Below are positions 1-64,000 of a DNA stretch of 64,000 nucleotides, piece after piece. Under the pieces are notes generated by a model. It was not told the DNA's origin. It made no database searches and saw only the letters and a program-made list of their open reading frames with translations. The position numbers and the translations under genes are program-made. Every line of letters starts with the position of its first letter. The first letter of the stretch is position 1. This stretch comes from Ilex aquifolium. Lineage: Eukaryota > Streptophyta > Magnoliopsida > Aquifoliales > Aquifoliaceae. The DNA lies in NCBI GenBank assembly GCA_951799425.1, contig OX637406.1, forward strand, positions 24,484,390 to 24,548,389, read 5' to 3'.

Positions 1-1831
1 AATTGTGAGGCATCTTTTAAAAAACTCAAAAGCATGTTTACCACACCTCCGATTATGCGACCACCCAAGTGGGATTTACCTTTTGAGCTTATGTGCGACG
101 CGAGTGATTACGCTGTTGGCGCGGTGCTGGGTCAAAGGGAAGACAAGATACCCTATGTAATATACTATGCTAGTAAAACTCTTAATGCAGCACAAATGAA
201 TTACACCACTACTGAAAAAGAGTTACTAGCTGTAGTATTTGCATTAGATAAAATTTGGACCAACATTATTGGTTCACCTATAGTAGTCTATACCAGTCAC
301 TTTGCTTTGAAGTATTTGTTGTCTAAGTAGGATGCAAAACTGGGACTTATTTGGTCGATACTCCTCCTACAAGAATTCAATTTGACAATCAAAGACAAAA
401 AAGGAGTTGAAAACGTGGTGGCTGACAATTTATCCCGACTGGTGGTGCAAGAGGCCGATGAGCATATTCCTATCCCTGATTTCTTCCCTGATGAATATTT
501 ACTTTCAATTCATTCTATTTGCCCATGGTATGTTGACATATGTAACTATCTTGCAACTGGACAAATACCACCGCATTGGAGCCTAGAGGATCGAAGAAGA
601 TTTATGGCGGATGTGAAGTGCTTCTACTTCGACAACCCGTACCTGTTCAAGTACTGCCTTGAACAAGTCATGTCGAGATGCGTACCAGAAAAATGAACAA
701 TTGGAAGTCCTTGCATTCTGCCATTCAGAGGCATGTGGTGGCCATTTCTCGGCGTAGAAGACTTCGGCAAAAATTCTACAGTCAGGTTTTTATTGGCCCT
801 CTCTGATAAAGGATTGTATTTTGTTTTGTAAAGAATGTGATAGATCTCAACGTTTGGGTAGTGTGACCCGAAGAAACATGATGCCCCTCTCCCCTGTACT
901 TGTTATAGAAATATTTGATTGTTGGGTCATCGACTTCATGGGTCCCTTCCCTATGTCATTTGGCTATCTATACATTCTACTGGCAGTGGACTACGTGTCC
1001 AAATGGGTGGAGGCTATCCCAACCAACCAATGACCACCGGGTCGTGGTCAAATTCTTGAAAGAGAATATCTTTTCGAGGTTCGGGATGCCTCGTGCAATG
1101 ATAAGTGATGGAGGGTCGCATTTCTATAATAGACCATTTACATCGTTGATGCATAAATATGGTGTCACACATAAGGTATCCACCACATATCACCCACAGA
1201 CTAATTGCCAAGCCGAGTTGGCCAACAGGGAGATTTAGAATATCTTAGAGAAGACAGTGAACCCAGATAGGAAAGATTGGTCATTTAGACTGACCGATGC
1301 CCCCTTTGGGCTTACCGCACTGCCTACAAGACTGTCTTAGGCATGTTTCCCTACTGGCTCGTCTATGGAAAGGCTTGCCATTTGCCAATCGAAATGGAAC
1401 ACAAGGCCTATTGGGCCATCAAGACTCTAAACTTCAATATGAGAATGGCCAGAGAACATAGGAAGCTAGAAATGAATGAGTTGGAAGAGATTCGAAGAGA
1501 CGCGTATGAGAGCTCTAAAATTTCAAAAGAGCGGGCTAAGATCTTTCATGACAAATCCATTGTGAGGGATTCATTCGAGCCCGACCAAAAAGTGCTCTAA
1601 TACAACTCTCGTCTCTCAATTTTTAAAGGGAAACTCTGATCCCGTTGGGATGGCCCCGATCTTGTCAAGGTGGCGTACCCCAATGGAGCCGTGGAAGTCA
1701 AAAACCTTGAGGATGGCAAGATATTCAACGTCAATGGCCAAAGACTCAAGTCATTCTTTGAGGGTTTTGAAGGACAAGGAGTGGAGGAGGATTTGACGGA
1801 TCCGGTATATCCGGAATTGGTGAAGAAGTAA
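1..1831 (+). pseudogene. Element A: decayed RNase H-integrase end of an Athila-type pol
   Basis: This is the 3' part of a Ty3/gypsy polyprotein, collinear with residues about 1310-1916 of the intact element E polyprotein (57475-59294). Visible pieces are RNase H ([15 protein letters not shown] near 91), the [14 protein letters not shown] helix, the integrase core ([20 protein letters not shown] near 940, ISDGGSHF near 1102) and the C-terminal tail ending at the TAA at 1829-1831. Reading is broken by stops near 328 and 694 and by several frameshifts, including near 720, 1025 and 1300. The HTDH-type RNase H segment reads YTSHFALKYL, so a catalytic Asp is lost. It is not functional. The 5' part of the element lies left of the window. 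Confidence 0.95.
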
Positions 1832-2055
1832 CTATTTTTTATGCTTTTTAGTGTAAAGTAGTTTTTATTTACTTACTTTACTTTTATTTCAAGTTACTTA
1901 CTTTCTTTGGTCGTATAATTTTGTTTTTCCTAGTTGCAGATGTTGGTATTTTGTCAAAAGCTCAAATGCGAGGTGTTCTATAACCCTACTCATCTTTTTA
2001 CAATCTTTCATTACATATCATATCTTTTTGTTGCACTGAGGACAATGCATGAATC

Positions 2056-2076
2056 AAGTTGGGGGGGGGGGTGAGG
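2056..2076 (+). promoter_or_regulatory. Element A: internal polypurine-tract-like site
   Basis: AAGTT is followed by a run of 11 G and then TGAGG. It is preceded by GAGGACAATGCATG and followed by TGCACCATTTGTATG. The same context occurs after pol in E (59526-59540) and on the minus strand in K (41036-41060), and a looser version in B (22981-22998). It resembles the 3' polypurine tract (AAGTTGGGGGGTG) that primes plus-strand DNA. An internal, central-type priming role is an inference. Confidence 0.55.
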
Positions 2077-2459
2077 TGCACCATTTGTATGTTACACCAA
2101 TGTTTGTGGAGATTTTTTTGGGGATAATACCAATTTTTGGGTTGAAAATTCACCTTTCACATAGCATACAGATTTTTGTTTACATTAGTTCAAATTATGT
2201 GAAAATTTTGAAAAATTTTGTGAAAATATCTTAATGTTGATTTGTATTCCCTTATTGTGAGTGTTGTGGGTTTGTTGATATGTTAATCTTTGCTTTGTAC
2301 TTTGAATATATTAGCACATTATAGAAGTTCATCCTATGCTTGAGTATCACTTAGGTATTTGCTTTTAAACTCACTAATATGCACGCTTTGAATGTGTAAT
2401 TTCGTCAATTTACGGATTGAGTTCACATTTTAGTGTTTGACATGAATAGCGGAGATGAG

Positions 2460-3200
2460 TGAGAACTCATGAGAGCTTTAGCGCCAATCCTTGTTTGGAG
2501 GGAACTTACATTTACTCAAAGAACAATTTTTCAAATTCCAAATGTGTTCAATAGTCTCATTATTCTTGTTTTGGTTAGGTGCATTTGTGAAGTTGATTGA
2601 CTTGTCTTGAAATGCATAATGCTCCCCCATGCTTATCTAGAGGTGATCTTAGGCCATTTTTGAATACTTTGAGCCTTTGCTTTGTTTGTGTGAAAATATT
2701 ATCCCTAGTACCGTTATTGAGCCTTAATTGAAATTTATTTCTATGCCACATAATTGACCAAGCCAGTGCAAAACGATGAAAATCTACCTCACCTTGGTTG
2801 TTCCTAGAGCTGAAGATGAATGATAAAAGAAAAGGAAGTATTATGTGGAAATTCCAACAAAAAGGATGAATGATGTTGAAACTCAACAATTGAACGGAAA
2901 AGAATGATAAATCCAAGAAAGGGAGAAAAAAGGGTTGAGAGTATGGAAAGAATGACAAAAGAAAAGGAAAATGTCAAGGAAAAGAAAGAAAAAGAACAAA
3001 GAGTTATGTGATGGTGTTAGACTGAAAATCCCATAAAAAGGGAGGTGTTTTTGATATAAAAGTTATTCACTCGGAACAACCCTCTTTGTTATTTTATATC
3101 CTTCATTTCTTGTACCTCAATATCGCCCCAAGGCCCCATTATAACCCTTGAAGCCCTAAGTGATCTAGAGAAGCATGGGAGATGCATACTTTCGAAGAAA
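2460..3200 (+). other. Element A: conserved non-coding block
   Basis: This is the same unannotated sequence as 59870-60600 in E, minus-strand sequence in K (about 39000-40750, interrupted by M) and, more diverged, 26040-26720 in B. Shared landmarks are ATCTTAGGCCAT, TTGAGCCTT, TTATCCCTAG, CACTCGGAACAACC and CCCCATTATAACC. It has no conserved reading frame. Retention in K, which has lost pol, points to a cis role such as RNA structure, export or packaging. That role is inferred. Confidence 0.6.
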
Positions 3201-3886
3201 AAGAGTTGTTGATTTACTATATAAATGCCCTAGCATTCCTTTCATGAGATTATGCCAAGGTTGTTCCATTTTTCAGGCATGAACTTCATTTTTGGATTAT
3301 ATGAGAGCATATCTCGTTTTGTGCACAAGATTCTATCTCACATATACACATGGAGAGCATGCCAGGATAACGAGAGTGTGATTCATTGTTAAGAGACACC
3401 CTTAGTGAGGTTGCATCAAAGCTTAATATGGATAGCTAAGTGAATGTGAATTCCATTGTGTAAATGCCTAAATTACATGTCCATTGCACACACACACGAG
3501 TTTGAAAATGAACGTGTAGGTGCATACACTTGAATAGCATTTAATGCCATGATGTTGCTCATGTGTGTTTGGTTCGGGCAGTTGAACGGCGGGGAAATAT
3601 TGCTTAACTTTCGATATCTGATAAGATTTAGGAATACTCTTGTTATTTGAATGCATGTTTTACAATTTGGGTATTCATTTTGGTAGTTTAAACTTGAAAT
3701 TCATGTTTTGTAGCTTGAAAGCATCAAAATCTTAAATCATGTTGAAATTTCGGAATTGACTTTGGGTATGATCATTCAATTGGTAGGTTAGATGTCTTAG
3801 GTAGGGTGTTAAGAGGTGTTGGAATTAAGAAAATATGGATTGGATGTGAATTTTTGAACAAAGGGTTGGTTTTTCACAGCAAAGGC

Positions 3887-4056
3887 AAAACCTTCCAGAA
3901 GGTTTTGTCAAGTGACCAAAACCTTCCGGAAGGTTTTGATCGACCTTCCGAAAGGTTTTGATCGAACTTCCGGAAGGTTTTGCCTTCTGGAATTTTTGTC
4001 TCAGGCAGTATGCAAAACCTTCCAGATGGTTTTGATCAACCTTTCGGAAGGTTTTG
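3887..4056 (+). repeat. Element A: CCTTCCGGAAGG palindrome array before the post-pol gene
   Basis: Seven copies of the 12-base palindrome or close variants start near 3891, 3922, 3944, 3966, 3983, 4018 and 4040. The copy at 3922 sits inside a perfect 20-base inverted repeat (3918-3937). Variant centres such as CCAG and CTGG are the changes expected from loss of methylated CG. The array lies about 390 bases upstream of the start codon at 4443. The same word fills the LTRs of K and F but not A's own 3' LTR. Confidence 0.85.
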
Positions 4057-4442
4057 CCTAGAAACCTAAAAACGAGGGCTTTAAGTTAGATTTTTTCGAG
4101 AAACTCTTCACATTTCCCCCAAATCAAATCATCCCAAGCCCTCTCCTCTCCTCCTACTCTCTTCTAACCTTCAAATCACTTCTCCCAAATTTCAATTTCT
4201 TACTTTCTCTTAATTAGGGCTGGAATTCAGAGTGTTTTAGCCGAAATTTTCAAGTCTTCTACACAAGCCCTAGGTCAACACTTTGCCCAAGTTTCTCAAG
4301 CCATTTCTTGATCTTTCTCAAATCTCTTGACTCCATTGCAATGGCTAGGATGAATGAGATGTCCAAGGAGGTTTTCGAGCCTGTGGAGAGTTTGCAAGTG
4401 ATGATTTTGACCTTTCTCTCTTTGGGGGCACTGTTGATGCTC

Positions 4443-5601
4443 ATGGCCCGTACAAAAGAAGACGGGCCCCTAGTCAACACAACCCATGGGGTATAGCTCC
4501 CAGAAAAGGGCCAGAGAGGGTCCTAGCTCCCAAGATAGGGAGGAGCGGAGGACGAAGGCGAGGCATGACGCTCGGAGATAGAGAATCGAGGAGAAAGGAG
4601 TGGCGTGCGAGAGGTACGTTGATAGGGTGTCTCTCGGGCCTAACAATGAGGTTGTGAGAATCAGAGAGGCACGGGGTTTGACATTGTGGTTTGAGGAGGT
4701 AAAGGGGTACAACTTAGGCTTGTGTCGTGAATTTTACACAACATTGTCAATGTTCGGGGAGGATGGTGGTCGATTGAGGACCAATGTGAGGGGAAAGGTA
4801 TTTGAGGTGACTCCAGACACTATTGCAACGATGATGGGGTATGACTCTCATGGACTATGTGGCACTCACATATGAGGACCCCACCACGTTCAAGGGAACA
4901 ACGTTGGTCGGGGGACTCAAACATGCTTACGGGGTCATGAATAAGGTATTGCACTACAACCTTATGCCCCGGGGTTCGAAAAAGAACCCAGATATTGAGT
5001 AGTTGGCCTTGCTCCATGCCTTCATGACTGGGGTGCCTATGGATGTGGCGTACATGATATGGGAGGAGATTAGGGAGTTTGCCCAGGCTACAAAGCCAAA
5101 GGCAAATCTTCCCTTTGGTAGTGTCGTCACCGGACTATGCTATCATGCTAAAGTTAAGATGTATGCACACGATACTATTCTCCCCCTAGAGACTGGAGTG
5201 GTAGGAAAGTCCAGCAGTCAAAAGAGGGCTGCTAGGACTGGGGGTGAGAGACCTAGGGCTATGGGCCAGAGCCTTCAATAGCCGGGCCATCTTCTGCAGC
5301 ACCTCCACCTCCTGCTCCCGCACCTGCTCCTGCCCATACCATACCTCAGCGCCTGGATGCATTAGAGTCCACTATGCATGGCCTGTCGATCATGGTTACG
5401 AGGCTCTTCCAACACACATTCCCGGGTGAGCCTATCCCCAGAGGACCACCACCATCCCCACAGCCTCCAGCTGGACCCTCGGCCTCTGTTCATGTGCCTT
5501 CTCCGACTATGGAGGTGAGAGATGATGACGATGACGAGGAGGAGTCAAAGTCCGAGTTCGAGACTGAGGACGATGATACCTTTAATGAGGAGGATGACTA
5601 A
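4443..5601 (+). pseudogene. Element A: decayed post-pol gene (putative plant transposon protein type)
   Basis: The start MARTKEDG at 4443 matches MPRTKMVG of the intact E protein. After an early stop the alternative frame gives a basic segment (SQKRAREG...RRTKARHDARR) matching the E nuclear-signal-like region. CERYVDRVSLG, LWFEEVKGYNLGLCREFY and RTNVRGKVFEVTPDTIATMMG follow, then FMTGVPMDVAYMIWEEIREFAQATKPKANLPFGS. The 3' end has a heptad-like LDALEST segment and an acidic tail (DDDDDEEESK, TEDDDTFNEEDD) ending at 5601. Several stops and frameshifts break it. The function is unknown; see the intact copy at 61785. Confidence 0.85.
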
Positions 5602-5895
5602 GGAGGACTAGGGATTTTTTTTTTTTTTTTTTTTGAATTGTGGTTGTACATAGTTAGGGTTTCTTGTGTCGTCTAGTAGAAGAATCTTTAGGTTTTGGCC
5701 ATTTTTTCTTGGAACTTGAAACTGTTGTAAAGAAATTTTTGAGAATGATCAATGAAATACCACAATTGTGTTGTTTAATCGTTGCCCAAAAGCTATGTCC
5801 TGAAATGCAATGTGATTTTTGGATTTTGATTGTTTTAATATCTACTTGTATGAATGGATGTTTAATATAGTTTGTAGCTGTGGTTTGAAATAATG
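5602..5895 (+). other. Element A: 3' untranslated stretch
   Basis: A T-run follows the post-pol gene at about 5617-5634, then AT-rich sequence up to the pre-tract hairpin. I see no gene. Confidence 0.6.
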
Positions 5896-5931
5896 TTTGC
5901 TAGGGACTAGCAAATCTCAAGTTGGGGGGTG
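5896..5931 (+). promoter_or_regulatory. Element A: conserved hairpin plus 3' polypurine tract
   Basis: A 7-bp stem TTTGCTA/TAGCAAA with loop GGGAC (5896-5914) is followed by the plus-strand priming tract AAGTTGGGGGGTG (5919-5931), which directly abuts the LTR start TGATTGGC. The same hairpin-tract pair is present in K (minus strand, 38345-38380) and E (63263-63299). Confidence 0.85.
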
Positions 5932-7458
5932 TGATTGGCACAAAACATTGCATATATTTTATGTTATTATGCGCTCTTATACTTGTTTTTGCTGTGAAAC
6001 TGGGGAGAAATATGCTTAATCTTAAGCTTTAATGGAGTTTTGTGTAAATGTGGGTGAAAATGCATAAATGGTTGGAGTTATACTGATTAACCCTAACTAG
6101 CATGTAAATTAAAATGATTAAGTAATCAACTTTGTAAGATAAAACAATTAAACATTATGAATTAGGGTTTGTGCGTAAATTAAAGTTTTAAATACTTTAT
6201 GTTTGAATTTCAGGGTTTAATGCAAAAATACCGGAGAATATGAGGTAATCTTGCAAAGCTTGAAACAACGAAGGGCCAAAGTATAATAGAGACACATGGA
6301 AGCTCCAGAACACGACACTTGGAAGCTCCAGAACACAACACATGGACCTCCTGCAAAGCACCACCGTCCGGATGGTGGTAGGGGTGTCCGGACAGCCACT
6401 TTGGTGGCTTATCTTGATCCATCCACCTCGTGCTTCCTTATTTGCCTATAAATAGCCATGCCCTCCTTCATTTCAGCAAGGCCGGCCAAGGGAGAGCTCC
6501 AAAGAGAGAAAGAAAGAAATAAAAAGAGAGAGTCAAAGATAGTCTGTTCAACACCGATACTCTGTATTTCTACATTTATGTTTAGTCTTTCTATTCGGAT
6601 AGTTGAACTACCGCCACTTTGTTATTTTTATTAATAATAAAAGTGGCTGTGTTTCAAGTGTTCCTTGTGAAAGAAGTTTTAGATTTTGTGTTTTCATTTC
6701 AGTTGTAATGACGAATACCCGCACTCCTTGTTTGTCAGTAGCGATGGGGTGTGAGTAGTCGCTTATACCCGTTGGTGAAGGGTGAACATATGTATATTAT
6801 CGGTTAGATTATGGAAATGCTGGTGTTTTATTCATATATTTATCTATATATGTACTATACGCTTCATGCATGATACAACGATGTACGTAGTTTCGGTGCT
6901 GTGCCGGGAATTATGTCATCGGTGCATCATCAACCTGCCAGTTAAACAATCACGGTGTTCCTACCGATATGACTTGTCCTCCACCGGAATGCTGAGGATG
7001 TTCTACTTATGCATGGTACAAAACCTAAATGATCCTCATGAATGGCTTGTCCTTCTGGGTTATTAGGGGTGTTTAATTATTATATATAACTATATTGTTA
7101 GTCTAACAACCACGGTGTTCCTACCGGTATAGCTTGTCCTCCACCGGAACGCTGAGGATGTTTAACTAGTATATATATATATATATATATCACAGATGAC
7201 CTATTGAGTAATTCAAGTATTCCTCATGAATGGCTTGTCCTTCTGGTTCACTCGAATTAGTCAATTGGCACATCTATAACCAGCTAACCTAAGAAGTTGT
7301 TGTGTTATGGTTTATTATGTACGCACCTACTATCACGAGACAATTGAATAATTCAAGTATTCCTCATGAATGGCTTGTCCTTCTGGCGTGCTTGGATTAA
7401 TCAATTGTCATGAATACCACCAGCTAACCTAAGAAGTTGTTGTGTGATGGTTTATATA
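5932..7458 (+). mobile_element. Element A: 3' LTR, left part
   Basis: The LTR starts TGATTGGC right after the polypurine tract. It has a promoter with TATAAATAG at 6447-6455. About 55 bases upstream are two CG-centred inverted repeats, one imperfect around GTCCGGAT (about 6365-6382) and TGTCCGGACA near 6388-6397. The downstream half holds interspersed tandem repeats (6940-7450) and an (AT)n run near 7170-7190. Element B interrupts it after 7458. The LTR resumes at 31967, giving a total of about 1.88 kb. Confidence 0.9.
6940..7450 (+). repeat. Element A LTR: interleaved tandem repeats
   Basis: Three diverged modules alternate. A CACGGTGTTCCTACCG...CTGAGGATG module of about 60 bases occurs near 6950 and 7110. 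TCCTCATGAATGGCTTGTCC occurs near 7032, 7223 and 7361. AGCTAACCTAAGAAGTTG occurs near 7281 and 7423. They lie downstream of the TATA box, so they would be transcribed. Confidence 0.8.
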
Positions 7459-9379
7459 TGATTAGTACTTAAAATTAGCATTTTACTATGCATTTTTAAG
7501 ACTAATTGTACTTTGATGGAGTTGAAGTGATGTCATTTCAGGTCTATAAGTGAACAAGGACTCAAAGAACAATAAGTATGACACTTGAGTGTAACACCAG
7601 CACATTAGGGAACAAAATTGGAGAAGCTTGGCGCACACCAAGAACGTTCGAACGCCAACTCACGTTCGAAAGTCCACTTAAACTGTGAGCAGACCTGACT
7701 ACTGAGAGAAGGCGTGTTGCAGCCAAGAAGGAAGACTCTGAGGCTTTGAGGCACTGAGTATCACATTCGAACGCCAACTCACGTTCGAACGTCCACTTGA
7801 GTTGATTGAGGACCAGACTACTGCATAGAGTGTGGAAATGAACTTCATAAAAGACCACAGGCCACTTGAGTGAGAAGGTCATACCACATCTGGCGTTCGA
7901 ACGCCCATACAGCAAAGACAGAAGAAATGTTCGAACGCCAGACAACGTTCGAACGCCCATAAAGCAAAAACAGATACAACGTTCGAACGCCAACTCACAT
8001 TCGAACGTTCTCCACAAACTAGCTGCAGAGTAGTTGGTTTTTCACTTGGACTTGGGCGGCATACACTATTCCTTCACCCCGTCTTGTCTCCTCCTCTTTC
8101 CTATAAATACTCCCATTATTGGAGAGCTCAAGGAGACCAAGTAAGGAGGTTGATGGAGGCTTAGACTCCCACCCATATTGTAGAATTAGCTTACATTTCC
8201 TTGTATGAAGTAGTTGTTCTAGAGATTAGTTTGGCTTTAGTCCAACATCTCTTAGCTTGTTATAAAAGTAGTTTTATGCTTATGCTTTCACTTACATGCA
8301 TAGAGAGAGATAGCTTACCTTTGGTTGTGGATCACCCTCCAAAAGTGACTATCTTTCTTCTACTTTTAATTTGTGTATCATTCACTTCCATTGCTTGAGC
8401 TTCTTTCTTCCCTTAGAGGAGTGAAACTCTTCCACTTTTCTAGAGCTTCGCCAAAGCCGTGAAGGGTGGAACGTGATTCACTCATTCTTGGTCGAAGATC
8501 GGCTCCCTGTTTAGTGTGCTTTGCTTTGAGATCCCTCTACTTGGAGGAATGAGCATCACTCACTTTTCTAGCTTTACCAAAGCCATGAAGAGTGAGTAGT
8601 TTCTCATTCATTCTTTAGTAAGAGGAGAAGGGCATGTATAAATTATCCGGACGTTATATTTGTGCAATTTCGATTATGCTTAATGCTTTATATTCCCCAT
8701 GCTTATTGAATGATTGATTGCATTTAGCAAAGCTAAGGTACTTTGTATAACCAGAAGTTCTTTCTATAACATAGATAACTCTTGTATAGAAAGACTCATT
8801 GGTTCAAGGCAAGTACCCCGGCTAGATCTTCATGACTACCCTTCAATCTTCACCATTGTTGTGCTTCAATTAAAGAATGGAAATGGAACATTAATGTCAT
8901 GATTGGATGTCTTGTAGAAACACTTGCTTGTTTGCAGACGGGTTAAGTCTCGGCACAGACAATTCTTGTAAACTTCTAGAATGACATCGGAATCATGTTC
9001 TTAATTCTCTTAATCCACCTTTAGCTTCCGATTAACCTGCTGTTGACACGGGGGTTAATTGAGTTATCAAGCACAAGTGGAACAAACCGGATAATTAACT
9101 ACATGTCCAAATCCTTGAACTAAAGAGTGACTCTTTTACATTAGAGCTTATTTCATATTTTGTTTAGAAAATTCTCTTGGAAAGAATCTTATATTCTGTC
9201 CAGAAAATCTCACACCTCACACAACTTCAAATCTTAAGGGTTACAATCAATAGGTCTCCACCACTACTTACCCTAAAACACCAAGAAGAGTTCCTTGTGG
9301 ATTCGACTTCGGACTCAAACCGGATTATTACTACAGCTTGACTGCCTACACTTGGGTGTACACATTTCGGATCAAGTCA
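7459..9379 (+). mobile_element. Element B: 5' LTR
   Basis: It runs from TGATTAGTAC to AAGTCA, 1921 bases. It matches the 3' copy (27369-28737 plus 31446-31961) with scattered substitutions and small indels. U3 carries the TTCGAA-centred palindrome array (7643-8009). The TATA box TATAAATA is at 8102-8109. R-U5 runs to 9379. Predicted peptides within it are LTR shadows. Confidence 0.95.
7643..8009 (+). repeat. Element B LTR: ACGTTCGAACGT palindrome array
   Basis: About nine copies centred on TTCGAA with flanking CG occur here. Examples are AACGTTCGAACG at 7643, CACGTTCGAACG at 7780, GGCGTTCGAACGCC at 7892 and AACGTTCGAACGCC near 7979. Many are paired as head and tail of a CCAACTCA-spaced doublet. 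The last copy is about 95 bases upstream of the TATA box at 8102. The array recurs in the 3' LTR (27553-27880) and before the post-pol gene (23891-24176). Confidence 0.9.
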
Positions 9380-9385
9380 AATTTT

Positions 9386-9403
9386 TGGCGCCGTTGTCGG
9401 TGA
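9386..9403 (+). promoter_or_regulatory. Element B: primer binding site, tRNA-Asp type
   Basis: TGGCGCCGTTGTCGGTGA lies six bases after the LTR end. It matches the complement of the plant tRNA-Asp 3' end (TGGCGCCGTTGCCGGGGA) with two changes. This primer is typical of the Athila lineage. Confidence 0.85.
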
Positions 9404-9497
9404 ACCATAAAAGGTGTTTTAAGGTAAAAGGTAAAAAGACCTTCATTTTTGTATATAATCTTTGGTTTACTGTGAATAACTTTGTTTTATTTTCTTT

Positions 9498-12400
9498 ATG
9501 TCTGAGGGCACTCCTCACTATCAAAATTTGCCGGCAGAATCTTGTGAGTCTGTGAATCAGCCTGAACCAAATTCACCTAGATCACTAGCAGACTCTTGTG
9601 AGAGTAATATGGCAAATAATGAGAGAAACCGAGAAGTCCCTATGAGAGAGGAGGAAGTGCCTAACATTCGAACTTTGTGGGATTACTTAAATCCCACAAG
9701 AAATAGTGTCCCCTCTTGTTTTATATTTCCTGAAAATGTTCCCCTCTTTGCTGTAAAGCCAGGGACAGTGCAGTTATTACCCGTGTTTCATGGACTGGAT
9801 GCAGAAAATCCATATCTGCATATAAAAGATTTTGAGGAAGTATGTGGAACATTTCAAGACAATTCTGAACTATCCAAATTGAAACTTTTCCCTTTCTCTT
9901 TAAGGGATAAAGCTAAACAATGACTAAATTCTTTAAAAGCTTTTTCTATACCTAACTGGCAGGCATTGCAAAATGAATTTTTCAGAAAGTTTTTTCCTCT
10001 ACACCGCACAAATGCACTAAAAAGGTAAATCTTGAATTTTGCGGTTAAAGAAGGAGAAACTTTTTACCAAAGTTGGGAGAGATTCAAAGATATGCTCCAA
10101 TCCTGCCCACATCACGCTTTTAAGAATTGGACTTTTGTAGGATTTTTCTATGACTCATTACCCTCTAGACTACGTCAGTTTGTCGAAATGATGGCTCAAG
10201 GAGAATTTATGGTAAAAAGTTCCAGAGGAGGCATTCATTTTTTTTGACACCATATCTGACAGTTCTCAAGTGTGGGACTCAGCCTCTCCTACCACTGTAG
10301 AAGCCAGACCATCTACTTCCCAAGGAGTTAAGTATGTCTTGGGAGATGATGATGACTTGAGAGCAAAAATGTCTACGTTGTCTCGAAAGCTTGAAGCTTT
10401 AGAGATGAAGAAGGTCCATCAAGTTGATGTTAGCTCGTCCACAGAACAAGTGTGTGGAATATGTGCGCTAACAGGACAACCTACTGGGGAGTGTCCTACC
10501 ATCCCAGCATTCAAAGAGGTCTTGTTGGAACAAACAAATGTAGTTTCCAACTTCAACAAGCTTTACTCCAACCCATACTCTGAAACATATAATCCAGGGT
10601 GGCGGAACCACCTGAACTTCAGTTGGAGGAACACACAACCAATGCCCATGAACCAACAACAAGGTTCATACCCACCACCTCAAGGACCTCCCGCATATCA
10701 ACCATACCAACCACCACAAAAGAGGAGCCTTGAGGACACACTGAATCAGTTCATGCAAAGCAAAATGAACTATAACAATAATTCCACACAGGCTTTCACT
10801 TATTTCAAAACCCATACCACTCAATCTTTCGAGGATCTTAAAAGCCACATCCAAAAGTTGACCCAATCCATGGCCACACACGAAAAAGGAAAGTTCCCTG
10901 CCCAACCAAAGCAACCACAAGGCCAATTCCATGTGGGGAACCCTTCAACCACAGGAAACCCACAAGACCAAGCCCAAGTTGTCACTACACTAAGAATTGG
11001 CAAGGTGATTGACAAGACCATCAGAGACATGCTCATTCCAAAGCCAAAACCTGAGTCAATCCCAGTCAACTCATCATTTGAACCTGAACCAATTGAGACT
11101 GAACTTGAGGAAGAACCTGAGCCTATGATTGAACAAGAGTCAGAACCTTCTGAGGAAAGAGAGCCTTCGTGTTCCATTCCTGCTCCTTTTCCTCATAGAC
11201 TCAAAACCAAACAAAAGTTGAAAAATGAGCCTGAAATTTACGAGCTTTTTAAGCAAGTAAACATAAACATCCCACTTCTGAATGCAATCAAATAAGTTTC
11301 GTCTTATGCCAAGTTTCTAAAAGACTTGTGCACAATCAAGAGAAGCCAGAATGTCCAAAAAAGAGTTTTCCTAACAGAACAAGCCAGTGCCCTTCTTCAA
11401 CACAAAACCCTTCCAAAATACAAAGACCCAGGGTGTCCGACTGTGTCGTGTGTCGTTGGAAACTTCAGAATTGAGCAAGCACTGTTAGACCTTGGAGCCA
11501 GTGTTAATTTGCTACCCTAATCTGTCTACCTGTAGTTGGGTCTGGGTGAACCCACTTGTGTCACACTCCAGTTGGCCGACAGATCTGTCAAAACCCCTAG
11601 AGGCACTATTGAAGATGTACTTGTCCAAGTGGACAACTTTGTCTTCCCTGTTGATATTGTTCTGGATACTCAGCCAACAATACATTCGGAGAACCAAATT
11701 CCCGTCATTCTTGGTCTACCTTTCCTAGCAACTTCCAATGCACTAATCAATTGCAAGAATGGAGTCATGAAATTAACTTTTGGGAATATGACTCTCGAAC
11801 TGAACATTTTCAATATTGCTTAGCATCCAAAAGAAGACAAGGAAGAAGGGGAAATAAACTCCATTGAATCTTTGATACAGAAACATCTGAATGACACGTT
11901 CTGTGAGAACCCTACTGAATCTTCTCTACTAGAGTTCATCTCATCTGAAACAACAGATGATGGCCGAAATCCACAAAGTTGCCCAACTCATGCTGTTGAG
12001 ACATGGACCCCCAAATTCGAAGAGATTGCACCAAGTGGCACAATGTCACTCTCATCAAGTGTCAGGCCACCAAAGTCTGAATTGAAACCTCTCCCATCTG
12101 ACCTCAAATATGCATTTTTAGGAGAGGACGAGTCATACCCAGTGGTAATTTCATCTAAGCTCACAGACTTACAACAGTCTAAACTGATTGAAGTTCTTCA
12201 AAGCCATAAAAGCACCATTGGGTGGACCATCGTTGACTTGAAAGGTATAAGCCCGTTAATCTGCAATCATGCTATATACCTTGAAGAAGGTTCAAAACCT
12301 TCTCGTCAAATGCAGCGACGACTAAACCCTCACATGAAGGAAGTTATGAGAACTGAGGTACTCAGGCTCTTAGATGTAGGGATAATCTTCCCCATTTCTG

Positions 12401-13769
12401 ATAGCAAGTGGGTTAGTCCAACCCAAGTTGTGCCCAAAAAGTCTGGGGTCATAGTGGTAAAAAATGATGCAACTGAACTAGTACCAACTCGAGTCGTCAC
12501 AAGATGGCGAATGTGTATTGACTATCGAAAACTCAATTTGGTCACTAGAAAATATCAGTTTCCTCTTCCATTTCTTGACCAAGTTCTAGAGAGAATTACA
12601 GGCCATGCATTCTACTGTTTCCTAGATGGATATTCTGGGTACAATCAAATTGAGATAGCACTAGATGATCAGGAGAAAACAACCTTCACATGCCCCTTTG
12701 GCACCTTTGCATTCAAAAGGATGCCATTTGGACTTTGTAACGCTCCTGCAACATTCCAAAGATGTATGCTAAGCTTGTTCAGTGACATGGTTGAAATTTT
12801 TTTGGAAGTATTTATGGATGACTTCTCTGTATATGGTGATTCCTTTGATTTATGTCTGACCAATCTAGAGAAAGTGCTAAACAGATGTAAGGAAGCCAAT
12901 CTAGTGCTAAATTGGGAAAAATGCCATTTCATGGTAACGCAAGGCATTGTCCTTGGTCACATTGTGTCGTCTGAGGGCATGAAAGTTGACAAGGCAAAAA
13001 TAGATCTGTAAAGGATGTCTGGTCATTCCTAGGGCACACAGGTTTTTACAGGAGATTCATAAAAGATTTCAGTACCATAGCCAAACCCATGTGTCATCTT
13101 CTGAGTCAGGACGTAATTTTTGTGTGGAATAAAACAGGTCAGGAAGCTTTTGAAAAGCTTAAAGGTATGTTAATTTCTGCTCCAATAATGCAACCCCCTG
13201 ACTGGACTTTTCCCTTTGAACTAATGTGTGATGCAAGTAATTATGCTGTAGGTGCTGTATTGGGACAAAGGAAAGATAAGAAACCCCATGTGATTTACTA
13301 TGTAAGCAAAACTTTGAATGATGCTCAAATGAATTATTCAATTACTGAAAAAGAATTGCTTGCTGTAGTTTTTGCTTTGGAAAAATTCCATTCTTGTCTT
13401 GTTGGTTCTTCTGTTACTGTATTCACTGACCATGCAGCCCTAAAATTCTTGCTCACAAAGAAGGACGCCAAGACAAGACTCTTGAGATGGATACTCTTGC
13501 TCCAAGAGCTTGATCTTGTCATCAAAGACAAGAAAGGTGTCGAGAATGTGGTGGCAGATCATCTGTCCAGATTAACGTATGAATTTCATGAAAATGGATT
13601 ACCAATCAATGAGAAATTTCCCGATGAACAACTGTTCATAATTGATAAGACACCATGGTACGCTGATATTGCTAACTTCCTAGCTACTGGTACACTCCCT
13701 CCATCCTTTACCATGATGGACAAAAAGAAATTTCTGAGGGAGGTTCGTAACTTCTTTTGGGAGGATCCC
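9498..13769 (+). pseudogene. Element B: gag-pol polyprotein, 5' part, decayed
   Basis: The start MSEGTPHY at 9498 leads into a Retrotrans_gag-type region (LKLFPFSLRDKAK; FKDMLQSCPHHAF). The zinc knuckle near 10450 reads CGICALTGQPTGEC, with Gln where the CCHC His belongs. The protease motif [12 protein letters not shown] is near 11488-11517. RT follows, with CIDYRKLN near 12517 and FMDDFSVYG near 12812. RNase H ([15 protein letters not shown]) is near 13225. In-frame stops lie at about 9921, 10026, 11293, 11518 and 11821, with a frameshift near 10220 and a loss of about 40 bases near 13008 that removes the post-RT linker. Reading is cut at 13769 by element C and resumes at 21335. Compared with the intact E protein the layout is identical. 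Confidence 0.93.
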
Positions 13770-15427
13770 TGTAATACCCCGTTCCATTTTGGCAAGGAAC
13801 TAGTTAGGGAATATTATCTTGAAAGAAATAAGAAAAATGTTAAAGAAGAATTTAGAGTAGTCTAAAAGAATCTAGAATATTGGAGAAGTTTCTAGAAAAA
13901 TCTAGAATATTCTAGAAGAATCTAGAATATTGGAGAAGTTTCTAGAAAGTTCTAGAAGATTCTAGAAAGTTCAAGAATAGCCTAGAATAGTCTAGAACAC
14001 TCTAGAGAAGTCTAGAATATTTTAGAAGGTTCTAGAGGGATTTAGAATATTCCGGAAAGTTCCAGAACGGCTTAGAAGGTTGGAGAAGACTTTAGAATAT
14101 AATAGATGAATCTAGATACTTGTGGAATTGCCATGTGCAAAACAAGCTTGAAACCTAGAAAGATCTAGGAGAGGTGAGATGGTAGAATATTCTAGGGAAT
14201 CTCCCTAAAAATGTCACATGTCAATATTCTCTAGAATAATATTAGGATGCCAGTAAATAGGGCATTTGGGGATTGGATTAAGTATACAAGTGCACAAGTA
14301 GTCTTCCACTTTCAAGAACGAATAGAGAATGAGAGAGAGAGAGAGAGATGGAAGGTTGGATACTTCATCTAAGAAGAAACGAAACCGTGGAAGAACAATG
14401 TATGGGATCGGCAACATCTCACTCTACTTCGGGTGACAAAGCATTTCCTTTGGACTAGAGGTGAGTGGTTTGGCATGCTACATATTTTCGAAAATTCCCC
14501 GTATTCCTAAACATTTTAAAAACAATACATCATGCTTGTTCATTACTACCTTTACAAAATGTTTTACTAAGTGTCTAAATACTTGTGGCATATGATTCTC
14601 CTTACTTTCATGAATTCTTTTGTGAAGTATTGTGACTCAATCACTTGTTTATATGGTGAGACTTTGTGATAGTGAATGGGACCATGATTGAAAGTCCAGG
14701 GAAATTATTCCTCTGTGTGCGGGAACAGACCCGGGAGAGGCTGTGGTGACCCTAGTGCTCAACGGTTGAAGGAACAGTGCCTGGTGCGTCCTGGTGACGT
14801 TCACCGGATTGTCTTAGGGAACAGTTCCCGGGCACTAACCCGTGGTGACCCTAAGAACGATGTTGGATCCAACCCTGAGATTTATTCTGACATTTGGTAT
14901 TTGGTTCCCATCGATTATTGGATATCGTAGAGTCTCCACCATTATGATATGATTCACCATTGTGGTATGATTTCTTGTTGAAATCCAATTGTGTTATTCT
15001 TGAGAAATTGATTATCTTGATGAAATTATTTTTCCAAATCTTTGATTTACATGTCGTATGCCAAATATGTTTTTCAGACACTTTGAATATGCATGCCTTT
15101 CCATTCACTGGGCTTTTTAGCACATGTTTTCGAAATAAAATTTTTCAGGTAAATGGTTGGAGTGTCAATAGCGGACTCAGGGAATTGATTGGGGACTAAT
15201 AGTGTTGTGACCTCCGTAGCGTATATCGTATAGTCATCTTTACTTGTTTGGATAATTGGGGCAAACAAGTTTAGGTATGTTGACTTTGACATATTGACAT
15301 GAGATCAATTTAGTGTGAATGTTGTTTTCCACTCCTATATTATTAGTTTATTGTTAGGCTTACATGTTCCATAGGTTATAGATCTATGGTTCACGACCGG
15401 TCATGCCCTTGGAGTTGGGGTGTGACA
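13770..15427 (+). mobile_element. Element C: 5' LTR
   Basis: It is 1658 bases, TGTAATACCCC to GTTGGGGTGTGACA. It holds the 10-bp periodic TTCTAGAA array (about 13841-14106) and a GA repeat near 14330-14348. Where the 3' LTR has TATAAATAG (20114-20122), this copy reads CAGTAAATAG near 14251, so its TATA box is lost. The first 95 bases continue the B reading frame by chance only. Confidence 0.93.
13841..14106 (+). repeat. Element C 5' LTR: 10-bp periodic TTCTAGAA array (heat-shock-element-like)
   Basis: About 26 consecutive 10-base units follow the pattern TCTAGAANNT, with TTCTAGAA as the palindromic core. GAATATTCTAGAA at 13905-13917 is a perfect three-unit heat-shock element (GAA nn TTC nn GAA). 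Because units repeat every 10 bases, most of the tract reads as alternating GAA/TTC pentamers. It sits in U3, upstream of the TATA position. Heat-shock-factor binding is a prediction from the motif. Confidence 0.88.
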
Positions 15428-15431
15428 AGAG

Positions 15432-15449
15432 TGGTCTCAGAGCCTAGGT
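15432..15449 (+). promoter_or_regulatory. Element C: primer binding site, initiator tRNA-Met type
   Basis: TGGTCTCAGAGCC starts four bases after the LTR end. It matches the chromovirus primer site TGGTATCAGAGCC except for one A-to-C change. Confidence 0.82.
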
Positions 15450-18400
15450 TGCGACACACATCTGGGCATTTATAGCCGTGTCATCTTTATAGAGGAGGTA
15501 AAGGTTCCCAGAGTCCTTTTGGTCATATAAGTTGGAAAAAGTACACTTGATGGTGTGGAGTGAAGATGTTACGAGATAATATGCTTATTCGAGTGTTAAG
15601 GACGAGCATTGCTCCTGGCATCCAATAGAGCCTTTTCTCCTAAGTACCGATGCAACAAAGTGCACTAGTTCTTTATGATGATGTTTTAGAGAAAACGGTT
15701 TTGGGATGATTCTTGAGTTTCAAACTTTGACCTTCTAGTATAATGATTCACTAAAGTTGAGATTGGTAGATTGCTTAAAGGAACAATTGGTGATGATTGA
15801 CCATGCTTACTTTTGAGGACCTTAGACGATACATATGGTGATTTTGAAGTCAAGATAACATCATATAATATTCTCTATGGTTTTAATAGAGTATGTTGTT
15901 GGACGAAACAAGAAATGGGGTGACCTTATGTGGGTAGATTTTTTTAAAGTAAACAAATGGGGAGTTACTAGTTCATTTTAATGGCTATACTTATATTTGG
16001 GAAAAATTGATTTTGTGGTTGGGTATCTATTATGCAATCTATGGTGTTTGGAAGAGTCGGATATTTTCACGTAAAAGTATTTATTAGTCTCATTTAGTGT
16101 CCTGGTGTAAGTACGTCACCGTGAAGGGCTAAGTAGATCACGGTTTTTGCGTAACACCAAAACTTCAGAATTTACTGTCATGGCCAATGGAATGGAATAA
16201 TGATCTGTAGAGTTGTAAAAGTTGGTAATCTAAAAGATTGAGAATAGTTGCATATGATATGGTCAATGGTGATAATCCAAAGGACGGATGTTAGTAAATA
16301 GATGAAGTAGTGAAAGGTGATAATCCCAAATAGTGAAAGACAGTTATAGAGAAAAGGTGATAATACAAATGTTGAAGGATAGTAATAGATGCAGAGGTAA
16401 AGGGAGATGGTTTAAATTATTGAGGACAATAATTGATAAAGTGATGATAATCCAAATGGTGGAAGATAGTGATAGATGATATAAATGATGGTGATACTCG
16501 ACTTTTAAAAATTTTGTTGATTTATTGGAGTTTTTCTTATGGTTAAGAAGGTGACTCAACTATTGAAGGTAATACCTTCAGTGACTATCCTTAGATTTGA
16601 TTGAAGTCATTATGAAGACTAGACTATTCAATCAAATGATGATTTGTGGCTGTACAACATCATTTAGGATGATAAGATTGGTAAACATTTTCAATATCTA
16701 GAGTGTTATCATGAAGGATGTGGTGCTATACATAAATTTAGGAATGGATCAAACAAGTCATTTGGACGTTATTGAGTAATGTGTATTAAATTAGTAAAAT
16801 TGATCAAAAGTTTGTATTGTAATCCCTTGCATTTGGAAATTGACCTATAGATATGAGATCAAGGGGATAGGTTTAGTCAATGAAGTCCAATCGTTAGAGC
16901 TTTGGGTACTTGGCTAAGTATGGGATTAATGGTGGTTCTTTGACCATTAGAGTAATTCTTTATTTGGTTAATGAGTTTGGTTGATTCTGACCCATTACAA
17001 ATGAGTGAGTTCTTTTATGGTGAGCTTGGAATGCATAAGAGATAACTTTGCGGAGTTGTTCTTGATTCTTGATGAAGAATGACAGTGAGGTGAAAAATAG
17101 AATTTTCTTCTGGATAACATTTACTATCAAGATAGGTGTGAAGAGAAAATTCCTATTTGATTGATATAAAGAAGAATCAAGCCTAGAGGTATCCAAATTA
17201 GTGTTATTCATGGAGACTTGTTGGTATAACTTAAGGATGTGATGTTTGACTTGGTTGAGGAGTTTGGCTAATTCTCTTCATTTACAGATTTGAGTGGAAA
17301 TTTTTGTAAGGTTGGGTTTATACTCTAAGAAGATAACTTTTTAGATTTGCTTTTCATTCTTGAAGACGAGTGGTAGTAAGATGTCACAAGGAGTTTCACT
17401 TCGGGAAGACTTATTGAGATTGAACTATATTATAGTTAGGCATTTATAGAAAATTTGATAGTTATGAAGTAAAAAGGTAACAATATGGATTATTTCCATA
17501 GGATTGGTGGATGAATTTGAGTATGTGGATGAAAAGTTTGATTTGTTCATGAGTTTTTTTTGTAGGCTTGATTAATAGCAAGTCGGCACAGTATAGTTTT
17601 TTATCAGGTGCTAGTGAAGAAAGTCATACTTATGAATAAAATATGGAAACTTGGAATTTTCTGATGTTATTGTTGGATCACCGAGAAATCAAAAGTTTAA
17701 GATACATTGTTCTATCTTAAATTGATGGTTTTGTGGTACATTTGGAAAAGTGATATTTTAAGAGTAAAAGAGCGATTTAATGGCCGATCTTTGATTATCC
17801 TAAGTTACTAGAATTTTATTTTAGAGAGATTCATAGTAATTGGAGGAAAATAATACGTTGATTCTTACTAGTATAAAATGAATATCATTTTCTTTTGGAA
17901 ATATTTGAGTGATTGTGATAGGTGTTAAATTATCAGATTATAGAAGAACTTCTTAATTGGTTGGGTCATAAGGTTTGAATAGACAAGCAATGGAGCAAAC
18001 TTCAGAGTCTATATTGTAATTGGTTATCTTTAGAGATTAATGTATTGATTTGACCTAATAATTCGATTAATGTAATCAAAATTTGGATCCTCTAAGATGA
18101 CTACGGTAACTTAGGATGATATTGGTGATTTTGGTTATTTCTTTCTGAATTCTAAGCTCTGTAAGAGGAACAAGTCTTGTGGTAATGTCAAATGTTAGGG
18201 TGGAGGTCCTAAGTCTCTAGAGTTGATCTTTTAAACCCGCTTCAAGTAATGATGATTAATTAATCAATCCTGGGGAAACAGTTATTAAATTAGCTCACAT
18301 AGCTACAATTGCATAAATATTAATATTCTGACAGCGTGCACATCAAAAGTTGCAAAGATGGACTACTTAATTTCAATAAGAGGAGAAAAGATATTATAAA

Positions 18401-19578
18401 TTTTGAAGAATAAAAGAATTTTTAAGGAAGAGAGATTTTGGGTACGACTGATCATTGTGGAAGTTGCCTGGGAGAGAGATATGGATCAAGTTTTATACAT
18501 AAATGAGTTGGTAAAGGAAGAGAACAACTTTAATGGGAGACAATCGAAGAAAGAGATATATGTAATGGTTAATTATCAATTTCTTCTTCTTCATCAGATA
18601 AGTTTGCTTTTCTGAGGTGCATAAGAATTATTAGGTTACTCATGGATGAGTTTGATGTGTGAGGCTTAGGGTAGACAATAAAATAATGGATTGGAAGCCA
18701 TGAGTTATTATGTGATATGGCGAGGTGCTTCATCTTAACGATATATTCTAAAGGTAATAAGTGGGGACTAGTAACACTATCATGAGAGTTTGGGAAAGAG
18801 AGAATATAAAAATGATTAAGAACAAATTGTGAACCTTAGTTCTAGACATCCTTGACATATAATGTTGCTTCCAAAAGGTGTTATCATTAACGTGGTCAAA
18901 TCCATTCTACTTTGGTTTTCCCACGGTTGCCTTGAGTTTTATGGAGTAACCATTTAACCTCAGAAACTACCCATGCCTTAATTCTTTAATGTGTGAAATG
19001 GGCACTATTTTTAATCAAGTTTTGGTTCTATAATGTCAATTTAAAGAGCTTGGTGGAGTGAAGGCTTAGATAACTTATCAAAATCAACGATGAAACTTGA
19101 CAAGATTGCGGAACTGGATGGTTTTGCTTTGAGTTTGATCGGCTAGTTATGGAATGAGAAGTGATAATAATTTGGTTATTGGATTTTACAATGCTTTGAG
19201 AGGTTATTCAATTCAAAGAAAGGTCAAGTCTAGTAGCATTAGATGCTTCAGAGTCCCAAATAGAGTTGGTGTGCCAGTCTATTGAGAGGCTCTATCACCT
19301 CCACTAGCTGCGGGTGTAACATATTCCATGTATTTATGTTAAGTGAGAATATTTATAGCTTATTGAACGTGATTTACAATGAACCATTCTATGTTCATAG
19401 TGGCTTGACCTAAGAGCAGCAACAATACTGGCTCAGGACAAAAGGCAAAACAATTGGTTAACTGGTTACAAAGAATCATGCAGTTGAGGCCATTTTTTTG
19501 CAAAGGGGCAAATGCATCAGGAATACCACACTTAATCGATTGAGATAACTAGCATAATTTCGAGGACGAAATTATTTT
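15450..19578 (+). other. Element C: internal region without a gene
   Basis: There is no frame longer than about 80 codons that resembles a protein I recognise. The plus strand is strongly poor in C; for instance 16381-16440 has 2 C against about 16 G. Two stretches near 17050-17110 and 17340-17400 look like diverged copies of one another (TTGATTCTTGATGAAGAATGACAG versus TTCATTCTTGAAGACGAGTGGTAG in pieces). It could be a decayed pol or true non-coding LARD filler. Confidence 0.6.
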
Positions 19579-19591
19579 AAGGGGGGAAGAA
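19579..19591 (+). promoter_or_regulatory. Element C: 3' polypurine tract
   Basis: AAGGGGGGAAGAA directly precedes the 3' LTR start TGTAATACC at 19592 and follows CGAGGACGAAATTATTTT. Confidence 0.85.
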
Positions 19592-20189
19592 TGTAATACC
19601 CCGTTCCATTTTGGCAAGGAACTAGTTATGGAATATTATCTTAAAAGAAATAAGAAAAATGTTAAAGAAGAATTTAGAATAGTCTAAAAGAATCTAGAAT
19701 ATTGGAGAAGTTTCTAGAAAAATCTAGAATATTCTAGAAGAATCTAGAATATTCTAGAAGAATCTAGAATATTGGAAAAGTTTCTAGAAAGTTCTAGAAG
19801 ATTCTAGAAAGTTCAAGAATAGTCTAGAATAGTCTAGAACACTCTAGAGAAGTCTAGAATATTTTAGAAGGTTCTAGGAAATACTAGAAGGTTCTAGAGG
19901 AATTTAGAATATTCCGGAAAGTTCTGGAACGACTTAGAAGGTTGGAGAAGACTTTAGAATATAATAGATGAATCTAGATACTTGTGGAATTGCCATGTGT
20001 AAAATGAGCTTGAAACCTAGAAAGATATAGGAGAGGGAAGATGGTAGAATATTCTAGGGAATCTCCCTAAAATTGTCACATGTCAATATTCTCTAGAATA
20101 ATCCTAGGATGCCTATAAATAGGGCATTTAGGGATTGGATTAAATATACAAGTGCACAAGTAGTCTTCCACTTTCAAGAATGAATAGAG

Positions 20190-20236
<47 letters not shown>

Positions 20237-21334
20237 AGGTTGGATACTTCATCTAAGAAGAAACGAAACCGTGGAAGAACAATAGATGGGATCGGCAACA
20301 TCTCACTCTACTTCGGGTGACAAAGCATTTCCTTTGGACTAGAGGTGAGTGGTTTGGCATACTACATATTTTCAAAAATTCCCCGTATTCCTAAACATTT
20401 TAAAAACAATACATCATGCCTGTTCATTACTACCTTTACAAAATGTTTTACAAAGTGTCTAAATACTTGTGGCATACGATTCTCCTTACTTTGATGAATT
20501 CTTTTGTGAAGTATTGTGACTCAATCACTTGTTTATATGGTGAGACTTTGTGATAGTGAATGGGACCATGATTGAAAGTCCAGGGAAATTATTCCTCTGT
20601 GTGCGGGCGACTGTGGCTACTAGGGAACAGACCCGGGAGAGGCTGTGGTGACCCTAGTGCTCAACGGTTGAAGGAACAGTGCCTGGTGCATCCTGGTGAC
20701 CTTCACCGGATCGTCTTAGGGAATAGTTCCCGGGCACTAACCCGTGGTGACCCTAAGAACGATGCTGGATCCAACCCTGAGATTTATTCTGACATTTGGT
20801 ATTTGGTTCCCATCGATTATTGGATATCGTAGGGTCTCCACCATTATGATATGATATGATTCACCATTGTGGTATGATTTCTTGTTGAAATCTAATTGTG
20901 TTATTCTTGAGAAATTGATTATCTTGATGAAGTTATTTTTCCAAATCTTTGATTTACATGTTGTATGCCAAATATGTTTTTCAGCCACTTTGAATATGCA
21001 TGCCTTTCCATTCACTGGGCTTTTTAGCTCATGTTATCAAAATAAAAATTTTCAGGTAAATGATTGGAGTGTCAATAGCGGACTCAGGGAATTGATTGGG
21101 GACTAATAGTGTTGTGACCTCCGTAGCGTATATCGTATAGCCATCTTTACTTGTTTGGATAATTGGGGCAAACAAGTTTAGGTATGTTGACTTTGACATA
21201 TTGACTTGAGATCAATTTAGTGTTAATGTTGTTTTCCACTCCTATATTATTAGTTTATTGTTAGGCTTACGTGTTCCATAGGTTATAGATCTATGGTTCA
21301 CGGCCGATCATGCCCTTGGAGTTGGGGCGTGACA
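19592..21334 (+). mobile_element. Element C: 3' LTR
   Basis: It is 1743 bases, 85 longer than the 5' copy. Differences include two 20-base additions in the TTCTAGAA array, a longer GA run (20192-20231) and a short extra segment near 20608-20625. The TATA box TATAAATAG is intact at 20114-20122. The TTCTAGAA array spans about 19663-19970 with roughly 30 ten-base units, and perfect GAATATTCTAGAA sites lie at 19727-19739 and 19747-19759. Confidence 0.93.
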
Positions 21335-22596
21335 ATCCCTACGTATTCAAGTACTGTAAGGATCAAATCATAAGGTGTTCTATCCCCGCTCATGAAAGCA
21401 GCTAGGTAATAACATTTTGTCATTCTGAAGCATGCGGTGGCCATTTTTCATCAAGAAAAACCGCTCCAAAAACAATGCAGTGTGGATTTTACTGGCTCAC
21501 ACTTTTCAAAGATGTCCATGCCTTTTGCTTAACTTATGATAGATGCCAAAGGTTGGGAAGCATTTCTAAAAGAAACATGATGCCCTTAAACCCCATTCTG
21601 GTAATTGAAATTTTTGACTGCTGGGATATCGATTTTATGGGACCGTTTCCCCCTTCCTTTGGCTATCTATACATTTTAGTGGCTGCAGACTATGTATCCA
21701 AATGGGTTGAGGCAATTCTATGCCGAAACAATGATCACCGAACAGTGATCAAGTTTTTAAAAGAAAATATTTTGTCCCGGTTTGGAATTCCGAAATCAAT
21801 CATAAGTGATGGGGGTGCTCATTTTTGCAATTGTCCCTTCTGGAATTTGATGAAAAAATACTTGATCTTTCACAAAATTGCAACCCCTTATCACCCACAG
21901 ACCAATGAACAGGCTGAACTAGCTAATCGGGAGATCAAATTAATTTTAGAAAAAATGGTGAATCCAGACCGCAAAGATTGGTCGTTAAGACTAACTGATG
22001 CACTCTGGGCATACCGCACCGCTTTTAAAATAATTTTGGGCATGTCTCCTTATCGATTAGTCTATGGAAAGCCGTGTCACCTACCTGTGGAATTGGAACA
22101 TAGGGCATACTGGGCCATTAAAGTAATGAATTTTAACCTAGACAAGGCTGGACTAGCAAGGAAACATCAGATAAATGAATTGGAGGAATTGAGAAATGAA
22201 GCATATGAGTATGCTAAGATTGCTAAAACCAGGATGAAAATTTTTCATGACAAAAACATTGTGCGGAAATCTTTTGAGCCTTCTCAAAAAGTCCTGTTAT
22301 TTAATTCAAGACTCCGCCTCTTTCCTGGTAAGTTGAAGTCAAGATGGACTGGGCCTTACATTGTCAAAAATGTGTTTGGACATGGAGCAGTTGAAGTGGA
22401 AAACCCCTTGAACGGTATTATCTTTACTGTTAATGGGCAGCGGTTGAAACCATTTTTGGAGGACTTTGTTAAAAATGTGGAAACCATTCATTTAATGGAA
22501 CCAGAATACTCCTCCGAGATTTGTGCCTGCCGACACTCAATTGGATCGGGTCAGGAAATATCCAACCCAACCCGACCATATGGGACACCTTTATAA
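21335..22596 (+). pseudogene. Element B: pol continuation, integrase
   Basis: Reading resumes after C with the duplicated ATCCC (DPYVFKYCKDQI). One stop falls near 21403. From 21475 an open stretch of 373 codons covers most of the integrase: the zinc-binding half ([11 protein letters not shown]), the core with [21 protein letters not shown] near 21634 and [10 protein letters not shown] near 21800, the catalytic Glu in [11 protein letters not shown], and the C-terminal [12 protein letters not shown] region. It ends at 22596. The integrase is well preserved, but the polyprotein as a whole is dead. Confidence 0.92.
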
Positions 22597-23890
22597 GGCA
22601 CCCACTCTTTTCCCTCTTTTCCTCAACCGCCGCTGTTGGCCTCCCCATCCCTCCTTCTTTTTCTTCTTCTTCTTCTTCCTTTTCTTCTTCGTTTTCTCTA
22701 TTATCTGATAAACAACCCATGACCACACATTCTACATACACAATCTTTTGCTTCATGTTTTGCATTTTAATCTTATATTTGCTCACGGGTGTTCTTCTCT
22801 TGTTCGCACTCACACACAAGGATTTTCAGCCTACCCGAAACCCAGATCTGCGAAAAGATGAGTAATTTGTGTATTCTTATTTGTAGGTTTCGGTAGATGA
22901 ACAAATCTCCACCATTCAACCTCAAGTCCAAGATCCGTAAACTGGTAAATTCGAAACATTGGGGACAATGTTCTGTTTAGGTTGGGGAGGGGGGTGAGAA
23001 CTACAATTCATATTTGCCACCATATGCCCGTAAATTTTTAAAATTTTTGTTGTTTTTGTTGTTGTTTTTGCTGTTGTTGTTGTTGTTGTTGTTGTTCTGA
23101 TCATATTATGTACCTTGCCTTGTATAAATTGATGATTATGTCTGTGAGTCAGCTTCAATCGTCTTTGTGATTGGCAGACGTTAAAGAACCAGATAGTGAG
23201 TCTTAAAGTTTAGAAAGCATGGATGTTAAAATTTTTTGGTTTAGTCTAGGAGTTCTACGCACTTTTCCACCTGATGTGCATACTGTGATCATGAGAAAGC
23301 AAGACTGGTAAGGAAGGCCGAAATCCAAGAAAAACAAGTGAAACCCCTCTGTGGCAGAAGCACCTTTGCTAAACGCCGTTGTGCCAAAAGACTTGGTGCT
23401 TGTAAACAGTGTGGCAGAGTCTTTCACGAGAAACGATATAACCAGTGTTCTGAACCAATTTTCGGTCGCGCACTCGATTGATTAGACTGGATAGTGAATG
23501 GGCTGAGTAAGGATTACCCTGATACGCCATGCTAGTCCGGTACTTTGCTTAACCGGTTTGTGAGAGAGGAAATTGGGAGAGTCACTGGTTGTCCGAACTA
23601 CACAGACACAGAGGGAGACTTGGATTAGATTATTTTCTGTAGGAAATTGTACTTTTGTTGGAATGAAAGCCAAATGTCCGAATTTTTGGTAAAAAGTGTA
23701 AAAATCTTCTTGTACAAACTATTTTGACTGAAATAGAAAATATGGGCCGAGTAAGGAATGTCCCAGAATACCAACTTGAAGCGTGGGTAGAGGCTTATCC
23801 TAAGACGCTAGAGGTTTTTGATTTAAAATTGTGTGTTTAGCCCTCTCTGATTGTGTTTAGTGTAGTGCAGAAATTTTTGATTTTTGATTC
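22597..23890 (+). other. Element B: spacer between pol and the post-pol promoter
   Basis: It contains GGGGACAATG followed by GTTGGGGAGGGGGGTGAG (22981-22998), equivalent to the internal polypurine tract of A, E and K. A (GTT)n-rich stretch lies at 23049-23097. No gene is seen. Unlike E and A, the conserved non-coding block is not here; it lies after the post-pol gene. Confidence 0.65.
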
Positions 23891-24176
23891 AACGTTTGAA
23901 CGCCAAGTGACGTTCGAACGTCATCTGCTTGCAGTACTCAACCTCTGATGAAGCTTCTGATGGAACTCAAAAGTACTGGGAGGTCAGCCCGTTCGAACAC
24001 CAATAGAACGTTCAAACGCCAATAGATCGTTCGAACGAGAAGACCTTGCAGTGCTCTAGTCTCTGACATAACTAAAAAGTACTGAGAGCTGGCCACATTC
24101 GAACGACACTCACGTTCGAATGGTCTTTTAAAAATCCTTCTACACACGTTCGAACGTCAGTAACGTTCGAACGTCA
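23891..24176 (+). repeat. Element B: internal ACGTTCGAACGT palindrome array before the post-pol gene
   Basis: About ten copies or near-copies occur, including GACGTTCGAACGTC (23909-23922), AACGTTCAAACGCC (24007), TCGTTCGAACGA (24027) and ACGTTCGAACGT (from 24146). They use the same word as the B LTR. The last copy ends about 12 bases before a TATA box. The layout, palindromes then TATA, copies that of the LTR promoter. Confidence 0.9.
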
Positions 24177-24186
24177 CTTCTCAGAC

Positions 24187-24194
24187 TATAAATA
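24187..24194 (+). promoter_or_regulatory. Element B: internal TATA box for the post-pol gene
   Basis: TATAAATA is in the context CTATAAATACC, as in the LTR TATA at 8102. It lies 216 bases upstream of the start codon at 24410, behind the palindrome array. An independent promoter is inferred from this layout. Confidence 0.65.
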
Positions 24195-24409
24195 CCTGGA
24201 TCGTCTTCCCCATTTCAAAACCCCCAAAACCCTTCAAAATCCCCCAAACCCTAGACTGTCTTTTCACTACCCCAACCCTCAAAACACTCCTCATTCCCTA
24301 TTTTTACCTCAAATCGACCCTCCCAAGACCATTCCCACATCAAGAATCTCCATTTTCACCAAGAAATCAAAACTTTCAACACCCTCACAAACTCAAAACT
24401 GAAAACACC

Positions 24410-25506
24410 ATGCCAAGGGTCAAGCTACCTGCCAGGCGCATTCCACCAACCCAGGAACCCAATTTCGTGGAAGAAGTAGTCGAGGTGAGAGAGGGGAGAC
24501 CCCCCCTTACGCTAAGATACGACAAGACCAGATTTCCTACGGCTCTAAAAGCTTACAGGTACGATAATTTTTACCAAAAGCATGCTGTGGTTTGTAAGAG
24601 GGATGTGGTTTTGACTAGTTTTACTAAGTTGGGTATAATGGCGGAGATGGAGAAGAGAGGTTGAGTCTTGTATTTGCAAAACAGTGGAGAGGCCGTGGTG
24701 CGGGAGTTTTACTCTAACGCCGAAATAGTCAATGGAGCACTGAAAAGCTATGTGAGGAGGGTCCATATAGATGTCCATGAGGACTATATTCAGGAAATTA
24801 GGCAAGAGGTACCTCGAGTCCCAAATCCCACCTATCCCCCAAAAAAGAGTGTGGCGATGAATGTTGTGGGGAAGGAGCTAACGGGAGTGCCTGATTTTTC
24901 TCGGACTAGAAAGAGATTTTTTAGACAAGGGGAACTCACTGACAAATACAAAATGTTAAACTTGATTGCGGTGTCAAACTTTGCTCCAATAGGAAGAAAA
25001 AATGAAATTCTACCTGACATGGCCCGCCTTCTCTACGCTCTTGGGAAAGGTCACAGCATAGACCTCCCCTCTCTCATCTTGAATGAAATGAAGAAGGGTT
25101 GTGATGTGAAGCGGAATTCGCTCCCGTTTGGCACCCTAGTAACTGAAATGTGCAAAGACCATGGAGTTAGGGTGAGGCCAGAAATGGAGATCCAAAAGCC
25201 AATGGAGCCACTGAATAAGGCTTCCTTCCGAAGGAGCCAAGGTCATAGTGGCGGCCAAGCGGCCAGACAAGAGATGCCCCTACCCATGGAGTGGACAAGG
25301 TGCAAGAAGAGCTCGATACAGAGGAGGAGAGAGAGATGGAGGAAGAGAGAGAACAGCCACAGGAGACAGGCCCCAGCACCAGCAGTCGGAGATCACTGAG
25401 AGACATCATGCTTGGCATCGAGACCAAGCAAGCTGAGATTCTCCGACAACAGGAGGAGATTCTTAGCTACCTGAGGGGTGGAGCTGGTGGACCTGGTGGA
25501 GAGTGA
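24410..25506 (+). pseudogene. Element B: post-pol gene (putative plant transposon protein type), nearly intact
   Basis: The start is MPRVKLPARRIPPTQEP. A single TGA at 24662-24664 splits an otherwise continuous frame (EKRG, stop, VLYLQNSGEAVVREFYSN), probably from a Trp codon. The VREFYSN segment and NEMKKGCDVKRNSLPFGTLVTEMCKDHG match the conserved fold region of the E protein (VREFYRSL; EKPMANLPYGSLVTRLCDHAK). A frameshift near 25230-25290 is needed to reach the C-terminus, which has an acidic EEEREMEEER run, then a heptad-like segment (IETKQAEILRQQEEILSYL) and a Gly-rich end at 25506. No membrane segment is seen, so it is not an envelope-like protein. Confidence 0.85.
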
Positions 25507-27368
25507 GAGCGGGGGATTTATGTTCTTGGTTTTGTGTGTTTGTTTCTTCATGTATGGTGTTTTAGTTTTTTGTGATTGATAGTTCCTTCTTTTATGGGTT
25601 AAAAGAAGTTTTTGTGTTGTAGTCACTTCTTTTATGGATGGATTGAATCTTTGATGTGAACAAATCATATTCTATGAAATGAATGGTTCAATTTATCACT
25701 TTTATCTGTTTTAAATGCATAGGTAGATTTAGCTTAATATTGATATATGATGGAACGAATGTGGATGCTAAGAATGTTTGTTAAAGTGACTAAGCACATG
25801 ATCGGTTTGACACCTCAACTTATCAACGTAGACTTAAAACCACATTTCTTGGAAAACTGGTATTCTGTCTATGCTAAATTATCAAATGTACAATGGTATT
25901 TGTTATTTTTTAAGGTACAAGATGATCGGACTCGAAAACGGAATCGGTACATAACCGACATTCCACGAAAAACCTGACATAACCAGTGGAGATGACAAAG
26001 AATATCATGGTAAGTTTTGAGCCTTGCTATACTTTTGAGAGACAATCAACGTTTACTCAAGTAAGGTCTTTCACTCTCAATTTTTGAATAATCTCATTAA
26101 CCTTGCTTTGATTGATGCAATTAAAAGTGATCTATTGACATATCCCACAGGGAACCTTCGCATACGACACATACATGTGCACATGCTCGAGAAATGATCT
26201 TAGGCCATCTTTGATTTAATTTTGAGCCTTAGCCATTTCTTTTTCAAACTTATATCCCTAGTTAGCCATGCTTGAGCCATCAATGTATGATCTCTTCTTC
26301 GATAAACCCGTATGATTACCAAGCCACAAGAGAATATACTTGACATACCTTTGCTATCTAATTTTCTTGCACCCTCTTATAAATCAAGATGATACAGAAA
26401 TGCAAGGAAAAGGGAAAAAGCTATGAAGGGTACTATTCAATGACAAGAAAAATTGATAGGAACAATTGAAATAGAAAAGAAGCAAAAAGGCAGGAAATTG
26501 CCAAGAAAGTGAAAAATGAGAAAAATGAAAGAAAGAAATATCATTTCTGGGCAAAAAGTTGAAAAGCTAGAAAGAGGTGTGCTACACTACATAAACAGAG
26601 GATAACTTTTGAATACTATTGACGTCATTTCGTTAGCCACTGATCTTTGGCCACATTACAACCTATGAAAAGCCCTAATTGATCTCAAGTCTGTTGCATG
26701 CATGTGTCGTCATCCAAAACTGGGGTATGATAAATAGTATTTCTTTAAATTGCACCAATATTCTTTCTTGAGATTATCCCAAACCTGATTAGTATGTTTC
26801 CTTAAACTTCACTCCCTTCTTAATTGTGCATGTGATTTTTCGATTGGCCACCCTCTGATCATATGCCCCGTGAGAGACGAGTCACTATAATCGGAACGAA
26901 CTTTTGTTGAGAGCATTCTACGAGAGGTTTGTGAAATCGAAGCTATCCATGGAAGGTGGTAAAATGGAGTGTTTGTTATATAACAATTCTTGTTGCTAGA
27001 ATGATCATTCCTACTACACAGGGAATTCCAAATACCAATATAACAGATGCTAATTTTTGCATAGAATCAATATGTACGAAAGAGGGACAAGCGGAATAAA
27101 AGTCGAAATTGAGGGTTGGGTGTCCTAATGACCATGATGCTAATTTACTTTAACCAGCAATCTCACATACATATCTGTTCGACTGAAGTTTGTGGGTAGC
27201 TTCACTGGAAACCCTCACGAGACAACACTCGTCCGTTAGGGTAAACCTAGGGGCTCAACGGCTTGTTGCATAAGCTAAATGCAACCGGATGACCTACGAA
27301 AATGGCATTAGGAGTAGATTTTCAATTATTGTATTACTAGAGATTCGCAATATTTAGGTTGGCGGGTG
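25507..27368 (+). other. Element B: 3' non-coding region, conserved block and polypurine tract
   Basis: This holds the diverged conserved block (about 26040-26720: GATCTTAGGCCATC, TTGAGCC, ATATCCCTAG, GGCCACATTACAACC) also found in A, E and K. The polypurine tract TTAGGTTGGCGGGTG (27354-27368) abuts the 3' LTR. The pre-tract hairpin of A, K and E is not conserved here. Confidence 0.7.
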
Positions 27369-28737
27369 TGATTAGTACTTAAAATTAGCATTTTACTATG
27401 CCTTTTTAAGACTAATTGTACTTTGATGGAGTTTAAGTGATGTCATTTCAGGTCTTTAAGTGAACAAGGACTCAAAGAACAATAAGTATGACACTTGAGT
27501 GTAACACCAGCACATTAGGGAACAAAATTGGAGAAGCTTAGAGCACACCAAGAACGTTCGAACGTTAACTCACGTTCGAACGTCCACTTGACCTGTGAGC
27601 AGACCTGACTACTGAGAGAAGGCGTGTTGCAACCAAGAAGGAAGACTCTGAGGCTCTGAGGCACTTGAGTATCACGTTCGAACGCCAACTCACGTTCGAA
27701 CGTCCACTTGAGTAGATAGAGGACCAGACTGCTGGATAGAGTGTGGAAATGAACCTCACAGAAGACCACAGGCCACTTGAGTGAGAAGGTCAGACCACAT
27801 CTGGCGTTCAAACGCCCATACGGAAAGACAGAAAAACGTTCGAACGCCAGACAACGTTCGAACGCCAACTCACGTTCGAATGTTCTCCACAGACTAGTTG
27901 CAGAGTAGTTGGTTTTTCACTTGGACTTGGGCGGCATACACTATTCCTTCACCCCCTCTTGTCTCCCCCTCTTGCCTATAAATACTCCCATTGTTGGAGA
28001 GCTCAAGGAGACCAAGTAGAGAGGTTGATGGAGGCTTAGACTCTCACCCATATTGTAGAATTAGCTTACATTTCCTTGTATGAAGTAGTTGTTCTAGAGA
28101 TTAGTTTGGCTTTAGTCCAACATCTCTTAGCTTGTTATAAAAATAGTTTTATGCTTATGCTTTCACTTACATGCATAGAGGGAGATAACTTACCTTTGGT
28201 TGTGGATCACCCTCCAAAAGTGACCTTTCTTCTACTTTTAATTGGTGTATCATTCACTTCCATTGCTTGAGCTTCTTTCTTCCCTTAGAGGAGTGAAACT
28301 CTTCCACTTTTCTAGAGCTTCGCCAAAGCCGTGAAGGGTGGAACGTGATTCACTCATTCTTGGTCGAAGATCGGCTCCCTGTTTAGTGTGCTTTGCTTTG
28401 AGATCCCTCTACTTGGAGGAATGAGCATCACTCACTTTTCTAGCTTTACCAAAGCCATGAAGAGTGAGTAGTTTCTCATTCACTCTTTAGTAAGAGGAGA
28501 AGGGCATGTATAAATTATCCGGACGTTATATTTGTGCAATTTCCATTATGCTTAATGCTTTATATTCCCCATGCTTATTGAATGATTGATTGTATCTAGC
28601 AAAGCTAAGGTACTTTGTATAACCAGGAGTTCTTTCTATAACATAGATAACTCTTGTATAGAAAGACTCATTGGTTCAAGGCTAGTACCCCGGCTAGATC
28701 TTCATGACTACCCTTCAATCTTCACCATTATTGTGTG
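27369..28737 (+). mobile_element. Element B: 3' LTR, left part
   Basis: It starts TGATTAGTAC directly after the polypurine tract. The palindrome array (27553-27880) and TATAAATA near 27978-27985 are present. It is interrupted after 28737 by solo LTR P, whose GTGTG duplication covers 28733-28737. Confidence 0.95.
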
Positions 28738-31440
28738 TGTGACGCCCCAAAATCCGGGGGTCCCGTTGATAACCCATCAACCTGCGGAAACATCCGTGGA
28801 TATCGCTCAACCCGACACCACATCAAGAATATCTTTAAGCCGGGATTATAACCCATAATGAAAATTCGGTTTAACATTCATTTGATTCAATTAAAGTCTC
28901 ATACACCGTGGTTTGTACCCCATTAGGGTCCACTTTAATCATTTAAAGGAAGGAAATTCAAAGCCCAAAGATTTGGCAACACATTTAAAAAATTTCAGAT
29001 TTTTGGACTGGCTACCGGTAGCTGTTTATCGGCTACCGGTAGCCGAAACATTCTGGAGTTACGACTACCTGTTGTCTACCGGTAGCCGAAACCTTCTGGA
29101 GTTACGACTACCTGTTGTCTACCGGTAGCCGAAACCTTCTGGAGTTACGACTACCTGTTGGCTACCGGTAGCTGATACACACTGGACAGTCGACTACCGG
29201 TAGTTACCCATTGACTACCGGTAGTTGCTGCCCAGATTTGCTTTCTTGCTCCATTTTTCATTTCCAATTCATCCTAACTCAATTCCACATCATCCAAGAC
29301 ATGTACAACTATATTTTTACATTTTGCACAAGATCCATACACGACCATTACAATCTATCCCATACAAATATAATTCAAAAAGGGAATGAAATAAGTTTGT
29401 TTATACAAAATTTACATGTCATAAACCATTGTAAAACAAAAGGTTTACAAAATCTTGAGATAAGGCCGCACTTAGGCCCCCTTCACCCTTGATGCTCTCC
29501 ATGGGAGCCAATCGCCGGTGTAAACCCGACACCTGAAATTGTTTCCCGTATAGGGTGAGCACAACGCCCAGTAGAAAACTTCCTACGGAGGTTACTCCCC
29601 CCTAGATGCTCATGCTCATGTAATATTCACATACAACATGTAATCAATCATTCCACACACACTATGCATTCAACGTTGGAATGCAACAATGCCATGCAAT
29701 GAAATGAGATGAAAACTCATTCATGCAACCCATTCCGAGTCCTCACCGACTCCCTCAACACAATGCAATGCCAATGTGTGATGACCCGTCTATTGACGGA
29801 GAAAAACCTTCCAATGATCATTTGAAAAGAAATCATGTTTTCCCAAAACCGGATCATTGTTGGAAGCTACCCATTGAATGGGTGTTTTTATAACAAAACC
29901 CTTGTGTCTTTGTTGGGCAACGGATCTTCGGAATCACACCGCCGGTTCCGTACACCGTGTCACTTTTCTGGAATTGCACCGCCGGCAAGTGACTGAACCA
30001 AGTGGTTCCGGGTTTTTCACCCGAGGGAGTGTCTAGCCCTACTTGCTACACTCGACACAAGTTTTTCCATGCAACCATGCGACTCAGTCGAAACTTCGTT
30101 CCAACATTCCCGAGCCCATCCACCAAGCACCAAGAATGGTGATTGATTAATCATGTATAACATGCACACACACCCACTCATATCTATGGATGCGATATCC
30201 CCGTGCAAATGCAATGTGATGTTCCATTGCACACATAATAATGCTCAATATGCTCATGACAAACATATAAACATTTCCAATACATCAATGGCAATTATAT
30301 CAAAAGCACATAACTACCATATCTCATTATGTTCAATATATCATTTCATGCATATATCAACAACACTCTTCATCCAACAACCATATCCTAAGCATATGAT
30401 TTCACAATCACCCAAGCATGTTATAACATAGCATTATGCAAGTAACACACACAATTTCACCTAGGCATTTTATCAAACACCTAGTAGTCATTAAAGTCAT
30501 GTCTTCACATAACACATTCCAAGCAACCATATAGCTCAAATTTCACCAAGTTATAAGAGGAACCACATGGAACTCCTATGTAATAAAATCAAGCTAGAAG
30601 TTAGCCTAGGCCAACTCTATGCTCCCTTTTCCATTACCATAACTATAGACATATATATAATTCAATACATATGCATATATAACTTTTAACCCTTAGTCTA
30701 CTAACACCTAAGGTAAGAATAATCCCAAGTAGGAATAATCCTACCTCAATAGAGATGTAGGCAACCTCAATGCACCAAAACCAACCCAAAGTCTTTGATT
30801 TCCAAAATTTCTCCCTTTGAATATTCGGTGAAACGCCTTGTTCTTGGTACGTAGTCGAAGCCCTCGACGAGTAGACGAACTTTAACTCTTGGACTATAGC
30901 CTTCCAACCAAAGGAACTTGGTGGGTCTTGAAGAAGAAGGGTAGAAAATTAGGTTTCTCTTTTCTCTCTCCTTTTTCTCTCCAACGTGTGAGCTCAGCCG
31001 GCCAAGAGAAGAAGAAAATCTGATTTTTCAGATATTTCGGCCCCTATTTATAATTTTAAATGTATGGTCTACATCGCACCGCTCGTTTATTACTTTCGGG
31101 TCCGTTTTTCGTCCCGAAACGACTCATTAAGTCCCGGATTAAGTCCAAATAAATTTTATTGGCACATTAATCCAATTATAAGGAATTTTAATATTTCTCG
31201 TTTTTGGGGACCTTTAAAAGGTCAATCGCCACGCAGTCGTCTCGATTTACGTGCAAAAATCTGACTATCTCGGAATTTAACGAAATTTCTGGTGGTCACT
31301 AGATTTCGCGTTACGAATCCAATGACGCACTCCGTTCCCTCCTTCGAGGTCTAGAACATATGTATTTTAATACGTGCAGTAGTGGCAAATTACCATTTTG
31401 CCCTTTTTCAGAAAAAGTTCAAATTTTCCCGGGTTTCACA
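28738..31440 (-). mobile_element. Solo LTR P, probable Ty3/gypsy chromovirus type
   Basis: It has TGTGACGCCCC...GGGTTTCACA ends and a perfect GTGTG duplication (28733-28737 and 31441-31445). It is 2703 bases with no internal primer site, polypurine tract or pol, hence a solo LTR. Orientation is minus: TATAAATAGGGG on the minus strand is at 31045-31052, followed downstream by transcribed-leader-like sequence, and the minus-strand end GGGGCGTCACA matches the GGGGCGTGACA end of C. It holds seven CTACCGGTAG palindromes (29012-29224). Confidence 0.9.
29012..29224. repeat. P LTR: CTACCGGTAG palindromes in a 43-base tandem repeat
   Basis: Perfect CTACCGGTAG palindromes start at 29012, 29033, 29076, 29119, 29162, 29194 and 29215. 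Four of them are spaced exactly 43 bases apart, inside a tandem unit containing CCGAAACCTTCTGGAG and TTACGACTACCTGTTG. Confidence 0.92.
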
Positions 31441-31445
31441 GTGTG

Positions 31446-31961
31446 CTTCAATTAAAGAATGGAAATGGAACATTAAAGTCATGATTGGATGTCTTGTAGA
31501 AACACTTGCTTGTTTGTAGACGGGTTAAGTCTCGGCACAGACAATTCTTGTAAACTTCTAGAAAGACATCATAATCATGTTCTTAATTCTCTTAATCTAC
31601 CTTTATCTTCCGATTAACCTGCTGTTGACACGGGGGTTAATTGAGTTATCAAGCACAAGTGTAACAGACCGGATAATTAACTACATGTCCAAATCCTTGA
31701 ACTAAAGAGTGACTCTTTTACATTTGAGCTTATTTCATATTTTGTTTAGAAAATTCTCTTGGAAAGAATCTTATATTATGTCCAGGAAATCTCACACCTC
31801 ACACAACTTTAAATCTTAAGGGTTACAATCAATAGGTCTCCACCACTACTTACCCCAAAACACCAAGAAGAGTTCCATGTGGATTCGACTCCGGACTCAA
31901 ACTGGATTATTACTACAGCTTGACCGCCTGCACTTGGGTGTACATATTTCGAATCAAGTCA
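31446..31961 (+). mobile_element. Element B: 3' LTR, right part
   Basis: This is collinear with 8867-9379 of the 5' LTR, from CTTCAATTAAAGAATGG to AAGTCA. It is followed by the ATATA target duplication and then by the remainder of A's LTR. Confidence 0.95.
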
Positions 31962-31966
31962 ATATA

Positions 31967-32316
31967 TATCAGACCTATTGGTTGACTTGCCAGTAACATG
32001 GAAGTTAATTGCATTAAGGTAGCATTTCCAGTATTTAACCGATATAAAGCATATGGGATCCTCTAAACTGAAGGGTATCTTTTATATTATTGTCATTAAC
32101 AAGCTTATCTCTGCATTTAACTTAATTAAACTAGTTATCAATCTAAGCTCACATCACAAGCTATCAACTGTTATAATGCTTTAAACAACTTTACTATTTG
32201 TATTTTAAATTCTAAGTTACTCAAACTCTTCGTGGGATCGATACTTGGACTTAAAACCGAGAAAACTACAATTCGACCACTTATAATTGGGTGTATAATT
32301 AATATAATTCAGATCA
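31967..32316 (+). mobile_element. Element A: 3' LTR, right part
   Basis: This is the U5-side continuation of A's LTR after B. It ends near GATCA (32316), which pairs with the TGATTGGC start, or two bases later. CGTGGGATCGATACTTGGAC is an LTR-end motif common in Athila-like elements. The next bases, CAAAA, are the expected target duplication, but the left copy is outside the window. Confidence 0.75.
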
Positions 32317-33518
32317 CAAAAAGTGCGAATCATATACCCCCAATGAAGTGTTTGAAATCAATGAGATGAGGGGTTGGCTCAATGGAAGGCTTGGAGGGTG
32401 AAGAAACCAAGAAAAATGCAGTTTGGATGAAAACCTTCTGAAAGGTTTGGCTAAAAACCTTCTGGAAGTTTTTTGCCTTGGACTGCCAATTCACTGCCAA
32501 AACCTTCTGGAAGGTTTGCAAAACCTTGCGGAAGGTTTTGCCTACTGGATTGCTCATTTAACTGTTCCTACACAAACCTTCCAAAAGGTTTGTGTCGACC
32601 TTCAGGTAGGTTTTTCCCAGATTTCCCAAACAACCTGCAACTCAAGCTCTGCCATTTGGGAGTCCCACTTACACTTCTCCAACATGTCCCCTGACATCCC
32701 TTACACATCTACAGGCCTCCCCTCACCTTCGTTTGGACTTTGAAGGCTTGAGCATTAATGAGGAGAGAGAAGGGCAAGGCATGAGAGAGGAAGGCTATGC
32801 TTGTCATAGCCTGTAGCATTCCATCCAATCAGCCCCTTTTTTTGGTGAAGGCCGGCCACGCACCCTAGAGAGCTCTCTATGGACGAAAATGTAGCATTCA
32901 TGAGGGATTATTAAGTTCATATTACATTATAGAGAGAGAAGCTCAAGGAAGAAGGCATAGTTAGAGAGAAAAAGCTTAGATTTTTACATTTCTTCCATCC
33001 ATTTCTCTTGTAATTTCTTGTAAGACTTTTGTAAGCTTCCTTTATTGTATTTAATGCCACTTATTTCCAGTACATTTCAAGTTTAGTTGAATATCTTAAC
33101 TTCTACCATTAATGTATTTGGGTTTTCTACATTTCAAGCTTTAAATGGGTATTAAATACATTTTCCTGCAGTTTGTGTTTTTCTTACATGAGTTTAAGTT
33201 CAATCTTCATTCTTACAATGTCTCTTCATGCCATTTATGTTTTTGCTTTCATTATGAGTAGCTAAACCTTACGTTGCCTAGTCCAAGGGAGAGCTCCTCT
33301 TGGGTATGCCATTTCAACTCATTTCCTTTCCTTCTCGTAGTGTATGTTGATTTAGTTTGACTGGGTTGAGTGTGGACATGGTTGTGAGTATTTGATACGC
33401 CGTAGACTTTGTCACGGGGTATGCTTGGATCCTCACCTCCGTCCTAACCCCTCACTTCCCACGAATCAATCAAACATCTAGACACCATTGGGGGAAGGTC
33501 TCGAGTTGAGTTGGCATC
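32317..33518 (+). mobile_element. Element F/N: 5' LTR, part 1
   Basis: This is Athila-like LTR sequence into which A inserted. It matches minus-strand K LTR sequence and the R-U5 part of the E LTR (for example GAGTAGCTAAA...CAAGGGAGAGCTCC...GCATGGATCCTCAC-type landmarks near 33258-33440). It carries a decayed CCTTCCGGAAGG array (32434-32610). Its U3 start lies left of A, outside the window. Confidence 0.85.
32434..32610 (+). repeat. F LTR: decayed CCTTCCGGAAGG palindromes
   Basis: Six copies start at 32434, 32458, 32503, 32524, 32578 and 32599. None keeps a perfect CCGG centre: they read CTGA, CTGG, CTGG, GCGG, CCAA and CAGG. Changes at the CG dinucleotide dominate. Confidence 0.85.
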
Positions 33519-34249
33519 TGATGCAATACAATTTGATCCGTTGAGCATAAATGGAGGTCCTATGACTCGGGCAAGAGTAAAAAGAATGAAGGAAGCATTG
33601 AACGGGCTGATTCAAGACATATGGGCTGATTGTGGAAGTTCAAGCAAGGAGCATGATCCACTTGGGCAAAGATCCATCAACATGATCCAAGTTCTAGAAG
33701 ATTCCGGCAAAGGCTAAGCTTTAAATTGGCATGTTTAAAATTGGTCTGATTGTAAGACTTTCCTTAGCTATTTAGGCATGTGAGTTATTCCTTTTAGGAA
33801 AGTAAGAGCTATTTCTTTACCAGCAAGTAAGAGATATTTCTTTACCCACAAGTAAGAGATATTTCTTCACCAGCAAGTAAGAGATATTTCTTAAATAGGA
33901 TAAGCTATTTTAGGAAGTTTTCTTTGTAATAACCAGCCTATAAATAGGCATTCAAAGCATTGTAAAAGACAGAATATTTTGGTGTGTATTGTGAGGTTTC
34001 TACCTTATTGTTCTTCCAAGAACTATTTCAAGAACTTATCAAGAATTAATCTTTCTTGTGGCGTTCATCGACTTATCGCTCAATCTTGAGTGTGGCGTCT
34101 TTCTCTTGAACTTTTAACCTTGGGTTCTTGTTTCTTGCAAACATTGGGTCTAGGGTTCTTAGTTCTTATAATCTGATTTGTGATCTTTCTTGGGGAGTCT
34201 TCAATCAATTTGCCCGTGGGTTCTTGAATTCGTTTAAGGGTTCGCATCA
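33519..34249 (+). mobile_element. Solo LTR H, CRM-like
   Basis: It has TGATGC...GCATCA ends and a perfect GCATC duplication (33514-33518 and 34250-34254). It is 731 bases. The first 200 bases encode the end of a chromovirus pol (GPMTRARVKRMKEALNGLIQ...[13 protein letters not shown], stop at 33715-33717), because in this lineage pol runs into the 3' LTR. A tandem repeat of about 27 bases (AGTAAGAGATATTTCTT) lies at 33803-33892. The TATA box TATAAATA is at 33939-33946. Confidence 0.93.
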
Positions 34250-34402
34250 GCATCCCTATTGGAATGACCCCTTCGGATTAGCCAACACTTATTTTCATTC
34301 CATTTTCATAAAGAATACAACCACAAACCAAACTCAAACAACAAAAGATTTTTACACTTTTCTTTTAGTTCACCAAAATCACCTTCAACACGATTCACCT
34401 CC
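34250..34402 (+). mobile_element. Element F/N: 5' LTR, part 2
   Basis: Continuation of the F LTR after H (CCTATTGGAATGACCCCTTCGG, then GCCAACACTTATTTTC). It is collinear with 53000-53130 of the E LTR and stops near GATTCACCTCC where fragment O begins. Confidence 0.8.
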
Positions 34403-35326
34403 ATGCTTGATCGTTTTCGTTGTGTTCCCAATTCTCCGTCAATGAACCCTCAATGTGTAAGACTTATATGTGTGGGTGAGTGTCACTCTCACTCGGATTC
34501 AATGCAAGAAATGGGAAACGGAATGTGTGGAATGAACGGAAATGAGATGTGTGTGTGTGAACAAAAATGTTCCCCAAGCGCAGAGAGACTTTTGCTTGTC
34601 GTGTTTTACTTGGAATCGTATTCCAAGGTCATCTCCTCAGATAAGGAGGTGAATCGTCTTGAAGGTGATTTTGGTAAAAACAAAGTATAAAATCTTTTGT
34701 TGTTGAAGTTTGGTTTGTGATTTGTATTTTGATGAAAATGAAATGGGAAACAAGTGTTGGCTAATCCAAAAGGTTCACTCTAATGGGAATGCCAAGTCAA
34801 CTCGAAACCTTCGTCCAATGGTGCATAGATGAACGATTGATTCGTGGGAAGCGAGGGACAAGATGGAAGTGAGGATCCAAGCATAACTCATGACAAGCCT
34901 ACGGGATATCAAAGACTCACAACCATGTCCACACTCAACCTAGTCAAACCGAACCATCGTACACCGAGGGGAGGAAAGAAGATGAGTTGAAATGGCATAC
35001 CTAAGAGGAGATCTCCCTTGGATTAGCCAACCTAAAGACTTAGCTACTCTTGCTTAAAGGAAAGACAATAATGTAATGGAAAGACATTGTAGAGCAATGA
35101 AGATTTTTGCTAAGTTAATGCATGAAAACATAAACTAAAAGAGAGTGCATTGAATACCCATTTTAAAACTAAGAAATGAAGAACAATGAGTGCAGTAATG
35201 GTGAAAGCTTGGATGAAAGACTAAACTTGAAAGCAACTTGCAATAATTGGCATTAAAGACTTCAAACAAAGCTTAGAAGATCCTTACAAGAAATTACAAG
35301 ACAATGTGTGTAAGAAAATGCAAAAG
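34403..35326 (-). mobile_element. Inverted LTR fragment O of the K/F family
   Basis: This is minus-strand LTR sequence covering only the downstream portion. It ends at the LTR terminus (minus-strand ...GATCAAGCA at 34404) and starts, in its own direction, near TTTTGCATTTTC, at about the same place where K's right LTR is truncated. It lacks U3. It sits inverted inside the same-family F LTR, and about 60-80 bases of F are missing at the join. CCTCC flanks it on both sides but aligns to two different F positions, so I do not call a target duplication. Confidence 0.7.
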
Positions 35327-35505
35327 CCTCCCTTCACTTGGGGAGCACTTTTGTTCACACATTTTCATTCACCCACCATTATTCTGTTTCCCATCTCTTG
35401 CATTGAACCCGAGTGAGAGTGACACTCACCCACACACATAAGCCACATATATACATTGAGGGATCATGCTCGGAGATTAGGGACAACGACGGAAACCATC
35501 AAGTA
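35327..35505 (+). mobile_element. Element F/N: 5' LTR, terminal part
   Basis: From CTTGGGGAGCACTTTTG through ACATTGAGGGATCATG to CATCAAGTA. It is collinear with the last 180 bases of the E LTR and ends just before the primer site. Confidence 0.82.
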
Positions 35506-35509
35506 TTTT

Positions 35510-35527
35510 TGGCGCCGTTGCCGGGGA
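35510..35527 (+). promoter_or_regulatory. Element F/N: primer binding site, tRNA-Asp type
   Basis: TGGCGCCGTTGCCGGGGA is identical to the E site (53389-53406) and complementary to the 3' end of plant tRNA-Asp. Confidence 0.88.
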
Positions 35528-35658
35528 AGGCAAGCGTTGAATTGAGAAGGTGCTTTTCGAACAACGGAAGTCCTGTGAAGTTCATCATGGGCTGACGTAC
35601 GTTGCTCCTTGTATATACTTTTGTTTGTTAGAATTTTTATTTGTAGATAGTTTGTTGT

Positions 35659-36475
35659 ATGTGGGGAAGGGACGAACAAAACCGATTGTTTAGACAACCC
35701 TTAGGCCCCAACATGAACATTGACCATGACCCACCCGAGGATGCGGGTGATAATTTTGACAATGTAGGTGCCAATCCAAACATGCAAAGGGGTGGGGGAG
35801 TGCTAGAACCTAGAATGCCTAATCCACGAGTGCAATTCCCCCCTCCTATAAATGAAGGGAACAACATCCAAATTGATCCTCCGGTGAGGTCAATGACGGA
35901 TTTTCTTCAACCAACCCATAACACCACACCCTCATGCATCCTCTTACCGGTCCAAGCTCAACTCTTCCTAGTTAAGCCGGGGTATTGTAACTACTTCCAA
36001 CATTCCACGGAATTAAAAAGGAGAACCCTTATTTGCACATCAAAAGAATTTGAGGATATAGTTGCAACCTTCAATGCTAACTATGCTATGGAAGACATAG
36101 CTCGCTTAAAATTGTTTCCCTTTTCCCTTAAGGACAAAGCCAAAACATGGTTGAATTCCTTGCAGCCTCGATCCATCACTTCTTGGGCTTAAATGCTTTT
36201 TGATTTTTTGAATAAATTTTTCCCAGTGCATAGAACCACCATTTAAAAAAGCAAATTAAAAACTTTTTCGAAAAGCCCAATGAGCAATTCTATCACTGTT
36301 GGGATCGCTACAAGGAATTACTCTAATCCGTACCACATCATGGTTTTCAATCTTTCAATTGGTAAGTTTCTTCTATGAAGGAATCACACCGGGCCATAGA
36401 CAATTCATTGACATGATGTGTAATGGCGAGTTCTTAAACAAGGACCCCAATGAGGCCCTAAACTACTTTAGTACA
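35659..36475 (+). pseudogene. Element F/N: gag remnant, Athila type
   Basis: [20 protein letters not shown] matches the start of the E polyprotein. An open stretch runs to the stop at 36192 (LKLFPFSLKDKAKTWLNSL). Shifted frames continue with [27 protein letters not shown] and EALNYFST. It is cut at 36475 by element K. The rest of this element is not found to the right of K, probably lost in the deletion near 46652. Confidence 0.9.
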
Positions 36476-38344
36476 TGCTTTATTGTTTCCGTTGTGTTCC
36501 CAATTCTCCGTCAATGAACCCTCAATGTGTAAGACTTATATGTGTGGGTGAGTGTCACTCTCAATAGGATTCAATGCAAGAAATGAGAAACGGAATGTGT
36601 GGAATGAATGGAAATGAGATGTGTGTGTGTGAACAAAAAAGCTCCCCAAGCGCAGAGAGACTTTTGCTTGTCTTGTTTTACTTGGAAAAGTATTCCAAGG
36701 TCGTCTCCTCAGGGAAGGAAAGTTCAAGTGTGGTGAAGGTGATTTTGTAAAAAATGGAAAAGTGTAAAATCTTGTAGTTGGTTTTGGTGAGTTTTGTTCT
36801 TAATGAAAATGCAAGAAAACAAGTGTTGGCTAATCCGAAGAGGTCATTCCAATGGGGATGCAAAATCAACTCGAAACCTTCCTCCAATGGTGCCTAGATG
36901 CTCGATTGATTCGTGCGAAGCTCAGGACGAGATGGAAGTGAGGATCCAAGTATAACCCGTGACAAGTCTACGGGATATCAAAGACTCACAACCACGTCCA
37001 CACCCCAACCCAGTCAAACCGAACCATCGTACACCAAGAGGAGGAATGGAAATGAGTTGAGATAGCACACTCAAGAGGAGATCTCCCTTGGATTAGCCAA
37101 CTAAAAATCTAGCTACTCATGAAGCAAGAAAGAATTGCATAATGTAAAGAGACATACTAAAGGAAGGAAGATTAGAACTTAGTTTAATGCAAGAAAATAG
37201 AAACTATGAAGTAAAAAATGCAATACCCATTTTAAAGCTTGAAGTGAAGAAAACTTAAATGCATTAATGGTAGATTCAAAAACATGAAACTAAACTTGCA
37301 ATACACTTGAAATAAATAAGATTAAAGTGCAAGAATTAAGGATTACAAGATATTTAAAGCTTACTACAACTGAAATGAAGATGAAAATGCAAAAACATAA
37401 ATTTCTATCTCTAAATATTCATCTTCTTCCTTAGAGCATTCTAAGCTTAGCTAGCCACCCCCAAAAATCTTGTGGAATGCTGAATATATGGTGAAAGAGC
37501 TCTGCATTTTTGTCCATAGGGGTCCTCTAGCATGTGTGTGTAGGCCTCCCATTAATGGGAGGTGAGTTAATGGCTTTTGACAAGCTAGGACAAGCCTAGC
37601 CTGCACCCATCATGGCTGCCCCCTTCTCTCCCATCCTCATTAATGTCATTGTCTCCAAAGTCTTCAACTAGGGTGTAGAAGGCATGTAAATATGTAAGGG
37701 ATGTCAAGGGACAAGTGGGAGAATCAATGGTGGGACCCCCAAGCAAGTGGAGCATAAGTTGCAGGCGCTCTGGGCATTCTGGGCAAAACCTTCCGGAAGG
37801 TCGATGCAAACCTTCCGGAATGTTCATTCCAGTAGGCTAAACCTTCCGGAAGGTCTTCCGGAAGGTGACATCTCAGGACCAGTTTTGATAGATTTGTCAT
37901 AACGTTTGATCCAATTGTCCGATTGAGCTGAAATTTTGATACAATATATAGGACATACAGATCTACAACTTTCATGTTTTTCACTTTTTCAGATTCTAAG
38001 TGGATAATGGTCAAAAATGGGGAAAACAGAAGGTCATGTAAACAGAAGGTCATGTTTTGCATTTTTTCCAATTCCAGTGGGCCAAACCTTCCGGAAGGTT
38101 ATCTTCCAAATGCATTTTTATTGATTTCTTCACCTTCCAAGCCTCCCAATCCTCATGTATTGTGTCCATCCCTTCACCACCATTCACACTTAGTTGCAAA
38201 AGCCATCATTTACGCTATAATTACCTGCAACATCAAAATTTCCACATTATTCATAACTTTGGCTAACTCTAAGTAATTAAATGCAAAGTTAAGTTAAAAA
38301 GCATGTAATGAGGTCATTAAATATGCAATGTTTTATGCTCATCA
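36476..38344 (-). mobile_element. Element K: 3' LTR
   Basis: In minus orientation it runs from TGATGAGCATAAAAC (38344) to AAGCA (36476), 1869 bases. U3 has five CCTTCCGGAAGG-type palindromes, at 37789, 37809, 37842, 37854 and 38087. The first dinucleotide pair is TG...CA once the AAGCA end is used. A TATA-like ATATATTC lies near 37480. Confidence 0.9.
37789..38098 (-). repeat. K LTR: CCTTCCGGAAGG palindromes
   Basis: Three perfect 12-base palindromes (37789-37800, 37842-37853, 38087-38098), one overlapping-context TCTTCCGGAAGG (37854-37865) and one CCTTCCGGAATG copy (37811-37822 region). The centres are much better preserved than in the F LTR. Confidence 0.88.
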
Positions 38345-38380
38345 CACCCCCCAACTTAAGCTTTGCTAGTCCCTAGCAAA
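38345..38380 (-). promoter_or_regulatory. Element K: conserved hairpin plus 3' polypurine tract
   Basis: The minus strand reads TTTGCTA-GGGAC-TAGCAAA (38362-38380) then AAGTTGGGGGGTG (38345-38357), abutting the LTR. The hairpin is identical to A's. Confidence 0.87.
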
Positions 38381-41300
38381 CTAAACGTAAAAATTAAGCA
38401 AACAAAAATAAACCTATTCTAATTCCTCTATTGCATTTAGCATATGCAACAAACCTTTAAACGCCTAGGTGATCCCTAGTGGACGAGTTTTGTCTCGTGA
38501 AGTTTTCAAGTGAAGATACCTACAAACTTCTTCATATCCAACAATTGAAACCATGTGCCCTTATCATAACTGGCACTGGGATGTCAAAATAGCATAGTCC
38601 AATGCACCTGAACTAATCACACATGAATCACATCATAGCCTTAAATGCTATACTAGAGTATTCTCCTACACATTTCCTTTCAAAACTCGTGTGTGTGTGA
38701 AATGAATGTGTAATTTAAGCATTTACTCAATGGAATCCACATTCACTTAGCTATCTAAATTCAGCTTTGATGCAAAACTCACCAAGGGTGTCTCTCAACA
38801 ATGAATCACACTATAGTTATCTTGGCATGCTCTCCATGTGTATATGTGAGATAGAATCTTGTGCACAAAATGAAGTATGCTCACATATAATCCAAAAATG
38901 AAGTTCATGCATGAAAATGAAACAACCTTGGCATAATCTCATGAAAGGAATGCTAGGGCATTAGATAGCAAAATCAACCTTTCTTGTTCTTTAAAAGTAT
39001 GCATCTCCCATGCTTCTCTAGATCATTTAGGACTTCACGGGTTATAATGGGGCCTTGGGGTGATATTGAGGCAAATGAAATGAAGGATATAGGATATAAA
39101 AAAGGGTTGTTCCGAGTGCATGACCTTTATTTCAAAAAGATCTCCCTTTTATGGGATTTCTAGGCTAACACCATCACTTCACTCTTTGTTTCTTTTTCTT
39201 CTTTTCCATAACATTTTCTGATGCGAACCCCAATAGACTTGCTTTGAGACCCAACAACAATATTGGAAATACAACCCAAGAAAGCCAAACTCAGATCTAT
39301 GGATGGAGAATTTAGACCCGTTGAGAACTCGTGTCAAGAACCTAGATTATATTAAAATCTAGACCCGTTGAAGAACCCGTCTCAAGAACCCAAATTACAA
39401 GGAGGAACGCCACAAAGGTTGTGATTTACCTTTGATAAGTTCAAAAGTTCAATCAAGAACAAGAGGAGTAAACTCAACTCAACTCACAATCAAAATTCAT
39501 TATATGTTCTCCATAATAATCTCCTTTTTTCATTGATTTGAAGGCCTATTTATAAGGCTGGTCATTACAAAGATTAGGAAACTTCCTAAACTAGCTATCC
39601 TAATTAAGAAATATCTCTTACTTGTTGGTAAAGGAATATCTCTTATTTTCCTAAGACTCTTACTTGAAGAAAAGAAAGACAATCAGCCCTTTAATTGGCT
39701 GACCACATGCCTAAATAGAAAAAGGAAAATACTTGGTTCACAAGCCTTACAATTAGACCCCAATAAAAAGTGAATAGTGACGGTTACTGTAGCGTGAACA
39801 GTACGTGCTACAGTAATTATGAAAACCCTAGTTCATAAGAAATAAAAACATGTGGGCTAAGCATCCTCAAGCCCACTTATTCTAATAATACTAATCCTTC
39901 AAACAAATTAGAGGCCTTAGCAAAAACAGGCCAATTTAACCTTAGCCCCTATCTAGATTCTTCTAGAACTTGAATCATGTTGATGAATCTATGTTGTTCA
40001 AGTGGATCATGGTTAATGGACCTCCACGAACTTGCTTGATTCCATGCCTCTTGAATTAGTCCATTGGGTACTTCTTTAAACTTCCTTGCTCGTGCTCGCG
40101 TAACCGGCCCAATTGGAACTTGAACTAGATCCCTTGAAGTTGTGACATGATTCGCATCACGAGCTTTAGTACTTGGACCCCCCGGCTCGTGTAAAGGATC
40201 TCTAGCTTGGGACTCATCATTCAATTGGCCCATCTTGGTTCTCATTATTTTCCTTTTCTTTTGTCATTATTTTCTTCTTTTCACTCCCACTTTCTCATTT
40301 TCTTGGATTTTCATTCTTTTTCCATTCAACTCTTTGAGTTACAACACCATTCATCCCTTTTGTTTGAGTTTCCACACCATACTTTCTTCTCTTTTATGAT
40401 CACTCATACTCAGCACTAGGAACAACCAAGTTGTGATGGATTTTTATCATTTTGCACTTGCTTGGTCAATTGTGTGGCATGGAAACGACACTAGGGATAA
40501 ATTTTTCACAAGAAAAAAGCTAAGGCTCAAAGTAAATCAAGGGCGGCCTAAGATCATTTCTATATAAGCATGGAGGAGTATTATGCATTTCAAGACAAAG
40601 TCAATCAACTACACAAATACACCTAACCAAAACAAGCATAATGAGATTATTGAACAAATTTGAAATTTGAAAAATTGTTCCTTGAGTAAATGTAAATTCC
40701 CTCCAACAAAGATTGGCACTAAAGCTCACATGAGTACTTATTTCATCTCCACTATGCATGTCAAGCTCTAAAATGTGGATCCAATCCGTAAATTTCCAAA
40801 ATTACACATTCAAGGTGCACAATGGTTGTGTTCGAAAGAAAATACATATGTGATATTCAAGCATAGGATAAAATTCTATGATGTGCTCATGTATTCAAAG
40901 TTCAAAATGAAGATCACAAATCCCATAACCATTAGGATGGGAGAATATAGTTCAATATTGGATATTTTTCACCAAAATTTTAAAAAATTTCACATTTCCC
41001 ATTATTCTATACAAAAAGTGGTGAAAAATGTAAATGGTGCACCTCACCCCCCCAACTTGAACCATGCATTGTCCTCAATGCACAAGGAATCATGCAATGA
41101 GAAAAATGAAAGTAAAATGGGAAATAAGATACCCTCTTTTTTTCTTTTTCTTTTTTGATATAAACATTTAAAGGGAAAATGAAACACAAAAGAGTTTGTT
41201 TACACCCCCAAACTTAAACTTGCACATGATATTGAATAAGATTTGCTATGATGATGCTCAAAATGAATGAGTCCAAATTAGGGAGAGGTAAACAACTTCT

Positions 41301-41448
41301 ACACTACAACAACGTGAAAATAAAAATATAACAATTAAAGAATTTAACTAGTATGTACATAAAAAGAAAACAACGAGGGCTCATGTCAATCCGGCTTCAA
41401 TTCGGATATGAACTTGCGCCCATTGAGTTTTTTGATTTTAAAATTTTT
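38381..41448 (-). other. Element K: non-coding internal region (interrupted by M)
   Basis: No gene. On the minus strand it carries the conserved block found in A, E and B (CACTCGGAACAACC near 39110; ATCTTAGGCC near 40550). It also has an internal polypurine tract in the shared context TTGAGGACAATGCATGG...AAGTTGGGGGGGTGAGGTGCACCATT (41036-41080) and a second tract, AAGTTTGGGGGTGT, near 41200-41217. Confidence 0.68.
39219..40247 (-). mobile_element. Solo LTR M, CRM-like
   Basis: It has a perfect TTTTC duplication (39214-39218 and 40248-40252). In minus orientation it starts TAATGAGAACC (the expected TG mutated to TA) and ends GGTTCGCATCA. It is 1029 bases. Its first 300 bases encode the pol C-terminus ([28 protein letters not shown]...[11 protein letters not shown]). 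A minus-strand TATAAATA lies at 39547-39554. Confidence 0.92.
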
Positions 41449-42058
41449 TTATTGTATAAATGCCCTTCCAAACCAATCTATCCAACAATACAAAAGATAA
41501 TCATTAAAAATTCTCAACCAAACAAAGGTGTAGGTAAGTTTATGCAATTCCAACAATGGAGTATACAATTTCTCTTTAAAATTTTTTGCACTTGACTCCA
41601 TTTCAATGCCCTCCCCAAGTTGAGAAATGTGAATCTCAACACCACTCTTAGGTGGCAAAATGACCTTGGGCTCATTAGCCTCATGTGAGATAGTGTCTTT
41701 ATTAAGCTTTTCACAATCTAGAGTGGTGGGAGATTGAACATGAATATGCATTCCATTGAGATGATCATCCTCAATACATTGACTATGCTCAAGATGTTGT
41801 TCTTCATGCATAGCAATTGTAGCATTAGTCAATGTATTAAGTTTATTGCTAATTTCAGGAAGTTGTTGGGCTACTTGGGCATTGACTTCCATTTGGTATT
41901 CATTAAATTCCATTTGGCATTGCAAAAACTCACAAAACGTATTTTCCCATTCCTGTTCAGTTGAGTCCTCATATGTTGGATAGTGGCAAAATTCATTTGG
42001 TGGTGTGAGATCGAATGAAAAATTATAAATGCCATTCTCCCAAGCATAACTCGGATAA
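41449..42058 (-). pseudogene. Element K: zinc-knuckle gag-like gene, 3' part
   Basis: This reading frame reads YPSYAWENGIYNFSFDLTPP, then an amphipathic stretch rich in Gln, Glu and Asn (QCQMEFNEYQMEVNAQVAQQLPEISNKLNTL), and ends at 41449. It is the downstream half of the gene whose upstream half is 45377-45583; element L lies between them. The frames across the join differ by one base. I do not recognise the family beyond the upstream CCHC knuckle. The product is probably a gag-type RNA-binding protein of a non-autonomous element. Confidence 0.6.
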
Positions 42059-42560
42059 TGATGTGAACCCCAATAGACTTGCTTTGAGACCCAACAACAA
42101 TATTGGAAAAACAACCCAAGAAAGCTAAATTCAGGTATATGGATGGAGAATCTGAACCCGTTGAGAACTCGTTTCAAGAACCTAGATTATATTAAAATCT
42201 AGACTCGTTGAAGAACCCGTCTCAAGAACCCAAATTACAAGGAGGAACGCCACAAAGGTTGTGATTTACCTTTGATAAGTTCAAATGTTCAATCAAGAAC
42301 AAGAGGAGTAAACTCAACTCAACTCAACTCACAATCAAAATTCATTATATATTGTCTTCCACAGCTTGGATCAAGTGGATCAAAATTGGTTCTCCTTCTT
42401 TCAAGCCCATCTTGAGTGTTGGCCTCTTGCTAACTTCATCCCAGGTGGATTGCAACAATCCTTGCATTGCTTCCTTGATCTTCTTGGCTCTTGATCTTGT
42501 AATTGGCCCATCTGGACTTGCAAAGGATCTTTACGAGTAGGCCCATCTTGGTTCTCATCA
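42059..42560 (-). mobile_element. Element L: 3' LTR
   Basis: 502 bases. In minus orientation the first part encodes a pol C-terminal tail in frame (GPITKSRAKKIKEAMQGLLQSTW, then HLIQAVED), as in the other CRM-like LTRs here. The minus-strand purine tract TGAGGAAAGGGGGAA precedes it. Confidence 0.88.
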
Positions 42561-42639
42561 TTCCCCCTTTCCTCAAAAAGATTCGTCCTCGAATCTTCAC
42601 CGACATCTTAAAGAGAAAGATTAGAAACATTGAAGGTAG

Positions 42640-43423
42640 CAGAGAAAAAAAAAATTTGAATTTTCTCCTCTACATTAACCCGAATCATGGCTATCTCCAT
42701 CTCCTTATAATACTCCTCAACACTCTTGGACCCCTGAGTCAACCCCTACAACCTTTGAAACAAGTCCCTATAATAATGAGAAGGGACAAACCTCTTCCTC
42801 ATGATACTCTTCATCTCATCCCAAGTATCAACCGAATGCTATCTATTCCTCCTCCTATTCATCACTAACTGATCCCACCATACTACCGCATAATCAGTAA
42901 ACTCCATTGCAGCTAGTTTCACCTTCTTCTCCTCTGAATAGTCATGGCAATCAAACACTAACTCCACTTTCTTTTCCCACTCTAAATAAACCTCCGGATC
43001 ATTATTGCCTTGAAAGGCTGGGATTTTCATCTTAATGCTACCCAAATTTCCATCTCTCCGATAAACACCTCTAACACCTCCACGACCACCTCTAACCCCT
43101 CTGCCACCTCTACCATGGTCAAACCCAATCAACGTGGCCTGGTCATCGAAGTAATCACCAAGATCCCACTCGTCATCATCGATAATGTTTTGATGACGCC
43201 TATTCTGCCTCCTCTCCACCGGTGCCTCACGCCTATCATATCCATCATCTCTTCTTCCCTCATTCATTCTCAACTCATTAATCGCATTCGCCTGCTCCTC
43301 CAACTGATTTCCCATGTCATCAAATCTCGTATTCATACGTTCGAACTGTTGTTGCATAGCCCGAAGTATGAATAGCACATCAGTACCACCCTCCTCAGCT
43401 ACTCCTTTATCCTTGGAAGTCAT
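42640..43423 (-). pseudogene. J' gag fragment inside L (CRM-like)
   Basis: MTSKDKGVAEEGGTDVLFIL starts at 43423. It is followed by a coiled-coil-like segment (QQQFERMNTRFDDMGNQLEEQANAINELRM), an RGG-rich stretch (RGGRGVRGGRGGVRG) and the gag core (IPAFQGNNDPEVYLEWEKKVELVF; AMEFTDYAVVWWDQL). A frameshift near 42840 is followed by the EEYYKEMEIAMIRVNVEE segment, where homology to J gag (51362 region) ends abruptly near 42665. There is no knuckle or pol. Confidence 0.85.
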
Positions 43424-44248
43424 GTTTTATAAACCTACAAAACAATGTTAGAAATAGCCTCACAAACACTCCCTCACGTGTTTCACTCGTTTCAATGTCA
43501 CTCAACCCTCGTGTTTACACTCTTATTGGCTTTTTCTTAAGATAAGCTCACACACTCAGCCTTTTACCACTCAAATGTTTCACCTTTGTCATTCTTTCGC
43601 AAACTACTCAAAACTCAACCAAAAACCAACCGTTCTCACAGCGCACAACAACTTAACAAAATAAGACACAAATATCAAAGGAAGGACCAGAATTAAAAAT
43701 GAAAACAGAGAATAACAACGATAACACGAAAATGAAACAAAGAAACACAACGAAGCAAAGAAAACAAATTCGGCGAAAACTAAGAGAAACAATGATTCGA
43801 AAGCAACAAATGGATCAAGAAAGGGGTTAAATCAAATAAGATGACCTATTTTGGGATTACAATGCGTGAATGATCATAATAAGTAACTTTTGAGTATTTT
43901 TGTTCAAATCTCAACACAAATCAGCCCTAAAGCAAACTGATTAGCCTCAATTCGATTCTTTCTTTTCTTTTCTTTTTTGATATCAGATCACAAAAAAGGC
44001 AAACTACGAGTAATTGTGCAGCAACCTTCACAATCGATTCACTAGCAAATTAGGTATTCAACTCCGCCCATATTATGCAACCTTAATTGATATTAAAATT
44101 ATAGAAAAGAACAACTGAAACTCCAGCAACAAGTCACGCCCCCAAATCAAACAGAACAAAAAAAATCGCAATGAACAGTGCACATATTTTTTTTTTAAAT
44201 AGATGCGCATAAACAAAGATAACCAACCTGATTTGAGAAAACAAACCT

Positions 44249-44266
44249 GAGTGCTCTGATACCAAC
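44249..44266 (-). promoter_or_regulatory. J' primer binding site, initiator tRNA-Met type
   Basis: The minus strand reads TGGTATCAGAGCAC, adjacent to the J' LTR end GGTTCGCATCA. This is the second primer site inside element L; the first is at 44849-44860. Confidence 0.85.
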
Positions 44267-53543: not shown

Positions 53544-56500
53544 ATGTGGGGAAGGGACGACTATCATCGATTAGTTAGACAACCCTTAGGCCCCAACATG
53601 AATATCGACCAAGACCCACCCGAGAATGTGGGTGACAATGTTGAAAATATAGCTTTCAACCAAAACATGCAAGGGGGTGGGAATTTTGACAATGTAGGTG
53701 CAAACCTAAATGACCAAAGGGGTGGGGGAATGCCCGAACATAGGGAGCATGACCCAAGATTACACTATCCCCCTCCAGATCAATTTGACAATGTGGGTGT
53801 CAACCCAAATATGCGAGGTGGTGGGAGAGTGCAACCACCTAGAATGCCCAATCAACAAGCGCATTTTCCCCCACCAAGGAATGAAGGGAACATCCCACTT
53901 GATTTTGAGGCAAGAACTATGCAAGAGTACCTTCAACCAACCCGTAGCACCACACCATCATGCATCCGTCTCCCTGTCCAACATCACCTTTTTGTGTTAA
54001 AACCGTGGATGTTGCAACTAATCCCCAAATTCAGGGGGGTTGAAAATGAGAACCCGTATAACCACATAAGGTCTTACGAGGAAATGGTTGCAACGTTTCT
54101 CCCAAATCACAATTTGGAAGAGATAGCCAGGATGAAATTGTTCCCTTTCTCTATGGATGGGAAGGCAAGAGTGTGGCTTGATTCCATGGGACCACAGACT
54201 ATGCTATCTTGGGATAACATTGTCTCCTTTTTCTTAAAAAAATTTTTCCCGGTTCATCGAACCACCTTTTTGAAAAAGGAAATCCAAAACTTTTCTGAAA
54301 AACCCAATGAGCAGTTTTATCAATGTTGGGACCGTTATAAGGATCTACTTCACTCCATACCACATCATGGTTTTAACTCATGGCAATTGGTGACTTTCTT
54401 CTACGAAGGAATCACCCCAGACCATAGACAATTCATAGATATGATGTGCAATGGTGAATTCTTGAACAAAGATCCCGATGAGGCCCTAGACTATTTTGGT
54501 ACCCTCGTTGAAAAGGCACAAACTTGGGGTGTTCAGGATCCGGATGACATACCTAGGACAATGCCGGGTAGTAGTCAACCACCACGGGGGGGGATGTATG
54601 ACTTAAAAGACCGTGAGGATCTACTTTCCCAAATTTCCAAATTGTCTAGGAAAGTGGATAGCCTTGAGGTGGAGAGGAGACGAAATGTCTCTCATGTGTC
54701 AAGAGCCGAGGAGGTTTGTTCTGTTTGTGGTGGTGTCGAGCATTCCACATCGGAGTGTCCGAGCATCCCGGCACTTAAGGAGGCATACCATGACCAAGTT
54801 AATGCCTTCAACCAACCAAGGCAATCATTTCCTCCAAATCCCAACACTTACAATTCGGGGTATCGTGATCACCATAATTTCAGTTGGAGGAATGAGAACC
54901 CCATTCCCTATGGCTCTAACACATATACACCTCCTGCACCTCCCAAGCAAGGTTCGTACCAATCACAACATCAAGGTCAAGGGCAAGCTTCTAGCTCCCA
55001 ATACCCACGAACCAATCCACAAGGGTACCAATCCAACCCTCCCCCACAGAATTTTGCCGGACAAGGCCCATCTAGTTCTTCCAGCTACCAACCACCTCAT
55101 AAACGGAGTCTAGAAGATGTGGTCCATACCTTCATTCAAAGCCAAACCACCTTCAATAAGGACATTTCGGCCCAACTCACCAAAATCACCAATTCCATTG
55201 GGTTGTCTCAACAAGAGAAGGGAAAATTTCCCTCTCAACCTCAACAAAATCCTAAAGGTCAAAATGTGATTGAGTTGGCCGACACCACCCAAGAGAGTTG
55301 TGAACAACTCAAGTCAGTGACTACCCTTCGAAGTGGCAAGGAAATAAATAAGACCATGTTGCCAAAGGCCTCGCCCAAGGCCGCATCGCCACTTGAGAAA
55401 GAGACTAAGGGTAGCACCAATGGTGGTGGGGTGAGTGAGAGTAAAGAAAGTGAGGTGGTTGACAAAGAGAAATTGAGTGATGAAGATGTGACTGTTTTTC
55501 CTATCCCTGCCCCATTCCCTAATCGTTTGAAGCCACCTCTCAAGGTGGCTAATTATGCTGACATTTTGGATTTGTTTAAGCAGGTAAAGATAAACATTCC
55601 GCTCCTGGATGCCATCAAGCAAATCCCCTCTTGTGCAAAGATCTTAAAGGACTTGTGCACAGTAAAAAGAAGGCTAAATGTCCACAAAAGAGCATTCCTT
55701 ACCGAGCAAGTGAGCTCAATTTTGAGGACTAACACTCCTCCCAAGTTTAAGGATCCCGGCTGCCCCACCATTGCCATAACCATTGGAGATTGCCGGGTGG
55801 AACAAGCCTTGCTTGATTTAGGTGCTAGTGTGAACCTCCTCCCCTACTCTGTGTATCAACAACTTAAGCTGGAGGAATTGAAGCCTACTCCAATCACGCT
55901 TCAACTGGCGGACCGCAGTGTTCGCACACCAAGGGGAGTGGTTGAGGATGTTTTAGTCCAAGTGGATAAGTTTTACTTTCCTGTTGATTTCATTGTGCTT
56001 GATACTCACCCTGTTGCTAATCTTAACTCTCAAATCCCTGTGATACTAGGTAGACCTTTCCTTGCTACATCTAATGCTGTGATTAATTGCAGGAATGGTC
56101 TTATGAAGCTGGCATTTGGAAACATGACAATGGAGCTTAATGTGTTCAACCTATGCAAGCAACCGGGGGATGATGAGGATGCACATGAGGTAAATCGGAT
56201 TGATACCTTGGTGGAAGAGCACATGGAGTTGATGAGCACTTTGAGTGTGGAAGATGAAGAAGTTGTTGAGCATGAAGAAGTGGAAAGCTTGAAAGGGGTG
56301 GAGAAGTGGATTCCTACATTTGAAAGACTCCCACACCAAGAAAAGAAGATATTCCCATCTGATGTACAAAAACCTGCCTTAGAATTGAAGCCTTTACCTT
56401 CCCATTTGAAATACGCATATCTTGGGGAAGATGAATCGTTCCCGGTGGTGATTAGTTCTACATTGGATGTAAAGCAAGAGGGAGAGCTCTTGGAAGTGCT

Positions 56501-59294
56501 GCGGAGACATAAGGGAGCAATTGGTTGGACAATTGCGGATATAAAGGGGATCAACCCTACCATTTGCACACACCGGATCTACCTTGAAGAAGATGGGAAA
56601 CCATCCCGCCAGCCACAAAGGAGATTAAATCCAATCATGAAAGATGTGGTACGGGATGAAGTTCTAAAGCTACTTGACGTGGGCATTATCTTTCCAATTT
56701 CCGACAGTAAGTGGGTTAGTCCCACGCAAGTAGTCCCCAAGAAGTCGGGCGTGACCGTGGTGGAAAACGAGGAGAATGAGCTCATTCCAACAAGAGTAAT
56801 CACTGGGTGGAGAGTGTGTATTGATTACCGGAAGCTCAACTTGTGCACAAAGAAAGACCACTTTCCAATTCCATTCCTCGATCAAGTGCTAGAACGGGTA
56901 GCGGGGCATCTTTTCTATTGCTTCTTAGATGGATACTCTGGCTACAATCAGATAGAGATTGCCCTTGAAGACCAGGAGAAAACCACCTTCACTTGCCCCT
57001 ACGGTACCTTTGCGTATCGTCGCATGCCTTTCGGGCTATGTAATGCCCCTGGAACATTCCAACGTTGCATGATGGGGATTTTTAGTGATATGGTGGAGAA
57101 GATTGTCGAGGTGTTTATGGATGACTTCTCAGTCTTCGGGGACTCCTTTAAGGGGTGTTTGGAAAATTTGGAGAAGGTGTTGGAGAGATGTGAGGAGAAG
57201 AATCTTGTGCTAAATTGGGAGAAGTGTCACTTTATGGTGACGGAAGGGATCGTGTTGGGTCACATAGTGTCGGCAAGGGGCATTGAAGTGGACAGATCCA
57301 AGGTGGAGGCCATCTCCAACCTTCCCACGCCGACAACCATCAAGGGAATCCGGTCATTTTTGGGCCATGCAGGTTTCTATCGCCGGTTCATTCAAAATTT
57401 TAGTGCATTGGCCCGACCCCTGACCAATTTACTGTCTAAGGATGTTCCCTTTGAGTGGTCGCATGAGTGTGAGGCATCTTTTAAGAAACTAAAAAGCATG
57501 CTTGTCACGCCTCCTATCATGCAACCACCCAATTGGGATCTACCCTTCGAGCTTATGTGCGACGCGAGTGACTACGCGGTCGGCGCAGTGCTTGGTCAGA
57601 GGAAGGACAATCGACCGCATGTTATACACTACGCTAGCAAGACACTTAATGAGGCACAAATGAATTACACTACCACTGAAAAAGAATTGCTAGCTGTAGT
57701 GTTTGCTCTTGATAAATTCCGTTCATATATCATTGGTTCACCTATTGTTATCTTCACTGACCATTCTGCCTTAAAGTACTTGTTATCTAAGCAGGATGCG
57801 AAGCCAAGACTCATTAGGTGGATCCTCCTCCTACAAGAATTTGACTTGACCATTAAAGACAAGAAGGGAGTTGAGAATGTTGTGGCGGATCACTTATCCC
57901 GGCTGGTGGCACAAGAGACAAATGAGCACATCCCTATCCCAGACTCGTTCCCTGATGAGCAATTACTGTCTATTCATTCTCATTGTCCTTGGTATGCTGA
58001 CATTTGCAATTATCTTGCAACAGGACAAATCCCACCACACTGGAGCTCTGAGGATAAAAGGAGATTTATGGCCGACGTGAAATACTTCTACTTCGATAAT
58101 CCGTATCTGTTCAAGTATTGTCCGGACCAAATCATGAGGCGATGTGTGCCTGAAAATGAGCAGCGGAACGTCCTTGCCTTCTGTCACTCCCAAGCCTGTG
58201 GTGGCCATTTCTCCGCCAAGAAAACTTCTTCAAAGATTCTCCAATCAGGTTTCTACTGGCCTTCTTTAATTAAGGATTGTATTTCATTTTGCAAAGAATG
58301 TGATAGATGCCAACGGTTGGGGAGTGTGACCCAAAGGAATATGATGCCTCTCTCCCCTATACTTGTGATAGAAATATTCGATTGTTGGGGCATCGATTTC
58401 ATGGGTCCCTTCCCTATGTCGTTTGGCTATCTATACATTCTGCTGGCAGTGGACTACGTGTCCAAATGGGTGGAGGCTATCCCGACAAAGACTAATGACC
58501 ACCGGGTTGTGGTCAAGTTCTTGAAAGAGAACATTTTTTCGAGGTTCGGGATGCCTCGTGCTTTGATTAGTGACGGTGGATCACATTTCTGTAACAGGCC
58601 AGTTGCATCTTTAGTGTTGAAATATGGTGTTACACATAAAGTATCCACCGCTTATCACCCACAAACAAATGGCCAAGCCGAGCTAGCCAATAGGGAGATC
58701 AAGACCATCCTTGAGAAAACAGTTAACCCCAATAGGAAGGATTGGTCTGAGAGATTGATTGATGCCCTGTGGGCATATCGTACTGCCTACAAGACAGTTT
58801 TGGGCATGTCCCCCTATCGGCTTGTCTATGGAAAGGCTTGCCATCTGCCGGTAGAAATGGAACACAAGGCCTATTGGGCCATCAAGACCCTAAATTTCAA
58901 TATGAGAATGGCCGGGAACCATAGGATGCTAGAAATGAATGAATTGGAAGAGATTCGGCGGGATGCATACGAGAGTTCCAAAATTTCAAAGGAACGGGCG
59001 AAAATCTTTCATGATAACTCCATAGTGAGGAAATCATTCGAGCCCGGGCAAAAAGTACTCTTGTATAATTCCCGCCTCTCCATTTTTCCTGGAAAGCTAA
59101 GATCCCGTTGGGATGGCCCCTATCTTGTCAAGGTGGCCTACCCCAATGGAGCTGTTGAGATCACCAACCTCAAAGATGGCCAAACATTCAAGGTCAATGG
59201 CCAAAGACTTAAGCCATTCTTTGAGGGCTTTGAAAACCAAGTGGTGGAGGAAGAGTTAACCGACCCGGTGTATCCGGACTTGGTTGAGGAATAA
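53544..59294 (+). CDS. Element E: gag-pol polyprotein, Athila type, intact
   Basis: 1916 residues in one frame, starting [10 protein letters not shown]. Residues about 1-160 are Asn/Pro/Gly-rich with repeats of FDNVGVNPN. Gag core about 165-330 ([16 protein letters not shown]). CCHC knuckle [14 protein letters not shown] at about 392-405. A Gln/Pro/Ser-rich linker follows. Aspartic protease [12 protein letters not shown] at about 755. RT about 1050-1230 with CIDYRKLN and FMDDFSVFG near 1190. RNase H about 1330-1450 ([25 protein letters not shown]). Integrase has the HHCC domain near 1547-1590 ([10 protein letters not shown]...CKECDRCQR) and a DDE core at DFMGPFP near 1616, SDGGSHF near 1675 and [10 protein letters not shown] near 1716, then RWDGPYLVK near 1855. 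There is no chromodomain. Every catalytic residue I looked for is present, so it is probably competent. Confidence 0.97.
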
Positions 59295-59525
59295 CAATTG
59301 GTCCTTTGTTTGCATGTACAGTTTTCTTTTATTTTAATATTGTCCTGTTTTTATTTCATGTCACTTACTTGTTGTTGGTGTATAGCTTTGTTTTCCTCTT
59401 GAATCCAGATCTTGGTGCTTTTGTCAAAAGCGCAATTGCGAGGTGTTCTCTTACCCTATTTATCTTTTATTGTCTTCCATTGCCTACTATATCCTTTTGT
59501 TGCATTGAGGACAAAGCATGATTCT

Positions 59526-59540
59526 AGTTGGGGGGTGAGG
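59526..59540 (+). promoter_or_regulatory. Element E: internal polypurine-tract-like site
   Basis: AGTTGGGGGGTGAGG, preceded by TTGAGGACAAAGCATG and followed by TGCACCATTTGTATG, as in A and K. It differs from the 3' tract (AAGTTGGGGGGTG then TGATT) in its downstream flank. Confidence 0.58.
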
Positions 59541-59869
59541 TGCACCATTTGTATGTTACACCAAGGTTGCTGGGAAGTATTCTGTTTTTGTCGCATTAGT
59601 ACAAAATATGTGAAAAATTTTGAAAATTTTTGATGAAAAATATCTTTAAGTTGATCTGTATTCCCTTATGAAGCGAGTATGAACTGGATGACATGGTGAT
59701 CGTTATTATGAACCTTGTGTACATGAGCTTACTATAGAAATGGATCCTATGCATAAGTATCACATATGTATTGATTTTCGAACTCATCTGTATGTGATTT
59801 CTGAATTTGTAATTTTAGTGATTCATGGGTTGGATTCATGTTTTAAGCTTGACATAAGTAGTGGAGATG

Positions 59870-60600
59870 AGTAAAGACCCATGAGAGTTTTAGTGCCAAA
59901 CCTTTTTGGAGGGAACTTACGTTTACTCAAAGAACAATTTTTGATATCAAGTTTGTTCAATAGTCTCATTATGCTTGTTTTGGTTAGTTGCATTTGGTTA
60001 GTAGACTGATTTGTCTTGATCATGTAATGCTCTTCCCATGTGGACCTGGAAGTGATCTTAGGCCATTGTTGAATATTTTGAGCCTTTGCCCTTTTTCTTG
60101 AGGAAATGTTATCCCTAGTGCCATGATTGAGCCTTAATTGAATTCATTTCTATGCCACACATTGAACCAAGCCAAAGAAAATAAGAAATACCTACCTTAC
60201 CTTGGTTGTTCCTAAACAAAAATGAGTGATTGCAAAAGAAGGAAGTGTGGTGTGGAAATTCAAGCAAGGGATAATGGATGTTGAAACTCAAAGAGTTCAA
60301 TGGAAAAAAATGAAAAAGCCAAGAAAAGGAGAAAAGGGGTGAGAATAAAGAAAGAATGATCAAAAGAAAAAGGGAAATGTAAAGGAAAAGAAAGAAAAGA
60401 AACAAAGGGTGTGGTGATGGTGTGAAAATCAAAATCCCATAAAAGGGAAGTATTTTTCTAAGATTAAAGTCTCTCACTCGGAACAACCTTCTTTGTTATC
60501 CTGAATCCTTCATTTCTTTTACCTATATATCACCCCAAGGCCCCATTATAACCTTTAAAAGTCCTAGGTGATCTAGAGAAGCATGGGAGGCGCATAAATT
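59870..60600 (+). other. Element E: conserved non-coding block
   Basis: Sequence shared with A (2460-3200), K and, after its post-pol gene, B. Landmarks are GATCTTAGGCCATTG near 60053, TTGAGCCTTTGCC, TTATCCCTAGTGCC, CACTCGGAACAACC near 60474 and GGCCCCATTATAACC near 60539. It has no shared reading frame. Confidence 0.62.
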
Positions 60601-61351
60601 CAAAGAAAATGACAAGTTGTGTCTTACTACTTAATGCACTAACATCCTATTCATGAGACTATGCCAAGATCGCTTTATTTCTACATATGAACTTCATTTT
60701 TGGATTACATGTGAGCACTTTGTTTTGAATACAAGATTTTATATCACATGTACACATGGAGTGCATACCTGTATAACGTGAGTGCGGTTATTGCTTAAGA
60801 GTGTCCCTTGGTGAGTTTTTGCATTGAAACTGAGTTTGTCTAGCCTGTCGAATGTGAATTCTACTTTGTAAATTCCTAAATTACTTGTTTATTTCATTTG
60901 CACACAAGTTGGAAATTAATATGGTAAGTGCATACTTTAGCCTAGCATCTAAGACTATACTTTTGCTCATGTACATCTAGTTCGTTCAATTGAGAAATTT
61001 GTTAAAAAGCTTCATGCTGACAAGAATGAGGGAATATTTCTCAAGTTATTGATATTGACATATTTTTGGAATGCATTGATTCTGAACCTTATGATGTTTA
61101 TTTTGGGTACTCATTTTGATAGTTGAGAACAGAATTCGAATTTTTGTATGATGAATGCTCATAGGTTTAAATCACTTTGCAATTTCAATCATAAAGTGAG
61201 CATGATGTCTCAAGTTGTGGGTTATAATTGGAATATATCTTGTCAAATAGAGTTGGAGTTAGAAGTAATGTGAGGAAGTGTCTAGGAAGGGCCTGAGTTG
61301 ATCTTGAGTGAAGGAATGTTCAGCAAGAGTAGTTTGGTGGACAAAGCAGAA

Positions 61352-61437
61352 CAGTACCGGTACCAAAAACCTACTGGAAACGCAGTACCGGTACCCAGTA
61401 CCGGTACCAAATGGTACCGGTACCGAGTACCGGTACC
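61352..61437 (+). repeat. Element E: internal GTACCGGTAC palindrome array
   Basis: Copies start at 61352, 61384, 61397, 61413 and 61426, using the same word as the LTR. The stretch CAGAACAGTACCGGTAC, the spacer AAACCTACTGGAAACGC and CAGTACCGGTACCCAGTACC (in pieces) match the LTR array almost base for base while flanking sequence does not. This indicates a copied regulatory module. Confidence 0.93.
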
Positions 61438-61508
61438 GTTTGCCTGACAGAAAATTTTTTATTAGGGCTTTTAATTTCAAATTCTAGTTTTAACCTTTCA
61501 TTTCCCTC

Positions 61509-61684
61509 ATTTACTCCTTCCCTTCCTACTTCCCCCCTACCCGACGGCACTCCAAGGGTCATGAGCCTTTTCTCTCTCCTTCTTCACTCTACCCATTTAC
61601 TCCTCCCCTTCCTTCTTTCCCCCTTACCCGACGGAACTCCAAGGGTCCATAATCCTTTTTGCTTCCCCTCTCACTCTATAAATT
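61509..61684 (+). promoter_or_regulatory. Element E: duplicated pyrimidine-rich promoter segment with TATA box
   Basis: Two tandem copies of about 86 bases (ATTTACTCCT...CACTCTA) start at 61509 and 61595. The upstream copy ends CTCTACCC; the downstream copy ends CTCTATAAAT, giving TATAAAT at 61677-61683. This is 108 bases before the post-pol start codon and 240 bases after the palindromes. It is the likely internal promoter. Confidence 0.68.
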
Positions 61685-61784
61685 TCCCTTTAAGCTAGAT
61701 TATTTTTTTCACAGGCCTCCTCCATTCTACCCTACCCTTATAGCCGAATCTCAAATCTCTCCTATTATCTCCATTCATTACACA

Positions 61785-62981
61785 ATGCCTCGCACCAAGA
61801 TGGTCGGGTCAGGACCAGAGCCCAGTTCTCCCCCTGCCATGGGTTCTGCCAGCCGCAAACGAAGTGGAGAGGGATCGAGTGTGGACCTTGAGAAGCAGAG
61901 AAAGAAGGCCAAGAGGGATGCTCGCCGCCAATTGATTGACGGTAAGAATGTGACTTGTGAACGTTCTTTGGATAGGCCTTCCCTTTCCCCCACTCATCCT
62001 GCTGTGAGAATCGTTGAGGGGCATGGGATGCAATTTTGGTTTAGGGAGGTTGTGGGATATAATTTGGCCTTGGTGAGGGAGTTTTACCGGTCATTGAATT
62101 TCATTGAGAATGATGATGAGGGAGTGCTGAGGGCAAATGTTAGGGGTAAGATTATTGTGGTGACTCCTGCTGTCATAGCCACATGCCTTGGGGATTACCA
62201 GAGACCCCCAGCCACACCACCTGTTTATCCTCGCAGAATGGGTAAGCAGAAGACTAAAGAGGAGCTTGTCGAGCTGATGTATGAGGATCCTGCTACGTTC
62301 AGGGGAACCTTTCAGAGTGGGGGGTTGAAGCATGTATATGGGATTCTTAACAAACTCCTTCACTATAATCTTTACCCAAAGTTTGCTGAGAAGAAACCGA
62401 ATGTGGAGAAGTTGAACCTTCTAGATACATTTGTGTCGGGCATACCAATGGATTTTGCCCTTATCATTTGGGATGTGATGAAGGACTTTGCCACCACTGA
62501 GAAGCCGATGGCCAATCTACCATACGGAAGCTTGGTCACCCGACTTTGTGACCATGCTAAGGTCAAGGGCTATGGACTAGAGAAATTGACCCCTCCGGAG
62601 TTTGGAGCTATCGGCAGGGCCAGCAGTCAGAAAAGGAAGGCCATGAGCCGTGGGGATCGGGCTCAGTCTGACTCTGAAGAGGATGTTGCACCTGCTGTGC
62701 CAACTATGCCATTCAAGCCTGTTGTGAAACGCTCAACCCATCAGAGACTTAGTGCTCTGGAAAAGACAACGCAGGAAATCAAGACCTCAGTGCAGGAAAT
62801 GGCAACAATGTTAAAGGAGATGTATGTGCACACATTTCCTGGGAAAGCCGTCCCAGAAGTTCCGCCTGCTCCTTCAACCTCCAGAATGGATGTGGAGGAG
62901 GAAGATTCAGAGGCTGAAGAGGATGAAGAAGATGAGGGGGGGGATGAGTCTGAGGGGGATGATGAGAGTGATGGAGAGTAG
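61785..62981 (+). CDS. Element E: intact post-pol protein (putative plant transposon protein type), candidate regulator
   Basis: 398 residues from MPRTKMVGSG. I chose this start over 61659 because it aligns with MARTK in A and MPRVK in B and lies downstream of the TATA box. A basic cluster RKR at 24-26 plus KQRKKAKRDARR at 37-48 resembles a bipartite nuclear signal. The core about 55-270 (FREVVGYNLALVREFY; LRANVRGKIIVVTPAVIATCLG; FVSGIPMDFALIIWDVMKDFA; ANLPYGSLVTRLCDHAK) resembles the domain annotated in plants as putative plant transposon protein, of unknown function. Near 325-350 is a heptad-like LSALEKTTQEIKTSVQEMATML segment able to form a coiled coil. The last 35 residues are almost all Glu, Asp, Gly and Ser. 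There is no signal peptide or membrane segment, so it is not an envelope. A nuclear, dimeric, DNA-acting regulator is my inference. Confidence 0.9.
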   Translation: MPRTKMVGSGPEPSSPPAMGSASRKRSGEGSSVDLEKQRKKAKRDARRQLIDGKNVTCERSLDRPSLSPTHPAVRIVEGHGMQFWFREVVGYNLALVREFYRSLNFIENDDEGVLRANVRGKIIVVTPAVIATCLGDYQRPPATPPVYPRRMGKQKTKEELVELMYEDPATFRGTFQSGGLKHVYGILNKLLHYNLYPKFAEKKPNVEKLNLLDTFVSGIPMDFALIIWDVMKDFATTEKPMANLPYGSLVTRLCDHAKVKGYGLEKLTPPEFGAIGRASSQKRKAMSRGDRAQSDSEEDVAPAVPTMPFKPVVKRSTHQRLSALEKTTQEIKTSVQEMATMLKEMYVHTFPGKAVPEVPPAPSTSRMDVEEEDSEAEEDEEDEGGDESEGDDESDGE

Positions 62982-63262
62982 TTGTTATTTGGAATTTTTT
63001 GTGTTTTGTTTCTTTTTGTTTAAGGATTAGGTGAAGTTGGGGAGGGGAGATTAGGTTTGTCTTTTGATTGTTCATCTCAATGTCCTACTCCGTTTTGTAC
63101 TCCAACTGTTATCACAATTTATGAAACCACAGTTTTTCCTTTTGCTCATGGTTTATGTTGATAATTGCATTTTGATTTTTACTTTTCTTTTGATGAGATG
63201 GTTGTTTAAATTGATTGATTGTGTGACTATTGGTTGTTTTGGTTGTGCTGGGAAATGAACAG
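62982..63262 (+). other. Element E: 3' untranslated stretch
   Basis: T-rich sequence between the post-pol stop and the pre-tract hairpin. No gene seen. Confidence 0.6.
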
Positions 63263-63299
63263 TTTGCTAAGGGACTAGCAAAACTTAAGTTGGGGGGTG
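63263..63299 (+). promoter_or_regulatory. Element E: conserved hairpin plus 3' polypurine tract
   Basis: Stem TTTGCTA (63263-63269), loop AGGGAC, TAGCAAA (63276-63282), then AAGTTGGGGGGTG (63287-63299) directly before the 3' LTR. The loop has one extra A compared with A and K. Confidence 0.88.
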
Positions 63300-64000
63300 T
63301 GATTAGCACACAACTTTGCATATCTTTAAGATGCTAATCAACTCATTTCACTTACTTTAGAGCTTTAAATTATGTACGTTATGCCACTTGAAGTCTTAAC
63401 ATCAAGTTGTTGTTCTTGTAGTTGAATGAAGCTAAATATGGCCTTTAAAGACCCTCCCATACCACTTGGGATGAAAGGAGTGGGAATGATAGTTCGAGGA
63501 TAGATCGGGAGCAAGAAATCAAGAAATTCAGAAAAGGATGCAGAACAGTACCGGTACTCGGTACCGGTACCCAGTACCGGTACCCAAAACCTACTGGAAT
63601 CGCAGTACCGGTACCCAGTACCGGTACTGATTCCCTGAAGTGCCCAAACTCTGCAGATCTGCTCAGCTGTCTTGTGGACCCCTCCATGCTTCTCTCTGAT
63701 ACGCCCACCTTTCTATTCATCAGGACTCACACTCCCTTCTAGACTTGTGGATTTAAAGCATTGAATGAAGAGAGAGAGGATGGGATGAGCTGGGTAGGCA
63801 GACATGCTCTGCCACTTCCTGTCTGTCCCTGGCTGCTGCACTCCTCTGAGACAAAAACAGATGGGAGACTCCCTCTTCTCCAGAATGGGGAGTGAAGGGA
63901 AAAAGGGGCTTTTCTCCATAGCAAAGGAAATTACACCAAGAAGGCAAGTTGGGGTGCAGGGAGTTGCTGCATCTTCCTGGTCCAAGCCTGCAGACTAGGC
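63300..64000 (+). mobile_element. Element E: 3' LTR, cut by the window end
   Basis: The first 701 bases, identical by inspection to 51577-52277 (constant offset 11723, identical shadow peptides). The palindrome array recurs at about 63547-63628. Confidence 0.95.

What the first reader, a model, noticed from the sequence alone, without database searches (positions are those of the whole stretch)
61352..62981. Candidate self-regulating system: family-specific CG palindromes paired with a nuclear-looking post-pol protein
Seen: E has the same GTACCGGTAC array in its LTR and before its post-pol gene; B does the same with a different word (ACGTTCGAACGT); A has CCTTCCGGAAGG before its post-pol gene. 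The encoded proteins share a core but differ in sequence, and carry a basic cluster, a heptad segment and, in E and A, an acidic tail. Known: VANDAL transposons encode VANC proteins that bind short motifs amplified in their own non-coding DNA and block silencing. Inference: each family co-evolved a dimeric post-pol protein with its own palindrome, to activate or unsilence both the LTR and its own promoter. I know of no such system described for Athila-type elements.
Basis: partly seen in the sequence, partly recalled or inferred. Interest (0 to 1): 0.88.

Follow-up and report, generated by a model that had tools for sequence, protein, structure and literature searches.

The report
Retrotransposons pairing DNA-binding protein with palindromes
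Several families of plant jumping genes each carry their own short mirror-image DNA word in front of their main promoter and in front of an extra gene, and that gene's protein is predicted to fold like a known transposon anti-silencing protein, so each family may switch on its own kind.

Summary
Observation confirmed and extended. In element E all 15 GTACCGGTAC copies of the window lie in three arrays: 5'LTR, before the post-pol gene, 3'LTR. B does the same with CGTTCGAACG. A does so with CCTTCCGGAAGG, once a nested solo LTR inside A's own 3'LTR is recognised. In the 800-Mb host assembly I read both places for three more PF20167 clades (F GCGCCTAGGCGC, G GCGTCCGGACGC, I CCGTCCGGACGG; one copy each for the LTR). 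LTR word and pre-gene word match in 6 of 6 families; the words differ, though G and I share a core. Two other clades (H, J) gave no clear case.

Best reading: a retrotransposon counterpart of VANC, autoregulating and acting on cognate LTRs, with other families riding along. Binding and anti-silencing are untested; host factors are the main rival. Precedents: VANC/VANDAL, and Sirevirus palindromes upstream of ENV.

The parts
51577..53385 (+). Element E 5'LTR; the first 701 bp equal the part of the 3'LTR inside the window; 3' limit inferred from a PBS-like TTGGCGCCGTTGCCGG at about 53387
   Evidence: self-BLAST 701 bp 100%; sequence read; end is inference
51825..51904 (.). E LTR array, 5 x GTACCGGTAC with spacer box CCTACTGGAATCG
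53544..59294 (+). E gag-pol, one ORF of 1916 aa (gag, protease, RT, RNase H, integrase)
61354..61436 (.). E pre-post-pol array, 5 x GTACCGGTAC with a near-identical spacer box (CCTACTGGAAACG)
61677..61682 (+). TATAAA between array and post-pol ATG (putative own promoter)
   Evidence: function inferred
61785..62981 (+). E post-pol gene, 398 aa, PF20167; model of aa 41-292 matches VANC21 DNA-complex structure; basic N-terminus, heptad 312-352, acidic tail 366-398
63300..64000 (+). E 3'LTR (runs past the window); array 5 x GTACCGGTAC at 63548-63627
3891..4052 (.). A pre-post-pol array, CCTTCCGGAAGG and decayed copies
4468..5601 (+). A post-pol gene, broken copy, read in pieces only (ends approximate)
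5931..6088 (+). start of A's 3'LTR, interrupted at 6089 by a solo LTR resembling clade I; the LTR resumes at 32343
   Evidence: A' LTR alignment and TATAC on both sides
32343..33520 (+). rest of A's 3'LTR with decayed A words (about 32435-32600)
36475..38347 (-). A' LTR (element without post-pol match) with CCTTCCGGAAGG array at 38100-37790
7645..8007 (.). B 5'LTR array, CGTTCGAACG x5 exact, TATAAA at 8102
23893..24173 (.). B pre-post-pol array, CGTTCGAACG x4 exact plus variants, TATAAA at 24187
24410..25507 (+). B post-pol gene, broken copy (stop codon inside; end approximate); PF20167 in the piece 24692-25273
27555..27882 (.). B 3'LTR array, CGTTCGAACG x6 exact
28736..31441 (.). insert in B's 3'LTR that looks like a solo LTR, CTACCGGTAG x7 at 29012-29224

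Best explanation
Each of these Athila-like families encodes, downstream of pol and from its own promoter, a sequence-specific DNA-binding protein whose domain (PF20167) has the VANC fold. The family-specific palindrome arrays in the LTR and in front of the gene are its binding sites. Binding raises transcription of the cognate LTR and of its own gene, probably by displacing silencing as VANC does: a positive feedback loop in trans that serves all copies with the word, including gene-less derivatives and unrelated Ty3 families that acquired the module. Shown here: arrays, word pairing in 6 families, promoter-like position, predicted fold match, word sharing with gene-less elements. Inferred: that the protein binds the word, that it binds as a dimer, and that the outcome is anti-silencing rather than ordinary activation.
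Against: No binding data. E's word is also in LTRs of gene-less Ty3 elements of another type: 4 of the 12 regions fetched round the listed hits, and in a fifth (L012) near such a pol without an LTR pair in view. The LTR reading rests on one copy each in F, G and I. No TATAAA or TATATA box by the same pattern in the E LTR stretch or before A's gene. Foldseek itself gave no PDB match at E 0.001 or better, and the VANC21 row is not among its 50 listed; sequence and profile searches do not link PF20167 to VANC or DUF1985 (hhalign probability 0.7% against one DUF1985 ORF). VANC21 sites are non-palindromic and arrayed in one orientation (PMC5735166). Clades H and J showed no comparable case. Words following protein clades is also expected from plain descent.
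Confidence: 0.55

Rival explanations
1. The arrays are enhancers bound by host transcription factors. Each family, and unrelated Ty3 families, captured sites for one host factor, and the post-pol promoter reuses the same sites so as to be expressed together with the LTR. The post-pol protein does something else.
For: The exact word and an about 80-bp module are shared with gene-less RVP_2/SH3_Tf2-1-type Ty3 elements; another nested element carries long TTCTAGAA arrays like heat-shock elements, so host-factor use by LTRs in this genome is plausible. The Sirevirus authors found stress-factor sites in their palindromes and suggested stress regulation as a possibility (PMC2829016, section 9).
Against: Needs several different host factors that all prefer 10-12 bp perfect palindromes; related words go with related proteins; does not predict the VANC21 fold match.
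Confidence: 0.3
2. The arrays are passive products of homogenisation: a short LTR segment is copied to the pre-gene site during reverse transcription and amplified by slippage, with no trans factor.
For: In clade I (L054) the pre-gene and LTR modules share an exact 36-bp inverted copy. Short flanks are shared by LTR and pre-gene modules: GCAGAACA in E, TTTGCCTGAC in its 72% relative (L059, L060).
Against: The word stays exact while spacers and copy number change between E subgroups with about 70% protein identity; the word is shared by LTRs whose flanks do not align.
Confidence: 0.1
3. The post-pol protein is an envelope-like, movement or RNA-binding accessory protein and the array next to it is only its promoter.
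For: Sense post-pol ORFs are commonly discussed as env-like (PMC11728184 and PMC7264820, passages); the coiled-coil part matches coiled coils in the PDB weakly, which would suit a structural protein.
Against: No strongly hydrophobic stretch and a basic N-terminus in E; a sunflower Athila ORF with PF20167 has a predicted nuclear signal (PMC11728184); fold match is to a DNA-binding protein.
Confidence: 0.05

Closest known systems
VANC anti-silencing proteins of VANDAL (Mutator-like) DNA transposons, Arabidopsis (PMC5735166, PMC10398659, passages read; PDB 9lnj seen as a fold-search row)
   Same: TE-encoded protein, short motifs in dense arrays in the element's own non-coding DNA, different families with different words, unrelated TE can share the word; predicted fold of the domain matches VANC21.
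   Different: Here an LTR retrotransposon; motifs are perfect palindromes; Pfam finds PF20167 and neither DUF1985 nor DUF287; no binding or demethylation shown.
Sirevirus (Ty1/copia) repeated palindromic motifs in the LTR and before ENV (PMC2829016; section 9 read whole, other passages)
   Same: Element-specific CG-containing palindromes, upstream of the LTR TATA box and upstream of the post-pol gene; the four listed elements without ENV have no linker copies.
   Different: Ty1/copia; CGG-CCG signature in 12 of 13; in what I read the ENV protein was not linked to the motif.
Athila 3' additional ORF with PF20167 in sunflower (PMC11728184, passages read)
   Same: Same Pfam domain after pol, predicted nuclear.
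   Different: No palindromes or DNA-binding role in the passages I read; a 2026 paper of the same group leaves open whether Athila ORFs affect methylation (PMC12844716, passage).

Membership tests
VANC proteins (VANDAL) | encoded by a TE, with dense arrays of a short family-specific motif in that TE's own non-coding DNA | tested here: met
   the E word is also found in other elements
VANC proteins (VANDAL) | fold of the DNA-bound VANC21 structure | tested here: met
VANC proteins (VANDAL) | DUF1985 and DUF287 domains (named in PMC5735166) | tested here: not met
   Pfam gives PF20167 in 24 of 24 members; neither DUF is among the 17 families listed
VANC proteins (VANDAL) | carried by a Mutator-like DNA transposon | tested here: not met
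   E has LTRs and gag-pol with RT and integrase
VANC proteins (VANDAL) | non-palindromic motifs arrayed in one orientation | tested here: not met
   perfect palindromes
VANC proteins (VANDAL) | binds the motif and removes DNA methylation | not testable with these tools
   needs binding assay and methylomes
Sirevirus repeated motifs | palindromes in the LTR before TATA and before the post-pol gene | tested here: met
   B and F; no such TATA box seen in the E LTR stretch scanned
Sirevirus repeated motifs | Ty1/copia element with CGG-CCG core | tested here: not met
   integrase after RT and RNase H in E's gag-pol, words without CGG-CCG
Athila lineage | placement by RT phylogeny | not tested
Envelope-like proteins | transmembrane segment | tested here: inconclusive
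   best 19-residue Kyte-Doolittle mean in E 1.48; crude test, no topology predictor run

The most novel reading that the evidence does not exclude
Plant LTR retrotransposons run a protein-palindrome code homologous to VANC: each family pairs one PF20167 protein with one palindrome used in both its LTR and the protein's own promoter, the pairs switch together in evolution, other Ty3 lineages capture the module to ride on a foreign activator, and the Sirevirus ENV palindromes are the same trick in Ty1/copia. VANC, DUF1985 and PF20167 would be one superfamily of transposon anti-silencers.
Probability: 0.4. Interest if true: 0.93.

Novelty: new variant of a known kind. Interest (0 to 1): 0.85.

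Why it matters
Sequence-specific anti-silencing by a TE protein is, as far as I know, described only for VANDAL DNA transposons (recalled, not searched beyond the calls named in the report). A counterpart in LTR retrotransposons, which make up much of plant genomes, would give a function to the Athila post-pol ORF, explain element-specific CG palindromes next to post-pol genes, and offer a natural set of protein and DNA-word pairs for studying how specificity evolves. Word sharing by gene-less families would make parasitism among transposons directly testable.

Tried and rejected
Tried without result: IMG/VR scan for the E protein (none confirmed); protein search of 5.8 billion sequences (only P0001 and P0002); first structure model from 4 sequences too poor to use (pLDDT 40.1); Foldseek against PDB and viral models (no E of 0.001 or better); profile search of PDB sequences (weak hits, nearly all to the coiled-coil part); hhalign against one DUF1985 ORF (its best local pair is VRGK..VTP..I with IHGK..FSP..V, not significant); the same ORF against PDB sequences (nothing relevant).

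Rejected: my first view that A's LTR lacks A's word (it is a nested solo LTR of another kind); L067 as a retroelement (no match to E proteins or to the fetched loci; phage-like ORFs by eye); clade H TGATCGATCA as a clear case (A/T-rich repeats, LTR not found); J (L056), no array seen.

Limits of the counts. The F box motif was picked from the same 30 loci that were then counted: 29 of 30 have boxes upstream (L032 none), 1 of 30 downstream. In F, G and I the 3'LTR was recognised by a polypurine-like tract, not by comparing two LTRs, and only one copy each was read that far; the stretches of L055 and L057 end before the LTR module. The 12 regions were picked by hand from the first 100 listed hits, all on contig C1, so 2 E-family and 5 with another Ty3 pol of 12 is not a genome frequency; the other 5 had no pol match, but one of them, L015, has an RVP_2 ORF. 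L014 has a PF20167 piece at 9467-9901, outside the LTR pair there. The A piece A_p1 is in the identity table but not in the tree.

Full report
What is in the window. Element E runs from a 5'LTR at 51577 to a 3'LTR starting at 63300; the 701 bp of LTR that can be compared are identical, so the insertion is probably recent. It has one gag-pol ORF (53544-59294) and a post-pol ORF (61785-62981, 398 aa) with PF20167, Putative plant transposon protein. The word GTACCGGTAC occurs 15 times in 64 kb, all in three E arrays of five: LTR, before the post-pol gene, LTR. Simulated sequences of the same nearest-neighbour composition reached at most 5 copies of any 10-bp palindrome (200 runs). B shows the same layout with CGTTCGAACG, 5, 4 and 6 exact copies. 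TATA-like boxes follow the arrays before the E and B post-pol genes and in the B LTR; none was found in the E LTR stretch or before A's gene by the same pattern.

Correction for A. A has its CCTTCCGGAAGG array before a broken post-pol gene. Its 3'LTR starts at 5931 but is interrupted at 6089 by a solo LTR of another family (TATAC on both sides), which itself carries B. The rest of A's LTR resumes at 32343, aligns to the A' LTR on the minus strand and carries decayed A words, none exact. A' has A's word in its LTR, and no post-pol match was found in that stretch.

Genome-wide. The window lies in an 800-Mb assembly of 103 contigs. A 25-mer holding two E words matches 831 and 819 times on the two strands, its reversed control 0 and 0. 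PF20167 gives 6661 first-look candidates, of which 150 were scored and matched; every listed row is over the cut-off. The E protein gives 5513 candidates and 104 scored matches, in groups of about 99, 93, 90 and 70% identity.

Pairing of words. Families in which I read both the LTR and the pre-gene stretch: E (window, L009, L010, and an about 72% relative, L059 with L060), A, B, G (L051: CGTCCGGACG 7 times before a TATAAATA and the ATG, twice in the LTR), I (L054: CCGTCCGGACGGCAGTCCCACCGTCTGGACGGTGG before the gene and its exact inverted copy in the LTR) and F (L022 with L070: GCGCCTAGGCGC and CAGCGCC boxes before the gene and again after a polypurine-like tract, before TATAAAAAG). The word is the same in both places in 6 of 6; it differs between families, although G and I share the core CGTCCGGACG. 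For F, G and I this rests on one copy each and on an inferred LTR start. Of the 30 PF20167 loci cut out, all of clade F by eye, 29 have F boxes upstream and 1 has a box downstream. Clades H (L052, L053, L058) and J (L056) gave no clear array and no LTR was recognised there.

Words and proteins. In the E group, 10 of 10 pre-gene regions across about 70-100% protein identity keep GTACCGGTAC although spacers and copy numbers change. At about 56% identity (A) the word is another. B, G and I are each other's closest relatives among the clades compared (38-47%; tree support 0.856) and their half-sites are CGTTC, CGTCC and CGTCC. This is graded covariation, but few clades are involved and plain descent would give the same.

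Sharing beyond the gene. Of 12 regions that I picked from the listed 25-mer hits, 2 are E-family. In 5 (L012, L013, L017, L018, L019) pol is 25-37% identical to E's. Four of these (L013, L017, L018, L019) have the arrays inside repeated LTRs and Pfam hits of RVP_2 or SH3_Tf2-1, chromovirus-like as I recall that group; L012 showed no LTR pair in the stretch read. None of the 5 has a PF20167 match in the stretch read. Their LTRs align to E's only over a module of about 80 bp: paired words, a box like AACCTWCTGGAATCG or AACCCACTGGAAAG, paired words. A' (CCTACTGGAAT) and the CTACCGGTAG insert (AAACCTTCTGGAG) have a similar box beside other palindromes. So the module is shared across lineages while the palindrome can differ. 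This weakens exclusivity. It fits either a host factor or riders on E's activator. A rider is known for VANC6: AT9TSD1, not related to VANDAL, has the motif, loses methylation and is in part derepressed (PMC5735166).

Mechanism. Most likely the protein binds its family's palindrome in its own promoter and in the LTRs and raises transcription there, probably by anti-silencing. The step from fold to binding, and from binding to unsilencing, is inference. Host factors are the main rival; in the same window another element carries long TTCTAGAA arrays that look like heat-shock elements.

What is known. VANC proteins bind arrays of short motifs in their own VANDAL elements (PMC5735166 and PMC10398659, passages read). 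Sireviruses have element-specific palindromes in LTRs and before ENV: of 79 linker copies 77 lie upstream of ENV, and the four listed elements without ENV have none (PMC2829016, section 9 read). PF20167 in a sunflower Athila was reported with a predicted nuclear signal (PMC11728184, passages). A 2026 meeting report mentions unpublished VANC structures suggesting coevolution with target DNA (PMC12859917, passage). I saw no paper that links Athila post-pol proteins to palindromes or to VANC in searches, judged from their listings and the passages named; these cover only an open-access library, and one relevant paper (PMC9016345) was not held.

Verdict. Observation confirmed and extended; interpretation partly supported; a new variant of a known kind, worth direct testing.

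Noticed in passing
window 13770-15428 and 19592-21335: LTR pair of an element nested in B with long arrays of TTCTAGAA/AGAATATTCT units that resemble heat-shock elements; possibly a heat-responsive retrotransposon.
   Followed up: no
window 28736-31441: Insert in B's 3'LTR that looks like a solo LTR (GTGTG on both sides by eye), with seven CTACCGGTAG copies and a CTTCTGGAG box next to them.
   Followed up: partly
L054 (oriented to the gene) 899-934 and its 3'LTR: Exact 36-bp inverted copy of the pre-gene module in the LTR, a sign that modules are copied inside the element, even inverted.
   Followed up: partly
G000:C1:61705818-61727045: Five listed 25-mer hits spaced about 5301 bp (the list is cut there); in L016 3375 bp of two neighbouring units are 99.85% alike: a tandem array of a unit with the E word.
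   Followed up: partly
all fetched sequence, GTACCGGTAC: Of 35 one-mismatch copies in the twelve categories listed, 26 are C>T or G>A, 13 of them at the central CpG, as expected from methylated CpG; 235 copies are exact. Some fetched loci overlap, so copies are partly counted twice.
   Followed up: partly
L067 4222-4406: IMG/VR contig with eight GTACCGGTAC and phage-like ORFs; no match to the E proteins or fetched loci, so chance or unrelated.
   Followed up: yes
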